Assembly: GCA_947573605.1 (NCBI GenBank)
Contig: CANPGM010000019.1
Coordinates: forward strand, 1-60,032
Direction: 5' to 3'
DNA from: an uncultured Roseburia sp.
GTDB lineage: Bacteria; Bacillota; Clostridia; Lachnospirales; Lachnospiraceae
Length of the DNA stretch: 60,032 nucleotides
Made by a program: the position numbers and the translations under genes
The notes under the pieces: generated by a model
The model's input: the letters and a program-made list of their open reading frames with translations, nothing else
Told to the model about the DNA's origin: nothing
Database searches by the model: none
In this document: one piece after another, positions 1 to 60,032 of the stretch
Layout of the letters: every line of letters starts with the position of its first letter
Position numbering within the stretch: the first letter of the stretch is position 1

Positions 1-26
1 ATCATTACATTTCAGAAAAATGAAAT

Positions 27-48
27 ACCGCTCTTTGGAAGAGCGGTA
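27..48 (-). terminator. Rho-independent terminator of the MATE-GNAT operon
   Basis: Read on the minus strand, a 9-bp stem (ACCGCTCTT / AAGAGCGGT) with a three-base loop is followed by a T-rich stretch (ATTTCATTTTTC). It lies about 25 bases after the last stop codon of the broken GNAT gene, the right place to end the transcript that starts near 1850. Confidence 0.6.
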
Positions 49-73
49 GAAGTTGCAGGTTGGCAGTCCATTT

Positions 74-439
74 TTATTGTAATCCTTTGTACACTGAAGC
101 AAGGGTATCCAGATACATTTCTTTATAGTCGTCCCGCTCTGCTTTCAGCAGGGCCGTTTTCAATAATTGGCGCCCCCATCCTAATTGATGATATTCTTCC
201 AGAAGATATAATGACTTTATTTCACATCGTTTTTCGTCTAATTTTTTTTAAGCTGCTGTTCCTATTATTTTTTCTCCGTCAAACAGACACCAGAAGTACT
301 CAAAATATTCCTCAATTTTACAATACATATTATGACGTCCGTCCAATTCCAATATTCTGCCTGACTGCGGCAGACATTTTTCTAAAAATCGAAACAGACC
401 GTCTTTATCTGTTCTATGATATTCCCGTATAGAAATCAT
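74..439 (-). pseudogene. Broken GNAT-family N-acetyltransferase
   Basis: The gene starts at ATG 439, overlapping the MATE stop codon as ATGA. The first 63 codons (from MISIREYHRTD to DGEKIIGTAA) look like the N-terminal half of a small GNAT acetyltransferase. An in-frame TAA at 248-250 then interrupts it, but the same frame continues with KKLDEKRCEIKSLYLLEEYH, then LGWGRQLLKTALLKAE and YKEMYLDTL. That is the acetyl-CoA-binding core (Q/RxxGxG/A-like) of this family. A single TTA-to-TAA change would explain the stop. The family is usually about 155 residues. Here the second stop, at 74-76, follows soon after LDTL, so the C-terminal strand is also missing or shifted (another frame reads FYRSSKERYFIFLK). 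It is probably non-functional; a sequencing error could explain one of the two lesions but hardly both. Confidence 0.75.
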
Positions 440-1830
440 GTCAGCCCGCCCTCTTTTCTCCGTATCGTCATATCCTCGTGAAGCCACTTTCCGCTTACAT
501 ACCGTACCGCAAAGATACTTGCCCGCACAATCCAGTCGGTAAATATCCCAATCCACACGGCCCAAAGTCCAAGATGATATGTCCTTACAAGGAAAACGCA
601 AAGCGCCACACGGCAGCACCACATGCTGCTGACAGAAACAATCATTGAGAACCGGACGTCACCCGCAGCCCGAAATCCGTACGGCAGACCAAAAGCGCCT
701 ACCCACAGCAGCGGTTTTACTATCGTCATTGCCGTTACGAGTTTAAAACACATGTCTGCCGCTTCAGGTTCCATTCCGCTAAGCCATGTTACCGGTTTTG
801 TAATTGCCAAAACGAAAAGACACGAAGCGAGCACTCCAATCCATGCGACGCCCATGAGTTTTACAATATTATACTTTGCCTCTTCTTTTCTATGCGCACC
901 GATACACTGACCCACTACCGTCATAAGACCGATGCCTACCCCATTGCTGAAAATACCGTTTACGTTTTCAAGAATATCCGTCATGGCCTGCGCCGAAATC
1001 GCAATTGTTCCCATAGTTGAAACCGTCGAGGATATCGCAATTTTTCCAAACTGAAACATACCGTTCTCAATTCCTGCCGGGACGCCTATCGCCAGTATTT
1101 TGAATATCAGGGGCAGATCGGGACGAATTTTCAAATAATCCCTTATCACAATTGTTTGGGTTGGTTTGCGCAGGCCAAAATAGATTACCACCGTACCGAA
1201 AGCTCTTGATAAAAGCGTTGCAAAAGCGGCGCCGGCCACACCCCACTTAAAGCCGTAAATAAACAACGCATTACAGGTCACGTTTATGACATTGGAAATC
1301 ACAGAGATCTTCATCGGAAATTTTGAATTGCCTGACGCTCTGTAAAAAGCCGCTCCCGCACTGAACAATGCCAAAAACGGATAGGAAACGGCTGTTATCA
1401 TAAAGTAAAGAAATGCGTTTTCCATAATAGAATCTTCAACCGATCCAAATATCAGCCGAAGAAGCCGTTCTCCTCCGAAAATACAAAACGCTGTAATTGT
1501 CAGCGATATCGCAAGTACGGTAAGCACGACCTGCCCTGCTGTTCTGTTGCTTTCCTCTTTGTTCCCGCCGCCAATATACTGAGAACAGATAATGACTGCG
1601 CCGGCTGCCATTGCCGCAAATATCTGTATCACAAGATTATTGATTGAATCGACAAGAGATACTGCCGATATGGCAAAACTTCCGACGGTGGAAACCATCA
1701 TCGTGTCCACCATCCCCATAAAGGAATTTAAAAACTGTTCTACAATTATAGGAACCAACAGCCAAAACAGCGCTTTACGGTCAAATAGGAGATTTTTTCG
1801 GTCTATCTGTTTTTTATCGTATAATTTCAT
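436..1830 (-). CDS. MATE family multidrug/Na+ antiporter
   Basis: A 464-residue membrane protein, the usual length for a MATE exporter, with about twelve hydrophobic segments in two homologous halves. The first half opens with LLVPIIVEQFLNSFMGMVDTMM, the typical P-x-(I/V)-x-(E/Q)-Q start of MATE helix 1; the second half begins near residue 245 (KILAIGVPAGIENGMFQFGK). These proteins export cationic or aromatic compounds in exchange for Na+ or H+; the substrate cannot be read from sequence. The start is supported by a GGAGG-like site. A consensus promoter lies just upstream (1851-1879). The downstream GNAT gene overlaps its stop codon by ATGA, so the two were translated as a pair. That fits an efflux pump plus drug acetyltransferase, though the partner is now broken. 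Confidence 0.93.
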   Translation of the reverse strand: MKLYDKKQIDRKNLLFDRKALFWLLVPIIVEQFLNSFMGMVDTMMVSTVGSFAISAVSLVDSINNLVIQIFAAMAAGAVIICSQYIGGGNKEESNRTAGQVVLTVLAISLTITAFCIFGGERLLRLIFGSVEDSIMENAFLYFMITAVSYPFLALFSAGAAFYRASGNSKFPMKISVISNVINVTCNALFIYGFKWGVAGAAFATLLSRAFGTVVIYFGLRKPTQTIVIRDYLKIRPDLPLIFKILAIGVPAGIENGMFQFGKIAISSTVSTMGTIAISAQAMTDILENVNGIFSNGVGIGLMTVVGQCIGAHRKEEAKYNIVKLMGVAWIGVLASCLFVLAITKPVTWLSGMEPEAADMCFKLVTAMTIVKPLLWVGAFGLPYGFRAAGDVRFSMIVSVSSMWCCRVALCVFLVRTYHLGLWAVWIGIFTDWIVRASIFAVRYVSGKWLHEDMTIRRKEGGLT

Positions 1831-1850
1831 TTCCCTCTGCCTCCAAAGAA

Positions 1851-1879
1851 ACTATACACATTGCAAACAGATTTGTCAA
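1851..1879 (-). promoter_or_regulatory. Sigma-A promoter for the MATE gene
   Basis: On the minus strand, TTGACA (1879-1874), a 17-base spacer and TATAGT (1856-1851). It lies 20 bases before the MATE start codon, which implies a very short untranslated leader. Confidence 0.7.
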
Positions 1880-1893
1880 AAAAAGCTTACTTA

Positions 1894-3123
1894 TTATTTT
1901 GTTCCCGACTCAAACAATTTCATCCGTCCGACCAGCCTGCTCCTTCTTCCCGCTTCCCGTAAAATTTCCCTTCCCGAAACCTTTCGTATGGTGCGGTTAT
2001 TATGCAGAAAGCGCGCCAGCGTCAAAATCCAGAGTACGGGCCAGCACAAAAATATGTTCCCGCTTTTGGGATAATTCAGATGCATCTGGTGATGAAACTC
2101 CAGAAAATAGGCAAAAATTCCGGTTCCCCTCATTGCGACCATACGGTTATGCTGCTCTTTTCCAAATTCGCCTCCCTTTAAAACCTCATAGAGAAACTCT
2201 AAAACCAGTTCTTCCTCAGGCGGCGCGTCAAGCAGAAAGCGGACGTTTCCCTCCTTCAGCCCCAGATATTCTACACAACATTTTGTCAAAACAGAAACAA
2301 ATCCTTCCGTCCCGCTTTTTTGTATCAGCTCCGAAAACCGCGCCTTCTCCTCCGCCGCAATCTCCCGGTTCCAAAACACCGCCCAGTCGCAGAGATATTT
2401 CAGTCCGAATCCAGACCTCAGAAAGTGCTGCAGCATATGAAGCAGCAGATAAAACGCATGATACGCCTCTTTCGGCTGGTAAAAAGGAACTCCCCAGGAA
2501 CTGTTTTTTACCGTATTTTTCCCGTACTCCGGCAAAAGTTCTTTCAGAAACGAATTGATCTGTCTGCTTTCAAACGGTTCGGCCAGCGTATGATGCACTT
2601 CGACAGAAATGCCTTCGTCGTTTTTCAGTTCCACATGATGAAGCGCTTTCTGGTTTTTCAGCCGGTAAAATCCGTTTTCCGTCAGCAACGTACATGCCCG
2701 CTCAAAATCCGCCTGTTCGGGAATCAAAAGATCGACGTCGCCCGACTTCCGCAGTTCCGGTACAGGATAGAAGGACGCGGTAGCGGCTCCTTTTAGCACA
2801 ATCGCAGTAATCCCGTTTGCTTCCAGCAGTCCCGTTACAAATTTCGTCAGAAACAACAGCCTGTAATTGGTTCGTACGGCCATCCGGGCCGCGCTCTTTG
2901 CCGACTGACAAACGACGGCGGACGTTCCCTTAAACGTCTTAATCACGTCATAAAGAAACGGCAGAACGGCATGTCTCTGCGCCAGTTCTACGGCCTCTTC
3001 CAGGCAGGCTTCCGAAGGAAAAGCCGCCGTTGCAGCTTCTTTTCTTTCTCCGGCAAGCGCCCTTCTTAGTAATTCAAACAAAAACAATTCCGATTCGCAC
3101 GGCCTGTATTCCAATTTTCTCAT
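1894..3123 (-). CDS. Nucleotidyltransferase-fold protein (NTP_transf_5 type)
   Basis: A 409-residue protein of the uncharacterised NTP_transf_5 family (PF14907-like). The nucleotidyltransferase core is visible as IVLKGAA (residues 108-114) followed by RKSGDVDLLI (125-134), where Asp129 and Asp131 would bind the metal. The C-terminal half is helical with HHQMHLNYPKSG. Such proteins occur next to PqqD and HprK-like kinases in gene clusters for modified peptides; the substrate is unknown. Its ATG overlaps the flippase stop codon (ATGA), so it is the last gene of the Stealth-flippase operon. The matching PqqD/HprK genes lie about 18 kb away at 21216-25919, still within the same surface island, so I infer a shared pathway. 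It could instead modify the polysaccharide. Confidence 0.8.
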   Translation of the reverse strand: MRKLEYRPCESELFLFELLRRALAGERKEAATAAFPSEACLEEAVELAQRHAVLPFLYDVIKTFKGTSAVVCQSAKSAARMAVRTNYRLLFLTKFVTGLLEANGITAIVLKGAATASFYPVPELRKSGDVDLLIPEQADFERACTLLTENGFYRLKNQKALHHVELKNDEGISVEVHHTLAEPFESRQINSFLKELLPEYGKNTVKNSSWGVPFYQPKEAYHAFYLLLHMLQHFLRSGFGLKYLCDWAVFWNREIAAEEKARFSELIQKSGTEGFVSVLTKCCVEYLGLKEGNVRFLLDAPPEEELVLEFLYEVLKGGEFGKEQHNRMVAMRGTGIFAYFLEFHHQMHLNYPKSGNIFLCWPVLWILTLARFLHNNRTIRKVSGREILREAGRRSRLVGRMKLFESGTK

Positions 3124-4646
3124 CTCCTCTTCTTAAGCGCCCGAAGCTTTCCGACTAAAAAACGATACTCTGCCGTCCGGCAGTAAATCAGCAAATAAAG
3201 CAGATTCGGTACGGTTACACAAATCAAAACACGAATAAGAAGTACCATACCGTCTCCGCCCGAAACTCTGCGGCAGAGAAAATCCGCGGCAAACCAGACG
3301 CATCCCGTCACAACCGTATAAAGCAGATACTTGAAAAAATAACCCGCACACGGAGCATGAAACCCCTTTTTATATAAAATATACGGTTCAATCCACAGCG
3401 AAGTAAAAGCCATACTAAGCGTCGTACCCAGAAAAACGCCCGCCGTCCCCATCCATCCGGCCAGCACAAACGAAAATACAAGATTTAAAACGGCTTCCGC
3501 AACCGCCTTATAACGGTCATACCAGAACAGACCCAGCGAATCGCGGAACGTAAGCCCCGCATTCCGCATACCGTTTAAATAAAAATTCAGACATAAAAGA
3601 AATACAATTTCACCCGAAAAAAGATACTGTTTTCCAAAACTTAATGAAATAAACGGATTCAAAAGCTCGAACAGGCAGATAAACGAAAACCCGTACACCC
3701 ACTGTCCGAGGAAAAAAACAGCTTCAAATACTTCCCGGATATGTCCCTCTTTTTCTGTGACGCCCAGATTTCCCACACTGGCGGTAAGTCCCTGAAAAAT
3801 CTGCGTCAGCATCTGACCGACCGAGCCGATTACCAGGTAATAATTGGAATAGCTTCCGACACTGATAAGTCCCACAAATGACGATAAAAGCAGATTATCG
3901 GTATTGTTTACCACGACCATCCCGGCCTTATGCATAAACATTGCCCGGATATTCTGAAAAATCTGTTTTTTTTCGCCTGTCTCAAGCGCCCTGGCATTTT
4001 TTTCCTTTAAATAAGGATACAGCGCATTTGCCCTTCTTGTGGTGCAAAGATTGCAAAGTACGGTCGTTGCGATATTAATCAGCAAAAACAAAATAAAATC
4101 TCTGCGCCAGATCAGTACGATAATCTGCAGCACGTCCTGCAATACCCAGGACATCGTCAGATAAAACGTCCCGATATAAAAACGCTGATGCGCGTCCATC
4201 AGTATTTTTTTATAAATAAAAAGATAAGACAAAACGGCGTTTGCAAGAAACAGAAGATAAATCAGCGTCAGATGCTCCACATTTTCATAGTCCTGAATCA
4301 GAACATTCATAAACGGAAGCAGCAAAAGCCCTGCCGCCCCCACGATTACGGCAATCGCACGGTAAAATCTGCCGAACAGCCGCATCAGCGATTTCTGTTT
4401 TTCGATATTGCCCGCAGCGACCGGCTGATACAACGCATAAGTAATTGCCGTCCCGACTCCCATTTCCGAGAGGGAAAGCACGTTAATAATATCCGTAAAC
4501 AATCCGTTTACACCGACATAACTCTCGCTTAACGTATGCGTAAAGACAACCCGCAGAACATATCCCATCACAATTGCCGTCAGACGGGAACAGAGGGCTA
4601 CCGATGTATTGCGCGCCGAATATTCCGTTCTGCTTTTTAACTCCAT
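3120..4646 (-). CDS. Polysaccharide flippase (Wzx/MVF-like)
   Basis: A membrane protein of 508 residues with about twelve to fourteen hydrophobic helices, beginning with NTSVALCSRLTAIVMGYVLR. This is the usual opening of oligosaccharide translocases of the MOP superfamily, which flip lipid-linked sugar chains across the membrane. The frame is open further upstream, but the ATG at 4646 has an AAAGGG site six bases before it and gives the normal N-terminus (MELKSRTEYS). It sits between the Stealth gene (ending 4669) and the nucleotidyltransferase gene (ATGA overlap). A second, different exporter (PelG, 10869-12344) in the same island suggests two exported glycans, one teichoic-like or capsular and one Pel-like. 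Confidence 0.88.
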   Translation of the reverse strand: MELKSRTEYSARNTSVALCSRLTAIVMGYVLRVVFTHTLSESYVGVNGLFTDIINVLSLSEMGVGTAITYALYQPVAAGNIEKQKSLMRLFGRFYRAIAVIVGAAGLLLLPFMNVLIQDYENVEHLTLIYLLFLANAVLSYLFIYKKILMDAHQRFYIGTFYLTMSWVLQDVLQIIVLIWRRDFILFLLINIATTVLCNLCTTRRANALYPYLKEKNARALETGEKKQIFQNIRAMFMHKAGMVVVNNTDNLLLSSFVGLISVGSYSNYYLVIGSVGQMLTQIFQGLTASVGNLGVTEKEGHIREVFEAVFFLGQWVYGFSFICLFELLNPFISLSFGKQYLFSGEIVFLLCLNFYLNGMRNAGLTFRDSLGLFWYDRYKAVAEAVLNLVFSFVLAGWMGTAGVFLGTTLSMAFTSLWIEPYILYKKGFHAPCAGYFFKYLLYTVVTGCVWFAADFLCRRVSGGDGMVLLIRVLICVTVPNLLYLLIYCRTAEYRFLVGKLRALKKRR

Positions 4647-4668
4647 ATTGATCCCTTTCATCTCTGCT

Positions 4669-5676
4669 TCAATCTGATTCAAACGAACACTTATCCGGCA
4701 AAACCTGTTCAAAGGCCCATAATATCTGGCGTTTCGCATACAAAAAATCAATCGGATCACTCGTATCGTTGATACAGATCATATCCGCTTTCCGCTTTAA
4801 CAGTGTCTGCACCAGTTTTCTATTGTCCGTCTGCACATTAAAATAACGAAAACGCGCCGTAATATTTTTTGCTTTAAAGTTTCCCGACAGCTTCTGCCAC
4901 TCTCTTACCGCGTATTGATTTACGTCCTCCTTATTTCGAAAACGGTGGCCGCATGTTTCATGCAGGAGCTCACGCTCTTTTTCCCATAGATTTTCAAACG
5001 AAGTTTTCAGAAAAGAAGACGGTCCGTGCACCGTATAAAATCCGGTGTAGAGCGGAAACGCAAGTTCCAGCAGATTATAGAAAAAATACAGCGGCGGGTA
5101 GCCCGCCTTAAAATAGTTTCCGGGCTGCTTTAACACATTCTCCCGTTTCCTGAAATGCTTAGACAAAAGCAGCGTATTATTTAAATAAATATAGGACATC
5201 ACCGGGTCTTTCGGATTTGCTACGACCGGCTGGAACGCCAGCATATCGCAGGGCAGTCCGCCGCAGAAAAAATCGTCCGGTCTTACAAATCCGGTCAGAA
5301 AAAAGTCGTCGTTAAAATAGACAAACTTCTCCGACAGCCCCGGTATCCTGTGCATATTCCACTCAATCGTACAGGGATTAAACGTCGGAAGATATTCCTT
5401 TGGAATGTAGTCTTCATGGCGCACAATATGAAGCTTCGGATGGCTGGTATTCAGCCATTTCGGAAGATGCCCGCAGGTCACGAAATGAATTCGGCCGACC
5501 CAGGGCGCGTATTTTTCCACCCCCCGGAACCAGTATTTTAAATTACCCCAGTTACGGAATCTCTGTTCATTTGCCTCCGCTTTATTGCCCGTCAGATAAC
5601 CGCTCATCTCGCGCCGCCATGCGGCGTCGTCTCCGTCCAGCCATGATATGACAAAATCTATTCCGCTCCGTTTCAT
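4669..5676 (-). CDS. Stealth-family sugar-phosphate transferase
   Basis: A 335-residue protein with the conserved regions of Stealth proteins: CR1 IDFVISWLDGDD (6-17), then RFRNWGNLKYWFRGVEKYAP (39-58) and the CR2 core HIVRHEDYIP...EWNMHRIPGLSEKFVYFNDDFF (FNDDFF at 121-126), followed by the CR3/CR4-like region. Family members include bacterial capsule phosphotransferases and the animal GlcNAc-1-phosphotransferase; they transfer a sugar-1-phosphate to a glycan, giving phosphodiester links. An AGGAGG site lies five bases before the ATG. It is the first gene of a three-gene minus operon with the flippase and NTP_transf_5 genes, divergent from the DUF4832 gene at 5793. The phosphosugar donor and acceptor cannot be told from sequence. 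Confidence 0.9.
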   Translation of the reverse strand: MKRSGIDFVISWLDGDDAAWRREMSGYLTGNKAEANEQRFRNWGNLKYWFRGVEKYAPWVGRIHFVTCGHLPKWLNTSHPKLHIVRHEDYIPKEYLPTFNPCTIEWNMHRIPGLSEKFVYFNDDFFLTGFVRPDDFFCGGLPCDMLAFQPVVANPKDPVMSYIYLNNTLLLSKHFRKRENVLKQPGNYFKAGYPPLYFFYNLLELAFPLYTGFYTVHGPSSFLKTSFENLWEKERELLHETCGHRFRNKEDVNQYAVREWQKLSGNFKAKNITARFRYFNVQTDNRKLVQTLLKRKADMICINDTSDPIDFLYAKRQILWAFEQVLPDKCSFESD

Positions 5677-5734
5677 AAACGCCTCCTGTAAATTTTCTTT
5701 TCAAAATCTTTGGATAGCTTTCCCCGGCATATCA

Positions 5735-5743
5735 TGCTATAAT
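5735..5743 (+). promoter_or_regulatory. Extended -10 promoter for the anchored DUF4832 gene
   Basis: TGCTATAAT is an extended -10 element (TGn plus TATAAT), 50 bases before the start codon at 5793. No good -35 element is visible, which is normal for extended -10 promoters. Confidence 0.5.
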
Positions 5744-5792
5744 CAGGAACAAATCGTGAAAATCAGCCAAAACGGACAGGAGGGATCTATCC

Positions 5793-7220
5793 ATGAAAAA
5801 AAAATTTGTCTTCTTTCTCGTTTCGTGTCTGCTGCTGCTTCTTCTTGCAGCCGGCCTTTTCCTGTCGGCGCTTTCCCGTCGGCGCCTGCCCGTCAACTAT
5901 TGGCCTTTAAGAAATCCCGTCCAAAACCGAACGCTCGAAAATCCCTACCGGGGCTGGTATCATCTCTACGGCTACCTGCTCTCCGATACGGAACCCGTTT
6001 CTATGGAAGACGTTTCCCGTATCAGCGGCGAATATCCGTACGAAATTGTGCTGCTGGAAATCAACCTCAAAAACTACGCCGATTCCGACATCAGCCAGGA
6101 CGGCTTAAATCAGCTTACCGGCATTTTTTCCAGCTGGAAAGAAGCCGGAAAACAGCTTATCGTCCGATTTTTGTACGACTGGGACGGACGCGCTGTAGAA
6201 ACCGAACCGGAAAGCATTTCCGTAATCAAGCGCCATATGGAGCAGACCGCGGACTGTGTGAACAGCTTTAAAGACTGTATCTATCTTCTCCAGGGCATTT
6301 ATGTCGGCAACTGCGGCGAAATGAATAACTCCGCCTATATGGAAGAGGACTCCATGCGTGAACTAGCGGATTATCTGGCCTCCGTAATCGACCCTTCCGT
6401 TTTTCTCTCCGTCCGTACTCCGGCCCACTGGCGAACCATCAACCAAACATATGAACCCCTCGGCGCCGATTCCGCATTCGACGGATCGCCCGCCGCCAGA
6501 TTCGGACTTTTTAACGACGGAATGTTAGGTTCCGGAAACGACCTCGGCACCTACGGAGACGTCTCGCTTACACTTGCCGAACAATATTCCGACAAAGGCA
6601 CCAGAGAAGAGGAACTGGCATTTCAAAACCGGCTTTGCAGTTATGTGCCGAACGGCGGAGAAGTCGTCCTTGACAATCCGTATAATGACTTTTCCAATGC
6701 TCTGGCCGATTTAAAGCAGATGCGCGTTTCCTATCTGAACTGTCTCTACGACGGGACGGTTCTGGATAAATGGCGCTTTGCCGTCTATCAGGGAAACGAC
6801 TGCTTTTACGGTACAAACGGTTTCGACTATATCGGCTCGCATCTTGGCTACCGCTATGCCCTGACCGCTTCGGAATTTGAGTTCCGGCCGCTGAAAGATG
6901 ACGCGGCCGTTTTACGCATTACCATAGAAAACAGCGGGTTTTCCGCCAGCCTGCGCATGTTTTCCTCCGAACTTACCGCCGTCAACCAGGAAACCGGAAA
7001 CGTATACCGGATTCCGATAGACGCCGATTCGCGCTGCTGGTCGGGATCGGATTCCGCCACGCTCTCCGTCTCTTTAAATGTCCGTGACTGGCAGACAGGA
7101 AACTATGTGTTGTATTACTCATTGAAAGACCCTGTTTTAGACAGGCGGATCGCGTTAGCCAACGCGCTGGTTACGCCTGACTGCGGCTATCCGTTTGCCG
7201 TAATCAGCCTGCACAAATAA
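5793..7220 (+). CDS. Membrane-anchored DUF4874/DUF4832 glycosidase-like protein
   Basis: A 475-residue protein. Residues 4-26 form a hydrophobic signal-anchor, so the rest is expected outside the membrane. The DUF4874 part starts with LENPYRGWYHLYG (48-60) and includes IVRFLYDWDGRA and YLLQGIYVGNCGEMNNS (Glu176 candidate catalytic acid), VRTPAHWR and LFNDGMLGSGNDLGTYG (239-255, Asp242). The DUF4832 part ends in a beta-rich domain. These two domains normally occur together in secreted TIM-barrel proteins thought to act on polysaccharides; no activity is established to my knowledge. An AGGAGG site precedes the ATG. The gene converges on a clear paralog at 7204-8499, with 17 bases of overlap at the 3' ends. 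I infer trimming or modification of the island's polysaccharide. Confidence 0.82.
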   Translation: MKKKFVFFLVSCLLLLLLAAGLFLSALSRRRLPVNYWPLRNPVQNRTLENPYRGWYHLYGYLLSDTEPVSMEDVSRISGEYPYEIVLLEINLKNYADSDISQDGLNQLTGIFSSWKEAGKQLIVRFLYDWDGRAVETEPESISVIKRHMEQTADCVNSFKDCIYLLQGIYVGNCGEMNNSAYMEEDSMRELADYLASVIDPSVFLSVRTPAHWRTINQTYEPLGADSAFDGSPAARFGLFNDGMLGSGNDLGTYGDVSLTLAEQYSDKGTREEELAFQNRLCSYVPNGGEVVLDNPYNDFSNALADLKQMRVSYLNCLYDGTVLDKWRFAVYQGNDCFYGTNGFDYIGSHLGYRYALTASEFEFRPLKDDAAVLRITIENSGFSASLRMFSSELTAVNQETGNVYRIPIDADSRCWSGSDSATLSVSLNVRDWQTGNYVLYYSLKDPVLDRRIALANALVTPDCGYPFAVISLHK

Positions 7221-8499
7221 CCCCCAGATACACACGTTTCTCCTTTAGCCGATTCGCAAAAGCAATCGGCTCTCTGTCTCTTTTTCTCTCCATCCGCAGA
7301 AACAGTTCGAAACGCTCGCCGGGCGCCGGCCCGGCAGCTTTCATTGCAAATTCTCTCAGGCCGCCCGGCAGCAGCTCCTTCGGGAAAACCGAACGTCTCG
7401 TAAGATCGGTTACGCCGCCCCCGTCCTCACGTTCCAAAACCAGCTCCGCCTCTTCCCTCATAACGGAGAATCCGACATTTTCTATTTTGATACGAAGAGA
7501 GACTTCGTTTGTCATTCCCTTTCCATTGACCTCCCGGACGACAAAACGATAACCCATATGACATCCGATGTAGTCCAGACCATTACACCCGTTAAAAACG
7601 CCCTTCTCCCGCCAGATACTCTGTTCCCAGCGGTTCAAACACTCTATATCATGCGTGCGGTTCAGATACGAAACACCCGTCCGCCGCATCTCTTCCACAG
7701 CGCGGCAAAGCTCCCCCGTTACAGCCGAAGATCCGACGGCCTCTCCCCCGTACGGAACCTTCGCCGACAGCGTACGAATAAAAGCAAGCTCTTCCTCTCT
7801 GCACCAGCGCTCCTTCCATCCGGCTTCCTTTCTGCTTAGACTTCCGTAAGTTCCGAGATTGTCCGGCGAGCCGAACATGCCGTCGTCAAACAGCCCCGTA
7901 GTGCAGGTATCGGACGCCGCCCCTTCCTGATGCAAAATTCTCCACTGCCGCGGCGTACGCACCGCAATCGGAATTTCTCTGCAGAGAGCTTCCCGCCAGA
8001 CGTCAAAAAGTCGTATTAATCTGCTCTCCGCTAAAAATTTAGAATCGTGCATCTCTCCCCAGCTTCCGATTAACAGCCCCTGTACCAGATAAACGGCTTT
8101 AGAAAAAGAAGAGAGGACCGGACCAAGCTGCCTCATATGCTCCTCAACTGTCTGTATAAAATCAGGCTCGCGCTCCATTCCTTTTCCCTCACGGTCATAA
8201 ACAGGACGTATGATCATTTCCTTTTTCTGCTTCTGAAAAAAAGCAAAAATTTCCGCAAGGCGAAGCAGCGCTTCCTGCGGCAGACTTCCTTCCCGATACG
8301 CGCCGATATCGATCAGCAAAAGCGCCAGCCGCTCTTCCTTTACAAGACACCAGAACAACTCTTCAAAATCCGGTTCCCGCTCCAGTGAAAACGGATAAAT
8401 GCGGTACCACCCGCGGCCCGGATTGGTAAGAACCTCCTTACTTTCGGAAAGCTCCGCCTTATGAAATACTGTTTTACACTTTTTCCTCATAAAGCTCAT
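7204..8499 (-). CDS. DUF4874/DUF4832 glycosidase-like protein without signal peptide
   Basis: A 431-residue paralog of the gene facing it. Shared motifs in the same order are LTNPGRGWYRIYP (24-36), YDREGKGMEREPD, YLVQGLLIGSWGEMHDS (Glu149), VRTPRQWR, TGLFDDGMFGSPDNLGTYG (Asp205/206), KVPYGGEAV, SYLNRTHDIE and GLDYIGCHMGYRF. Unlike its partner it has no N-terminal hydrophobic segment, so it is probably cytoplasmic, or exported by an unusual route. It is the last gene of the long exopolysaccharide operon; its start overlaps the glycosyltransferase 2 gene by 26 bases. Retention of all aromatic and acidic motif residues suggests it is still active. The substrate is unknown. Confidence 0.8.
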   Translation of the reverse strand: MSFMRKKCKTVFHKAELSESKEVLTNPGRGWYRIYPFSLEREPDFEELFWCLVKEERLALLLIDIGAYREGSLPQEALLRLAEIFAFFQKQKKEMIIRPVYDREGKGMEREPDFIQTVEEHMRQLGPVLSSFSKAVYLVQGLLIGSWGEMHDSKFLAESRLIRLFDVWREALCREIPIAVRTPRQWRILHQEGAASDTCTTGLFDDGMFGSPDNLGTYGSLSRKEAGWKERWCREEELAFIRTLSAKVPYGGEAVGSSAVTGELCRAVEEMRRTGVSYLNRTHDIECLNRWEQSIWREKGVFNGCNGLDYIGCHMGYRFVVREVNGKGMTNEVSLRIKIENVGFSVMREEAELVLEREDGGGVTDLTRRSVFPKELLPGGLREFAMKAAGPAPGERFELFLRMERKRDREPIAFANRLKEKRVYLGVICAG

Positions 8500-9271
8500 T
8501 CGACAGCTTGCCCTCCGTCTCGATTTTTAAGACCTTGATGCGGAACAGGATTGCCGCAATGCTAAACAGCATACGGAACATATAAATAATCGGCTTTAAA
8601 CCGGAATGCATACTGACTCCTTCCGTCCTCTGATGCATAACGGCCGGAATTTCTCTGATTTGAAATCCCAAAAGCAGCATCTGCATAATAATATTGGCGT
8701 CCGGGTATTTATCGTCGAAATGATTAAACTGTGAGTAGTAAAGAACCGTCCTCCTGTTTAACCCCTGAAGCCCCGTCGTAGGGTCGGTAATCCGCCTGCC
8801 GGTACCCAGTTTTATCATAAAGCGAAACAGACGATAAGCCAGCTTTTTACTGCCCGAAATCGGAAACGCCGTACTGCCCGGCATAAATCTCGATGCCAGC
8901 ACAATATCGGGCGCTTTTCCGTTCTCGCCCTTCTCTTTCAGCGCCTGATAAATCAACGGAACATTACAAACATCGTGCTGCCCGTCGGCATCCATCTGTA
9001 TGACATACTGATAACCGCGCCGGATGGCATATTTATATCCAAGCTGCAGCGCGCTGCCGTAACCCAGGTTAAACACATGCGTTACCAGTGTGCGGCGTCT
9101 GCCTTTTACAATCCAGTTTGTCTTGTCGGAGGATGCGTCATTCATTACCAGTACGTCCGCCATACTCCGAATTTGCGGCTGTTCCAGTTTATCTAAAACT
9201 TTTGTAATATTTTTTTCCTCATTATACGCCGGTATAATAATCAGTACCTCTTTCTGATCCTTCTCGTACAT
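8474..9271 (-). CDS. Family 2 glycosyltransferase (DPM/ArnC-like)
   Basis: About 265 residues with a GT-A fold: IIIPAYNEEKNI near the start, VMNDASSDKT (sugar-nucleotide loop), VIQMDADGQHD (metal-binding DAD around residue 94) and RFMPGSTAF. A hydrophobic helix near the C-terminus (MFRMLFSIAAILFRIKVL) would hold it to the membrane. This subgroup usually transfers a sugar from a nucleotide donor to a lipid phosphate. I chose ATG 9271, which has GGGGAGAG before it; the frame also allows 9283. It lies between a GT4 gene and the DUF4832 gene in the exopolysaccharide operon, so a role in that glycan is likely. Confidence 0.9.
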   Translation of the reverse strand: MYEKDQKEVLIIIPAYNEEKNITKVLDKLEQPQIRSMADVLVMNDASSDKTNWIVKGRRRTLVTHVFNLGYGSALQLGYKYAIRRGYQYVIQMDADGQHDVCNVPLIYQALKEKGENGKAPDIVLASRFMPGSTAFPISGSKKLAYRLFRFMIKLGTGRRITDPTTGLQGLNRRTVLYYSQFNHFDDKYPDANIIMQMLLLGFQIREIPAVMHQRTEGVSMHSGLKPIIYMFRMLFSIAAILFRIKVLKIETEGKLSNELYEEKV

Positions 9272-9302
9272 AACTCTCCCCATATCCCCATAAAAATCTG
9301 AT

Positions 9303-10505
9303 TTACAACAGCGTCAGCAAAAGCTCCATATCCTCTTCGTACTGCATATTTTTTGCGGCGGCTGCTTTTGCAAAACATTCCCTCTCATTCGGATGTTCTA
9401 TCAGCCGCTTAATGCTGTCCGCAATTCCCTCCGCAGACAACGTACAGAGCAGTCCGTCGCGGCCGCTTTCCATCTGCTCCCTGTTGCCGCTGCAATCGGA
9501 GGCGACTACTGCGCACCCCAGCACAAACGCCTCCTGAATCGCAATGCTCTTTCCTTCAAACCGGCTCGCATGTACGTAAATATCGCATTCCCGGAAATAG
9601 GGATACGGATTTTCCACCGAACCGAGCAATAGAAAATCCTCTTCAAGTGAAAGACTCTTTATCTGCTTTTCCAGTTTCTCCCGGCAGTCCCCTTCTCCCA
9701 GGACATACCAGCGCACCGGATACCCTTCGTCCTTTAAAATCTTCATTGCCGGAATCGAAATGTCAAACGCCTTCTGATACGTCAGCCGCCCAACCGACAA
9801 GAGACGCACACCGTCAAAGTCATCCGAAAATCCCAGACCCCGTTTTGCCATTTCCCGGATTCTCTCCCGGTTAATCATATTGTGGAATACAAACGTCTTA
9901 TCACTGTATTCCGGATAAACTCTGCAAAAGTTCTCACGCACCTCGTCGGATACCGCAAAAATCCGATCGTAACAACGATAGCAGTCATGATCCATCGTTC
10001 TGGTATAGCCCGCGCCTGCATAATCAATATGTACAAACGCCGCTTTTTTTTTCGCATTTACATGTTCCGCCACATAATAAGCAGCCGCTCCTTCCAGATA
10101 GGCAATTGCAAGGTCATACGTTTCGTTTAGCCGCTCCCCGCCGTCCGAAACCATTCTCCACAAAAGCTTATCCGGTTTGATGCCGGAGCCTTTTCTCATA
10201 TCCGCAAGGTTCTGAAAAATATCCCCTGTTTTTTTCAGCATCCGTCCGTTTCTGAAAAAGCTTTTGAAAAGCGTTTTCATTAACGCGCGTTTTCCCTCCG
10301 CCGACAACACGGAGCTGTCCCGATAACGGGTATTTTTCAAAGCGACGTAATCCGGGAGTTCATGAACCAGCTCCCCCTGCTCCAATACAACATACAGTGA
10401 AACTTCATACCGTTCGGGCGGCAGCTTCCGCAAGAGCTCTAACATCGCAGTCTCCGCTCCCGCGCGTCCGAGCGTATTAATGACAAACAGTATCTTTTTT
10501 TTCAT
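9303..10505 (-). CDS. Family 4 glycosyltransferase
   Basis: A 400-residue GT-B enzyme. The N-terminal motif ILFVINTLGRAGAETAMLEL, the middle LLSVGRLTYQKAFDISI and the C-terminal FEGKSIAIQEAFVLGCAVVASD (the E-x7-E donor-phosphate motif) are typical of GT4 enzymes. They retain the anomeric configuration and use a nucleotide sugar. Its start overlaps the upstream DUF2304 gene by 29 bases. It probably adds a residue to the glycan made by the PelF/PelG machine or to a linked lipid carrier; donor and acceptor are unknown. Confidence 0.92.
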   Translation of the reverse strand: MKKKILFVINTLGRAGAETAMLELLRKLPPERYEVSLYVVLEQGELVHELPDYVALKNTRYRDSSVLSAEGKRALMKTLFKSFFRNGRMLKKTGDIFQNLADMRKGSGIKPDKLLWRMVSDGGERLNETYDLAIAYLEGAAAYYVAEHVNAKKKAAFVHIDYAGAGYTRTMDHDCYRCYDRIFAVSDEVRENFCRVYPEYSDKTFVFHNMINRERIREMAKRGLGFSDDFDGVRLLSVGRLTYQKAFDISIPAMKILKDEGYPVRWYVLGEGDCREKLEKQIKSLSLEEDFLLLGSVENPYPYFRECDIYVHASRFEGKSIAIQEAFVLGCAVVASDCSGNREQMESGRDGLLCTLSAEGIADSIKRLIEHPNERECFAKAAAAKNMQYEEDMELLLTLL

Positions 10506-10872
10506 TTTCCCGCTCCCACAGTTCCTTCATTTCATGCAATATACGTTCGTTTTCCTGATTCAGCAAAGATACATGCATCGCAATTTCCCGATTTTTCCGA
10601 ACTAACTGCGATATGGTACAGCTAATTCGAAACGCTCCAAGCAAAACAGAAACGCTTAGTAACAGAAACGCCGGATAAGCCTCTTTCGGAAGTACTCTGC
10701 ACCAGTCCGACAAGCCGGGAACCGCCCCAAGCAAAATCAGAATAAATGCAAAGCATCCCCATCCAAGTCCCATTCCCTCGGTTATTTTTCTGTAGACAAA
10801 GGAACGGAAATCCAGGCACAGAAGCAGTACTCCTTCCACCGCCACGATTACGCGTAACATATCTGCCGTCAT
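10477..10872 (-). CDS. DUF2304-type small membrane protein
   Basis: A 131-residue protein with three predicted membrane helices (VIVAVEGVLLLCLDF, GCFAFILILLGAVPGL, AYPAFLLLSVSVLLGAF) and a charged C-terminal coiled-coil tail (SLLNQENERILHEMKELWERE). DUF2304 proteins regularly sit beside lipid-linked glycosyltransferases and are thought to help anchor or regulate them; their mechanism is not known. The ATG overlaps the pelG stop (ATGA) and its own end overlaps the GT4 gene, so all three are translationally coupled. Confidence 0.75.
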   Translation of the reverse strand: MTADMLRVIVAVEGVLLLCLDFRSFVYRKITEGMGLGWGCFAFILILLGAVPGLSDWCRVLPKEAYPAFLLLSVSVLLGAFRISCTISQLVRKNREIAMHVSLLNQENERILHEMKELWERENEKKDTVCH

Positions 10873-12344
10873 TGTTCGGATACCTCCTTTTTTCTTTTCC
10901 TGTTTTTACGTGCGTCATATACTTTATAGGGAAGCATGATCCCCTTTCCCGTTTTGATAATGGTCCCGTTGCAGAACACATGCACATCCATATGCCGTTC
11001 TACCCACCGCAGCCTGAAATATGCAATGCACCATCCGACTGCCGCCCCGGCCGTCACGCCAAGTCCGTACCATTTTTCAGGCATCTGCAAAGTGATAAGA
11101 CTGACGAAAAACGTCACGGCTACAAAAGAAAGCGCCGTCGTCATCGCTCCCGTCAAATCATTATAATAATAGAGAAAAATAATTGCGGCATACATTAAAA
11201 ACAGGATAAAATATCCTGCCGCCAGACACGGATAAATCTGCATAATCAGTCCGGAAAATCCGAACTGCGGCAGGAAGACAACGCAGAGCAGAAATAAAAT
11301 AACCGAAATAATAAACTGAATGCGCGCAAGATTCATAAGCTCCGCAGAAAGCTGCCGAAACATCCGGTTCTGCGCGCTTTTGATATCGATTCCCCTTCCG
11401 CCGATTACCGCCTCCGAATATCCCTTATATTTATCGTGAAAATGCATTTCAATCCGGGTAATGAGAATTACCGTCATCGAAATATTGGTAAACATTGCAA
11501 TACAGCTTGCCATATCATACGGGGGAGCGCAGAGAAAGCTGTCTGCAACCGTCATTTGAAGATCCGACGTCCAAAAAATAAAATTGTGAAGGAAAAGCCC
11601 CAGTATATAAAAGAAATTTGCTATTACTAACTTCCAGTATTTTCCAAAATAACGCAATACAGGACGGTAATTGCCGCTGCTCTTTTTAAAATACCGTTTA
11701 ATCATTGCAATTTCTTCACACGCAATAAACAGAAAGCCAACGGTAATCGAAATCAGCATCACATCCGTAACTTCCATATGTAAAACGTATGTTAAAAAAA
11801 GCGAAAACAAAAACGACACCGACATGCCTGTAAAGAAAAAGAAAGAGATTTTTTTGTAATCTTTGCAGACCGACAAATATAACATCGCATAAAAAACCAG
11901 CACGGATGCAATGAATCCGCAAAAACCGGTAAACACATATAAAATATTTACCTGACCCACAACCGCTTCGCGGATACAGAACGGAATTCCGACCGCACAG
12001 CTTAATAATACATTCAGCAGCAGACCGACATAAAAACACGGCAGAATATCTTCATACCGCTCCTCGTAGATCACGTCGGCCATATATCTTGAAAACACCG
12101 AATTAAACGGCGCCGTCATCAGCAGCGAAAAGATAAATATATAAAGCACGGTGCACGAAAACAGCTCTCTCGGATAATATTCCGCTTCGGCAAGCCCTAA
12201 GACCCGTCCCATCAACAGAATATTCCCGATTACCAGAAACATCGGCGCAACGGTAATGACCGCACTGTATCCGAGCCCGATCAAATCCGATGTCAGAGTA
12301 TTTTTTTCAAAAATCCTGTTCAGCTTTACGCCAATTCCCGCCAT
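10869..12344 (-). CDS. pelG: PelG-like exopolysaccharide transporter
   Basis: A 491-residue protein with about twelve membrane helices, starting with NTLTSDLIGLGYSAVITVAP, a typical PelG opening. PelG is the inner-membrane MOP-family transporter that works with the PelF glycosyltransferase to polymerise and export the Pel polysaccharide, together with PelD and PelE. Motifs FSRYMADVIYEERYEDILPC and LLITRIEMHFHDKYKGYSEAV match the family as I remember it. It follows pelF by 16 bases and overlaps the DUF2304 gene by ATGA. It is confidently part of the Pel-type complex, although the sugar composition in this organism need not be that of the Pseudomonas polymer. Confidence 0.93.
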   Translation of the reverse strand: MAGIGVKLNRIFEKNTLTSDLIGLGYSAVITVAPMFLVIGNILLMGRVLGLAEAEYYPRELFSCTVLYIFIFSLLMTAPFNSVFSRYMADVIYEERYEDILPCFYVGLLLNVLLSCAVGIPFCIREAVVGQVNILYVFTGFCGFIASVLVFYAMLYLSVCKDYKKISFFFFTGMSVSFLFSLFLTYVLHMEVTDVMLISITVGFLFIACEEIAMIKRYFKKSSGNYRPVLRYFGKYWKLVIANFFYILGLFLHNFIFWTSDLQMTVADSFLCAPPYDMASCIAMFTNISMTVILITRIEMHFHDKYKGYSEAVIGGRGIDIKSAQNRMFRQLSAELMNLARIQFIISVILFLLCVVFLPQFGFSGLIMQIYPCLAAGYFILFLMYAAIIFLYYYNDLTGAMTTALSFVAVTFFVSLITLQMPEKWYGLGVTAGAAVGWCIAYFRLRWVERHMDVHVFCNGTIIKTGKGIMLPYKVYDARKNRKRKKEVSEQ

Positions 12345-12360
12345 ATCTTCTTAACACCTC

Positions 12361-13830
12361 CTACCAGTCGTCCTCATCCTCGTCTCTGGCCCAGTTTCTC
12401 GCAAGTGTGTCCTCAAACTCCGTATATATTCTATCGTAGGTTTTTTTCATATCTTCGATCCGGTATTTTGCCATCAGCCTGTGATATCCGTTTTTTCCGA
12501 GCCTCTGCCGTTTCTCAGAATTGTTCGCAAGCTCTAAAATGGCCTGTGAGATTTCTTCAATATTCATAATATGCGTCAAAATGCCCGCTTCACCGAACTC
12601 GTCGTCCTCGCCGTAAATCAGCCCCCGGCAATTACCGACATCCGTAGCTATCACCGGTTTTTTCGCCGCATAGCTCTCCAGTATCGTAAGCGGCTGTCCT
12701 TCGCTGATACTGGTAAGAATCGTCATATCCATACGTCCGAGGTACTCTTTCACATCAATTCGGCCCGTAAATACAATATCCTGAATCTGCATCATCTCCA
12801 CCAGATCAAAACATTCTTCCGCATACTCCTTTTCCTCGTCATACGGCCCCATAATCCAGAGCTTTAAACGCGGCTGTCTCGCCTTCGCATAGCCGAACGC
12901 CTGAATCAGCGTCTTTACGTCCTTAATCGGCGCAACGCGCAAAACGGCTCCCAGATTCACATAATTTTTATCTTCTTCCGTCTTCGGCGCAAGGTAGTCA
13001 AACCGCGCCGCATTGATCCCGTTCGGCGTCACAAGCGTTTTCTCCGCCGAACAGCCCAGCTCAATCTGAAGCTCTCTCGCATGAGCGTAAAGGCTGGTAA
13101 CGATATCGGCTTTGTCATAGGCAAGCTGCGACATCTTTCGGAACTGTTCAATCCATATATTCTTATAGATTCCCTTTACCCATTTTGCCTTAATCAGCTC
13201 TTCTTCCCGCTCTCTGGTATAAATGCCGTGCTCGGACACAAGGAGCCTGCTGCCATGTCTGTGATTCGCCATACTGCCCAGTACGCCGGCATATCCGGTC
13301 GCTACGCAATGGTACAAATCCGCCTTCGGAACGTCCATCCGCAGCGTATGAAACAGCGGCAGATAGATGGAACGCATCGTCCACAGGAAATCCGAAAACA
13401 CTACCTGACTGTATTCCTTTCGATAGTATTCCGATACAATCCGAAAAAAATCTTCTCCCATCAGCAAATCATTTAAAGACAAATCTTTTTTTCGAAAAAA
13501 GCGAAACAGCGTATTCCAATCAATTTCCTGATTAAAAATCAGACTCCGCATCGCTTTATATTCCTTATCCTTAAGCTTTAACCTTTTATTCCTTTTTTTT
13601 CCGATAAACCAGTCGTCATCCTCTAAATAAAGCTCATGAACCTCCGTCAGATTTTCCGGAAGCTCATAAACGAATTTCCCGCGGTACGTCCGATTTGCTA
13701 CTATCGTCAGCAAAATAAATTCCGTATCCGGGAAGGATTGGATCAGACTGTGTATCCAACTGGAAACACCGCCGACCACATAGGGATAACAGCCCTCCGC
13801 AACAAGGCAGACTTTTAAGTAACCCGACAT
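12361..13830 (-). CDS. pelF: PelF-like GT4 glycosyltransferase
   Basis: A 489-residue GT-B enzyme. It opens with VCLVAEGCYPYVVGGVSSWI (7-26), where YPYVVGGVSSW is the hallmark of PelF, and has VTPNGINAARF and SEGQPLTILESYAAKKPVIATD (E-x7-E, about 375-390) in the donor-binding half. PelF is a soluble enzyme that uses UDP-hexosamine as its sugar donor in Pseudomonas Pel synthesis and docks on PelG. It lies between the DUF2194 gene and pelG, the same order as in Gram-positive pel loci. I see no defect. Confidence 0.95.
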   Translation of the reverse strand: MSGYLKVCLVAEGCYPYVVGGVSSWIHSLIQSFPDTEFILLTIVANRTYRGKFVYELPENLTEVHELYLEDDDWFIGKKRNKRLKLKDKEYKAMRSLIFNQEIDWNTLFRFFRKKDLSLNDLLMGEDFFRIVSEYYRKEYSQVVFSDFLWTMRSIYLPLFHTLRMDVPKADLYHCVATGYAGVLGSMANHRHGSRLLVSEHGIYTREREEELIKAKWVKGIYKNIWIEQFRKMSQLAYDKADIVTSLYAHARELQIELGCSAEKTLVTPNGINAARFDYLAPKTEEDKNYVNLGAVLRVAPIKDVKTLIQAFGYAKARQPRLKLWIMGPYDEEKEYAEECFDLVEMMQIQDIVFTGRIDVKEYLGRMDMTILTSISEGQPLTILESYAAKKPVIATDVGNCRGLIYGEDDEFGEAGILTHIMNIEEISQAILELANNSEKRQRLGKNGYHRLMAKYRIEDMKKTYDRIYTEFEDTLARNWARDEDEDDW

Positions 13831-13852
13831 ATTTATCTATACTCCCAATCGT

Positions 13853-15691
13853 TCAGCCTTCATAATAGTAGTAAAGCTCAAAGCCGTCTAAGCTCAGGGT
13901 AACCCTGCTTTCATAAGCATATACCAAATATGCGTTTTCCTCAAGCTTTTCAAAGGATGCTCCCTGCGCTTCCGTCAATTCTTCTCCATGTGTCCGAAGA
14001 ATAAACCATGCCTCTTTATCAAACGGATCGATATCCAGATAAATCCTGTTTTCCTCTCTGTGCTGCGTATAATTTAAGGCAAGAAATCTTCGAATCCGCG
14101 CGTCGCTCTCGGCAAGCGTCGTCCCGTCAAATTTCCGACTGACTTTCCAGTAAGTATTCGTATAGCTCGAAAACCGTTCGGAAAGCTTTTCCCAGGAATC
14201 CTCGTCGCTTTCGGGAAACGCGATTCTGTTCGCGTCTAACACAATGCTCGAATAGCCCAGCGCCGTCAGAATACTGTTCTGCCTGAAATCTTCACGAAAG
14301 GTATGGCTGAATCCGCTGTTCACTCCGCTCTGCAGCGTCACGTTATCGCCGGAATAAGCAATCAGGTTTCCCTGTTCGCTAAAATCCTTATAAATGGTTC
14401 GAACACTTGAAAAACCGTCTTCCGAAAGCATCGTTTCCAGGTCCTCGCCCGACATATTCCCCTGATAAAACGATAGAATGGCATATTCCGGAATCACCGA
14501 CTTTAAAAAATCGCTGTCCGCGCCCACCTTTACGGAAACCGCGGAAGCATCTCTGCGATTTCCCGAAACCCCCGCTTCCGCTTCCTGTTCCTGCAAAAGC
14601 TTCATATAATAGATCAAAAGCTCCGCATCCGGTTCGATTTCGTCGCCGTAATCCGTCTGCGTCGTCAGCATACACGTCATTTTCAGAGAATTTCTCTGTG
14701 CAACCGCCATAAGTTCCGGCCATACGATATCGCGATCCACCATCGTTAAAGAACGGCTGTACCGCCTTATCATTTCCTCTTCGTTTTCGGAGGAAAGCAT
14801 CGGATAATCGGCAATCACCAGACTTTGCGCATTCACGACCGGATAAATGTCATAACGGTCCGTCTCCGCCATCATTCCGCTTAAAATACCAAGCCCCGAA
14901 TTTCCCGAAAGATAATCTCCGTTTACTGCAAATACCTGCGCGTTTCCCATACTGTTCCGCCAGATTAAAGCGGGAAGACTTTCGTTTTTTAAACCGTTAT
15001 TCTCCGCTTCTACTCTTGCGGCCATATAGGTCTTCGTGCCCGACGAAATCAAATACCACGGCAGCTCAAGCGGAAAGTCCTGCAGTTCTTTCTCTGCTCC
15101 CGCCTCCAGCTTGTATTCCTTTAATCCGCCAAGCAGAAAACCGTCCAGCACACGAATCCCCTCTACCGTTGTACTTTCGAAAATCACGGAACGGATTCCC
15201 AAAAGCTCTTTTAATTCCGGACACCGGTCCACTTCGGAAGCCTTCGGCAGATTACAGAAGATCAGGTTTATGCCCTGATCTGTAAAATCCTTCAGACGCT
15301 TTAAATCCTCCTTTAAGGAAAGATATGCGGAATCAATCAGTACGGCCTCCGGAAGAAGCGTTCCCGGCCGATAACCTCCTACACTTTTGTATTCCTCCAG
15401 ATAGCGCTTCGTATAGAGACACCACTGGCGAACTAAACTTCCTGTAGAACCATCCCCCGTGTCCCCGATATAAATGACAAAACGGCCGGTTTTCTCTGCG
15501 TCCTTTGCAGAGGCCTCATAGACGGAATCCTGCATAAGCCCTGTTCCGGTCTCCTCGTCATATTCATTTTTTCCGTAATTGTTCCATCTGTCCTTTGCGA
15601 TTTCCGGAATCTGGAACATAAACAGCACAACCAGCATTATCATAGAAATCGTAAAAAAATTTCTTCGGGATACCACGTTAAAAACCCCCAA
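13853..15691 (-). CDS. DUF2194 membrane-anchored protein of the Pel locus
   Basis: A 612-residue protein with one N-terminal helix (FFTISMIMLVVLFMFQI, about 11-27), so the bulk is probably extracytoplasmic. Residues 70-280 look like an alpha/beta domain (RFVIYIGDTGDG, VLIDSAYLSLKEDLKRL). The middle (TMVDRDIVWPELMAVAQRNSLKMTC) resembles a polysaccharide-deacetylase-like barrel, but I cannot see an H-x3-5-H metal site. DUF2194 proteins are regular neighbours of PelF/PelG in Gram-positives, in the position held by PelA elsewhere. I infer a role in glycan processing or as an assembly factor. It lies 12 bases after the 780-codon membrane-protein frame and 22 before pelF. Confidence 0.78.
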   Translation of the reverse strand: MGVFNVVSRRNFFTISMIMLVVLFMFQIPEIAKDRWNNYGKNEYDEETGTGLMQDSVYEASAKDAEKTGRFVIYIGDTGDGSTGSLVRQWCLYTKRYLEEYKSVGGYRPGTLLPEAVLIDSAYLSLKEDLKRLKDFTDQGINLIFCNLPKASEVDRCPELKELLGIRSVIFESTTVEGIRVLDGFLLGGLKEYKLEAGAEKELQDFPLELPWYLISSGTKTYMAARVEAENNGLKNESLPALIWRNSMGNAQVFAVNGDYLSGNSGLGILSGMMAETDRYDIYPVVNAQSLVIADYPMLSSENEEEMIRRYSRSLTMVDRDIVWPELMAVAQRNSLKMTCMLTTQTDYGDEIEPDAELLIYYMKLLQEQEAEAGVSGNRRDASAVSVKVGADSDFLKSVIPEYAILSFYQGNMSGEDLETMLSEDGFSSVRTIYKDFSEQGNLIAYSGDNVTLQSGVNSGFSHTFREDFRQNSILTALGYSSIVLDANRIAFPESDEDSWEKLSERFSSYTNTYWKVSRKFDGTTLAESDARIRRFLALNYTQHREENRIYLDIDPFDKEAWFILRTHGEELTEAQGASFEKLEENAYLVYAYESRVTLSLDGFELYYYYEG

Positions 15692-15703
15692 TTATTCCAA
15701 AGT

Positions 15704-18037
15704 CTACTCGTTCCCCTCCGACGTCCGCCCGGTCATATTGTAGCCGTAGTCGATGGCAAAATTAATCGGGCTGTACAAATCCTGCTTGATACAGTAACAA
15801 AGAAATCGATCCGTCTCATAATAGACTCTCATCTCATTCGGATACAGTTTCTGAAACGCCTGCGCCCAGTAATACATGCGCGACATCTCAATCCAGCGTT
15901 TTTCTCCCTGATACATGGAGATTCCCGAACCGACCGGAATCGGACGCTTTGCCCCCTCTTTTGAAACGGGGCTCCCGCTTCCTTCATACGGCTCGCCGTA
16001 ATCAATCGGAATTTTTTCTATAAAAAAGTAAACCTTTAACGTCGGAATAATAATATTAGCGCCGCTTCCGATTCGTTCCATGCTTCTTAAAAACGGATGG
16101 ATTTCATAATGATAACCGTAGGCCTCTCCCATACGAAGCTCATCGTTCGCCGAGCAGATCGTCCAGGAGAAATCTTTTTCCTCCGCCAGAATATTTGTCA
16201 GACAGGTGACCGCTTCATTGGTCTGCAGCGCTTTAAAATCCGGCAGCTCCTTCCGCACGTCCTCCCGGGCGGCAAATGCAAGAACCGCCCCTGCGGCAAC
16301 AAAGGACACAAGATGCATCGGCCATTTCCGTTTCGCCCATCCCATGAAAAGCTGCAGCACGCCGTCAATGCACATGCTCCACGCCATCACAAGGGAATAC
16401 GCATAAAAGATACTGGTACGGTTCGTATCCATAAGCTCCGGCAGCCCGGCTTCGGAAGCGCCTAACAGCACCGACAAAAATGCCAGAAACGCCGCCGTTG
16501 ACAAAAGCTTCGCCCCGTAATCCGGCTGCTTTAGCAGAAAGAAAATTAACGACAAAGCAGTTAGCAGGAATATTCCTCCGGGAACCGCGTATTTTAAAAA
16601 CGGGTGATTGCCCGGAATCAAAAACGAGGAGACTACTTCCCATACCGCTCCCGGAATCCTCTTAAGCGCGCCAATCAGTTTTTCCGTTAAAGACGGCTTT
16701 TCCTTTTTCTGCTGCGCCGCACTTCCGGAAGCAGCGCCGTCTTCCCCGGATGGCGATACGCCGTTTTCCGGAATCTGCATACTCGTTCCCGCTCCCCCCG
16801 CAGATTCCGTACCGTCAATCAGATCGTCCTCCAACTCGGAAGGCGGTGCCTCCGCCTCGCTCTCCGCTCCCTTGATGACATTCAATCCCCAGCCGAGAGA
16901 TCCCTGCAGCGGCGTCCCCATTGCAAAGGCAACGGCCATCGGAAGTATGGCAATAAAAATCGAAGCGAAACCGGTCAGCATCACCCTGCCGAAATACCTT
17001 TTCCGAAACAGCCGAAAGCAATATCCCACCGCAATTCCCAGGCAGAACATTCCGGCTATCATCGCATTATAAAAATGCACCGAAATCGTCATACTAAAGC
17101 AAAACGCAAAACAGATCAGATTCCACTTTTCTTCTCTCAGTCTTTTTTCTTTTTTTTCAAATAAGGCGAATAAGTAATAAGCCGACGGCATAATAAACAA
17201 CATGCCGAATTCCTGCGGCAGAGAACTGAAATAGCGGGTATAGGTATTGGCGGAAAAGATTGCGGACGCCGCATAAAGAAACGTTCCCGCATAGGCCGCA
17301 AACCTCGTTTTGCAGCAGCTTTTGCCAAACGCAAGCAGGCAATAGTGAATCATCAGCGTCTGAACGAAACAGAAAATCCGAAGCAGCACATATACCGGTA
17401 TGCCAAACACCGTATACATATAATAGATGATACAATGAAAACCGTAGGGATAAATCCCCGCAACAAAAATATCATTCTGCTCCATCGCATTAATCCAGTA
17501 ATTATGAACCGGAATATCCGAAGCGCAGTATCCGAAATTCCGTACCAGATTAATTCCGTAAGCCCAGACAAGAACGCCCGTTAAGATCAAAAATAAAATC
17601 AGGTCGGGCAAATTTCTTCCGATACAGGAAAAAAACGTACGAAATCCACTCTTTATCCGTCTAAGGACCGCTCTCCCCAAACGCCTGAAATACAGCCTGA
17701 CCCCAAGCCTGCCGTCCGCTATTTTTTCCAGGATATAAAGCGCGTTTTTAACCGCTAAAAGCGGATGCTTTCCGTTTAGCCGAATATATGCCGCCAGAAA
17801 CGGACCAAACGTAAGACAAACAAGCGTAACACGATTGGAGATACGCAAAAGCTGCAGAAGAAACACCAAATTCATTACATAAAAGTTTCCGATTACCTGA
17901 TACGTCATAAAACGGACCGAAAATTTTTCGCTTTTTAATTTCCGGCGAAACAGCATCGCAGGCAGAAGAAATGTCAGACAAAGATATGCCGCCAGTATTT
18001 CAAAAAACTGCATAATCGTCAACGCCTCCATCGACAC
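15704..18037 (-). CDS. Large multi-span membrane protein, GT-C/polymerase-like
   Basis: About 777 residues with a dozen or more membrane helices. After the first helices comes a loop with YCASDIPVHNYWINAMEQND, whose acidic/aromatic pattern is like the first extracytoplasmic loop of GT-C glycosyltransferases. HFYNAMIAG and a soluble C-terminal part follow. A low-complexity Ser/Gly/Glu-rich linker (about 405-465) splits the helices into two groups. I chose GTG 18037, which has GGAGG eight bases before it; ATG 18031 is also possible. Not a recognised Pel protein: a lipid-linked sugar transferase, polymerase or membrane scaffold are all possible. It lies between the PelE-like and DUF2194 genes in one operon. 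Confidence 0.75.
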   Translation of the reverse strand: MSMEALTIMQFFEILAAYLCLTFLLPAMLFRRKLKSEKFSVRFMTYQVIGNFYVMNLVFLLQLLRISNRVTLVCLTFGPFLAAYIRLNGKHPLLAVKNALYILEKIADGRLGVRLYFRRLGRAVLRRIKSGFRTFFSCIGRNLPDLILFLILTGVLVWAYGINLVRNFGYCASDIPVHNYWINAMEQNDIFVAGIYPYGFHCIIYYMYTVFGIPVYVLLRIFCFVQTLMIHYCLLAFGKSCCKTRFAAYAGTFLYAASAIFSANTYTRYFSSLPQEFGMLFIMPSAYYLFALFEKKEKRLREEKWNLICFAFCFSMTISVHFYNAMIAGMFCLGIAVGYCFRLFRKRYFGRVMLTGFASIFIAILPMAVAFAMGTPLQGSLGWGLNVIKGAESEAEAPPSELEDDLIDGTESAGGAGTSMQIPENGVSPSGEDGAASGSAAQQKKEKPSLTEKLIGALKRIPGAVWEVVSSFLIPGNHPFLKYAVPGGIFLLTALSLIFFLLKQPDYGAKLLSTAAFLAFLSVLLGASEAGLPELMDTNRTSIFYAYSLVMAWSMCIDGVLQLFMGWAKRKWPMHLVSFVAAGAVLAFAAREDVRKELPDFKALQTNEAVTCLTNILAEEKDFSWTICSANDELRMGEAYGYHYEIHPFLRSMERIGSGANIIIPTLKVYFFIEKIPIDYGEPYEGSGSPVSKEGAKRPIPVGSGISMYQGEKRWIEMSRMYYWAQAFQKLYPNEMRVYYETDRFLCYCIKQDLYSPINFAIDYGYNMTGRTSEGNE

Positions 18038-18070
18038 TGTTCTCACCTCCGTTTTCTCATCGCTGACTGC

Positions 18071-19006
18071 TTAGCCAAACGTACGTATCAGCTCTAATGT
18101 TTCACTGTCAATAATAATTCCGGAGCGTTTCAGCTCCTCCATCGCCTCAAAAAATTTCTCTTTCTGCCCTGTAGTAAAATAAAGCTTTAATTTACAGGTA
18201 TGGCTGGAAAGTTCCTCCGGATACTGGGCAAACGCTCTGCCGCACCAGTGTTCCATCTGAACAAAATCCCTGACTTCCAAAAGTCTTAAGCAAATCCATT
18301 TATAATACTCGCTTGTAACCTGATACCCTGCCTTCCGGTACAGAGATTCTCCAACTTTTACAAATGTAGATACCATGTTTTTCTGCTCCATATCTGTAAA
18401 GACTCTCTGCTCCAGTACCCTGTTCATGTAAGGAATCAGAATATGCTCGCATTCCGTTTCAAGCGGCTCTTCTTTTTCAATCCCGTTGTATAGTTTCTGC
18501 ACGTTTCCGCGGAAATTATTAAGCTCCTCCTGTAAGACAGAAGCCGCATAATGAGACGTCTCCGAATCCGGGCTGTTTAACGCCAAAGAGATGGCCGCAA
18601 GAGAATTGTGGATATCTCCCCGGATAATGTTAAGCATCAGACCGCGCAGACTTTCCTTATCGCTGACCGCAATCGCCTCTTCCAGCGGCGCAATATTCCG
18701 CTCCCGCTCCTCGTCTACGCGGTCGTTCGTTTTTACCCTCTCCTTGCTGAAAATAACGTCCTCCAAATCCACGTCCTGACGGAATACGAACAGATACAGA
18801 AGATGTCCTCCGCCGAAAAACAGCGGACCGACGACGGGACAAAGAAGCATCACAAAAAACTGAATCACATAAGCCGTCCGCTTTCCCTTCTTTCTCTCTT
18901 CTTCCTTTTTTTTCCGGGAACCGACCGTCATGCCGTAGATGAAATAGCCGACGGCGGCAAGCGTATTGACGGCGACGATCGCCGCAAAAGCCTTTCCTTC
19001 CGTCAT
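18071..19006 (-). CDS. pelE: PelE-like membrane TPR protein
   Basis: A 311-residue protein with two N-terminal hydrophobic segments (AAIVAVNTLAAVGYFIYGM, about 8-26, and VIQFFVMLLCPVVGPLFFGGG, about 47-67), then a soluble alpha-helical part with TPR-like pairs (about 120-300, e.g. YKWICLRLLEVRDFVQMEHW). Two helices followed by TPRs is the architecture of PelE, which joins PelD, PelF and PelG in one membrane complex. The ATG overlaps the stop of the PelD-like gene (ATGA). Sequence similarity is weak by eye; the call rests on architecture and position. Confidence 0.72.
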   Translation of the reverse strand: MTEGKAFAAIVAVNTLAAVGYFIYGMTVGSRKKKEEERKKGKRTAYVIQFFVMLLCPVVGPLFFGGGHLLYLFVFRQDVDLEDVIFSKERVKTNDRVDEERERNIAPLEEAIAVSDKESLRGLMLNIIRGDIHNSLAAISLALNSPDSETSHYAASVLQEELNNFRGNVQKLYNGIEKEEPLETECEHILIPYMNRVLEQRVFTDMEQKNMVSTFVKVGESLYRKAGYQVTSEYYKWICLRLLEVRDFVQMEHWCGRAFAQYPEELSSHTCKLKLYFTTGQKEKFFEAMEELKRSGIIIDSETLELIRTFG

Positions 19007-21201
19007 AGGTCAAATCCCTCCCGAATCCGGCTCTTGTATCCGATATTTTCAAACCGCTTAATGACAAAATCGGCGTCTTTTGTTTCCGTATTGGACAAAA
19101 GCGCATAAAGCTGCCCGTCCGCCATTTTCCCGATATAGTCCGACTGGCGCATAAGCTTTGCCAGTTCCTTGCCCGCCGTTTCCAAATCGCGTCCCGTCGT
19201 ATCTATCTGCAATATCGTGCATTCCGTCAAACCTTTGTTGCCGGCCTTCTGATATGCTCTTACAAGGATCTCAAACGCTTCCGTATCCAGTATTTTTGTT
19301 CCCTCCAGATAGCGTTCTCTCTCCAGCGCCTCCAGATAACGGTTGGCGCGCAGTACCGCATTCTGTATCAGATATCCGATAATGACAAGCATATTGGCCT
19401 GCCCAAGCGTCATTCGCTCCCACGGAATACCCCAGACCATTAAAATCAACTGCATCTCGTCTCCGGCAAAAATAGCGTTTGCCATCAGAGGATAACGATC
19501 GTCCATGCTTCTGTTGATATAGACGCGTTTCTCCTTCAGCAGTCCGTACATATCCTCCATCTTTGTATAGTCGATCGAGTGTCCGAGCATACGCGCCGCA
19601 CGCGACGTCGCGGAAAAAAGTCTGGCATACGACCGGTTTGCAACGGTATAAATGGCCACGTCCTTACTGTCCACCAGCCGTCCCAGAACCTCCGCCGCAT
19701 AGAACAAAACCTCAGACGGCTCATACTGGTCAAGGCTTGAGGTAATCTCATAAATTTTCCCGATACTGTCGTTTTGATTGATTAACTGCACCTCAAGCAT
19801 ATTCTTAATGCGGATATTGCTGGTATTAATATCCTGTATGTCGTCAAGCTGGTGCTCCATATACTGTACTTCGTGCTTATTCGCACCCCGGATCGCCCGA
19901 AGCTGATCTCTCATATAACCGACGATCAGTCCCAGAATAAAAAGCTGCGCGATCCATACATATGTATTGTAATCGAGCAGGACGTCCAGTCCCGGCCTGT
20001 TATACATCTGCCGGAAACAATAGCCTGCAACCGAAAGCACCGCGGAAAACGTCGCCTGATGCTGTCCGTATACAACGGCAAACAGCAGCACATAGAGCAG
20101 ATAAAAATCCAGATTGGCAAAATATGCGCTGCCAACTGCGCGGTTATTCAGCATAAAAAAAGGAATAAAGCAGATGAAGTTTTCCGCAAACGGAATCAGC
20201 GCCTTTGCAATAACAAGAAGTCTCTGCCCGATATCCCGAACGGTATCTCTGTCTTCCTCTTCCGTCTCCACATACTCGTGGCTGTATTTTTTTACATAAG
20301 CCGCCGTCTGTTTCGCGACTTCCTGTACATGATGAAAAACGGTCAGTCCGAATTCGGCGGCAAACGCCCGGCTGTCTAAGACAATTCGCATCGGATTGCC
20401 CGACGTATTGTCCGTAATCGTTACCTTATCGCCCATCGCCTTCTGGATTCCTCCCGCAAGGCTCAATTCGTCTATGCATTCGCCGGACGAAATATGATAA
20501 AGGCTTTTATCCGTTTTTTCTCTGATGAGCGCTTTGTAGATTGCCTCAACCGCGTCGTCTACATAAAGCATAGAAAAAATTTTGCTGGCATTGGCGCGGA
20601 TGCGTCCGGTCTGAATCGCTTCGATACTCATTCTTGTACAGATACTGTTTTGTATGTGATACGGACTCTCGGACGCTTTCGGCTCCGGCAGCGTATACAA
20701 ATGATCCAGACGAAGCACAACGGTATCCGTATTCATTCTTTTTCTGTAATTCTGGCAGACTTCCTCTCCCTGGGCAATCGCAACGCCGCGAAAGCTTATG
20801 GCGGAAACGGGCTCGTCCTCTGCAATATCCTCTTTATGCGGCTGCGCGAAGACTTCCTCTGACGATAAGTAGATAAATCTCCCACTCCCAAGCAGCGCAA
20901 AAGAGGACAGGATATTCTGAAGCGCCGTCAGATACCGCACGGACTCCTTTCTGGCGTCGGTCCAGTCGAAATTAAAGTCGTAGCATCCTAAAAATATCGT
21001 AACGTCCGGCCTTACGCTGTCGACGATTTCTTTTAAGCAGTCGTTATCATACGGGAACCGGTATCTTTCATATGCGTTTTTATATGCACTGTTTTTGTCT
21101 CTGCTTCCCGTCAGGACATAAGGACAGTGGCCTTCTTTATTGAGCTTGTTAATCAAAGCCTTCATCAGCTGATTATCGCTGCCGACCAATAATACATCCA
21201 T
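19003..21201 (-). CDS. pelD: Epimerase-like domain fused to a PelD-like c-di-GMP receptor
   Basis: A 732-residue fusion. Residues 1-310 form a Rossmann SDR/epimerase-like domain (MDVLLVGSDNQLMKALI, FIYLSSEEVF, MLYVDDAVEAIYKAL). The YxxxK catalytic pair is not visible: the best alignment is FRGVA at 137-141. Residues 335-460 are hydrophobic helices, followed by a coiled coil (KHEVQYMEHQLDDIQ), a GAF domain (about 490-625) and a C-terminal GGDEF-like domain. There the active motif is degenerate (ADGQL, 694-698), but RxxD (RQSD, 685-688) lies exactly five residues before it, the position of the c-di-GMP-binding I-site. This is the PelD arrangement: a receptor that switches on synthesis when c-di-GMP binds. 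ATG 21201 was preferred to the upstream GTG because of GGAG spacing. Confidence 0.88.
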   Translation of the reverse strand: MDVLLVGSDNQLMKALINKLNKEGHCPYVLTGSRDKNSAYKNAYERYRFPYDNDCLKEIVDSVRPDVTIFLGCYDFNFDWTDARKESVRYLTALQNILSSFALLGSGRFIYLSSEEVFAQPHKEDIAEDEPVSAISFRGVAIAQGEEVCQNYRKRMNTDTVVLRLDHLYTLPEPKASESPYHIQNSICTRMSIEAIQTGRIRANASKIFSMLYVDDAVEAIYKALIREKTDKSLYHISSGECIDELSLAGGIQKAMGDKVTITDNTSGNPMRIVLDSRAFAAEFGLTVFHHVQEVAKQTAAYVKKYSHEYVETEEEDRDTVRDIGQRLLVIAKALIPFAENFICFIPFFMLNNRAVGSAYFANLDFYLLYVLLFAVVYGQHQATFSAVLSVAGYCFRQMYNRPGLDVLLDYNTYVWIAQLFILGLIVGYMRDQLRAIRGANKHEVQYMEHQLDDIQDINTSNIRIKNMLEVQLINQNDSIGKIYEITSSLDQYEPSEVLFYAAEVLGRLVDSKDVAIYTVANRSYARLFSATSRAARMLGHSIDYTKMEDMYGLLKEKRVYINRSMDDRYPLMANAIFAGDEMQLILMVWGIPWERMTLGQANMLVIIGYLIQNAVLRANRYLEALERERYLEGTKILDTEAFEILVRAYQKAGNKGLTECTILQIDTTGRDLETAGKELAKLMRQSDYIGKMADGQLYALLSNTETKDADFVIKRFENIGYKSRIREGFDL

Positions 21202-21215
21202 ATATACCACTCCAT

Positions 21216-21473
21216 CTACCGCAGGATTCCTTCTTTTTTTAAAGATTCCAGAAACAGGCGCACATCCTCTTTTGCCTCGTCTCCGGATATATCATACGTC
21301 TTTTTCAGATATTCTGCAATTTGTTTCGGGTCTTTTCCGTCGCACAAAAGCTTCCATATTGCAGCCCCGCTTTTGTTTAACATCAAAGGCTTTCTGAAGT
21401 TCTTTCCGTCCTGCTCCATATCAAGCAGCCAAAAACACCCCGCCGCTTCGCGTAACTGATATTTCTCCTTCAT
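21216..21473 (-). CDS. PqqD-like peptide-recognition protein
   Basis: An 85-residue protein with the winged-helix PqqD pattern: a beta-hairpin (GCFWLLDMEQDGKNFRKPLML) then LNKSGAAIWKLLCDGKDPKQ and helices ending DVRLFLESLKKEGIL. PqqD-type domains bind the leader of a precursor peptide and present it to modifying enzymes. It lies 13 bases after the peptidase gene and 14 before the PelD-like gene, so it is transcribed with the exopolysaccharide machine. The likely client is the leader-bearing protein at 22229, though this is inference. Confidence 0.85.
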   Translation of the reverse strand: MKEKYQLREAAGCFWLLDMEQDGKNFRKPLMLNKSGAAIWKLLCDGKDPKQIAEYLKKTYDISGDEAKEDVRLFLESLKKEGILR

Positions 21474-21486
21474 CTTATATCCCCAT

Positions 21487-21930
21487 TCAATCCGTTTTTC
21501 GGGAAAATCTCTGTTTTACGGCATGGACGGCAACGGCTATGCGATGCCGGAACGGCCTCATCAAAAGCCACGCCGTACTGTAAGCACGGTAGGCCAAATG
21601 CCTGACGGAACGCGTTCTTCCTCTTCGGACAAACCCTGTCAGCATTCCCCGTACCTGATCAAACCTCACCGGCCCTTCTACCTGCGTCTGATTGTCGCCG
21701 ACCAGAAAAAGCCCGTTTTTTTTTATTTTCCATATCCGGTGCAGTACGAGAATTCCTTCGTCACGACGGAATAAAACGACGTCGCCGCGCTTTAGCCTGC
21801 CGCGGGGCGGTCCGATCACGGCCATGTCCCGTTCCGGTACAAACAGCGGATACATACTGTAGCCGTTTACCTTTAACTGAACCGTTTTTCCGTCCTGCAG
21901 CAAATGTTCTACATCCATCTTTGCTTCCAT
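21487..21930 (-). CDS. S24/S26 signal-peptidase-like protease
   Basis: A 147-residue protein with the S24/S26 fold: VNGYSMYPLFVP (Ser25 candidate nucleophile in the SMxP box), GRLKRGDVVLFRR, VLHRIWKIKKNGLFLVGDNQ and a C-terminal TGFVRRGR. VLHRI replaces the Lys of ordinary bacterial signal peptidase I with His, as in Ser-His (SipW/ER-type) enzymes. Two weakly hydrophobic stretches near the C-terminus may touch the membrane. First gene of the minus-strand operon, with GGAGG nine bases before its ATG. It probably removes the leader from the divergently encoded precursor; a general signal peptidase is less likely given the neighbours. Confidence 0.85.
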   Translation of the reverse strand: MEAKMDVEHLLQDGKTVQLKVNGYSMYPLFVPERDMAVIGPPRGRLKRGDVVLFRRDEGILVLHRIWKIKKNGLFLVGDNQTQVEGPVRFDQVRGMLTGFVRRGRTRSVRHLAYRAYSTAWLLMRPFRHRIAVAVHAVKQRFSRKTD

Positions 21931-22228
21931 TCCGCTTTTCCTCCCGCAGCGTGGCGCACTATTGTTAAAATTTAATAATTATTATATCATTTTTTCTGTA
22001 TAAATGCTATAAATTTTCAAATTTTATCAGACAAATATTAAAATATAGATCATACCTGCCAGAATGAAAACAGGACATTTTCGTTAAAAATGCAAAAATT
22101 ATACAGCGAAATTCAACGAAAATTATGCATTTTATATTGACTTCACTACTATACTAAAATATAATGTATTTAGTAATTAAATAAATTTCCTGTTCACACA
22201 TGTCTATTTTATTAAGGAGAGTGTCGAG
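21931..22228. promoter_or_regulatory. AT-rich divergent control region between the operon and precursor gene
   Basis: The region is about 298 bases and clearly more AT-rich than the genes. It contains a strong plus-strand promoter, TTGACT (22137-22142), 17 bases, TATAAT (22160-22165), with the start of transcription near 22172 and an AAGGAG site nine bases before the ATG at 22229. For the minus operon only a possible TATAAT (21986-21981) without a clear -35 is seen, which hints at an activator. Inverted motifs listed separately lie between them. Confidence 0.7.
22077..22132. repeat. Nested inverted repeats upstream of the precursor promoter
   Basis: ATTTTCGTT (22077-22085) recurs inverted as AACGAAAAT (22115-22123), and AAATGCA (22088-22094) recurs inverted as TGCATTT (22126-22132). 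Both pairs have half-sites 38 bases apart and lie immediately upstream of the -35 box at 22137. This is the pattern expected for a regulator binding two sites; no regulator gene is adjacent. Confidence 0.5.
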
Positions 22229-22681
22229 ATGAAAAATTATGAGAAGCCAGTACTCATGAAGGAAGAGGATCTGGCAGAAGGCGTTTACGCGGCAAGCGGC
22301 GATGTCACCTCAGGCGGCGATTGTTGGACGGTAGAACCTGTTTCTGTGCAGGACTGGAACGGTTCGCATCATGTATTTGAAATACGCTGCCGGCACACAA
22401 ATGCAGTAGAGCACATTTCATCCGCAACAACAGTTGTACTTACATTCAACAATGAATTGACAGACGCCTATTCGGAATTTCCCGCAAGCTTCAGCGGCAG
22501 TACCGTGACAGTAGTCCGCGAGCTGCTTGCAGATGCCTATAATTCAGGCGACAATGTAACCTATAAGGTTTGGGCAAAATCATCCGATGAGGCTACTACA
22601 AAAGCTTTAGCATGTACCGGTTCCAGCATTACTTGTACGAAAACTGTAAATGTGCAGGGCGGAGGCGCCGACGGCAACTAA
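22229..22681 (+). CDS. Secreted protein precursor with conserved leader (RiPP-like)
   Basis: A 150-residue protein of a family I recognise only as Lachnospiraceae hypothetical proteins. The N-terminus (MKNYEKPVLM...LAEGVYAASG, residues 1-24) is charged, not hydrophobic, so it is not an ordinary signal peptide. The ...EGVYAASG ending looks like a leader with a small-residue cleavage site. The core (25-150) starts with a DCW region, has four cysteines, alternating Thr/Ser/Val strands (TTVVLTFNNEL, FSGSTVTVVRELL, SSITCTKTVNV) and a Gly-rich end. That suggests a beta-sandwich secreted protein. It is followed by its own terminator-like hairpin and an ABC exporter gene, and is divergent from peptidase and PqqD genes. 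I infer PqqD-guided export and cleavage; the mature function may be a matrix or adhesion protein. Confidence 0.8.
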   Translation: MKNYEKPVLMKEEDLAEGVYAASGDVTSGGDCWTVEPVSVQDWNGSHHVFEIRCRHTNAVEHISSATTVVLTFNNELTDAYSEFPASFSGSTVTVVRELLADAYNSGDNVTYKVWAKSSDEATTKALACTGSSITCTKTVNVQGGGADGN

Positions 22682-22776
22682 GTTATCAACGAAGCCTGTC
22701 TGCAGTCCCAGCGGCTGCGCTTTGGGCAATAACCCGTTATCCGATTATCAGAAAATTTAACTGCGAAAAGCAGGAA

Positions 22777-22875
22777 GCTGCCGCATTAACAAAAACAGAG
22801 ACAGGGCATCGCGGATTCCGTTCCCGGTGGTACTTATTTTCCTGCCTGTTTTACGATTAATGCGGCGGCTTTTTT
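22777..22875 (+). terminator. Long imperfect hairpin ending in U6 between precursor and exporter
   Basis: GCTGCCGCATTAA (22777-22789) pairs with TTAATGCGGCGGC (22857-22869), 13 positions with one G-U pair, directly followed by six T (22870-22875). Inside, AAAACAG (22792-22798) pairs with CTGTTTT (22846-22852) and CAGG with CCTG, so the 67-base interior continues the stem. It works as a terminator on paper. Partial read-through would make far more precursor mRNA than exporter mRNA. It may alternatively be a structured regulatory RNA. Confidence 0.6.
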
Positions 22876-22927
22876 CACTTTAAAAATATGCGTGAAGGCG
22901 CCGTCGTTTTCAGCAAAAAGGAAGGCT

Positions 22928-24709
22928 ATGAGAGAGAAAGTTACATTTTACATAAACCGCATCAGGGAAGGCCGTTTAAAGGAAATGCGGCGGCAGACGG
23001 TCTGGATTTACCAATATGCAAAAAAATACTGGGCGGCTATGATTTTTTATACAATTCTCGGAATGATCAGTACGGTAGTTGCACTCCTACTCAGCCTTGT
23101 CTCAAAAGATCTGGTCGACATCATCACCGGCCACCAGACCGGAGAAGTCGTTAAAACGTTCTGTATTATGATCGGACTGAATGTGGGAACCACTCTTATC
23201 AATCTACTGTCCGACTACGCTTCAAGCTGGATCAGCATGAAAGTAGACGCGGAAATCAAAACCGATATCTTTTCAAAAATTCTGGTAACGGACTGGGAAT
23301 CCTTAACGAACTATCACACCGGCGATCTTTTAACCAGATGGAGCCGCGACGCCTCGAATATTTCCTCCGGCGTTCTTAATTTCATTCCGAACTGTATTAT
23401 CTATCTGTTCCGCTTTATCAGTGCGTTTGCAATGGTCGTCTATTATGACGTATCTTTTGCCGTATTCGCTTTTATCGGTATGCCGGTCAGTCTTCTGCTT
23501 TCCAAAACGCTGATGAAGCGGATGATCAATAATAATAAACGGAGCGCCGAAATGGGCGCGAAGATGTCCGGTTTTAATCAGGAGACATTTTCCAATATTC
23601 AGTTTATCAAAGCGTTCGATCTGATTCATCTTTACATCGAACGCTTAAAACAGCTTCAAAAGGAATTCATTTCCATGAAGCTGGATTTTCAGAAAATGTC
23701 GATGGGCACTTCTCTGCTTTTATCTACGGTCGCGCTCGCGGTCTCCTATGCTTCGTACGGATGGGGCATCTACCGCGTATGGAGCGGAGCCATCAGCTAC
23801 GGAGCAATGACGATGTTTTTAAGCCTTTCCGGCACGCTCACGGGCACGCTGCACAATCTGACGTCGCTGGTTCCCGGGGCGATTTCTCTAACCACCTCCG
23901 CGGGACGGCTGATGGATATTGTGGAAATGCCCCAGGAGGACAACAGTCATGATGAAGAAGTCGACGCCTTCTTTTCCAGATATCAGCAGACGGGCATCAG
24001 TCTGTGCATGAAGGATATCCGGTACTCCTACGCAAACAGCCAGCCGGTATTCGAGCGTGCCGGTTTAAGAGCGCACCCGCATGAGGTCATTGCTTTGGTC
24101 GGCCCCTCCGGCGAGGGAAAGACGACGATGCTTCGCCTGATGCTCTCCTTGATTGTGCCGCAGGGCGGAACGGCGGCTCTGTGCGGAGGAACCGCCCGGT
24201 TAAGCGACAAAGACGCCGAAAAGATTCCGCTGACCGCTTCGACAAGAAAGCTCTTTTCTTATGTGCCGCAGGGAAATACCATGTTCTCCGGCACGATTGC
24301 GGAAAATATGCGAAACGTGAAGCCGGACGCTACCGACGATGAGATTATAGAAGCGCTGAAAGCCTCCTGCGCCTATGAATTTGTAGAAAAGCTTCCGAAC
24401 GGCATTCACAGTGTTATCAAAGAAAGAGGGGGCGGTTTTTCCGAGGGACAATCCCAGCGGCTATCCATTGCAAGAGCACTGCTTCGAAAGTCGCCGATTC
24501 TGCTGCTTGACGAGGCAACTTCGGCATTGGACGTCGATACGGAAAGACGGACGCTCTTCCATATTATGAAGGATGATTATCCCCGCACCTGTATTGTCAC
24601 GACACACCGGCCGACCGTGTTAAGCGTCTGTACCCGCGTCTACGCCATCCGCAATAAGCAGTGCGTATCGTTAAGCGAAAAGGAAATACGCGACCTGATA
24701 AATAAATAA
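22928..24709 (+). CDS. ABC exporter with fused membrane and ATPase domains
   Basis: A protein of 593 residues. The membrane half (about 20-310) has six helices (WAAMIFYTILGMISTVVALLLS onward). The ATPase half has Walker A GPSGEGKTT, the Q-loop region YVPQGN, signature FSEGQSQRLSIARALL and Walker B ILLLDEATSALD, with His in the switch (VTTHRPT). This is a type-I exporter acting as a homodimer. There is no N-terminal C39 peptidase domain, so leader cleavage must be done by another protein, presumably the S24/S26 peptidase. I chose ATG 22928 (AAGGAAG site) over the upstream GTG 22892. Its position after the precursor gene makes the precursor its probable cargo. Confidence 0.92.
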   Translation: MREKVTFYINRIREGRLKEMRRQTVWIYQYAKKYWAAMIFYTILGMISTVVALLLSLVSKDLVDIITGHQTGEVVKTFCIMIGLNVGTTLINLLSDYASSWISMKVDAEIKTDIFSKILVTDWESLTNYHTGDLLTRWSRDASNISSGVLNFIPNCIIYLFRFISAFAMVVYYDVSFAVFAFIGMPVSLLLSKTLMKRMINNNKRSAEMGAKMSGFNQETFSNIQFIKAFDLIHLYIERLKQLQKEFISMKLDFQKMSMGTSLLLSTVALAVSYASYGWGIYRVWSGAISYGAMTMFLSLSGTLTGTLHNLTSLVPGAISLTTSAGRLMDIVEMPQEDNSHDEEVDAFFSRYQQTGISLCMKDIRYSYANSQPVFERAGLRAHPHEVIALVGPSGEGKTTMLRLMLSLIVPQGGTAALCGGTARLSDKDAEKIPLTASTRKLFSYVPQGNTMFSGTIAENMRNVKPDATDDEIIEALKASCAYEFVEKLPNGIHSVIKERGGGFSEGQSQRLSIARALLRKSPILLLDEATSALDVDTERRTLFHIMKDDYPRTCIVTTHRPTVLSVCTRVYAIRNKQCVSLSEKEIRDLINK

Positions 24710-24734
24710 ACTATTTGGAAAGGAATGTTGTCCC

Positions 24735-25919
24735 ATGAAATTAAAAAACGGCTATCTGCTTTACGAATCAGGCGGCGCTTCTTATCTGCTGCCCTACGGG
24801 CAGAATATTGCGGATCACAGACACGGAATGCGTTTAAATGAATCCGGAAAGTTTTTGTATACGGCGCTCTTACGGGATCAGGATTTGTTTGCAGATTGTA
24901 CAAAACAGGACGCGGAACAAAAGCTGCTTGCTCTGCTGCTTGCCCATTACGAAACAAACGCGTCCGAAGCGCCCGCTCTTTTAGCGGATATCAAGAGCTT
25001 TCTCTCTCACCTTCAGAGAATTGACGCGCTTTCCGATTCCGAAGTGCAAATTTCCGCTCCGGAACGAACCTGTTTTCGCATCGGACCTCTCACACTGGAA
25101 TTTTGCGGGCCGAAAGAACTGATTCCCCCTTCTTTTTTTCCGTTTTCCTGTAAACCGGAGCCAAAATGCCCGGATCAGACCGTCTATCTGTTTCCGAGCG
25201 CGCCGCTCTTCCATGCGGGCGGTGAAGTATTGATTCGCACGGAAGAACTGATGCTTTTAAAAAATGAGGAGTGCTACCTGTTTTTATACCCGGCAGGGCA
25301 CGGCATTTCGGAAGTCCACTTAACTCTTGACGGACAAAAAGCCATCTTCTACTGCCACTGTCCGTTTTCCGACGATCTGCCGGAACAATTGTTTCACGCC
25401 ATCCGCTTTACCTTTCTCGTAAAAGCGCAGATGGAAGGACTGTTTGCCGTTCACTCGGCCTCCGTCCTCTATCGTAGCAGCGCATGGCTGTTTGCCGCTC
25501 CTTCGGGTACCGGAAAATCCACCCATGCCGCGCTCTGGAACAGTCTTTACAAAACGCCCGTATTAAACGGCGATTTAAACCTGATTGGTTTTTCGGACGA
25601 CAAGCCGATCGTTTACGGCATTCCGTGGTGCGGGACCTCCGCTCAATTCACTGCAAACGCATATCCGCTCGGCGGCATTGTTTTTTTAAGCCAGGCTTCC
25701 CATGATTCCGCAGCTTTTGTGACAGCAGAAAAAGCACAGCTCTCCGTCATGCGGCGTATGGTTTCACCCGCATGGACGAAGGCTATGCTTTCGGAAAATC
25801 TTAATTTTGCAGGACATCTTTCAAAAAAGATTCCTTTTTTTTCACTTGCATGTACAAAAGAGGCGTCTGCGGCGGCCGCATTAAAAAAATGCATTGATTC
25901 TGCGCTCACGACCGCCTGA
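24735..25919 (+). CDS. PqqD-HprK-like kinase fusion
   Basis: A 394-residue protein. The first 95 residues resemble a PqqD-type winged helix (MKLKNGYLLYESGG, HGMRLNESGKFLYTALL, LLADIKSFLSHLQRI). The C-terminal part has a P-loop APSGTGKSTHAALW (about 256-269) followed by PVLNGDLNLI and YGIPWCGTS, the HPr-kinase/PEP-carboxykinase fold. Related HprK-like proteins in lasso-peptide and similar clusters phosphorylate a residue of the precursor. Here the built-in PqqD part could itself grip the leader. It is 25 bases after the ABC exporter gene, in the same direction. Kinase activity on the 22229 product is inference; a Ser/Thr-rich core offers targets. Confidence 0.85.
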   Translation: MKLKNGYLLYESGGASYLLPYGQNIADHRHGMRLNESGKFLYTALLRDQDLFADCTKQDAEQKLLALLLAHYETNASEAPALLADIKSFLSHLQRIDALSDSEVQISAPERTCFRIGPLTLEFCGPKELIPPSFFPFSCKPEPKCPDQTVYLFPSAPLFHAGGEVLIRTEELMLLKNEECYLFLYPAGHGISEVHLTLDGQKAIFYCHCPFSDDLPEQLFHAIRFTFLVKAQMEGLFAVHSASVLYRSSAWLFAAPSGTGKSTHAALWNSLYKTPVLNGDLNLIGFSDDKPIVYGIPWCGTSAQFTANAYPLGGIVFLSQASHDSAAFVTAEKAQLSVMRRMVSPAWTKAMLSENLNFAGHLSKKIPFFSLACTKEASAAAALKKCIDSALTTA

Positions 25920-25930
25920 GCCTTTTTCTT

Positions 25931-28900
25931 TTATTTGAAATATTCCACGCCCGACCGAAACAGTCCCAAATCCTGTTCTCCGTAAATATTTACGGCAACG
26001 CTCCTGCCGCGGCGCTCCGAATGAGCCATTTTACCGAGCACACGGCCGTCGGGACTGGTGATTCCTTCGATTGCCATATAGGAACCGTTGATGTTCCATT
26101 CCTCGTCCATGGTCGGAACGCCGTTCTCATTGACATAGCACGTCGCAACCTGACCGTTTTTAAATAACTCGTCCAGCCGGTTCTGCGGCGCCACAAAACG
26201 TCCCTCTCCGTGCGAGGCGGGATTGCAGTATACCTTTCCGGGTTCTGCGTTCGCAAGCCACGGCGATTTGTTCGACATCACTTTTGTATAAACCATCCGG
26301 CTGACATGACGTCCGATGGTATTGTACGTCAAAGTCGGGGAATCCGCCGTCTGGGGACGAATCTCTCCGCAGGGTACAAGCCCCAGCTTAATCAGCGCCT
26401 GAAAACCGTTGCAGATTCCGAGCGCCAGACCGTCTCTTTCGTTTAAGAGTCTGTTTACCGCCTCCGCCATCTTCGCATTGCGGAATGCGGTTGCAAAGAA
26501 TTTCGCGGAACCTTCCGGTTCGTCTCCTGCGGAAAACCCGCCAGGGAACATAATGATCTGCGCTTTATCGATTGCTTTTACAAACTCCTCCACCGATTCC
26601 CGGATATCCGCCGCATTTCTGTTGCGGAACACCATTACATTTGTATCAGCCCCTGCAAGCCGGAATGCGCGCGCACTGTCCTCTTCACAGTTGGTACCAG
26701 GAAATACCGGAATAAAAACGGTCGGCTTCGCCGTTTTCTGTCTGCACACATAAATATGGTCCGTATGGAAGACATCTGCTTTTACCTCGTCTGAGAAAGA
26801 GTCCGCTTCTTTGGTGCGCGTCGGAAATACCGCCTCGAGCGTGCCCGTCCACGCTTTTACGGCTTCTTCCAACGGAATCTGTGCTCCGCCGTAGCAGAAA
26901 CGCTTCTCATCCGTTACCGAACCGACTTCTATCATATGGTCGGAAAGTCCTGCCGCCGCAAGAAGCGCTTTTCCCTCCGCAAACTTATCCGGCAAAAGCT
27001 CGGCTGCGATATTTCCGAAGCCCGGTCCAAACATTGTCTCTGCAGAAACAGTGTCGTCCACCGTTACGCCGAATCCATTTCCGAATGCCATTTTACTTAA
27101 CGAAACTGCAAGACCTTTCCCGTCGAGCGCATAGGCGGAAACAATGATTCCTTTCTGAATCAGCTCATGTACCGCGTCATAAAGCCTCTTTACCTGCCCA
27201 TAGTCAGGCAGATCGTACCCGTCCTTTTCGATTGTGAACAAAACCAGACGATTTCCCGGCACTTTGAGTTCCGGCGTAATGATATCCTTTTCTTTGCCGA
27301 CGCAGACAGCAAACGAAACCAGTGTGGGCGGCACGTCAATTTCATTAAACGTTCCCGACATCGAATCCTTCCCGCCGATCGACGGCAGGCCGTAGCCGAT
27401 CTGCGCGCCGTAGGCGCCAAGCAATGCGGAGAACGGCTGGCTCCAGCGCTCTGGGACTTCGCTCATTCTGCGGAAATATTCCTGGAAAGTAAAACGCACC
27501 CTGCTGTAATCGCCGCCGGATGCAGTAATTCTTGCAAGCGATTCGGTTACCGCATAAACGGCTCCGTGGTACGGGCTCCAGCTTGACAGATACGGATCAA
27601 ACCCGTACGCCATCATTGTTACGGTATCGGACGTTCCTTTTACCACCGGAAGCTTCGCTGCCATCGACTGCGTTTCGGTAAGCTGGTACCTTCCTCCATA
27701 AGGCATATAAACGCTTCCCGCGCCGATCGAACCGTCGAACATCTCTACCAGTCCCTTTTGCGAACATACGTTTAAATCCGCAAGCTGTGCAAGCCATGCC
27801 TGTTTTATCTCATGTTTTTCAAGCGCTTCCGCCGCTTCTTTCACCGGAAACTTCTTAAAGTAATTTTCATCCGGCTCCGGCAGCAAAACCGTCACGTCTG
27901 TTTCCTGATGCGCGCCGTTTGTATTTAAAAACGCACGGGAAATATTTACGATTTCCTGTCCTCTCCATTCCAGAACAAGTCTCGGCTCCTCCGTAACGAC
28001 CGCAACCGAAACGGCTTCCAGATTCTCTTCCGCCGCATAGCCTAAAAATGTCTCTGCATCTTCCGGCGATACTACAACGGCCATACGTTCCTGCGATTCG
28101 GAAATGGCGAGTTCCGTCCCGTCCAGCCCCGCATATTTTTTCGGCACCTTATCAAGCTGTACGCGCAGTCCGTCCGCCAGTTCTCCGATTGCAACGGATA
28201 CGCCGCCGGCTCCGAAGTCGTTACATTTTTTTATGATATGAGAAACCTCTTCCCTGCGAAACAGCCTCTGGATTTTGCGTTCGGTCGGCGGATTTCCTTT
28301 CTGTACCTCCGCACCGCAGACTTCGGTTGATTTTGTATTATGCGCTTTCGACGAACCGGTAGCGCCGCCGATTCCGTCCCGTCCGGTACGCCCGCCGAGC
28401 AGGATAATGACATCGCCCGGATCAGACGTCATTCTTCTAACCGCACGTCTCGGCGCGGCGCCCATAACGGCGCCGATTTCCATACGTTTCGCTACATAGT
28501 CGGGATGATAAATTTCCTTCACGTAGCCTGTCGCAAGTCCGATCTGATTGCCATAGGAACTGTAGCCGTGCGCGGCCTCTCTGACCAGCTTTTTCTGCGG
28601 AAGCTTGCCCGCCGTCGTTTCCGAAACCGCAACCGTGGGGTCCGCAGCGCCCGTTACGCGCATTGCCTGATAGACATAGGTACGTCCCGAAAGCGGATCG
28701 CGGATCGCGCCGCCCAGACATGTCGCCGCGCCGCCGAACGGCTCGATTTCGGTCGGATGATTATGCGTCTCATTTTTAAAATTAACGAGCCATTCTTCCG
28801 TCTCTCCGTCAACCTCCACCGGAACGACAATCGAACAGGCATTGATTTCATCGGATTCCTCCTGATCGTCCAGCTTTCCTTCTTTTTTCAGACGCTTCAT

Positions 28901-29743
28901 TGCAAGAAGCGCAATATCCATCAGACAGACAAATTTATCCGTACGGCCCTGATAGAGCGTCTCAAACGTTTCCAGATAATCCCGGTACGACGCCTCAATC
29001 GGCGCTTTGTAATATCCCTCTTCAAAATTTACCTTCTTTAATTCGGTCGAAAACGTTGTGTGACGGCAGTGATCGGACCAGTAAGTATCCAAAACACGGA
29101 TTTCCGTTACGGAAGGATCGCGCTTTTCCTCGTTTTTAAAATAGTTCTGTATATGAAGAAAATCCTGAAACGTCATAGCCAGATTTAAAGAATCATAAAG
29201 CGTTTTCAGTTCCTGCTCCGGCATGTCCGCAAAACCTTCAAATATGGCGATATCCTTCGGCTCTTCAAAAGACTGTACCAGCGTTTCCGGCTTTGAAAGT
29301 CCCGTTTCTCTTGAATCTACCGGATTAATACAGTGCTTCTTAATCGCGTCAAGTTCCCCTTTCGTAACACTGCCTTCGATAACATAGGTTGTAGCCGTAC
29401 GAATAAATGGCTCTTCGTCTTCGTTCAGCAGTTTCAGACACTGCTCGGCGGAATCCGCCCTCTGGTCGAACTGTCCGGGCAGAAACTCGACGGAAAATAC
29501 TTCCGCATTCCCTGCGTCAAAATTTTCCTCATAGAGGTCGTCCACCGGCGGCTCGGAAAAAACGGTGCCAAGAGCCAGTCTGTAAGTCTGTTCCGAAACA
29601 TGTTCCATATCATAGCGTATCAGCACGCGCACGTTCGTAACGGTTTTAATACCGAGATAATTTTTAATTTCCGCCAGAAGCTCCTTTGCCTTAATTGCAA
29701 ACGCCGGCTTCTTTTCCACATATACTCTGCGGACACTGCCCAT
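25931..29743 (-). CDS. purL: Phosphoribosylformylglycinamidine synthase, fused PurL-PurQ
   Basis: A 1270-residue single-chain enzyme converting FGAR to FGAM with glutamine and ATP in purine synthesis. N-terminal PurS-like region, then the synthetase with SDHCRHTTFSTEL, NFKNETHNHPTEIEPFGGAA (ATP/substrate loop) and DFGAGGVSVAIGELADG. The C-terminal glutaminase has FPGTNCEEDSARAF, GFSAGDEP and LGICNGFQAL (nucleophile Cys), with SHGEGRF near the end. This long form is shared by Clostridia and Proteobacteria, unlike the three-gene Bacillus type. GGAGG lies six bases before ATG 29743, so the in-frame ATG 12 bases upstream is not the start. It converges on the HprK-like gene, with 11 bases between stops. 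Confidence 0.97.
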   Translation of the reverse strand: MGSVRRVYVEKKPAFAIKAKELLAEIKNYLGIKTVTNVRVLIRYDMEHVSEQTYRLALGTVFSEPPVDDLYEENFDAGNAEVFSVEFLPGQFDQRADSAEQCLKLLNEDEEPFIRTATTYVIEGSVTKGELDAIKKHCINPVDSRETGLSKPETLVQSFEEPKDIAIFEGFADMPEQELKTLYDSLNLAMTFQDFLHIQNYFKNEEKRDPSVTEIRVLDTYWSDHCRHTTFSTELKKVNFEEGYYKAPIEASYRDYLETFETLYQGRTDKFVCLMDIALLAMKRLKKEGKLDDQEESDEINACSIVVPVEVDGETEEWLVNFKNETHNHPTEIEPFGGAATCLGGAIRDPLSGRTYVYQAMRVTGAADPTVAVSETTAGKLPQKKLVREAAHGYSSYGNQIGLATGYVKEIYHPDYVAKRMEIGAVMGAAPRRAVRRMTSDPGDVIILLGGRTGRDGIGGATGSSKAHNTKSTEVCGAEVQKGNPPTERKIQRLFRREEVSHIIKKCNDFGAGGVSVAIGELADGLRVQLDKVPKKYAGLDGTELAISESQERMAVVVSPEDAETFLGYAAEENLEAVSVAVVTEEPRLVLEWRGQEIVNISRAFLNTNGAHQETDVTVLLPEPDENYFKKFPVKEAAEALEKHEIKQAWLAQLADLNVCSQKGLVEMFDGSIGAGSVYMPYGGRYQLTETQSMAAKLPVVKGTSDTVTMMAYGFDPYLSSWSPYHGAVYAVTESLARITASGGDYSRVRFTFQEYFRRMSEVPERWSQPFSALLGAYGAQIGYGLPSIGGKDSMSGTFNEIDVPPTLVSFAVCVGKEKDIITPELKVPGNRLVLFTIEKDGYDLPDYGQVKRLYDAVHELIQKGIIVSAYALDGKGLAVSLSKMAFGNGFGVTVDDTVSAETMFGPGFGNIAAELLPDKFAEGKALLAAAGLSDHMIEVGSVTDEKRFCYGGAQIPLEEAVKAWTGTLEAVFPTRTKEADSFSDEVKADVFHTDHIYVCRQKTAKPTVFIPVFPGTNCEEDSARAFRLAGADTNVMVFRNRNAADIRESVEEFVKAIDKAQIIMFPGGFSAGDEPEGSAKFFATAFRNAKMAEAVNRLLNERDGLALGICNGFQALIKLGLVPCGEIRPQTADSPTLTYNTIGRHVSRMVYTKVMSNKSPWLANAEPGKVYCNPASHGEGRFVAPQNRLDELFKNGQVATCYVNENGVPTMDEEWNINGSYMAIEGITSPDGRVLGKMAHSERRGRSVAVNIYGEQDLGLFRSGVEYFK

Positions 29744-29897
29744 AATATCCTCCATTCTGCTGCAAACGCTGCAGCCGCTTTGTTTACTGATATCTTACCC
29801 TCTCCTGACAGGGGCATACGCGCCTCAACCATGATATTTCGCCGATTTGCTACATGATCCTCCATCGGCGTATTGTAAAGAGCGGGTACCTGATTAA

Positions 29898-29925
29898 AAT
29901 ATATCATATCATTTTAAATAAGCAA
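29898..29925 (-). promoter_or_regulatory. Probable purL promoter
   Basis: On the minus strand, TTGCTT (29925-29920), a 16-base spacer and TATATT (29903-29898). The resulting leader is about 150 bases and contains no recognisable purine riboswitch core. The AT-rich stretch from here to about 30120 holds no other feature I can support. Confidence 0.5.
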
Positions 29926-30128
29926 AATTAATAAATCTAATTCTATTTATCACTTGTACTTATTTATTTTCTTCTTTCCGGTACGCCAGTCTCTCCTTAT
30001 ATTTTAACATCCGAATCCGGATAAGAAAATACCAAAAATGCTTTGCCAAAAATGAACCCCATCTTGCATGGAATCGACGCTACGCATACGGCAATGAAAA
30101 TCATCGTAATATTTTTCTCACAAAACTA

Positions 30129-30157
30129 TTGACATACGTATATAATGGTGATATATT
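30129..30157 (+). promoter_or_regulatory. Promoter of the T-box leader
   Basis: TTGACA (30129-30134), 17 bases, TATATT (30152-30157). Transcription would begin near 30164, just before the first stem of the T-box. Confidence 0.7.
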
Positions 30158-30174
30158 ATACAAAATTCAATACA

Positions 30175-30464
30175 CTAAACCGTTGAAGCGGAGATAACGG
30201 CAATGATGCCTTTACAGAGAGCCTGCAATGCTGAAATCAGGTAAGAAACAAATTGTCAAATGGACCGCGGAGGGCACAGTCAAATGCAAAATTTGCAAAG
30301 TATTCTGTGACGCTGCAGGCAAGCGTATAAATGCCGGGGATATGTCAGTATCCTGCTAAGCGCACGGGTCATACCGTGAATCAAGGTGGCACCGCGGATG
30401 TCGTACTGTAACAGTACCTGTTCGTCCTTGACAGAGCATTCTCTTTCTGTCAGGGGCGTTTTTT
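30175..30464 (+). promoter_or_regulatory. T-box riboswitch, probable tryptophan specifier
   Basis: The conserved T-box sequence AAGGTGGCACCGCGG is at 30383-30397, preceded by a long stem-I region and followed by an antiterminator/terminator pair (terminator 30426-30464). The TGG at 30261-30263, followed by ACC in a purine-rich loop, is the best candidate specifier codon, matching tRNA-Trp and the trpB gene downstream. Uncharged tRNA-Trp should stabilise the antiterminator and allow transcription. The specifier call is by eye, without a full fold. Confidence 0.9.
30426..30464 (+). terminator. T-box terminator hairpin
   Basis: CCTTGACAGA (30426-30435) pairs with TCTGTCAGGG (30446-30455) and is followed by TTTTTT (30459-30464). 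The CCTT of its left arm can pair instead with AAGG in the T-box sequence, which is the antiterminator. Confidence 0.85.
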
Positions 30465-30499
30465 ATTTGTGACAATTAAGTACATAGGGAGGTAATACC

Positions 30500-30604
30500 A
30501 TGCGAATGCCAAAACGCTGGCGTCCCGCAAGGGCGCAGGAAAATAAACGAGCGAAAGAAAGAACCATAAGTCCAAACCAATCTCATCAAATCATATGGAG
30601 GTAA
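30500..30604 (+). CDS. Small Trp-containing upstream reading frame (34 codons)
   Basis: ATG 30500 is preceded by a strong AGGGAGG site with eight-base spacing. The 34-residue product is Arg/Lys-rich and has Trp at positions 7 and 33. Its last codons (TGG AGG TAA) contain the ribosome binding site of trpB, and its stop ends five bases before the trpB ATG. Ribosomes terminating here would cover the trpB start region. The layout recalls the Bacillus rtpLP leader peptide, which also sits after a tRNA-Trp T-box. It may instead be fortuitous or only couple translation. Confidence 0.6.
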   Translation: MRMPKRWRPARAQENKRAKERTISPNQSHQIIWR

Positions 30605-30609
30605 TTACA

Positions 30610-31983
30610 ATGAAAACCGAAACAATTCCTTATAAAATATATCTGAATGAAAATGAAATGCCGAAGGCATGGTATAACCTGCGCGCCGACATGAAGCAAA
30701 AACCGGCGCCGCTTTTAAACCCCGGCACCCTTGTGCCGATGAAAGCAGAAGAACTCGCAGGCGTTTTCTGCGACGAATTGATTGCGCAGGAGCTCGACGA
30801 TGTAACTGCGTACTTTGAAATCCCGGAAGAAATCCGCAATTTTTATAAAATGTACCGTCCCTCTCCTCTGGTTCGCGCTTATTGTCTGGAAGAGAAGCTG
30901 GATACGCCTGCAAAAATCTATTACAAGTTTGAAGGAAACAACACCAGCGGCAGCCATAAATTGAACTCCGCCATCGCGCAGGCCTATTATGCGAAAAAAC
31001 AGGGGCTGAAGGGCGTGACGACCGAAACCGGCGCCGGCCAGTGGGGTACCGCTCTTTCTATGGCATGTTCTTATTTTGGACTTGACTGCAAGGTATATAT
31101 GGTAAAATGTTCTTATGAACAGAAACCTTTCCGACGCGAGGTGATGCGTACCTACGGTGCATCCGTCACTCCGTCGCCGTCTATGGAAACCGCGGTAGGC
31201 CGGAAAATCCTTGCCGAACATCCGGGAACTACAGGAAGTCTTGGCTGTGCGATTTCCGAAGCGGTTGAAAAAGCAGTATCCAGTGAAGGCTACCGCTATG
31301 TTTTGGGCAGCGTATTGAATCAGGTGCTTCTCCATCAGTCGGTCATCGGTCTGGAGGCGAAAGCTGCGCTGGACAAATACCATATCAAGCCGGACATCAT
31401 TATCGGCTGCGCCGGAGGCGGTTCAAATCTCGGTGGTCTGATCGCACCGTTTATGGGTGAAAAGCTTCGCGGTGAAGCAGACTATCGCATTATTGCGGTG
31501 GAACCGGCATCCTGCCCCAGCTTTACCCGGGGCGTATATGCCTACGACTTCTGCGACACGGGAATGGTCTGCCCGCTTTCCAAGATGTATACGCTTGGCA
31601 GCGACTTTATCCCGTCCTCTAATCATGCGGGCGGTCTCCGTTATCACGGCATGAGCTCTACCCTGTCCGAACTGTATCATCAGGGACTGATGGAAGCAAT
31701 CAGTGTAAAGCAGACAGAGGTATTCGAAGCTGCGGAATACTTCGCAAGAGTGGAAGGCATTCTGCCCGCGCCGGAAAGCTCTCACGCAATCCGCGCCGCT
31801 ATCGACGAAGCGGTCAAGTGCAGGGAAACCGGTGAAGAAAACACAATTGTATTCGGTCTTACCGGCACGGGATATTTTGATATGGTAGCTTATCAAAAAT
31901 TCCATGACGGAGAAATGAGCGATTATATTCCTACCGATGAAGAACTGGCAGTCTGCCGTAACAAACTTCCGAAAGTAGAATAG
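30610..31983 (+). CDS. trpB: TrpB2-type tryptophan synthase beta chain
   Basis: A 457-residue pyridoxal-phosphate enzyme. The PLP lysine is Lys117 in NNTSGSHKLNSA, the Gly-rich phosphate loop is GCAGGGSNLGG, and TETGAGQWGTALSMACSYFG carries the catalytic region. The N-terminal extension before RPSPLVRA is typical of the TrpB2 group, which joins indole and serine to make tryptophan and often lacks a TrpA partner; none is adjacent here. GGAGG lies seven bases before ATG 30610; the frame is open from 30595 but that ATG has no site of its own. Control by the Trp T-box fits an indole-salvage role. Confidence 0.95.
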   Translation: MKTETIPYKIYLNENEMPKAWYNLRADMKQKPAPLLNPGTLVPMKAEELAGVFCDELIAQELDDVTAYFEIPEEIRNFYKMYRPSPLVRAYCLEEKLDTPAKIYYKFEGNNTSGSHKLNSAIAQAYYAKKQGLKGVTTETGAGQWGTALSMACSYFGLDCKVYMVKCSYEQKPFRREVMRTYGASVTPSPSMETAVGRKILAEHPGTTGSLGCAISEAVEKAVSSEGYRYVLGSVLNQVLLHQSVIGLEAKAALDKYHIKPDIIIGCAGGGSNLGGLIAPFMGEKLRGEADYRIIAVEPASCPSFTRGVYAYDFCDTGMVCPLSKMYTLGSDFIPSSNHAGGLRYHGMSSTLSELYHQGLMEAISVKQTEVFEAAEYFARVEGILPAPESSHAIRAAIDEAVKCRETGEENTIVFGLTGTGYFDMVAYQKFHDGEMSDYIPTDEELAVCRNKLPKVE

Positions 31984-32013
31984 TCCGATTTTTTCGGACT
32001 GCGGCCTGCAAAA

Positions 32014-32050
32014 GCCCCTCTGTGATTCCTTTCTCATAGAGGGCCTTTTT
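32014..32050 (+). terminator. Terminator of trpB, probably bidirectional
   Basis: GCCCCTCTGTGA (32014-32025) pairs, with one bulge and a G-U pair, with TCATAGAGGGC (32034-32044), followed by CTTTTT; the complementary strand has CTTTT on the other side, so it can also end the hydrolase transcript. A smaller hairpin, AGTCCGA/TCGGACT, lies at 31982-32000. Confidence 0.75.
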
Positions 32051-32072
32051 GGTGTTGCGATTTTCCCTTACA

Positions 32073-33047
32073 TCATTCTACCGGCATATATCGATTCAAA
32101 TACTCGTCTAATTTTTCCATAAATGCTTCATAGAGCTTATTATCATTTTGCAGTCCGTGTCCGGAATGAGGAAATTCTATGTAATCGTAAGGAACCTGGT
32201 ATCGCTTTAATGCGTCAATCAAATGATTTGCGGATTGATACGGACATACCCTATCATATTTACCATAAGCGCACAAAGTCGGAACCGAATTTTCATTTAC
32301 CCACATATAGGCGGAAATATCTTTCACTTCGTCCTCGTAATCGTTTTCCCGAATCATTTCTTCCGTAATCGAATTTCCGGACATGACGCTGAACAAATCC
32401 GCGGCAGCCTCCGGACTTTTATCAAGGCCATACGGCGTCCAGTCTTCATGGTGAAAACTTGCGGGACCGACCATCTCAAAAACCATCGTAACGGGAACCG
32501 GAGACGTATCGGCATCGCGATATGCATAGAGCAGCGCAAGGCATCCCCCCGCCGAGCCGCCGGACACCGCCATCCGGTCTAATTTATAACCGCGTTTTTC
32601 CGCTTCTTTTGCGACAAACGGAATACTCGCTTTGATTTCCTGCGACTGTGTATAAACGCTGACTTCCGGATGATTCTCGTCACGCAGCGTATAGTTAATT
32701 CCCGCAGCGACATAGCCCATTGAACAAAAGCGCTTTAACAGATCCGCATCACCGCTCTTATCTCCCGTAGTAAAACCGCCTGCATGGAGATAGACAACCA
32801 GTCCGTAGCTTTTTCTGCTGCAATCGGCGGGAACATAGAGATCGAATTTGTTCGCTTCCCCGTCCCCGTAAGAGAGATCGGAATAAATTTTTCCTACAGA
32901 ATCATCCCATTGATAAGAGAATTTCTTCGCCAGAGGCTGATACGTCATTTTTACTGCCGCCGATACGGCAAAAGTAACGACAAATGCAGTCACATAAATT
33001 AATCCCCACATGATTTTTCCCTTTCTGCTTTTCTTCTCTTTTCTCAT
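32073..33047 (-). CDS. Membrane-anchored alpha/beta hydrolase (esterase-like)
   Basis: A 324-residue protein with an N-terminal signal-anchor (IMWGLIYVTAFVVTFAVSAAV). The hydrolase domain has the oxyanion motif YLHAGGFTTGD, the nucleophile elbow SGGSAGG and a C-terminal Asp (YDRVCPY) and His (PHSGHGLQ). This is the hormone-sensitive-lipase/BD-FAE type, acting on ester bonds outside the membrane. I chose ATG 33047, with a GGGGGAA site and a normal N-terminus; the frame runs on upstream without a supported start. It overlaps a 44-codon gene by ATGA and is divergent from a TetR regulator that probably represses both. Confidence 0.88.
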   Translation of the reverse strand: MRKEKKSRKGKIMWGLIYVTAFVVTFAVSAAVKMTYQPLAKKFSYQWDDSVGKIYSDLSYGDGEANKFDLYVPADCSRKSYGLVVYLHAGGFTTGDKSGDADLLKRFCSMGYVAAGINYTLRDENHPEVSVYTQSQEIKASIPFVAKEAEKRGYKLDRMAVSGGSAGGCLALLYAYRDADTSPVPVTMVFEMVGPASFHHEDWTPYGLDKSPEAAADLFSVMSGNSITEEMIRENDYEDEVKDISAYMWVNENSVPTLCAYGKYDRVCPYQSANHLIDALKRYQVPYDYIEFPHSGHGLQNDNKLYEAFMEKLDEYLNRYMPVE

Positions 33048-33178
33048 AGAAAATTCCCCCCGAACAATGTGCCGCCGAGCAGCAGGTTCATAAACGCACG
33101 AACGGCAAGCCGTCCTAAGACTGCGGCGATTACAATAACAGCAGCCAGGATTAACATTCGTTTTTGGTAAAGTTTCAT
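33044..33178 (-). CDS. Small single-span membrane protein (44 residues)
   Basis: This is a short frame from ATG 33178 to TGA 33044. It has one hydrophobic helix (LILAAVIVIAAVLGRLAV) after a basic N-terminus and a Gly-rich tail. AGGAAAGG and GTAGGAA lie before the start. Its stop overlaps the hydrolase start as ATGA, and it is the first gene after a consensus promoter, which argues that it is real. The function is unknown; it may partner the hydrolase. Confidence 0.6.
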   Translation of the reverse strand: MKLYQKRMLILAAVIVIAAVLGRLAVRAFMNLLLGGTLFGGNFL

Positions 33179-33209
33179 TTTTCCTACACCTTTCCTTTCT
33201 GTTAGATTC

Positions 33210-33296
33210 TTGACAGCACAATCCGGATTTGTTATATTTTTGATGATACAATTGTTTTGTCAATACAATTATATCTGCACATTTTTTTACTGTCAA
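33210..33296. promoter_or_regulatory. Divergent promoters sharing a TetR-type operator
   Basis: Plus strand: TTGACA (33210-33215), 17 bases, TATATT (33233-33238), for tetR. Minus strand: TTGACA (33296-33291), 17 bases, TATAAT (33273-33268), for the small protein and hydrolase. Between them lies a palindrome, 33246-33274, with arms ATAnAATTGTnTTG and CAAnACAATTnTAT around a one-base centre. It covers the minus -10 box and the plus start site, so one bound dimer could shut both. Confidence 0.8.
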
Positions 33297-33310
33297 GGAA
33301 GGGGAGGAAA

Positions 33311-33844
33311 ATGAAACAAACGCGAAAAACTGTATCACCGATGAGCAATGAAGGACGAAATGCTTATGTAATAGAACATTTGACGGACGCGCTCCTTACG
33401 CTGCTTCAAAGCAAGCCGCTTTGCGATATTTCTGTCAGCGAATTATGCGACTCTGCCGAAGTCGGCAGAGCGTCTTTTTACCGCAATTATGAGAACAAAG
33501 AAGCGATTTTGAGAATGTATATCCGTAAACTGTTTGGCGGCTGGATCGATGAAAACGGGCAGATTGACGGTAAACCTTTAAGCGATCTGATCCGGTCGCT
33601 GTTTACACATTTTGAAAGACACCGGGATTTTTACGAGCTGCTGAATCAAAGAAATCTGATTTATCTGCTGAAAGATGTAATTATCGGTATCTGCGGTCCC
33701 ACGCCGGAGCAGGAAAAAGCCGAAGCATATACAAAAGCATTCGTTGCCTATACCCTTTACGGCTGGATTGAATTGTGGTTTCAAAGAGGCATGAAGGAAT
33801 CCGCAGAAGAGATCGCAAATCTCTTTCACATTCAGGGACTGTAA
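33311..33844 (+). CDS. TetR/AcrR family repressor
   Basis: A 177-residue regulator. The helix-turn-helix is at about 35-62 (CDISVSELCDSAEVGRASFY, then RNYENKEAIL), typical of TetR proteins. The C-terminal ligand domain has aromatic residues (RHRDFYELLNQRNLIYLL, YTLYGWIELWFQRGM) usual in this branch. The start at 33311 has a GGGGAGG site; the frame upstream is only chance. It is divergent from the hydrolase operon, and the palindrome at 33246-33274 is its likely binding site. The inducer is unknown. Confidence 0.9.
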   Translation: MKQTRKTVSPMSNEGRNAYVIEHLTDALLTLLQSKPLCDISVSELCDSAEVGRASFYRNYENKEAILRMYIRKLFGGWIDENGQIDGKPLSDLIRSLFTHFERHRDFYELLNQRNLIYLLKDVIIGICGPTPEQEKAEAYTKAFVAYTLYGWIELWFQRGMKESAEEIANLFHIQGL

Positions 33845-33862
33845 CGTCAAAAAATTCACTGA

Positions 33863-35407
<1,545 letters not shown>

Positions 35408-35430
35408 AAGATTGTAGAGGTGAATTTTTT

Positions 35431-36705
35431 TTGGAAGCTGGCGACATAGTTCAACTAATCAGCATTGTTATTTTACTTATGCTGTCCGCATTCTTCTCGT
35501 CTGCGGAGACAGCTCTTACAACTGTAAATCGTATTCGGATGCGTACGCTTGCGGAGGACGGAAATAAGCGGGCCGCGCGCGTACTTCGGATTACCGACGA
35601 TTCCGGTAAAATGTTAAGCGCAATTTTAATCGGCAACAATATCGTTAATATTTCCGCATCTTCACTTGCAACTACCCTGGCCACTAAATTATTAGGTAAC
35701 GCCGGAGCCGGAATTGCAACGGGAATTTTAACGCTGCTGGTTCTGATTTTCGGGGAAATCTCTCCCAAAACAATTGCAACCATCAATGCGGAAAAAATTG
35801 CGCTTGGCTATTCCAGTGCGATTGAATTTTTAATGAAAGTTCTGACTCCCGTTATTTTTGTGATAAACAAACTGTCAATGGGCTTTCTCTTTCTGCTGCG
35901 CATAGACCCCTCAAAGGGCAGCAGCCAAATGACGGAGGAAGAGCTTCGAACCATTGTGGATGTCAGCAAGGAAACCGGCGTCATTGAATCGGAAGAACAT
36001 GAAATGATTAATAACCTCTTTGATTTCGGAGACGCGCAGGCAAAAGAAGTTATGATCCCCCGTATTGACATGACTTTTGCGAATATTGAAAGCACCTATG
36101 ACGAACTGATTGAAATTTTTCAGGAGACAAAGTTTACGCGGCTTCCCGTCTTTGAGGACAATACCGATAATGTCGTCGGTATTCTCAATATGAAAGACCT
36201 CCTGCTCTATAAGGAAAAGGAACATTTTTCCATTCGGGAAATCATCAGGGAACCTTACTTTACGTATGAACATAAAAATACGGCGGAACTTTTTATCGAA
36301 ATGCGGAAGTCTTCGATTTCACTTGCCATCGTTTTAGACGAATACGGCGCGACGGCAGGCCTTATTACATTGGAAGATCTGTTAGAGGAAATTGTCGGTG
36401 AAATCCGCGACGAATACGATACGGATGAGGAAGACCCGATTATCCAGTTAAATGAACGCGAATATATCGTTTTGGGTTCTACCAATCTTGAGGATCTGTG
36501 TGAAAAACTGGACTTAAATTTTACCTCCGACGACTATGACACCATCGGCGGTTATCTGATCGGCCTGCTCGACCATCTGCCGGAGAAAAACGAAATCATT
36601 ATTACGGACGACGATGTACTGCTTCGTGTGGAAAAAATGGATAAAAACCGGATCGAGAAAATCTATATCAAAAAACCGGAAGTAAAAAAAGAAGACGGCG
36701 ATTAA
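35431..36705 (+). CDS. CNNM/CorC family transporter (DUF21-CBS)
   Basis: A 424-residue membrane protein: DUF21 domain with three to four helices (LISIVILLMLSAFFSSAETALTT... GILTLLVLIFGEISPKT), paired CBS domains (about 205-330, VMIPRIDM, LAIVLDEYGATAGLITLEDLLEE) and a CorC_HlyC domain at the end. FSSAETA and GEISPK are the family signatures. Members move Mg2+ (or Na+) across the membrane, with CBS domains sensing ATP-Mg. The start is TTG 35431 with AGAGGTG before it. It follows guaB closely and ends in a terminator that overlaps its stop codon. Confidence 0.92.
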   Translation: MEAGDIVQLISIVILLMLSAFFSSAETALTTVNRIRMRTLAEDGNKRAARVLRITDDSGKMLSAILIGNNIVNISASSLATTLATKLLGNAGAGIATGILTLLVLIFGEISPKTIATINAEKIALGYSSAIEFLMKVLTPVIFVINKLSMGFLFLLRIDPSKGSSQMTEEELRTIVDVSKETGVIESEEHEMINNLFDFGDAQAKEVMIPRIDMTFANIESTYDELIEIFQETKFTRLPVFEDNTDNVVGILNMKDLLLYKEKEHFSIREIIREPYFTYEHKNTAELFIEMRKSSISLAIVLDEYGATAGLITLEDLLEEIVGEIRDEYDTDEEDPIIQLNEREYIVLGSTNLEDLCEKLDLNFTSDDYDTIGGYLIGLLDHLPEKNEIIITDDDVLLRVEKMDKNRIEKIYIKKPEVKKEDGD

Positions 36706-36722
36706 TTTCGCCGTTTTTTTAT
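36695..36722 (+). terminator. Terminator of guaB-CorC operon
   Basis: ACGGCGA (36695-36701) pairs with TCGCCGT (36708-36714) around a six-base loop, followed by a run of T. It overlaps the CorC stop codon. Confidence 0.85.
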
Positions 36723-36750
36723 CATTTTTTATCATTTTTTTATTTTTTAC

Positions 36751-36781
36751 TTGACCTTCCACCGGGTGGAAGGTGTAAATT
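36751..36781 (+). promoter_or_regulatory. MerR-type promoter with palindromic operator
   Basis: TTGACC (36751-36756), a 19-base spacer and TAAATT (36776-36781). The overlong spacer is filled by a palindrome (36754-36774) with perfect ten-base arms, ACCTTCCACC and GGTGGAAGGT, around one base. This is the classical MerR activation geometry and very probably autoregulates the gene at 36837. Confidence 0.85.
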
Positions 36782-36836
36782 TCAATTAAAGATACGAGCG
36801 GCTCGTGTCAGATTATAAAGAAAGGCAGCGTTTTCT

Positions 36837-37475
36837 ATGAGAATTAATCAGGCGGAACAGTTAGCCGGAATCACAAAAAAGAATATCCGGTTTTATGAGG
36901 AACAGGGTCTTTTGCATCCTTCCCGCGGCGAAAACGGCTATCGGGAATACAGCGAAGCGGATTTGGACACCCTTTCTAAAATAAAGCTTCTTCGCAAGCT
37001 TTCCGTCCCGATTGACGAAATCCGAAACATACAGGAACGCCGTCTGAGCCTGCCCGACTGTATGGAACGGCACATGATTTTTCTTTCCCATGAAGAAAAA
37101 AACATTGCCCTGGTGAAAGAAATCTGCCGCGAAATTCAGGAAAAGGAAAGCAGTCTTTCATCGCTTAGCGCCGCTGTGTATCTGGAGGAAATGACCCGTC
37201 TGGAGGAAGGAGGAACCCGTTTTATGGATATCGGAAAAAGAGATACAAAAAAGAAAAAATATGGCCCTGTCATTGCATCTGCCGTAATGATTCTGCTTAT
37301 GCTGGCGCTTCTCGTGCCTGTTGTCATCGCACAGTTTCTTTATCCCATGCCGATGATATTGTTTCTGCTTATAATCTTTTTGCCATTGACCGTCATAACG
37401 GGCGTGCTTTTGGCGCTGCGTCAGCGTTTTAAAGAAATTGAAGGAGGAGAAGAATATGAAGCTTCTAAATATTGA
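36837..37475 (+). CDS. MerR regulator with C-terminal membrane helices
   Basis: A 212-residue protein. Residues 1-70 are a MerR winged helix (INQAEQLAGITKKNIRFYEEQGLL, GYREYSEADL), then a coiled coil (about 80-120). Two hydrophobic segments follow (VIASAVMILLMLALLVPVVIAQFL and MPMILFLLIIFLPLTVITGVLL), so the regulator is probably held in the membrane. No metal-binding cysteines are seen. It has its own MerR-type promoter (36751) and overlaps the UPF0145 gene by 20 bases. I infer sensing of a membrane-active compound or envelope state. Confidence 0.88.
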   Translation: MRINQAEQLAGITKKNIRFYEEQGLLHPSRGENGYREYSEADLDTLSKIKLLRKLSVPIDEIRNIQERRLSLPDCMERHMIFLSHEEKNIALVKEICREIQEKESSLSSLSAAVYLEEMTRLEEGGTRFMDIGKRDTKKKKYGPVIASAVMILLMLALLVPVVIAQFLYPMPMILFLLIIFLPLTVITGVLLALRQRFKEIEGGEEYEASKY

Positions 37476-37776
37476 TTACATTCCGGGAAAAGAAATCGAG
37501 GCCTTAGGCATCGTAAAGGGAACGGTTGTACAGTCGAAAAATCTCGGCAAAGACTTTATGGCCGGCATGAAAACTCTGGTGGGAGGAGAAATCGTAAGCT
37601 ATACCGAAATGTTAAACGAGGCGAGGCAGATTGCTACAAAACGTATGGTTGACGATGCGGTAGCGCTCGGCGCAGACGCCGTTATCAATATCCGATACGG
37701 CTCTTCCGCCGTGATGCAGGGATCGGCGGAAGTCGTTGCCTACGGTACGGCGGTTAAAATTTTAAACACCATTTAA
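37456..37776 (+). CDS. UPF0145/YbjQ-family protein
   Basis: A 106-residue protein of the YbjQ (UPF0145, 'heavy-metal-binding') family: IPGKEIEALGIVKGTVVQSKN, MNEARQ-like LNEARQIATKRMVDDAVALGADAVINIRYGSS. Members form pentamers or decamers; their function is not established. GGAGGAG lies before ATG 37456. It overlaps the membrane MerR gene, so both respond to the same signal. The stem-loop at 37793 ends the transcript. Confidence 0.9.
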   Translation: MKLLNIDYIPGKEIEALGIVKGTVVQSKNLGKDFMAGMKTLVGGEIVSYTEMLNEARQIATKRMVDDAVALGADAVINIRYGSSAVMQGSAEVVAYGTAVKILNTI

Positions 37777-37792
37777 CTTTCATTCCATTTGC

Positions 37793-37823
37793 GATAAGAG
37801 GACGGCATTGCCGTCCTCTTATC
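37793..37823. terminator. Bidirectional stem-loop between converging genes
   Basis: GATAAGAGGACGGCA (37793-37807) and TGCCGTCCTCTTATC (37809-37823) are perfectly complementary 15-base arms. There is no long T-run. It overlaps the last codons of the helicase gene and serves both converging genes. Confidence 0.6.
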
Positions 37824-40236
37824 TGTTCTCCCAAAATCTAAGAAGCTTCTCTTCAACCGTATAAAGCGTACATGTCTCATACCGCTCCCACTCTCTCGGA
37901 AACAGACCGGTATAGTCGCTCTGCAAAAATCGTTCATCCAAAAGCTCGATTATCCCCACATCTTCTATGGTTCGTATCACGCGTCCCGCCGCCTGCAGCA
38001 CTTTATTCATACCGGGATAACGGTAGGCATAATCAAACCCCGCTCCCAAACGTCTGTCGTAGTAATCCTTTAATATCTCTCTTTCGTTGCCGACCTGCGG
38101 AAGCCCTGTCCCAATGACCAGCGCTCCGATCAACTGCTCTTTCTTTAAATCGATTCCTTCTCCGAAAATACCGCCCATCACGCAAAACGCCATCAACGAG
38201 CGCTCTCTCTGTTTCTGAAATTCCTCCAGAAACGCTTCGCGCTCTTCCTCACGCATCATAGCCTGCTGTACCGCCGCATCGATTCTGCCGTCATTTAACG
38301 CGTCAAATTCTTCATAGACTTGTTCAAGCATTTTATAAGAAGGAAAAAAGACCATATAGTTCCCTGTTTTTACCAGGCCCGTTTTTATCAGATAGGACGC
38401 CAGCTTCTGAAACTCGCTCCGGTTTCTTCTTGTGTATTTGCTGCTGACATCCCTTCCGATCAAAAGCAGACGCTGCTTATCCGAAAACGCAGTTTCCGCA
38501 TATACCGCATAATTATCCGTTTCCGTAGATAAAAGACTTTTATAATAACCGATCGGAAGCAGCGTCGCGGAAAAAAAGACGGTCGCGTTCCCGCGGTCAA
38601 TACACTCCTGCAGATTTAGGGACGGATCTACGCAATAAAGCTTCATCAGAAACTTTTTCTCTTCCGTATGCTCGGTATAAATAACATAATGCTCGTCTAC
38701 ACGCTCATAAATATTCATAAATTTCCGCAGATTCAGATAAAACTCCGTCACCTTTTTACGCTCCGGTAATTCGGGGGCTTTCTGTAGAAACTCATCCAGA
38801 TCGGACGCCAGCCGCATAAGTGCAGGGTAAAGCGTTCCGATATTGTCATAAGTCTCATACGATTCGCATTCCCGTTTATAATCCAGAAAAATCTGATTTA
38901 CCCTGCCAAGTCTCTGTTCCAGCTTTTTACTAAATGTTTTTAAGACTTTCTTTATATCCAGAACATCTTCTTTGTATAGCTTTGCACTGTACATCTCCCT
39001 GCTCCGCTCTACCAGATTATGCGCCTCGTCCACCAGAAAAATATAGTCTCCCTTCACTCCGTCGGCAAAAAAACGCTTCAGGTAGACGTTCGGGTCAAAC
39101 ACATAGTTATAATCGCAGATAATGTTATCGGACCAGGACGCCGTATCCAGACACAGTTCAAACGGACAGACCATATGCGCCTTCGCCTGTTCCAGAAAAA
39201 CTTCTCTGGAAAATAAATCTTCTTTTAGCAAAAGCTCATATACTGCGTCATTCACGCGGTCATAATGTCCCTTTGCATATGGACAGTGTACCGGATTGCA
39301 GTCCATTTCCTCACAGAGACAGAGCTTCTCCTTTGCCGTAATCCGAAGAATCTTCGCCTGATAACCCTGCTTGCGCAAAAGCGAAAATGTCTCCCACGCT
39401 ACGGTACCCGTAATCGTCTTTGCCGTCAGATAAAATATGCGCTCACCCAGCCCCTCTCCGACTGCCTTCACTGCCGGAAACACCGTAGAAATCGTTTTTC
39501 CGACTCCGGTCGGCGCCTGAATAAACAAATTTTTCCGTCTTGCAATCGTCCGGTAAACACCGGCTGCAAGTTCTTTCTGTCCCTTCCGGTATTCATAGGG
39601 AAACGTAAGCTTTGCAATAGACTCCTGGCGCAGCTTTCTCCAGGCATATTGAAAATCCGCCCATTTTTTATATTCCGAAATCAGTCCCGAAAACCAGCCG
39701 CTCAGTTCTGCAAAATCAAATTCGTCGTTAAAATATTTCCGTTCCGGCGTTTCCTCGTCGAGGTTGCAGTAGGTCATCCGCACATGGATATGCGCGACCT
39801 TATGCTGCTGTGCATAGATATAGGCATAACACATGGCCTGCGCTTTATGGACTCCAATCGGCTCTGTGAGGGTTTCCAGTCTCATATAGACGCCTTTGAT
39901 TTCGTCAATCGTTACTTTGTTTCCTTCTTCCGATTCTTCTATAATAATACCGTCGGCGCGTCCCTCCACCAGCAAATCGTAGTACTCTTCCTCAAGAATC
40001 ATTTTTAAAGGCACCTCTGCGTGATACTCTGCGCCCATGCTCCGCTGAATCTTACGGTGCAGACGGCTCCCCGCCTGCATTGCCTCCGGCGAAGCCGCTT
40101 TTCCATGACGATTGTCTATATCTCCTTCCCGCAGAATAAATTCCACCAGATTCCGTACGGATATTTTGATAACGGTCCGCTCTGCGTTCTTCTTGTCTTT
40201 TTGGGGGTTCTTTTCCTGTTCGTTCTTTTCACTCAT
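37819..40236 (-). CDS. PD-(D/E)XK nuclease fused to Fe-S DinG/Rad3-type helicase
   Basis: An 805-residue protein. The N-terminal part has a Cas4/RecB-like nuclease pattern (GRAD 92-95, DEIK 111-114, then QAMCYAYI). The helicase has Walker A APTGVGKT (241-248), an Fe-S cysteine set (Cys306/308, 313, 318 in LCLCEEMDCNPVHCPY, plus a later Cys) and DEAH (403-406). The C-terminal motor has FFSATLLP and QAAGRVIRTIEDVG. This DinG/XPD-like type unwinds 5'-to-3' and works on damaged or branched DNA. The start at ATG 40236 gives a charged tail; the frame above it is chance. It stands alone between UPF0145 and the broken MATE gene. Confidence 0.9.
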   Translation of the reverse strand: MSEKNEQEKNPQKDKKNAERTVIKISVRNLVEFILREGDIDNRHGKAASPEAMQAGSRLHRKIQRSMGAEYHAEVPLKMILEEEYYDLLVEGRADGIIIEESEEGNKVTIDEIKGVYMRLETLTEPIGVHKAQAMCYAYIYAQQHKVAHIHVRMTYCNLDEETPERKYFNDEFDFAELSGWFSGLISEYKKWADFQYAWRKLRQESIAKLTFPYEYRKGQKELAAGVYRTIARRKNLFIQAPTGVGKTISTVFPAVKAVGEGLGERIFYLTAKTITGTVAWETFSLLRKQGYQAKILRITAKEKLCLCEEMDCNPVHCPYAKGHYDRVNDAVYELLLKEDLFSREVFLEQAKAHMVCPFELCLDTASWSDNIICDYNYVFDPNVYLKRFFADGVKGDYIFLVDEAHNLVERSREMYSAKLYKEDVLDIKKVLKTFSKKLEQRLGRVNQIFLDYKRECESYETYDNIGTLYPALMRLASDLDEFLQKAPELPERKKVTEFYLNLRKFMNIYERVDEHYVIYTEHTEEKKFLMKLYCVDPSLNLQECIDRGNATVFFSATLLPIGYYKSLLSTETDNYAVYAETAFSDKQRLLLIGRDVSSKYTRRNRSEFQKLASYLIKTGLVKTGNYMVFFPSYKMLEQVYEEFDALNDGRIDAAVQQAMMREEEREAFLEEFQKQRERSLMAFCVMGGIFGEGIDLKKEQLIGALVIGTGLPQVGNEREILKDYYDRRLGAGFDYAYRYPGMNKVLQAAGRVIRTIEDVGIIELLDERFLQSDYTGLFPREWERYETCTLYTVEEKLLRFWENR

Positions 40237-40286
40237 AGTCCTATTATAAACGATTCTCTGGCCTACGGAAAGGAAAAAGTCTCCGT

Positions 40287-41365
40287 TTAATACCGGTATC
40301 GTTTCCTGTACTTCAAAATCATCGAAACCGACAGCGCAAGCGCCATGCACTCTGCGGCCGGAGTCGCAAGCCAGATCCCGTTTACTCCCAAAAAAACAGG
40401 CAGCACAAGCATTGTAATCAGCATAAACACAAACGACCGGGAAAATGCGAGAATCGCAGAAACCGCTCCGTTAGACAACGCCGTAAACATTCCGCTCGCA
40501 AAAATATTAAACCCGATAAAAAGCAGCGCGAACGAACAAATCCGATTTCCGGTCACGGCAAGCTCAAATACCGGATGATCCGGACGGGCAAAAACAGAAA
40601 CGAGCGGCTTTGTGAAAAGCAGCGAGGCCGCCGCTGTCAAAACAGAAATTGCGCCGATAACCTTTACGCTTATTGCTGTCAGCCTGTGAAGCTTTTCGCT
40701 GTTCGCTTCTCCGTAATAAAAACTGATCATCGGAGCGACTCCATAAGCATATCCCGTATACAAAGAGCTTGCAAACATCAGAACATACATAATAATCGTA
40801 ACCGCCGCAACACCGTCCTCGCCCACATACTGAAGCATAGCCCGGTTAAACATCATCGTAACAATTCCCGTTACAAGTGCGGTCGCCATTTCCGAACATC
40901 CGTTTGAAGCTGCCTGAACGATAACACGTAAGCGAAATTTCGGTTTCACAAAGTGCAGCAGACTTTTCCGCCTGCAGAATACAATAAAACCGACGATTGC
41001 CGTTACCGAATATCCCATTCCCGTCGCAACTGCGGCGCCGCTGATGCCCATATCAAAGCAGGAAAGAAACAGATAATCCAGCGCTATATTTAACACCCCT
41101 CCCGCTCCTTCTGTTCTCCCATTTTTTTCATAATTACCGCGCTGCCGCCTGTGGCAAGCATTGTAGAAACGGCTGTGACCAGTGAAATGATCGGCGCCGT
41201 CAGATTAATTGCGGACAGCGCGTCCGTGCCGACCAGATTCGAAACAAACAAGCCGTCGACCATTGTATAAAATGACATAAAAACCGTCATCGCAATCGTC
41301 GGTATTGCAAATTTCAGAATATTTTGTAACGTTACCGGTTTTTTATACACATTTTGATTCTCCAT
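40287..41365 (-). pseudogene. MATE transporter with internal deletion
   Basis: The first 91 codons (ATG 41365, MENQNVYKKPVTLQNILKFA... SAVIMKKMGEQKER) are a normal MATE N-terminus. The frame then ends in EGC-stop at about 41090, while the second frame starts mid-protein at GGVLNIALDYLFLS and runs to the normal C-terminus at 40287. Full-length relatives have about 450 residues; the two parts sum to about 363. So roughly 90 residues were lost together with a frame shift, joined at the GC-rich GAGCGGGAGGGGTG stretch (about 41096-41109). It is unlikely to transport anything. Its MerR-controlled promoter (41406-41436) remains intact, suggesting recent loss or an assembly artefact. Confidence 0.8.
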
Positions 41366-41405
41366 AAGTTCCTCCTTTTTCTTGCTTAATCTTACCGTTT
41401 CCTGT

Positions 41406-41436
41406 ATCATAGACCGTACAGTAACTGTACGGTCAA
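41406..41436 (-). promoter_or_regulatory. MerR-type promoter and operator of the MATE gene
   Basis: On the minus strand, TTGACC (41436-41431), 19 bases, TATGAT (41411-41406). The spacer contains a palindrome with perfect 11-base arms, GACCGTACAGT and ACTGTACGGTC, around one base (41412-41434). The geometry is textbook MerR activation, by the regulator encoded divergently at 41469. Confidence 0.88.
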
Positions 41437-41468
41437 GAGGAAACAAGAAAGGAGTACGGAGAATTTTT

Positions 41469-42287
41469 ATGAGTGAGAAAAATAAGCTTCTTACGATCGG
41501 AGCCTTTGCCTCCATGCATGGTATCAACAAAAAAACGCTGATGTGGTACGACGAAATCGGACTTTTCAAACCTGCCGCCGTCGATCCTGAGAACGGATAC
41601 CGCCTTTACCATTACCGCCAGAGTCCCCTTTTGGAAACGATTCTGCTGCTGCGGGAACTGGACGTATCAATCGACGAAATACAGGAATTTATGAAGCACC
41701 GTTCCGCCGCCGCGTTAAAAAATCTGCTGGAGGAAAAAATAATTGATTTGGACCGCACCATTACCCATCTTAGCGCCGTCCGGGAAACGCTCTGCACGCA
41801 CCGCCGGAATATGGATACCCTGCTTACTATGGATCTCTCGGAAATCCGTATAATTGAAAAAGAGGAACAATGTCTGATTACGGTCGATATAGACAAGGAC
41901 ACTTCTTTTGAGAAAGAAGTAGAACTGATTACTGCAGAAACGCAAAAGTACAAGCTCGGACGTCTGCATGACGCCTCTTACGGTTCCATGATAAGCGTCG
42001 AAAGTTTAAAATCCGGTAATTTCGACAACTATTGTATGCTCTTTATTGAAATTCCCTTTCTGACGCAGAAAACCGGACTGCATATACGTCCCGGCGGAAG
42101 ATATGTAAGCGCATTTCACAAAGGAAACTGGGATGAAATTCCCGGACGCTATCAGGAATTACTTGAATTTGCACGCCGCCGGAACCTGACGCTCTGCGGA
42201 TTCTCCTATGAAAGAGGAATCAATGAAACTGTCATCGACCGTATTGAAGATTATATTGTGCAAATTGAAATCCCGATTGCAGATTAA
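41469..42287 (+). CDS. MerR family regulator with GyrI-like effector domain
   Basis: A 272-residue regulator. The winged helix is at about 8-75 (LLTIGAFASMHGINKKTLMWYDEIGLF, GYRLYHYRQ), then a long dimerisation helix, then a GyrI/BmrR-like ligand domain (about 130-270) with acidic and aromatic residues. Such proteins bind drugs and switch on an efflux pump gene. AAGGAG and GGAG precede ATG 41469. It is divergent from the deleted MATE gene and its operator lies between them, so its original target is now broken. Confidence 0.93.
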   Translation: MSEKNKLLTIGAFASMHGINKKTLMWYDEIGLFKPAAVDPENGYRLYHYRQSPLLETILLLRELDVSIDEIQEFMKHRSAAALKNLLEEKIIDLDRTITHLSAVRETLCTHRRNMDTLLTMDLSEIRIIEKEEQCLITVDIDKDTSFEKEVELITAETQKYKLGRLHDASYGSMISVESLKSGNFDNYCMLFIEIPFLTQKTGLHIRPGGRYVSAFHKGNWDEIPGRYQELLEFARRRNLTLCGFSYERGINETVIDRIEDYIVQIEIPIAD

Positions 42288-42354
42288 AAGCTGTTTTTAC
42301 GCAGAGAAATGACGTTCTCTTACGGTCCTGCCCGACGCCCGGATCCGATAATAC

Positions 42355-42392
42355 AAAAAACGGCATCGCATGACGAATGCCCTGCGATGCCG
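42355..42392 (-). terminator. Terminator of the HPr-like gene
   Basis: Minus strand: the ten-base stem CGGCATCGCA / TGCGATGCCG (42383-42392 with 42361-42370) is followed by TTTTTTG. It ends the minus transcript from 42657. Confidence 0.85.
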
Positions 42393-42426
42393 CTTCTGAT
42401 ACAAGCAATATTATATTCTGTCTCAA

Positions 42427-42657
42427 TTATGCAACCGCATATTTACGGATTGCATTTTCAAATTTCATATCTTTTTCCCCATACTTTACCACCAGGTCCT
42501 TACAGATTCCGATGTAGAGCATTCCAAGCAATGACTTTGCATCAATTACGGCGCGATTATAACATACGTCAATTTCAAAATCACAATTTTCCGCAGCCTT
42601 TACAAAATCCCTAATTTCATCTGTATCAGACAATCTGATTCTTTTTTCAAACATCAT
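42427..42657 (-). CDS. HPr-like protein lacking the phosphorylatable histidine
   Basis: A 76-residue protein. The order IDVCYNRAVIDAKSLLGMLYIGICKDLVVKYG matches the second half of HPr (DAKSxxGxL-x8-L-V). A Ser lies at the place of HPr Ser46. The N-terminal part (RLSDTDEIRDFVKAAENC) lacks the GLHARPA active site, so it cannot carry phosphate from PEP. By analogy with Crh it might act only in regulation, through its Ser and an HPr kinase; that is inference. It has its own promoter with two similar palindromes (42744-42814) and its own terminator, thus a single-gene unit. Either of the first two ATG codons could be used. Confidence 0.7.
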   Translation of the reverse strand: MMFEKRIRLSDTDEIRDFVKAAENCDFEIDVCYNRAVIDAKSLLGMLYIGICKDLVVKYGEKDMKFENAIRKYAVA

Positions 42658-42743
42658 AACATCTTCCTTTCATAAAACCAAAATAATTTGATACATTTTC
42701 CTTAGCTGCTTCGTATTATGACATCAAATTCCAAATCCGTCAA

Positions 42744-42814
42744 ATTATAGGAAATAATTCCTATCTTTCAATTTCTAAGCATTTTGACTATTTTAATAGG
42801 CTAAATTTCCTATT
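42744..42814 (-). promoter_or_regulatory. Promoter with two related palindromic operators
   Basis: Minus strand TTGAAA (42771-42766), 16 bases, TATAAT (42749-42744). A perfect palindrome lies in the spacer (42747-42764: ATAGGAA, four bases, TTCCTAT). A second, AATAGG to CCTATT at 42795-42814, shares the ATAGGAAAT core on its complement and lies upstream of the -35. The rest of 42815-42936 is AT-rich with nothing else I can support. Confidence 0.6.
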
Positions 42815-42936
42815 GCGCAATCGATTAACCAACAACTTCGAAAATGTATATTTATACTTGTTTATTATGTCTTATTTTGTTCAAAATAATTCTCTTATTT
42901 ACTGCAATTTTCACAAACTTTTTTTTATTTTCAAAC

Positions 42937-42965
42937 TTGCTATCTTAGGAATTTACTCTTATAAT
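42937..42965 (+). promoter_or_regulatory. Promoter of the GGDEF gene
   Basis: TTGCTA (42937-42942), 17 bases, TATAAT (42960-42965), with a leader of about 55 bases. Confidence 0.6.
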
Positions 42966-43025
42966 AGTTAAATAAACAGCTATTATCATACAAACAACGC
43001 AGACTCAGATGGGAGCAATCTATTT

Positions 43026-44567
43026 ATGACAAATGAAAAAGAGCTTCTCCTTCGTCAGCTGGAGGAACAGCGTTTTCTTCCGGTTACGAAAGTAACCGAA
43101 GCCTTATATAAAAAATATGCCCTGCTTGTTGATTTTTCAGATCCGGATGATATTTCGCGTCTGCTTTTCTATGAGGGAGAATATTATTATCGAAGCGGTA
43201 ATATCACAAAAGCGCTTCGCAGTCTCTCCCGCTGCATTCAGGCTCCGAAAAGCTCGGATCTAAAGCGGCTTGAAGCAAAGGCGCACAACCTGACGGGACT
43301 GATTTATTATTACCTCGGACAGGAAGCGCTTGCAAAAAGTAACTTTCTGGATTACCTGAAAATGGCGCAGGATCATCATTTTACAAGCGACGTCTCAATT
43401 GCATATACCAACTTAGGGCTTTTACACGCCAGCCTTGAGGATTATGAAACCGCTCTGGATTATGAAACGAAATCCCTTGAAAATCAAAAAGAACAGGATG
43501 ATTTTCATTACAATGCAACTTTAATCAGCCTGACGCATCAGGGAATCTATCAGAGTATGCTTGGGAATTTTACCGAGGGCGCGTCGCTCTGCAGTAAAGC
43601 CAGGCAATACTGCATCGAAGGACAGTCTCTGATTTATGAAGTTCCGTTTTTAAGCCTGCAGCTTATGACCGCATTTTATCAAAAGGACTGGGAAACGTAT
43701 CAAAAGACAACAGAGCGCATCTTAGATCTGGTCTCCCTGGAGGGCAGTTTCCTTGCATTGTCGAGATATTTTTTTGACATCTGTGATTTTTTCATAGATA
43801 ACGAACGAAAGCAGGAAGCAAGAGCGCTGTTAGATCGGATGCAGTCCGATATCGTCAGCCTTCCGCTCGTCTTTCTTCGATATAATATTAGAAAGCACGA
43901 AGTATACTATGCGGATAAGTTCTGTTCGGACCTGGAATATATGGAAAATGCCCAAAAACTGATTGATCTGATTCCGTCTTATGAAAAGGAACAATATCTG
44001 GCGAAATCATACAGTCTGGATTATGTAGAACGCGTTCACCACGCCAGAAACCTTTCCAAAAAGTACAGCGAAGAAAGCAAACGCGATCCGATGACGGGTC
44101 TGCTGAATAAATATACACTCTGGTTTTTAATTGACGAGTATATCAATACCAGACCTCAAAATACGGTCTGCGCGGCTTTGCTAATCGATATTGACCATTT
44201 AAAACAGATTAACGATACAATCGGACATCTGGCGGGAGACCGAATTATTACGGAAACCGCCGCTGTGATTCGAGAAGTATTTTCCGAAAATACTTTTTCA
44301 GGCCGTATCGGAGGGGATGAATTTCTTGTTTTTGTACAATCGGCCGACGACCATGCGGCAATGTTTTTACAGGCGGAATTACTGCGCCAGCAGATATTTA
44401 ACCGTCTTTCCGTTTCAAATCCCGCCGCAGCGGCAACGGCAAGTATCGGTATTGCATTTACCTCCGATACCGTCAAAAACTGCGACATGCTGTTTGCTGC
44501 GGCAAACAGTGCGCTGGCGGAAGCGAAGTCGGAAAGCGTGAACCGGGTAGCCGCAGCGAAACAATAA
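43026..44567 (+). CDS. TPR-GGDEF diguanylate cyclase
   Basis: A 513-residue protein with no membrane segment. Residues 1-330 form TPR-like helical repeats (YEGEYYYRSGNITKALRSLSRC, AYTNLGLLHASLEDYETALDYE), the C-terminal third a GGDEF domain (KRDPMTGLLNKYTL, DIDHLKQINDTIGHLAGDRI). GGDEF is intact at 429-433 (GRIGGDEFLVF), so it should make c-di-GMP from two GTP. No RxxD I-site is seen five residues before it (SENT instead), so product inhibition is probably lost. Its TPRs may sense a protein or peptide. It is single-gene by promoter and hairpin. It is a plausible source of c-di-GMP for the PelD-like receptor in the same window. Confidence 0.93.
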   Translation: MTNEKELLLRQLEEQRFLPVTKVTEALYKKYALLVDFSDPDDISRLLFYEGEYYYRSGNITKALRSLSRCIQAPKSSDLKRLEAKAHNLTGLIYYYLGQEALAKSNFLDYLKMAQDHHFTSDVSIAYTNLGLLHASLEDYETALDYETKSLENQKEQDDFHYNATLISLTHQGIYQSMLGNFTEGASLCSKARQYCIEGQSLIYEVPFLSLQLMTAFYQKDWETYQKTTERILDLVSLEGSFLALSRYFFDICDFFIDNERKQEARALLDRMQSDIVSLPLVFLRYNIRKHEVYYADKFCSDLEYMENAQKLIDLIPSYEKEQYLAKSYSLDYVERVHHARNLSKKYSEESKRDPMTGLLNKYTLWFLIDEYINTRPQNTVCAALLIDIDHLKQINDTIGHLAGDRIITETAAVIREVFSENTFSGRIGGDEFLVFVQSADDHAAMFLQAELLRQQIFNRLSVSNPAAAATASIGIAFTSDTVKNCDMLFAAANSALAEAKSESVNRVAAAKQ

Positions 44568-44573
44568 TAAAAG

Positions 44574-44628
44574 AAGACAGTGCTGAATATTGACTTACCG
44601 TCAAATCCACACACTGTCTTTTCTTTTA
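44574..44628 (+). terminator. Terminator-like stem-loop after the GGDEF gene
   Basis: AAGACAGTG (44574-44582) pairs with CACTGTCTT (44612-44620), with an inner TTGAC/GTCAA hairpin, followed by TTCTTTTAT. The converging 44626 gene may share it. Confidence 0.6.
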
Positions 44629-44877
44629 TCGGAACAAATACTGAAATCCGCTGATTTCCTTCGCTTTCTTAATAATATCCATCTGGTTCATCTGCAGATA
44701 TTTTTCAAGCACAATAATCTCGTCCGGTTCAAAGCCGGCGCTTCTTACTATTTTACAGTCAGGTATACTGCCTTCGGCAAACCGCTCTCCCTCTTCGAAT
44801 TTAACGGACACCTTCTTTTTTCCGTCCGCAGTTACAATGCCCGAATACGTCATTTTCATTTCTTCGTTCCGTTTCAT
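44626..44877 (-). CDS. Conserved hypothetical small protein
   Basis: An 83-residue, soluble, charged protein (VTADGKKKVSVKFEEGERFAEGSIPDCKIV, then FEPDEIIVLEKYLQMNQMDIIKKAKEIS). I do not recognise the family. GGAGG lies eight bases before its ATG. It follows manA with only three bases between stop and start, so it is the last gene of the CapA-CPBP-mutase-ManA operon. The good ribosome site and tight spacing support it as a real gene. Confidence 0.75.
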   Translation of the reverse strand: MKRNEEMKMTYSGIVTADGKKKVSVKFEEGERFAEGSIPDCKIVRSAGFEPDEIIVLEKYLQMNQMDIIKKAKEISGFQYLFR

Positions 44878-44880
44878 AGC

Positions 44881-45873
44881 CTAATCCTCCCTGAAATCGC
44901 TATTGACTGTTGATGCAATCAATTCCATATTCCCCCGCAGAAAAACGTCTCCGAATGCAAAGGGAAGAATGAAATTATCGCCCTTTTTGACCTCATATCC
45001 GTTTACCGTTCCGGCTCCTTCCGTTACGGTCATATTTAAAAACGGATACCTCTGTAAAAAATGCGCCTCCTCTTTTAATTTCAATTTGTATATGCGATAA
45101 AACGCACAGGTATAAAGCAGTCTTAACTGATTGAGCGGCTCCCCGTCCGCATTTTCCATACGCGCCGTAGAAATAAGAATCTCCTCCGGCGGCTTCGCGG
45201 GAACGGTAATGACGTCAATACTCTTTTCTACATGCAGCTTTCTGGGCCTGCCGTTTGAAAGACGATCGTAATCATAAACACGGTACGTAAGATCACTGCT
45301 CTGCTGCGTCTCCAAAATCAGAAACCCGCCCTTAATGGCATGAATCGTACCCGGATCAATCTGAAGAAAATCTCCTTTTTTTACCGGAATCTCACGCAAA
45401 AGCTCTTTCCATCGCCCCTCCGAAATCATTGTTTTGAGCGCTTCTTTCGTTTCGGCATGATGTCCTATTACAAGCGTTGCATCTTCGGGACAATCGAGAA
45501 TATACCAGCATTCCGTTTTTCCGAAAGGACCTCCCTCGTGTAAGTTCGCATACGCGTCGTTTGGATGGACCTGAATGCTTAAGTCCTCCTTTGCATCGAT
45601 AAACTTTACCAACAGCGGAAATCTGTCGCAGGAAAGATTTCCGAAAAGGTTTGGAAATTCATTCCATACCTCCGACAGCTTTTTCCCTGAAAGGGCGCCG
45701 CTTCTTACGGTTCCGTCGCCGTTCGGATGCGCCGATATTCCCCAGCACTCGCCAATATCATCCCCATATGCCGTATACCCAAAATCTTCTTTCAGTCTTA
45801 CGCCTCCCCAGATATTGTGCGTACAGACCGGGTCTAAAAATAGAATTTGCTTCTCTGTCTGATTTTCGGACAT
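44881..45873 (-). CDS. manA: Mannose-6-phosphate isomerase, short class I type
   Basis: A 330-residue zinc enzyme interconverting mannose 6-phosphate and fructose 6-phosphate. IWGG opens the family region, and metal ligands are visible as Gln101 and His103 (QVHPND), Glu121 (GKTECWYI) and His178 (DPGTIHAIKGG). The length matches the Firmicute short form. A GGAGG site lies before the ATG, 12 bases after the mutase stop. With the mutase it can supply mannose 1-phosphate for GDP-mannose, relevant to surface glycans. Confidence 0.96.
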   Translation of the reverse strand: MSENQTEKQILFLDPVCTHNIWGGVRLKEDFGYTAYGDDIGECWGISAHPNGDGTVRSGALSGKKLSEVWNEFPNLFGNLSCDRFPLLVKFIDAKEDLSIQVHPNDAYANLHEGGPFGKTECWYILDCPEDATLVIGHHAETKEALKTMISEGRWKELLREIPVKKGDFLQIDPGTIHAIKGGFLILETQQSSDLTYRVYDYDRLSNGRPRKLHVEKSIDVITVPAKPPEEILISTARMENADGEPLNQLRLLYTCAFYRIYKLKLKEEAHFLQRYPFLNMTVTEGAGTVNGYEVKKGDNFILPFAFGDVFLRGNMELIASTVNSDFRED

Positions 45874-45885
45874 AAATCCTCCAAA

Positions 45886-47598
45886 CTATATTAGGTCTTC
45901 TCTTAAAGCTTTCAGCTTTTCTTCCGCATCCGAAAGCGACTCTCCTTTTACGCCGAAATAAAACTTAATTTTCGGCTCCGTTCCGGAAGGGCGGACACAG
46001 CACCATGCGTCCCCGCTTAGCTCAAAATACAGTACATTAGAAGACGGAAGGCCTGTTTTTGTCTCTTCTCCCGTCCTTTTGTCGACTCTTACGCCCTTTT
46101 TATAATCACGGACGGCAAGTACCTCGCATCCGCCCAGCCGCTCTTTCGGATTCTCTCTCATTTCACGCATAATCTCGGAAATCCTGGCGGCTCCGTCGAT
46201 TCCTTTTAAGGTTATCGTTTCCAATCCCTCTTTATAATAACCGTATTTCTCATACATTGCAAGCATCGCATCCCAGAGTGTCATCCCGTTCTTCTTATAC
46301 CAGGCCGCCGCCTCGCAAAGCAGCATAACCGCAACGCAGGCATCCTTGTCCCTCGCATACGTTCCGGCCAGACAGCCGTAGCTTTCCTCCAGTCCGAATA
46401 CATAATCATACATATGCTGTTCTTCAAACAGCCGAATCTGTTCTCCGATATATTTAAAACCGGTCAATACTTCAATAAGCGTTGTATCATAAGCCTTTGC
46501 GACCGCCTTTGCCATATCCGTAGTAACAATTGTCTCAACCAGCGCCGGCCGTTCTGGCATCGTGCCCGCAGCCGTCCTTTCGCGCAGCAGATATTCCGCA
46601 ATCAGCATCCCCGACATATTTCCGGTAAAGCTCACATACCCGCCCGACTTCGTGTCTTTGCAGTAAACGCCGAGCCGGTCGGCATCCGGGTCGGTTGCAA
46701 GCACAAGATCGGCATCCTTTTCTTTTGCAAGCGCCAATGCAAGCTCAAAGGCTTTCGGCGATTCCGGGTTCGGATAAGAAACAGTCGGAAACCCGCCGTC
46801 CGGCAGCTCCTGTTCTTTTACGACATAGACCTGTTCAAACCCCAGCTCTTTTAATACTCTCCGAACCGGCAGATTCCCGGTTCCGTGAAGCGGCGTATAG
46901 ACGATCTTTATCTCCTTTGCCATTTCGCGAATGATTTCGGGATGAATCGATTGTTTTTTTAACTCTTCCAAATAACGGTCGTCCATTTCCTTCCCTATAA
47001 TTGTAAAAAGTCCATTTTTGACCGCCGCTTCTTTTTCCATTGTTTTAACCAGGTCAAACGACGTAACTTTAAACACCTCTGCCAGAATATTTTTGTCATG
47101 CGGAGGCGTAATCTGCGCGCCGTCCTCCCAATAAACCTTATAGCCGTTATATTCTCTCGGATTATGGCTTGCCGTAATTACAATCCCGGCAATGCAGCCA
47201 AGCTCGCGTACGGCAAACGACAATTCCGGCGTCGGGCGCAGACTTTCAAAAACAAACGCACGGATTCCGTTCGCATTCAGACAAAGCGCCGCTTCTTCCG
47301 CAAAACGATCGGACATCTTTCTGGAATCATAAGCAATTGCAACGCCCTTTTCCTGCCCGTTCTGCGAAAGAATATAATTACTCAGTCCCTGTGTCGCCAG
47401 ACGAACGGTATAAATATTCATTCGATTAGTACCGGCGCCGATCACACCGCGCAGCCCGCCCGTGCCAAATTCCAGAGGACGGTAAAAGCGATCCTCTATT
47501 TCCGCCGCATCGTCTTTGACTGCGGCAAGCTCCGCCCTCGTTTCCTCGTCAAAATAAGGATCTGTACACCACTGTTTATAAACTTCCCTATAATCCAT
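45886..47598 (-). CDS. Phosphoglucomutase/phosphomannomutase
   Basis: A 570-residue alpha-D-phosphohexomutase. The N-terminal FGTGGLRGVIGAGTNRMN, active serine Ser144 (GIVITASHNPREYNGYK), metal loop DPDADRLG and C-terminal phosphate-binding RPSGTEPKIKFY are all present. The long form with YKQWCTDPYF at the start is common in Firmicutes and moves phosphate between C6 and C1 of glucose or mannose. GGAGG precedes ATG 47598; the upstream in-frame ATG lacks support. It lies between the CPBP gene and manA in one operon. Confidence 0.95.
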   Translation of the reverse strand: MDYREVYKQWCTDPYFDEETRAELAAVKDDAAEIEDRFYRPLEFGTGGLRGVIGAGTNRMNIYTVRLATQGLSNYILSQNGQEKGVAIAYDSRKMSDRFAEEAALCLNANGIRAFVFESLRPTPELSFAVRELGCIAGIVITASHNPREYNGYKVYWEDGAQITPPHDKNILAEVFKVTSFDLVKTMEKEAAVKNGLFTIIGKEMDDRYLEELKKQSIHPEIIREMAKEIKIVYTPLHGTGNLPVRRVLKELGFEQVYVVKEQELPDGGFPTVSYPNPESPKAFELALALAKEKDADLVLATDPDADRLGVYCKDTKSGGYVSFTGNMSGMLIAEYLLRERTAAGTMPERPALVETIVTTDMAKAVAKAYDTTLIEVLTGFKYIGEQIRLFEEQHMYDYVFGLEESYGCLAGTYARDKDACVAVMLLCEAAAWYKKNGMTLWDAMLAMYEKYGYYKEGLETITLKGIDGAARISEIMREMRENPKERLGGCEVLAVRDYKKGVRVDKRTGEETKTGLPSSNVLYFELSGDAWCCVRPSGTEPKIKFYFGVKGESLSDAEEKLKALREDLI

Positions 47599-47624
47599 TA
47601 AAATCCTCCATTCCGTTCCTTCCG

Positions 47625-48728
47625 TCAAAGCGGCAGCTCCAACAATGCCGATCCCGTCACGGAAAAAGCAAGCGAAAGTACAAAAGTCATAAATACGGCA
47701 ATCACGGTTCCTATAATAGAAGTAACCAGCCCCGCCGTCGCAACGCCGTTATCATACGGCTTTATTTTTTTTGAAATGCAGCTTCCCAAAATTCCCACGA
47801 CACCCAGCCCTATTCCGTAACCCATAATACCCGAAACAATGCTAAGAATCCCCAAAATCAGGGATACCGTCGCAATCTTATCCGCCTCTTCAAAGGTGTC
47901 CGCCACAAATTCCCCGTTCGCTTTTTTTACCATTTCTTCAAGCTTCGGTTTCCGAAGCAGAATCACACAGGGGATAAGCAGTACCGGAACAGCCAAAAGA
48001 TTTGCATAGGAAATATTATTGATTCCCGCAATCACACCGCCCGTCCCGAAAATTCCGGTTCCCATCAAAGCGGCAAAATCCGTCATGGCATGGGTAATAA
48101 CGACAATCCAGATATTTCTGCTTCTTGCATAAACGGCCGATAAAATCACACCCAATAAAGACGCTACGAACGCCTGTACGCAGGCGCTTATGAACGATAC
48201 GCCGGAAAAAATATTCATCAGATGAACACCGCCGAAAATCACGCTTTCGAGTAGAATCGCCCCAAGAATCCCGCGCTTCGTTTTGGAAAAACGGTCCAAA
48301 AGTAAGTTTAAAACGACTCCCCGGAAAATAAATTCCTCCGCAAATCCGATCAGGAACATGGTAGAAATAAAAAACACAATGGAAACAAACGGCTGAATTT
48401 CTATTTCACCGTTCATCTGCAAAACAAAAAGCTGCGCCACAAATGCGAAAAAACAATAGCCGACCATAAAACCGCCGATATAAAAGCTTTTTAAAAAACC
48501 GACGCCCGCGTCCTTTATTACGCCGGAATAGCCGAACAAAGAAAGAATCAGAACGGCATAGATACTGACAACAAACTCGCCGACCATAGACGCCCCATAC
48601 CCCGGCAGCGGCGGCAGAAAATAAAGCGCCAGACTGCTTACGTTCATTACCGCGAAAAATCCTGCCACCGATAAAAGCGCGATCAAAACAACCACCCATT
48701 TCGGCAGTCTCATTATTCTTTCTCTCAT
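47625..48728 (-). CDS. CPBP (CAAX/Abi) intramembrane protease with DUF4190-like tail
   Basis: A 367-residue membrane protein. The CPBP motifs are Glu131-Glu132 with Arg136 (GFAEEFIFRGVVLNLL), His169 (FGGVHLMN) and a third-motif His in VITHAMTDF, the glutamate-type intramembrane protease site. A C-terminal helical pair (SLILGILSIVSGIMGYGIGLGVVG, ATAGLVTSIIGTVIAV) resembles DUF4190. The substrate is unknown; relatives act in envelope biology and bacteriocin immunity. ATG 48728 overlaps the capA stop as ATGA, with a GGAGG site further up. Confidence 0.9.
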   Translation of the reverse strand: MRERIMRLPKWVVVLIALLSVAGFFAVMNVSSLALYFLPPLPGYGASMVGEFVVSIYAVLILSLFGYSGVIKDAGVGFLKSFYIGGFMVGYCFFAFVAQLFVLQMNGEIEIQPFVSIVFFISTMFLIGFAEEFIFRGVVLNLLLDRFSKTKRGILGAILLESVIFGGVHLMNIFSGVSFISACVQAFVASLLGVILSAVYARSRNIWIVVITHAMTDFAALMGTGIFGTGGVIAGINNISYANLLAVPVLLIPCVILLRKPKLEEMVKKANGEFVADTFEEADKIATVSLILGILSIVSGIMGYGIGLGVVGILGSCISKKIKPYDNGVATAGLVTSIIGTVIAVFMTFVLSLAFSVTGSALLELPL

Positions 48729-49918
48729 TCTTCCGTTCCTCCGATTTTTTCTGTAATTCTGCCCTCGCTGTCTATTTGCGCATTGACCGAAATTTCCTGC
48801 ATATAAGCATATACAGCCGCCGCTTCTGCGCCGGTTTGCTCTTTTGTCCTGCCGCCTGTCGAGCAAGCCGGGATCATACGATATTCGACCGCTCCTTTCG
48901 CGCCGACCGTTACCAAAAGCAGTGCCGTTTTTTCAATATTAGATCCGAAGATATAATTTCCGAGACTGTAAAAAACCGGTTTCCCTTCCATAAACTCAAT
49001 CCCCTGCAGGCAGTGCGGATGCGCCCCGATCACCAGATCCGCGCCGGCCGCAAAACAATCCGCCGCAATCTGCGTCTGATAATCCTGCGGATAAGCATCG
49101 CGCTCGACTCCCCAGTGAAGATAAACGGTTAAAAAATCACATGTTTCCCGGGCAGCGGCAATCTCTTCTACAAGCATAGTATCATCATACGCCGTAAACA
49201 GTCCCGGAACGGCATTTCTCACATCCCATTCTACTACCGGAATCACCCTTGAAGCCGCCAGAAAACCGAATTTTAAACCGTTTTTTTCAATAATCTGTAA
49301 TTCTTTGGCCCGCTCTATAGAATCTCCCGCCCCGGCATATAAAATCCCCGCGTCGTCAAGCGTGGAAAACGTATCGCTTAACGCTTCTCTTCCGTAATCC
49401 AGAGAATGATTGTTCGCAAGCGACACAAGATCGACGCCCATTTCGTTTAACGCCGTTACATATTTCGGGTCGCAGCGAAAGGTAAACTGTTTATCCTCCG
49501 CCGGCGTTCCTCTCGTACTGAACGCAAATTCGTTGTTCACCATCAGAATATCCGCCCCCTGCATAGCCGACAAAAGCTCATCGGAAAGCAGACCATTAAT
49601 GCCCTGAGCATCGTAATTTCCGTAAAACGCCCAATCCGCAAACAAAACATCTCCGCCAAATGCAAGCGTTGTCTGTTCGGGCTGCTTTTCTGTCTCGGAT
49701 TCCGACTCGGATTCCGTCTCCGGTTTTTGTTCCGATTCTGTTTGCGTTGCCTGCGAATCATGTTCCTCTTCCCTATTTGAAGCGGCAGACGACTCCGTCC
49801 GTTCTGTCTCCTTTTTCGAATCTGTTCGGTCCGCTTTCGCAAAAACGGCGACAAGCACCAGCGCCGCAAGCGTCAGCACAGATAAAAAATAAATCGTTAT
49901 CCTCACGCTTTTTTTCAA
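48725..49918 (-). CDS. CapA-family (PgsA) metallophosphatase-like surface protein
   Basis: About 397 residues: an N-terminal signal-anchor (ITIYFLSVLTLAALVLVAVFA), a Glu/Ser-rich linker (about 30-85), then the CapA domain with metal motifs LAFGGDVLF, VNNEFAF, LANNHSLDYG, HWGVE and GAHPHCLQG. CapA/PgsA proteins take part in poly-gamma-glutamate capsule making, but many Clostridia carry only this one gene and its role there is unknown. I favour TTG 49918 (AGAGGG seven bases before it) over GTG 49963, which has no ribosome site. It is first in the operon with CPBP, mutase and ManA, which suggests envelope glycan work. TGCTAAAAT at 49990-49982 is a possible extended -10. Confidence 0.9.
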   Translation of the reverse strand: MKKSVRITIYFLSVLTLAALVLVAVFAKADRTDSKKETERTESSAASNREEEHDSQATQTESEQKPETESESESETEKQPEQTTLAFGGDVLFADWAFYGNYDAQGINGLLSDELLSAMQGADILMVNNEFAFSTRGTPAEDKQFTFRCDPKYVTALNEMGVDLVSLANNHSLDYGREALSDTFSTLDDAGILYAGAGDSIERAKELQIIEKNGLKFGFLAASRVIPVVEWDVRNAVPGLFTAYDDTMLVEEIAAARETCDFLTVYLHWGVERDAYPQDYQTQIAADCFAAGADLVIGAHPHCLQGIEFMEGKPVFYSLGNYIFGSNIEKTALLLVTVGAKGAVEYRMIPACSTGGRTKEQTGAEAAAVYAYMQEISVNAQIDSEGRITEKIGGTEE

Positions 49919-50042
49919 AGCCTTATCCCTCTTTCTGAAATTGACATCCAAATTAACGTTCACATTGCCGCACTGATTAGAATTTTAGCACAACAGGATA
50001 TGGATTTCCAGTCTTTCTTGCCTGTTTTCAGACATAGGGCGA

Positions 50043-50073
50043 CCGCAGGAAAAACCGTTCCTTTTTCCTGCGG
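50043..50073 (-). terminator. Terminator of the PadR-HAAS-DUF4097 operon
   Basis: CCGCAGGAAAAA (50043-50054) and TTTTTCCTGCGG (50062-50073) are perfect 12-base arms around a seven-base loop, 19 bases beyond the DUF4097 stop codon. Confidence 0.75.
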
Positions 50074-50091
50074 CCCAAAATCCCCTTTTAT

Positions 50092-51048
50092 TTAATTTTC
50101 CACATGAAGCGTCACGCTCCCCATATCTGATTCCAGATATACTGTCGCAGCAGCGCCGCTGTTTCTGATGTCTTTTTCTCCTCCCATAAACTTCGTGCAG
50201 TCCTCACCGTTAAATTCGAGATCCCCCATATCACATCTTAAGTTATAATTATAGTAGTCCTCTTCTCTGCCCAAGAGACTGGCGTCCACGTCGCCCATTG
50301 AAGTTACTGCTGTTACATCACCGGAAAATTCTCCCTTAATATCAATATCCCCCATTGACGTACTTGTATCCGCGCTCTGATAACGCCCGCCGGAGATCGT
50401 AACGTCGCCCATCGACGTATCCGCCCTTAAGTCTCCGATCAGATTCGTTTTTAAAACGCTTACTTCGCCAAGTGAAGTATACAGCTCTGTTTTTGCGCAG
50501 GTAAGATTCAATTCCTTCAGCTCAATATCTCCCAGCGCAGTATAAATATTAATGCCTGAAAGCGCTGCTTCATCCGGTATTGCTACCGTAATCTTTGCTC
50601 CGTGTCTGTAATTTTTTCTGTCTTTATGATAATCAATTTTTAAAATATCGCCCTGCAGATCGCACGAGTAAAACTCTAAAAATCCTTTTTCCATTTTTAC
50701 CACGCAATCGCCGCCTGTTCCCCTTACAATTTTAATATCCGCAAAGTCAAGGTCCGCTTCAATACGATCGATCTCCGATAACGCGTAAGTGTCGGTCTGA
50801 TGTTCGTTCCCGCCCGCATGCGTGCCCGGCCACGAAAAACCGCAAAAATCCCAATCCCAGTAATCCCCGTCGTAATAGACGCCGTCAGGACCGAAATGCC
50901 ATCCGGCGGCATCAAATTCACCGTCCAGCGCTCTCTGGCGAATCGCTCTATAACCTCCGCCCATCACATAGGCAATGGAACAAAATGTAATTGCAAGGGC
51001 AAATAAGATCGCCGTTAAAATTAAACTAACCTTTGTAAACTTTTTCAT
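50092..51048 (-). CDS. DUF4097 beta-helix protein
   Basis: A 318-residue protein with an N-terminal membrane helix (VSLILTAILFALAITFCSIAYV), then a right-handed beta-repeat of the DUF4097 family. The repeat unit is seen as LGDIELKELNLTCAKTELYTS, LGEVSVLKTN, MGDVTISGG, MGDIDIKGEF and MGDVDASLLG. It is expected on the outside face of the membrane. Its start overlaps the HAAS gene as ATGA. PadR-HAAS-DUF4097 units are common in Firmicutes and thought to respond to envelope stress or lipids; the mechanism is unknown. Confidence 0.9.
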   Translation of the reverse strand: MKKFTKVSLILTAILFALAITFCSIAYVMGGGYRAIRQRALDGEFDAAGWHFGPDGVYYDGDYWDWDFCGFSWPGTHAGGNEHQTDTYALSEIDRIEADLDFADIKIVRGTGGDCVVKMEKGFLEFYSCDLQGDILKIDYHKDRKNYRHGAKITVAIPDEAALSGINIYTALGDIELKELNLTCAKTELYTSLGEVSVLKTNLIGDLRADTSMGDVTISGGRYQSADTSTSMGDIDIKGEFSGDVTAVTSMGDVDASLLGREEDYYNYNLRCDMGDLEFNGEDCTKFMGGEKDIRNSGAAATVYLESDMGSVTLHVEN

Positions 51049-51830
51049 GCTCCCACACGCTCCTTTCCGGAATGAAATATCTTGTTAAAAAGCATTCCGA
51101 TTCCTTTACATATGAGCGGAAACAGCCCTCCGAACAGCCATACCGCCGCAATTAACGCAAGCATCCCAAATGTAAATACCAAAAGGCCTGCGCCGATTAA
51201 TCCGAACCCCACAACCGGAGAAGCGGCTGCAAGGCAGCCGATCCCCGCGCAAACCAGCGCAAATCCGGTAATCAGCAGCGCCGCCGTAACCGAAACGACC
51301 GCAATCGAAATTCCGAAAACAGTTCCCAGAATACCGCATAAAATTCCAATCCAGACAGGACATGTCACGACTGCCAGTACGATCCCCAAAACAAGCATCG
51401 CCGTATTGTCTTTTTTCTTTTCATTATTCAGGTTATTGAGAGTATCGTTGACATTTTTATAATAAGCGGCGTCGCGGTTTGCGTTCGGACTATAATACGT
51501 ATTCTGTCCGCCGCCTGCCCCGTTTTGATTCTGCGAGTTCCATTCGTTCGTATTCCGCCCGTTCGCCTCCTGTCCCCGGAAAGAATTTGTTCCCTGCCCC
51601 ATATTTTTGGACGCCGTATCTTTTCCCGCAACGGTAATCATGCCAAGATCCCTTTTTATACTTTCCGCAACTTTCTGCGGAGACTCCAGTTCTTCTATAA
51701 TAGAAGATTCGTTCCCTTCTCCCGCATCCTCGAAATAGCTTCGGTAATAGGCCATTGCGTCCGCCCGTTCCTCCGCCGACACATCGGAAAGCAGCATTTC
51801 CAACTGTCTTAAAAATTCATCCTTATTCAT
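51045..51830 (-). CDS. HAAS-domain (DUF1700) membrane protein
   Basis: A 261-residue protein. Residues 1-65 are a HAAS domain (MNKDEFLRQLEMLLSDVSAE, YRSYFEDAGEGNESSIIEEL), then an Asn/Gln/Gly-rich linker (about 80-130) and four hydrophobic helices (TAMLVLGIVLAVVTCPVWIG onward). HAAS proteins bind their partner PadR regulator and hold it at the membrane. ATG 51830 overlaps the PadR stop codon (ATGA), consistent with fixed stoichiometry. Confidence 0.92.
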   Translation of the reverse strand: MNKDEFLRQLEMLLSDVSAEERADAMAYYRSYFEDAGEGNESSIIEELESPQKVAESIKRDLGMITVAGKDTASKNMGQGTNSFRGQEANGRNTNEWNSQNQNGAGGGQNTYYSPNANRDAAYYKNVNDTLNNLNNEKKKDNTAMLVLGIVLAVVTCPVWIGILCGILGTVFGISIAVVSVTAALLITGFALVCAGIGCLAAASPVVGFGLIGAGLLVFTFGMLALIAAVWLFGGLFPLICKGIGMLFNKIFHSGKERVGA

Positions 51831-52153
51831 TTTCCCGACTCCTCTCCTGAAAATAACTCGGTAATATTAGAAGAATATTCTTCCCATTCCCTGTGATATT
51901 CCTCCAGCTTTACCTGTCCCGTATCGGTGATCTGATAATATCTTCGGTTCCTTCCGCCGCATTCTCTGTCATAAACCATCAGATATCCGTCTTTTTGCAG
52001 CCTCCGTAAAACCGGATAAAGCGTGGACTCGGAAACTTCTATCGCCTTCCTGACATCCTGCGTAATCTTGTAACCGTACGTTCCCTCCGTCTCTTTTGAA
52101 ACGACTGCAAGAACAATTGCGTCGAGCAGGGCTGCGCCTGTATTAAATACCAT
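51827..52153 (-). CDS. PadR family regulator
   Basis: A 108-residue single-domain PadR winged helix (LDAIVLAVVSKETEGTYGYKITQ, SESTLYPVLRRLQKDGYL, RRYYQITDTGQVKLEEYHREW). It is the first gene of the HAAS-DUF4097 operon and probably represses its own promoter at 52262-52289. The effector is unknown. Confidence 0.95.
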   Translation of the reverse strand: MVFNTGAALLDAIVLAVVSKETEGTYGYKITQDVRKAIEVSESTLYPVLRRLQKDGYLMVYDRECGGRNRRYYQITDTGQVKLEEYHREWEEYSSNITELFSGEESGK

Positions 52154-52259
52154 GTACTCACTCCTTTTCTTCCCATTCTTAACTGTGCCTTTCTGTCCTT
52201 AAAATAGTATTATCAAATCGACAATATTGTTTTAATATCAATATTATTTCTTCATCAAT

Positions 52260-52289
52260 ACTATATATCATATAATATAGTTTTGTCAA
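52260..52289 (-). promoter_or_regulatory. PadR promoter with palindromic operator
   Basis: Minus strand TTGACA (52289-52284), 16 bases, TATATA (52267-52262). The palindrome ACTATAT (52260-52266), eight bases, ATATAGT (52275-52281) covers the -10 box and spacer; a further half-site ACTATAT lies at 52291-52297. PadR proteins typically bind such AT-rich inverted repeats. Confidence 0.65.
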
Positions 52290-52337
52290 TACTATATTTT
52301 TATTTTTTACAGAGATGCCATCATTTTACCTATTCGA

Positions 52338-52366
52338 TTGACAATAATGCAATATTTTATTAATAT
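52338..52366 (+). promoter_or_regulatory. Promoter of the second padR gene
   Basis: TTGACA (52338-52343), 17 bases, TAATAT (52361-52366), followed by dense AATATTATAAT repeats that may hold an operator. Confidence 0.6.
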
Positions 52367-52396
52367 AATATTATAATATGAAACGGAGGATATTGG

Positions 52397-52951
52397 ATGT
52401 CATTATCTTTTGGGATATTAGGATTTCTAAATTATAAGCCTATGAGCGGTTACGATTTAGTAAAAGCATTTGAGTCTTCGCTGGAATTTTTCTGGCACGC
52501 TCAAAACAGCCATATTTATCTGGAATTGAAAAAGCTGGAACAGAAAGGTTATATTTGCGGTAAAACCGTGATTCAGTCAGAACGTCCGAATAAAAAGATT
52601 TTTTCCATTACGGAAACCGGAAAAAAAGAATTTCTGTCCTGGCTTGCCAAAGAGAACGGAGAAGACCTGACGCATTTTAAAAGCGCTTTTCTGATGAAGA
52701 TATTTTTCAGCGGAAATACGCCGCCCGCGCAGAGCGCAAAGCTGCTGAGACAATTTTTAAACGATTGCGAAGTTTATCTTCATAAAATGGAAGCCATTCC
52801 TGAAAGCATAGAAAACTATGGTTCGGACAAAGAATTCTATCAGACCATTTACTGGCAGCTCACGGCTGATTTCGGACAACGTTATATCAAAACCTGTATT
52901 GAATGGGCAAACCATTGTATTGAGATACTGGATACTTTCAAAGAAGCGTAA
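52397..52951 (+). CDS. PadR family regulator with C-terminal Vir-type domain
   Basis: A 184-residue regulator: PadR winged helix (about 1-85, ILGFLNYKPMSGYDLVKAFE, SHIYLELKKLEQKGYI) and a helical C-terminal domain (about 95-180), the longer PadR class. GGAGG lies before the ATG. It is divergent from the short padR operon and 39 bases ahead of the Fe-S gene, which it probably controls. Confidence 0.92.
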   Translation: MSLSFGILGFLNYKPMSGYDLVKAFESSLEFFWHAQNSHIYLELKKLEQKGYICGKTVIQSERPNKKIFSITETGKKEFLSWLAKENGEDLTHFKSAFLMKIFFSGNTPPAQSAKLLRQFLNDCEVYLHKMEAIPESIENYGSDKEFYQTIYWQLTADFGQRYIKTCIEWANHCIEILDTFKEA

Positions 52952-52990
52952 GAGAGAAAAACACACGAATACACCTGGAGGACACAAGCT

Positions 52991-53830
52991 ATGATGGAAA
53001 AATTAAAAAAGATGAAAAAATTTATGTTACCGGCCATGATGTGGCTGATTTTTGAAACAATAGCCGTCACGCTTTGGCTTACGAAGCAAAACCTTTTTTA
53101 TTTATTTAATTTCAGCTATATCGGGACCGCTTTAGCAATAGGTTTTCTTCTATTTCAGTTTCAATACCGGCATGCGCGCAGAGTTGCACAGTTTTTAGTC
53201 GGAACCTATATGTTTGTCTACCTCGGATTAATCTGCAATGAAAATATGCAGATCGAAGGATTCTGGTACTACCTCTTTACCGGCGTATTTGAAGCCGCAA
53301 CGATTCATTATGCGGTGGCCAAAATATTCGGACCGCTGATTTTCGGCCGGGGATGGTGCGGATTCGCCTGCTGGACGGCAATGGTTCTGGATCTGCTCCC
53401 GTATAAGACACCGCAGCATCCCAGAAAAAAATGGGGCTTTATCAGATACATTATGTTTGCGCTGTCCTTCCTCTTTGTCGCCGCCTTATTTCTTGCACAA
53501 ACAAATCATATGGAACGGATCATGTTCTGGACATTTTTAATTGGAAACGGTCTGTACTATCTGGTCGGTATTGTTTTGGCGTTCACACTGAAGGACAACC
53601 GCGCTTTTTGCAAATACATATGTCCGGTCGCCGTGTTTTTAAAACCCATGTCCTATTTTTCTCTGCTGCGCGTCAAATGCGATAAAGATAAATGCATTTC
53701 CTGCGGCAAGTGCAAAAAAGTATGTCCTATGGACGTTGATGTAACGGATAATTCCAGAAAACGTGAAAATGGAACGGAGTGCATTTTATGTTATGAGTGC
53801 GTGAAAGCATGTCCCAAAAATGCGCTGTAA
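52991..53830 (+). CDS. Membrane 4Fe-4S protein (NosR/NapH-like)
   Basis: A 279-residue protein with about five membrane helices and the NapH-type motifs GRGWCGFACWTA and CKYICPVAVF, each with two cysteines. Two 4Fe-4S ferredoxin motifs lie at the C-terminus (CISCGKCKKVCP and CILCYECVKACP). Such proteins pass electrons through the membrane; the partner is not encoded next to it. GGAGG lies before the double ATG at 52991. Transcribed with the PadR gene and closed by the stem-loop at 53848. Confidence 0.9.
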   Translation: MMEKLKKMKKFMLPAMMWLIFETIAVTLWLTKQNLFYLFNFSYIGTALAIGFLLFQFQYRHARRVAQFLVGTYMFVYLGLICNENMQIEGFWYYLFTGVFEAATIHYAVAKIFGPLIFGRGWCGFACWTAMVLDLLPYKTPQHPRKKWGFIRYIMFALSFLFVAALFLAQTNHMERIMFWTFLIGNGLYYLVGIVLAFTLKDNRAFCKYICPVAVFLKPMSYFSLLRVKCDKDKCISCGKCKKVCPMDVDVTDNSRKRENGTECILCYECVKACPKNAL

Positions 53831-53847
53831 TTTAAGAATAAATGAAT

Positions 53848-53880
53848 AAATCGCTGAAGTCTCATGACCTCAGCGATTTT
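53848..53880 (+). terminator. Terminator of the PadR/Fe-S operon
   Basis: AAATCGCTGA (53848-53857) and TCAGCGATTT (53870-53879) are perfect ten-base arms, with an inner GTC/GAC pair and T-residues after. Confidence 0.75.
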
Positions 53881-53938
53881 ACGATTTGGGGAGTTTTTTA
53901 CAGCCCCCTTGTTTTCTGCTTCGGATGCTTCTGTTCCT

Positions 53939-54844
53939 TCACTTGGAGATCTGCGCCTGCTTTAAAATTCCAACTCCGATCGGATACGGCCCGGTATGAA
54001 CCCCGATTGTCGCGCCGATCTGGTAAATTCCGATTTCATCGATCCCAAGCCGTTCCTTCACCAGCTCTTTTAGCATTTCGCGGAAAGAGACAGCCTCCTC
54101 ATAATCATAACCATAGCCGATACAAAAACTGTACTCTCCCGGCCTGGCGCCCGTCTCGTCCAGATATTCCGTTAAAAGATCTCTGACCCGCTCCATAGAT
54201 TTGACACGATTCCTCGTAATTCCGGAATTAAAGATCTCTCCCTCCTTTAAGGTAATTAACGGTTTGATTTTTAACACGCCGCCGGCAAGTCCGGCCAGCT
54301 TTCCAATTCGGCCGCCGTGTTTTAAATAATCGATACTTCCGACCGTAAAAAAGATTCGGCCGGTTTCCCGGATCTGCAGAAGCTTTTCGATGATTGCCTC
54401 ATATCCTATCCCCATATCCCGCAGGCGGCATGCCTCAAGCACATAAAGTCCCTGTAATACGGTGTCCAAAATGGAATCGATCACCGTAATGCGCGCGCCC
54501 TGATATTCTTCTAAAATCATATCTCTCGCCGTAACCGCCGACTGAAGCGAGCCGCTGAATTTTTTCGTAATGCAGATGCAGATTACCGGCGTTCCCTCTT
54601 TTACATACGGCTCAAACGCTTCGTAATAGTCCTGCACGGAAGGCATGGACGTCTTCGGAAAAACCTGCGGATTCTCTACCATGCTTCCATAAAAATCCCG
54701 AATGTCCAGTTCTTCGATTTCTTTTTTATAATGTTCCCCGTCAAAGGAAACATAAAAAGGCACAACCTTTATCCCTTTTTCTTCTGTCAGTTCTTTCGGA
54801 AGGTCTAACGAACCGTCGCTGATAATCTGAACTTTTTCCTGCAT
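53939..54844 (-). CDS. DegV family fatty-acid-binding protein
   Basis: A 301-residue protein of the DegV family: IISDGSLDLPKELTEEKGIKVVPFYVSFDG (4-33), TSMPSVQDYYEAFEP, CICITKKFSGSLQSA and GRIGKLAGLAGGVLKIKPLI, with IGVHTGPYPIGVGIL at the end. DegV/FakB-like proteins bind one fatty acid and present it to the FakA kinase; no fakA is nearby. It has its own promoter (54872-54900), and the ATG follows a GGGGGG stretch. Confidence 0.95.
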   Translation of the reverse strand: MQEKVQIISDGSLDLPKELTEEKGIKVVPFYVSFDGEHYKKEIEELDIRDFYGSMVENPQVFPKTSMPSVQDYYEAFEPYVKEGTPVICICITKKFSGSLQSAVTARDMILEEYQGARITVIDSILDTVLQGLYVLEACRLRDMGIGYEAIIEKLLQIRETGRIFFTVGSIDYLKHGGRIGKLAGLAGGVLKIKPLITLKEGEIFNSGITRNRVKSMERVRDLLTEYLDETGARPGEYSFCIGYGYDYEEAVSFREMLKELVKERLGIDEIGIYQIGATIGVHTGPYPIGVGILKQAQISK

Positions 54845-54871
54845 AATCTATCCCCCCTGCAATTTGTCCTT

Positions 54872-54900
54872 ATTATAATCGCTTTTTAGGGATTTCACAA
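54872..54900 (-). promoter_or_regulatory. DegV promoter
   Basis: Minus strand TTGTGA (54900-54895), 17 bases, TATAAT (54877-54872), about 28 bases before the ATG. The rest of the spacer up to 55020 holds nothing else I can support. Confidence 0.65.
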
Positions 54901-55020
54901 CTACTTTTCCGGTTTTTTCAGTCTATTTAATAAAGTATTTATAACTTCTTTTCCCCGCTCTTTTCCGACCGCGTATGCCCTTGATAGAAGCGGGTAACGA
55001 TATCTGCGTTTTTTTCGCGG

Positions 55021-55049
55021 TTGAATTTCTTTTTTGGGAATGATATGAT
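55021..55049 (+). promoter_or_regulatory. Restriction-modification operon promoter
   Basis: TTGAAT (55021-55026), 17 bases, TATGAT (55044-55049), about 53 bases before the start codon at 55102. Confidence 0.65.
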
Positions 55050-55101
55050 AAAAATATAAAACACATCAATTTTTGCGCCAAACGGCAGAATGAGAGGAAT
55101 T

Positions 55102-57066
55102 ATGGCAGTTGAGCAATATACGGAGAGTCTGACGCTTACCGAAATGAAATGCACAATCGGAAAAAATGACTTTGGTATCGTATTTCCACAAGGTGACGTT
55201 TCTGATATTGATAAACTTAACGCTCTTTTAAAAAATGCGGGCGGTAAGCCTAAACTCTGTGAAATAAGTGATTACTCTCAACACGGAAACGGCAAAGCCA
55301 AACCCGAATATATTATTACATTTAACGATGACCCCAGCACTATAATAGTAGTTGAGTGTAAAAGTACCATAAAAAAACATGCTACAGAAGCATTAAAACA
55401 CCCGAAAGACTATGCCGTAGACGGCGTTCTTTATTATACAAAATATCTAAAAGACGCATATAACGTGATTGCAATTGCCATAAGCGGAACTGTAAAAGAT
55501 AAAATAAAAGCGGATACTTTTTACTGGGCAAAGGGAGAAAGCGAATATCTGGCTCTTTCAAAAACTCATGATATCATTCTTGAGCCTCAAAACTATATAC
55601 GACTGATAAAAGGAGAAAAGCTGCAAAAATCATACTCCTTAGATGAAATCCGGGAGACCGCAATTACCCTTCATGATTATCTGCGGGAAATAAAGGTAAT
55701 CGAATCTCATAAACCAATATTTATTGCAGGAATCCTGATTGCTTTAAACGACGAAGATTTTTTAAAAAGTTATTCCTCACTGCCGTCATACCGTACAGTT
55801 ATGATAAATATCCAAAACGCAATCGAAAATGTTCTTTCCGACAGCGATATAAAAAACAGCCGTATCAGCTACATAAAACAGGTTTTTAAAATCCTGCTGG
55901 ACAACACAAAATTTGCGGAAATCCCTCTTGGGCACCGCAAATCCATTACATGGTATATTGAACAGCTTGAATTGAAAATCAAGCCCATGATGGACTATGC
56001 CGACAATACGCTTGACGCCTTAGGCGTGTTTTATCATGAATTTATCAAATATTCCGGCGGCGACGGCAGCGGTCTTGGAATTGTTTTAACCCCGCAGCAT
56101 TTGACAGAATTTATGTGCGATCTCGCAGGCGTAAATAAAAATAGCCGTGTTGTAGATATCTGCTGTGGCTCCGGCTCCTTTCTTGTGACCGCTATGAGTA
56201 AAATGTTTCGACAGGCAAGCGCGGCCCCCTCGGATATTGAACGAATCCGCAGAGACGGACTGTACGGCGTGGAATTTGACGACGGTCTTTACACGCTTGC
56301 AATCGCAAACATGATTATCCGCAAAGACGGTAAATCCAACATCTATAAAGGCGACTGTTTTAATGAACTGATTTCCGCTGAATTAAAGGGGATTCCGGAA
56401 GAAAACATTGACGAATTTTTAAAACTTCATGCTTCCGAGCTAAAAAATTTAAGCAGACAGGAGGCAATCAAAAGATTCCGGGGAAAAAATATCAATATTG
56501 GTTTAATGAATCCCCCTTATTCGCAGACAGATAAAGAAGAGCTTGAATTTACGGAACACCTGCTGAACATTCTGGTTCCCGGAGGTACCGGCGTCGTAGT
56601 CGTTCCAATGAGCTGCGCAATCGGGACTAAATTTAAAGAAACGAGAGAACGGCTGCTGAAGCATCATACCTTAAAGGCCGTTTTCAGTATGCCAGACGAT
56701 ATTTTTTACCCTACCGGAACAAATGTCTGCGTTATGGTTTGGGAAGCGCATACGCCTCACGACAGTAAAAAAGAGACGTTCTTCGGCTACTGTAAGGACG
56801 ACGGTTTTGTAAAGCGCAAAAAGTTAGGCCGTATCGACGCTTATAACAAATGGAAAAAAATAGAAACGGAATGGTTGCATTTATATCACAATAGAGAGGC
56901 AAAGGACGGGTTAAGCGCAAAGCACTGCGTAACCGCAAAGGACGAATGGCTCTGCGAAGCTTATATGAAAACAGATTATACAAAACTAACTCAGAAAGAT
57001 TTTCAGCAGACAATCAATGAATACCTTGCTTATCTGATAAAAAATGGTGATTTTCATGAAAATTAG
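55102..57066 (+). CDS. BcgI-like fused restriction endonuclease/adenine methylase
   Basis: A 654-residue protein. The N-terminal region has a PD-(D/E)XK nuclease pattern (PEY at 68-70, VECKST with ECK at 85-87), then a helical part. An N6-adenine methylase follows with AdoMet motif VVDICCGSGSF (350-360) and catalytic NPPY (470-473). Size and layout match the A subunit of BcgI-type (type IIB) enzymes, which cut on both sides of the site and methylate with one polypeptide. The AGAGG site supports ATG 55102; the frame opens at 55090. No separate HsdR gene is present, which agrees with a built-in nuclease. The specificity gene overlaps its 3' end by 11 bases. The region looks more AT-rich than its neighbours, as expected for a transferred island. 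Confidence 0.88.
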   Translation: MAVEQYTESLTLTEMKCTIGKNDFGIVFPQGDVSDIDKLNALLKNAGGKPKLCEISDYSQHGNGKAKPEYIITFNDDPSTIIVVECKSTIKKHATEALKHPKDYAVDGVLYYTKYLKDAYNVIAIAISGTVKDKIKADTFYWAKGESEYLALSKTHDIILEPQNYIRLIKGEKLQKSYSLDEIRETAITLHDYLREIKVIESHKPIFIAGILIALNDEDFLKSYSSLPSYRTVMINIQNAIENVLSDSDIKNSRISYIKQVFKILLDNTKFAEIPLGHRKSITWYIEQLELKIKPMMDYADNTLDALGVFYHEFIKYSGGDGSGLGIVLTPQHLTEFMCDLAGVNKNSRVVDICCGSGSFLVTAMSKMFRQASAAPSDIERIRRDGLYGVEFDDGLYTLAIANMIIRKDGKSNIYKGDCFNELISAELKGIPEENIDEFLKLHASELKNLSRQEAIKRFRGKNINIGLMNPPYSQTDKEELEFTEHLLNILVPGGTGVVVVPMSCAIGTKFKETRERLLKHHTLKAVFSMPDDIFYPTGTNVCVMVWEAHTPHDSKKETFFGYCKDDGFVKRKKLGRIDAYNKWKKIETEWLHLYHNREAKDGLSAKHCVTAKDEWLCEAYMKTDYTKLTQKDFQQTINEYLAYLIKNGDFHEN

Positions 57067-58009
57067 CGATTTATTTCTTTTACATCCTGGAAACAATTTA
57101 GAACTTTATCATATGGAAGCAGGAGACGATACAGGTATCCATTTTATTTCAAGAACCGCGCAAAATAACGGCATAGCAGCGCAGGTTTTCCCACATCAAT
57201 CAATTCCGCCGTTTCCGGCAGGATATCTTACGGTTGCTTTGGGCGGAAGCGTACTTTCGGCATTTGTACAGGAAAAGCCTTTCTATACCGCGTTTCACAT
57301 TATGGTACTTGAGCCAAAAAAAGAAATGTCTTTAAAGGAAAAGCTGTTTTACTGCATGTGTATTAAAAAAAACAATTACCGCTACAGCTATGGCAGACAG
57401 GCAAATAAAACACTGAAAGACATAGACGTTCCGGAGGTTCTCCCTGAGTGGGCACAGGAGACCAATATCTTCCCTGTCGCAACAAGCATAAAACCTTCGG
57501 TACTAAAAACAGATACTACAGACTGGAAAGAATTTACGCTTGGAGAACTTTTTACAGTAAAATATGGAATCAACATGGAACTGATTCACTGTCAGGAAAC
57601 CACGGCGGACGATCCCGATGCCGTTGCTTTCGTCGCAAGAACATCAGTCAATAACGGTATTGCCGCTTATGTAAAACGCGATCCCCTTTTTCCTCCACAG
57701 CCCGCCGGACTCATTACCTGTGCCGGAGGGGGTAGCGTCCTATCCACCTTTGTGCAAAATCGGGATTTTTACAGCGGTAGAGATTTATATCTGCTGATTC
57801 CCAAAACAAATATGAACATTTATTCCAAATTATTCTGCTGCACTGTTATCAGAAGTAATAAATACCGCTACAGCTATGGCAGACAGGCAAATAAGACATT
57901 ATCGGAACTTATTTTAAAACTTCCCGCAAACACGGATTACACTCCCGATTTTAAAGCAATGGAACGCTATATGAAAGCGCTTCCTTTCAGCGATCGAATC
58001 AAACCATAA
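57056..58009 (+). CDS. Specificity subunit with two repeated target-recognition domains
   Basis: A 317-residue protein made of two similar halves. Half 1 (about 1-125) contains GIHFISRTAQNNGIAAQV, GYLTVALGGSVLSAFVQ and NYRYSYGRQANKTL; half 2 (about 160-295) contains AVAFVARTSVNNGIAAYV, GLITCAGGGSVLSTFVQ and KYRYSYGRQANKTL. The pattern (SRT/ART..NNGI, G-G-S-V) is that of HsdS/BcgIB-like recognition domains, each reading one half of a split DNA site. The strong half-to-half identity suggests the two half-sites may be alike. ATG 57056 lies inside the methylase gene's end, so the two are translationally coupled. Confidence 0.88.
   Translation: MKISDLFLLHPGNNLELYHMEAGDDTGIHFISRTAQNNGIAAQVFPHQSIPPFPAGYLTVALGGSVLSAFVQEKPFYTAFHIMVLEPKKEMSLKEKLFYCMCIKKNNYRYSYGRQANKTLKDIDVPEVLPEWAQETNIFPVATSIKPSVLKTDTTDWKEFTLGELFTVKYGINMELIHCQETTADDPDAVAFVARTSVNNGIAAYVKRDPLFPPQPAGLITCAGGGSVLSTFVQNRDFYSGRDLYLLIPKTNMNIYSKLFCCTVIRSNKYRYSYGRQANKTLSELILKLPANTDYTPDFKAMERYMKALPFSDRIKP
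57377..57408 (+). repeat. 32-base direct repeat, copy 1 (copy 2 at 57863-57894)
   Basis: The stretch encoding YRYSYGRQANK is identical at nucleotide level in the two halves of the specificity gene (57377-57408 and 57863-57894), 486 bases apart. Exact identity over 32 bases, including third codon positions, points to recent duplication or gene conversion. Confidence 0.85.
57863..57894 (+). repeat. 32-base direct repeat, copy 2
   Basis: Second copy of the repeat at 57377-57408. The distance of 486 bases is divisible by three, so recombination between copies would delete one recognition domain in frame. Confidence 0.85.
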
Positions 58010-58035
58010 CGGCGAATATGGGTTCCTTCTCCGTC

Positions 58036-59214
58036 TTAATACGCCTTAAACCACTTCACAATCTGCCGCCCGATTTTATATAACGGCCCTTCTAATTGTT
58101 TTCTGGCATTTTTCAGTTCCTTTCGGATTTCGATATGCTGCGGACAGTGCTTCTCGCATCTCGCGCAATCAACGCAATGCGAAGCTGCGGAAGATTTTTT
58201 TCGCATCGCGGTGCACATAAAATATTCTATCAGCGCCGCCCTCTTGCCTTCGGAATATCGGCGATTATAAGCCGCAAAGGTTCCCGGAATATCGACCCCC
58301 GCAGGACACGGCATACAATATCCGCAGCCGGTACAGCCCACCTTCATCTTTGCATTTATCGCCTCGGCCACTTTTTTTAACATCTCCTCTTCCCCCGGCC
58401 CGAGTTCTCCGGCCGAAACGGAAGACGCCGTTTTTACATTCTCTTCCACCATCGGAACGGAATTCATTCCCGACAGCACGCAGGTCACTTCCGGCTGGTT
58501 CCAAAGCCACCGGAACGCCCACTGCGCCGGCGTATAATGTATCCGATATTCGTCCATGATCTTTTTTGCCGCCTCCGGCAGACGGTTTACCAGCTTACCG
58601 CCGCGCAAAGGCTCCATAATAATCACAGGCAGTTCTTTTTTATTTGCATACTGAAGTCCTCTCCGGCCGGCCTGCGAATGTTCGTCCATATAGTTATACT
58701 GAATCTGACAGAAATCCCAGTCATATGCATCCACAAGACGGCAAAACATTTCGGAATTGCCGTGATAAGAAAACCCGACCTGCCCGACTGCGCCGCTTCT
58801 CTTTTTTTCGTCAATCCATTCTAGAATCAACACGTGCTTTAATATGTCAAATGTCGTTACAAACTTAACCATATGAATCAGATAAAAAACAATATGAAAC
58901 GAAACAAACCGCTTTAACTGCTCCGAAAAATAACGTTCTATACTGTCCGCCGTTTTAATCAGATAATGCGGCAGCTTTGTCGCAATCTTTACCTGTTCTC
59001 TGATGCCGTTTTTTTGAAGAATTTCTCCAAGCGCCGCCTCGCTGCCCGGATAGACATATGCGGTATCGTAATAATTTACCCCGGCGTGAAACGCCGTAAG
59101 AATCTCTTCTTCCGCCTTTGCCATGTCAATCCTGCCGCCGTTCTGTGAAAACCGCATACAGCCGTAACCCAAAATAGAAATCTCGTTTCCGTACCTGTCT
59201 TTTCTGTAATTCAT
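58036..59214 (-). CDS. Aldo/keto reductase with C-terminal 4Fe-4S domain
   Basis: A 392-residue protein. The aldo/keto reductase barrel (about 1-290) has YGCMRFS, NYYDTAYVYPGSE (Asp/Tyr), IATKLP (Lys) and a His in FYLIHM, the catalytic tetrad. The C-terminal part has two ferredoxin motifs, CTGCGYCMPCPAGVDIP and CVDCARCEKHCPQHIEI. This fused type is common in Clostridia; the substrate is not known. The segment after the barrel's fourth strand (RFVSFHIVFYLIHMVKFVTT) differs from the usual DYIDYYLLH pattern. The gene stands alone, converging on the specificity gene with 26 bases between stops. Confidence 0.93.
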   Translation of the reverse strand: MNYRKDRYGNEISILGYGCMRFSQNGGRIDMAKAEEEILTAFHAGVNYYDTAYVYPGSEAALGEILQKNGIREQVKIATKLPHYLIKTADSIERYFSEQLKRFVSFHIVFYLIHMVKFVTTFDILKHVLILEWIDEKKRSGAVGQVGFSYHGNSEMFCRLVDAYDWDFCQIQYNYMDEHSQAGRRGLQYANKKELPVIIMEPLRGGKLVNRLPEAAKKIMDEYRIHYTPAQWAFRWLWNQPEVTCVLSGMNSVPMVEENVKTASSVSAGELGPGEEEMLKKVAEAINAKMKVGCTGCGYCMPCPAGVDIPGTFAAYNRRYSEGKRAALIEYFMCTAMRKKSSAASHCVDCARCEKHCPQHIEIRKELKNARKQLEGPLYKIGRQIVKWFKAY

Positions 59215-59259
59215 TCCGTCAATAAACCAACCCTTTCTGTTTTTTCACACAACGGCGCC

Positions 59260-59319
59260 AGAGTGTGTCTGAAAATTCATTTCTGCCATCTGCCAGAAAG
59301 CAATTTTCAGACACGCTCT
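59260..59319. repeat. Near-perfect 60-base palindrome
   Basis: The left arm AGAGTGTGTCTGAAAATT (59260-59277) and right arm AATTTTCAGACACGCTCT (59302-59319) are complementary but for one G-U/mismatch position. The interior TTTCTG and CAGAAA pair as well, leaving a small loop. It overlaps the stop codon of the metallophosphoesterase gene. It could act as a terminator, but length and symmetry also fit a mobile palindromic element (MITE- or REP-like). Confidence 0.75.
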
Positions 59320-59824
59320 AAGCATCCGCTTTTACCTTTTTTACAATTTCCTCCATAGAGACAGGCGTATAATCAATCCGTTCCACAGATACGCAATAAT
59401 GCTGCCCGCTGTAATCACAAAACATCGGCGAACCGTGTACGTGCCCGAAAATATTAGCATACGGCATATTCCGATTCACATAAAGCGGTTCGTGCGACAA
59501 AATCCAAAATCCGTTGAAAACCACGGGCAGATCATACACTTCATAAAAGCCCGCGCTCCGATAATATCCGTTCTCCCTTGTATCATGATTCCCCTTTATC
59601 AGACGTATTTTCCCGTTCAGCTTTTTAAGGACGCATGATTCACAGCCGGATGCGCCGAAATCTCCCAGCACATATACCGAATCGTCTTTTCCCACAACGG
59701 CGTTCCAGCGGTCAATCAGCGCGGCGTCCATTTCCTCTATATCTGAAAACGGTCTGTTTTCATATCTTCGGATTCGTTCGTCGCCGAAATGCGTATCCGC
59801 AATAAAATAAATCTGCTCTGACAT
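59318..59824 (-). CDS. Small calcineurin-like metallophosphoesterase
   Basis: A 168-residue phosphoesterase: YFIADTHFGDERI (Asp, His ligands), YVLGDFGA, LIKGNHDTR (the GNHD motif), LSHEPLYVN and FGHVHGSP. All metal ligands of the fold are present. Members of this short class are often annotated as phosphoesterases of unknown substrate. The stop codon falls inside the palindrome at 59260-59319, and the gene is not followed closely by another in the same direction. Confidence 0.92.
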   Translation of the reverse strand: MSEQIYFIADTHFGDERIRRYENRPFSDIEEMDAALIDRWNAVVGKDDSVYVLGDFGASGCESCVLKKLNGKIRLIKGNHDTRENGYYRSAGFYEVYDLPVVFNGFWILSHEPLYVNRNMPYANIFGHVHGSPMFCDYSGQHYCVSVERIDYTPVSMEEIVKKVKADA

Positions 59825-59928
59825 ATCTATGATATCCTTTAACCTTCATTTGTCTTATCAGCATTTTAGTACTTATTTTAACACATGGAAATCTAATATT
59901 CCACCGTTTCATAAGGAATTTCTAAAAA

Positions 59929-59945
59929 AGAGTGCTTCGCACTCT
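59929..59945 (-). terminator. Terminator for a gene beyond the right edge
   Basis: Minus strand: AGAGTGC, three-base loop, GCACTCT, then TTTTTT (59929-59923). It would end a minus-strand transcript entering from the right of the window. Between it and 60032 I see no supported coding region, although a short minus frame stopping near 59975 could be the end of that gene. Confidence 0.7.
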
Positions 59946-60032
59946 CTTGTATGCGTCTGACGGTACAGTTTCCTATAAGGATTCGGGTGTCAAAAGGCCG
60001 GTTTCAGGCTGTTGGCTGGCAAATTGCACAAA

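Follow-up and report, generated by a model that had tools for sequence, protein, structure and literature searches.

Both RREs and peptide kinases are familiar components of pathways to peptide natural products. In the lasso-peptide clusters of paeninodin, pseudomycoidin and bsf, the published descriptions include a leader with a YxxPx[hydrophobic] motif, a PqqD/B1 RRE, an HprK-like kinase, a nucleotidyltransferase and an ABC exporter (PMC8498205; PMC10368454). According to one of these accounts, it is through YxxPxL that lasso leaders engage B1/RRE proteins, and the RRE BsfB1 greatly speeds BsfK phosphorylation (PMC10368454). The same elements occur in the window, by which we mean the whole 60,032-nucleotide stretch of contig CANPGM010000019.1, from an uncultured Roseburia sp., that was analysed here. 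We draw a distinction, however, between this locus and the lasso clusters: it has an S26-type peptidase, with no B2 transglutaminase-type protease or cyclase seen among the 39 window ORFs scanned, its RRE is fused to the kinase, its cargo is a predicted folded core of about 125 residues as opposed to a short threaded peptide, and the spacing of Y4 and P7 from the presumed cut exceeds that of lasso leaders by 4 residues.

The Gram-positive pelDEA(DA)FG loci share with the window an epimerase-PelD (reported for clostridia), PelF, PelG and DUF4832; the paper describing them places the Roseburia pel genes within a larger cluster of capsule or teichoic type, and its main text has no occurrence of PqqD or transporter (PMC7112168). 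In the window, DUF2194 replaces a recognised PelA deacetylase, and there are extra glycosyltransferases, Stealth and NTP_transf_5 genes, and the RRE/cargo/exporter module. Bacillus TasA is a matrix protein encoded beside a polysaccharide operon together with a dedicated SipW-type signal peptidase, but TasA uses a Sec signal peptide, whereas in the window the leader is non-hydrophobic and the peptidase lacks a membrane helix. The Rap/PrsDE system of Rhizobium leguminosarum is not known to involve an RRE, a kinase or leader cleavage, and its proteins have different folds. The Rap proteins are described as polysaccharide-matrix proteins that leave the cell through the type I system PrsDE, and they resemble the module proposed below in ABC export of matrix proteins (PMC9298526). 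We found no description of a system like that of the window in the literature searched.

In the window, genes for a leader-bearing cargo, an ABC exporter and an RRE-kinase run divergently from a Pel-type operon. The first-pass annotation had an S24/S26 peptidase and a PqqD gene opening an operon with PelD, a PelE-position gene, PelF and PelG, a placement that is borne out here, and the precursor, the C39-less exporter and the PqqD-HprK fusion of the divergent side all lie where it had put them. It had also remarked on the absence of radical-SAM, cyclase and B2-type transglutaminase genes, and indeed no Pfam match to a B2 transglutaminase-like protease, an asparagine-synthetase-like cyclase or a radical-SAM protein was found among the 39 window ORFs scanned (37 of the 57 of at least 150 aa plus two shorter ones, part of them scanned at E<=1e-5). 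Precursor, PqqD-kinase fusion, S26 peptidase, exporter and NTP_transf_5 are a conserved set: among 80 related loci, an exporter relative occurs at 77, and at least one of kinase, S26 peptidase and NTP_transf_5 at 75. These loci were collected by sequence patterns and all confirmed by similarity to the cargo; because one pattern covers EG..ASG, the conservation estimate for that motif is biased. YxxP was in none of the patterns, but the confirmation by cargo similarity applies to it as well.

The cargo gene (22229..22681, plus strand), delimited by its ORF, homologue alignment and a structure model, encodes 150 aa, the first 24 codons of which (22229..22300) form a leader with YxxP at residues 4-7 and EGVYAASG at 17-24. 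Past the leader lies the core of about 125 aa, with invariant Cys32 and Cys136 and an NVQG motif (141-144). The ORF matches no Pfam family at E<=1 and has 419 database relatives at E<=0.01; Y4, P7, E17, G18, S23, G24, C32, C136 and NVQG are kept in all 120 relatives listed of these 419, and 46 positions are at least 95% conserved in the same 120. The peak 19-residue hydropathy of the window cargo is only 0.64, and it has no hydrophobic signal sequence. A promoter-like site on the plus strand (TTGACT-17-TATAAT, 22137..22165), recognised by an 11/12 consensus match only, ends 64 bases upstream of the start codon; six such sites were found on the two strands of the region against 2.7 expected. 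In the gap between cargo and exporter, a long plus-strand hairpin followed by a U-run (22770..22880) is a probable terminator or attenuator: the interval 22770-22885 folds at -47.2 kcal/mol (z -6.6, with 0 of 200 shuffles equally good), and a hairpin with z < -3 occurs in 37 of 67 gaps tested, the window included, though a simple terminator scan (loop 3-8) did not pick up this one. A terminator-like hairpin at this place, 3' of the cargo gene, suggests excess cargo production. The exporter (22892..24709, plus strand; 605 aa) is a fused TMD-NBD protein by Pfam ABC_membrane and ABC_tran, with no C39 peptidase domain among the 15 Pfam families listed at E<=1.

Across the 80 loci the leader motif (YxxP plus EG[VI][YF]xxSG) is constant and the cargo cores are variable. 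YxxP is present in 119 of 121 leader ORFs and FxxP in one further, the sole exception containing an assembly gap; the first Y/F sits 13 residues upstream of the EG motif (12 in two cases), and the next-but-one residue after YxxP is V in 91, I in 19, A in 6 and L in 3 of the 119. A YxxPxL-like leader motif accompanies RRE-bearing genes, and lasso-type recognition is predicted. At the junction, A, G or S occupies position 22 in 118 of 119 and G position 24 in 117 of 119, and A22 and G24 agree with the (-3,-1) rule. The single precursor pictured by the first-pass annotation gives way to several unrelated cores behind one leader: multiple cargos (at least two) are encoded at 33 of the 80 loci, and the motif class differs in all 33. 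This constant leader on changing cores is new here. Leader cargos also lie off the module contig (G022:C55 and G029:C51), and G146 carries one in a genome where the module was not found.

As for what the cargos are, of three type-D cargos tested from relatives, two match Pfam CBM_2 above its cutoff of 24 (29.4 and 26.5 bits; the third scores 22.6), and they differ from CBM family 2 proteins in that module cargos are carried alone behind a RiPP-type leader. The window core is modelled as a beta sandwich, closest to CBM2 in predicted fold (Foldseek top match 6qfs, E 4.3e-4), but in VIA-align CBM2 (8.6) is level with the C-terminal part of a chitinase (8.8) and with mu-homology domains (8.3). Any likeness would lie in the predicted fold: by sequence the core does not match CBM2, and hhalign gives a probability of 5.7% against the type-D CBM_2 core profile. 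The cargos are probably glycan-binding proteins.

The RRE-kinase (24735..25919, plus strand), assigned by family profiles and a structure model, combines a PqqD/lasso-B1-like RRE (about residues 1-95) with an HprK/PEPCK-superfamily kinase domain (about 105-394) whose P-loop is intact. The fusion named by the first-pass annotation is weak in the single sequence (Pfam PqqD E 0.045) and clear across the 29-member family, 28 of which match PqqD at E<=0.1, the best at 1.3e-12. The best PDB match of the N-terminal profile is the lasso RRE TbiB1 (E 7.3e-5), and the model (pLDDT 92.5) shows a PEPCK/HprK-superfamily kinase domain. The HPr-rel-A system (TIGR04352) is not matched above its curated cutoff: the window kinase scores 13.5 bits against 200, and HprK_rel_A reaches E<=0.01 in 9 of 29 members (best 2.8e-4). 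On the minus strand, the stand-alone PqqD/RRE protein (21216..21473; 85 aa; Pfam PqqD 1.8e-14) has lasso PqqD chaperones as its nearest NCBIfam models, with scores below cutoff. Next to it lies a soluble S24/S26 signal-peptidase-like protease (21487..21930, minus strand; Pfam Peptidase_S24 3.2e-7; archaeal-type signal peptidase model 7.1e-9). In its family, His63, Arg64 and Gly77-Asp78-Asn79 (alignment numbering, first Met missing) are invariant in 22 of 22 members and Ser24 nearly so, one row being cut at the start; the SipW model is matched by 6 of 22, with NCBIfam scores below cutoffs, and peak 19-residue hydropathy is 0.44-1.42 in all 22, with no membrane helix. This SipW/archaeal-type protease is the probable leader peptidase.

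The operon continues on the minus strand with a PelD-like protein (19003..21210) that has by Pfam an N-terminal SDR/epimerase, a membrane region and a C-terminal part with RxxD, a putative c-di-GMP site kept in all 10 PelD sequences aligned, of which two are identical. It is followed by the PelE-position gene (18071..19006; no Pfam family above chance), a multi-pass membrane protein (15704..18046; DUF6541-like in Pfam, weakly and below cutoff) and the DUF2194 protein (13853..15691; Pfam), for which no PDB relative was found by sequence and which stands at the PelA-deacetylase place directly upstream of pelF. Then come PelF (12361..13830; NF038011, 4e-111), PelG (10869..12344; 5e-151), GT4 and GT2 glycosyltransferases (9303..10505 and 8474..9283) and a DUF4874/DUF4832 protein (7204..8499), a second one lying on the plus strand (5793..7220). 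The minus-strand series resumes with a Stealth-type protein (4669..5676; Stealth_CR2 4.8e-43), which we take to belong to a sugar-phosphate transferase family, and a multi-pass membrane protein that is flippase-like by eye (3120..4760; no Pfam match at 0.01). The NTP_transf_5 nucleotidyltransferase (1894..3123, minus strand; Pfam 7.6e-42), already assigned to this island in the first reading, is found at 48 of the 80 loci and in many relatives lies near cargo and exporter; K111, G112, D129 and D131 are kept in 24 of 24 aligned sequences. The lasso proteins PsmN and BsfN presumably belong to the same Pfam family.

In a family survey of 150 genomes from 150 genera, 30 have PelG; among the 13 that bear the leader, 12 do (hypergeometric 5.7e-9), so that the outcome named beforehand as refuting, a precursor mostly without PqqD/HprK or pel genes, was not found. 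A high-scoring fused kinase (E<=1.2e-98) likewise occurs in 12 of the 13; a kinase fused in one ORF was found in 14 genomes, 12 of which are leader genomes (6.8e-15). The module accompanies a Pel-type locus far above chance. Leader and PelG lie on one contig within 30 kb in 10 of the 13. Among relatives the divergent units are rearranged, with cargo and exporter positions shuffled. In G025 module and PelG are on different contigs, and G096 has kinase, cargo and exporter, lacks PelG, and has a leader with the EG motif and no YxxP. In G023 and G049 (fused kinase E 7e-63 and 3e-58), no cargo, exporter or S26 gene was recognised in the 18 kb covered. A polysaccharide gene is absent from the covered stretch at 25 of 80 loci (6 of 37 where the stretch is at least 20 kb), and PelD, PelF or PelG falls inside it at only 14 of 80. 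At order level 5 of 295 genomes carry the leader, all Lachnospiraceae, and among 398 genomes of the phylum (at most 4 candidates scored per genome) the genome of the window was the only one in which the fused kinase was found. The range of the system looks limited to Lachnospiraceae and near neighbours.

In light of this, we somewhat favour a reading in which folded matrix proteins, probably able to bind glycans, pass through an RRE-guided kinase/peptidase/ABC system on their way out of the cell, alongside a Pel-type polysaccharide. The lasso-type YxxP of the 24-residue leader would be read by the stand-alone PqqD and the kinase-fused RRE, and the HprK/PEPCK-family kinase would phosphorylate the cargo, by analogy with lasso-peptide enzymes, as would any sugar linked to it be expected on the same analogy. 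Cleavage after A-S-G24 would fall to the soluble S26 peptidase, which PqqD probably presents, the C39-less exporter would secrete the product, and beta-sandwich, CBM2-like cargos with Cys-rich companions may bind or order the operon's polysaccharide. We infer this order of steps, as well as the cleavage site, ABC export of the cargo and polysaccharide binding.

Could the phosphate serve as a sugar acceptor? In pseudomycoidin, the kinase is reported to phosphorylate Ser and the nucleotidyltransferase to add one or two hexoses to the phosphate (PMC8498205). A cargo phosphate accepting a sugar or glycan from NTP_transf_5, so that the protein would be phosphoglycosylated and attached to the polysaccharide, is a tentative option that we place on the unlikely side. 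It is consistent with the frequency of NTP_transf_5 at the related loci and with its distribution at E<=1e-76 (12 of 150 genomes, namely 11 leader genomes and G035), but at E<=1e-10 relatives occur in 45 of the 150, including 33 that lack leader cargo, and the cores have no universal Ser/Thr acceptor, Ser23 at the leader-core junction being the only Ser/Thr common to nearly all cargos. The fuller version, a leader-programmed protein-glycan matrix whose interchangeable cargos would be phosphorylated, sugar-bearing on the phosphate and exported joined, covalently or tightly, to the Pel-type polysaccharide, we regard as unlikely. Alternatively, kinase and NTP_transf_5 might serve the polysaccharide itself, by phosphorylating a precursor or regulator, with the cargo secreted unmodified: NTP_transf_5 sits within the polysaccharide operon and adjoins the Stealth-type gene, two genomes have a fused kinase with no recognised cargo nearby, and a CotH-like kinase of other Firmicutes has been discussed as a possible Pel regulator (PMC7112168). 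The lasso-type RRE fused to the kinase argues against this, as does the kinase tracking leader cargo and not PelG (18 of 30 PelG genomes have neither a leader cargo nor a fused kinase), and we doubt it.

That the cargos are bacteriocin-like antibacterial proteins made by RiPP-type machinery, with polysaccharide genes as mere neighbours, seems improbable to us, even though PqqD/B1, kinase, nucleotidyltransferase and exporter are lasso-peptide genes (PMC8498205; PMC10368454). Type-C cargos are Cys-rich, two distant genomes hold the unfused trio together with short YxxP peptides, and G096 lacks PelG, all of which suit such a role. Bacteriocins are usually diversifying, however, whereas the core is strongly conserved (63-76% identity to the window protein among 35 aligned cargos); moreover, CBM_2 makes up one type of cargo, the annotated window ORFs include none recognised as immunity-like, and the system is linked to PelG. 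Mere hitch-hiking on a Lachnospiraceae surface-polysaccharide island would fit the narrow taxonomic range and the shuffled cargo and exporter positions, but co-occurrence across genomes of 150 genera, retention despite rearrangement and the CBM-type cargo make it a poor candidate.

On the matrix-protein reading, RRE and kinase parts seem to sort and process structural proteins of gut Lachnospiraceae that are folded and bind sugars. If true, this would widen the range of functions of RRE-guided leaders, and YxxP...EG[VI][YF]xxSG would provide a bioinformatic handle on secreted proteins that have no Sec signal. What Pel-type polysaccharide does for gut commensals would also become testable.

The cargo system described here, which is guided by a leader and goes with Pel-type loci, is real and conserved, and it is apparently undescribed. 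All of the genes reported in the first-pass annotation (peptidase, PqqD, the Pel-type set, precursor, exporter, kinase and NTP_transf_5) are real and lie where it placed them. The minus-strand operon opens with an S26-type peptidase (21487-21930), followed by a stand-alone PqqD (21216-21473) located 5 bases upstream of an SDR-PelD-like gene (19003-21210), and then by a gene at the PelE position, a membrane protein, DUF2194, PelF, PelG, two glycosyltransferases, DUF4874/4832, Stealth, a membrane protein and, at the operon end, NTP_transf_5 (1894-3123), with one DUF4874/4832 gene being in the opposite orientation. The plus strand carries the cargo, a leader-bearing ORF of 150 aa (22229-22681), a C39-less ABC exporter (22892-24709), and a kinase of 394 aa (24735-25919) that is fused to a lasso-type recognition element (RRE), with a purL-type gene coming next on the opposite strand. 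The DUF2194 protein (13853-15691, minus strand) is encoded upstream of pelF at the position expected of the PelA deacetylase, as it is in relatives; a sequence search made to see whether it is a deacetylase found no PDB relative, and the protein is a candidate enzyme for some other modification of the polymer. The window, which carries a PelD with RxxD, also encodes a TPR-GGDEF diguanylate cyclase (43026-44567, plus strand), a possible source of c-di-GMP for Pel control. Elsewhere in it are a MatE transporter gene (40287-41569, minus strand), apparently interrupted by a frameshift into two overlapping ORFs that each match Pfam MatE, and Type I restriction-modification M and S genes (55090-58009, plus strand).

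The window's cargo has 419 relatives in the protein database at E ≤ 0.01, with residue conservation and names being taken from the best 120 of these. Names are few among the matches listed and mostly of Lachnospiraceae type, with one Gastranaerophilales MAG. Identity to the window's cargo is 63-76% in a 35-row alignment, and among the best 120 relatives 46 positions are occupied by a single residue in 95% or more of the proteins, including Y4, P7, E17, G18, S23, G24, C32, C136 and N141-G144. All 120 of the 120 listed relatives with the window's core (type A) keep the NVQG of the cargo tail (window 22649-22660), and because they do so despite the tail being poorly predicted, this motif may serve in recognition or processing. 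The peak 19-residue hydropathy of the cargo is 0.64, with no hydrophobic stretch, and the leader (the first 24 residues) is therefore not a Sec signal. In the predicted structure, a beta-sandwich core is modelled well, and the leader and tail poorly. The top Foldseek match (and the sole one at E ≤ 0.001) is CBM2 of C. fimi (E 4.3e-4), and VIA-align is led by a chitinase C-terminal part (8.8) and CBM2 (8.6), with mu-homology domains (8.3) and others tying. We describe the predicted core as CBM2-like and refrain from calling it a CBM2; sequence searches with core A found no relatives above chance in Pfam, NCBIfam or PDB.

Among relatives, the leader is nearly constant and the cores vary. A scan of one genome each for 84,980 species returned 123 cargo relatives, of which the best 80 loci were kept, and an iterated profile recovered 121 leader-bearing ORFs in these loci. 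YxxP is present in 119 of the 121 and FxxP in one, situated 13 residues (twice 12) ahead of the EG motif, and the single miss is an ORF with an assembly gap; one of the two patterns used in the scan was EG..ASG, so that its conservation is biased upward, and YxxP was in neither. Only M1, Y4, P7, E17, G18 and Y20 are invariant over 38 mixed cargo sequences of our own selection, with A21-G24 nearly so. The leader pattern in DNA occurs at 31 places in 13 genomes versus 4 for the reversed pattern, not all 31 being leaders. By our own motif rules, which misfile some ORFs (such as L070 in D, and L050 and L082 in other), the 121 ORFs comprise core A with NVQG (54), the His-rich core B (26), the Cys-rich core C (21), core D (8) and other (12). 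Core B is homologous to A (hhalign probability 97.2%, E 4e-11), and core D matches Pfam CBM_2 at 29.4 and 26.5 bits (cutoff 24), with a third tested at 22.6; core A as a relative of this CBM_2-type core found no profile support (probability 5.7%). At least two cargos are encoded in 33 of the 80 loci, and their motif classes differ in all 33. More core types, one of them very short and Cys-rich, are seen in leader cargos with no recognised exporter or kinase in the stretch fetched (G022:C55:15132, G029:C51:23339, G146:C2:81000 and G146:C7:53560, named by genome and contig), that of G029 being close to a contig end.

How tightly are these genes linked? Of the 80 loci, many of which are truncated, 77 include the exporter, 60 the kinase, 50 S26 and 48 NTP_transf_5, and 75 include at least one of the last three. 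For the 37 loci of at least 20 kb, the corresponding counts are 37, 31, 29 and 26, with at least one of the three in all 37 and all three in 19. Some polysaccharide gene, counted over general families (glycosyltransferase 2, flippase-like, Stealth, DUF4874 and others), is found in 55 of the 80 loci and in 31 of the 37; PelD, PelF or PelG lies inside the stretch in 14 of the 80. To lessen bias, we also turned to 150 genomes of the family, one per genus, in which PelG is present in 30 and the leader cargo in 13. The cargo profile itself matched 19, six core-only matches in long ORFs being dropped (G004, G044, G055, G077, G086 and G098) and G096 being retained as a leader genome on a match from model position 10, with EGIYAGSG beside the kinase. 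The co-occurrences anticipated in the first-pass annotation were borne out: 12 of the 13 leader genomes are PelG-positive, versus 30 of 150 overall (hypergeometric, 5.7e-9), with cargo and PelG on one contig and at most 30 kb apart in 10 of the 13, and 12 of the 14 genomes with a one-ORF RRE-kinase fusion are leader genomes (6.8e-15), the other two being the lower-scoring G023 and G049. The kinase profile at E ≤ 1e-10 matched 41 of the 150, in most of which the match is just the kinase or just the RRE of some other system that lacks the fusion. Locus L059 and contig G029:C8 are probably the same record, as are L091 and G022:C76. The divergent units, with the positions of cargo and exporter, are rearranged between relatives, but genome G076 repeats the window's S26-PqqD-PelD-PelE...PelG order with kinase and cargo alongside.

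There are also exceptions. In G096, kinase, cargo and exporter occur with PelG absent, and the leader lacks YxxP; in G025 the module and PelG are on different contigs; and G146 (68% complete), the leader genome without a one-ORF fusion, carries PqqD-PelD...PelG on a single contig, with its cargos spread over three more. Solitary RRE-kinase fusions lie beside housekeeping genes in G023 (L188:9212-10348) and G049 (L189:9249-10457), and because the surrounding 18 kb shows no recognisable cargo, exporter or S26, the fused kinase can have another partner there or have lost its partner. The cargo is furthermore absent from 18 of the 30 PelG genomes. In light of these exceptions, Pel-type loci have the module as an optional partner, outside Pel synthesis itself. 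The fused kinases of G023 and G049 also lend slightly more weight to the alternative that the kinase serves the polysaccharide, which we consider unlikely, and they slightly lower our confidence in leader-guided processing and export of folded matrix proteins beside a Pel-type polysaccharide, a reading that we still hold to be reasonably probable.

By analogy with lasso systems, the RRE-carrying kinase would best be explained as acting on the leader-bearing cargo. Lasso kinases phosphorylate Ser, and a nucleotidyltransferase adds one or two hexoses to the phosphate, as reported for pseudomycoidin (PMC8498205); for the kinase BsfK, a large acceleration by its RRE is reported (PMC10368454). No Ser/Thr column is common to all core types, and Ser23, adjoining the presumed cut, is the only Ser/Thr in nearly all cargos (118 of 119), which makes it a candidate target. 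Lasso peptides share the working principle of the module, which we do not class as a lasso system since the cargo is folded and neither a cyclase nor B2, both already noted as missing in the first-pass annotation, was seen among the 39 window ORFs scanned with Pfam. A well-matched promoter-like site stops 64 bases short of the cargo start, and a long and highly stable hairpin bearing a U-run (22770-22880) separates the cargo and exporter genes (-47.2 kcal/mol, z -6.6), hairpins with z < -3 occurring in 37 of 67 gaps tested (window counted) by a procedure that scores several positions in each gap, retains the best and so inflates z. Such an arrangement would suit a structural protein produced in larger amounts than its exporter.

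Gram-positive Pel loci with an epimerase-PelD have already been described, and the pel genes of Roseburia are noted to belong to a bigger cluster, of the capsule or teichoic type, whose product is unclear (PMC7112168); the main text of that paper mentions neither PqqD nor a transporter. The open-licence PMC literature searched yielded no publication about the cargo module, and none about NTP_transf_5 (PF14907).

Order-wide, 7 of 295 genomes match at E ≤ 0.001, of which five are leader-bearing and all of the window's family, the other two (G394 and G242) being core-only matches in long ORFs. Phylum-wide, with at most 4 candidates scored per genome, the kinase profile at E ≤ 1e-45 is matched in 4 of 398 genomes, and the window's own genome is the only one with the fusion. 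Two genomes from other families encode unfused S26, HprK-like kinase and PqqD together with a short YxxP peptide of 57-58 aa (L186:8300-11500 and L187:8600-11800), and these look like small-peptide clusters of the RiPP kind. Judging from these two loci, the module of the Lachnospiraceae may be one branch of a broader S26/HprK/PqqD kind, a branch that has taken up folded cargos.
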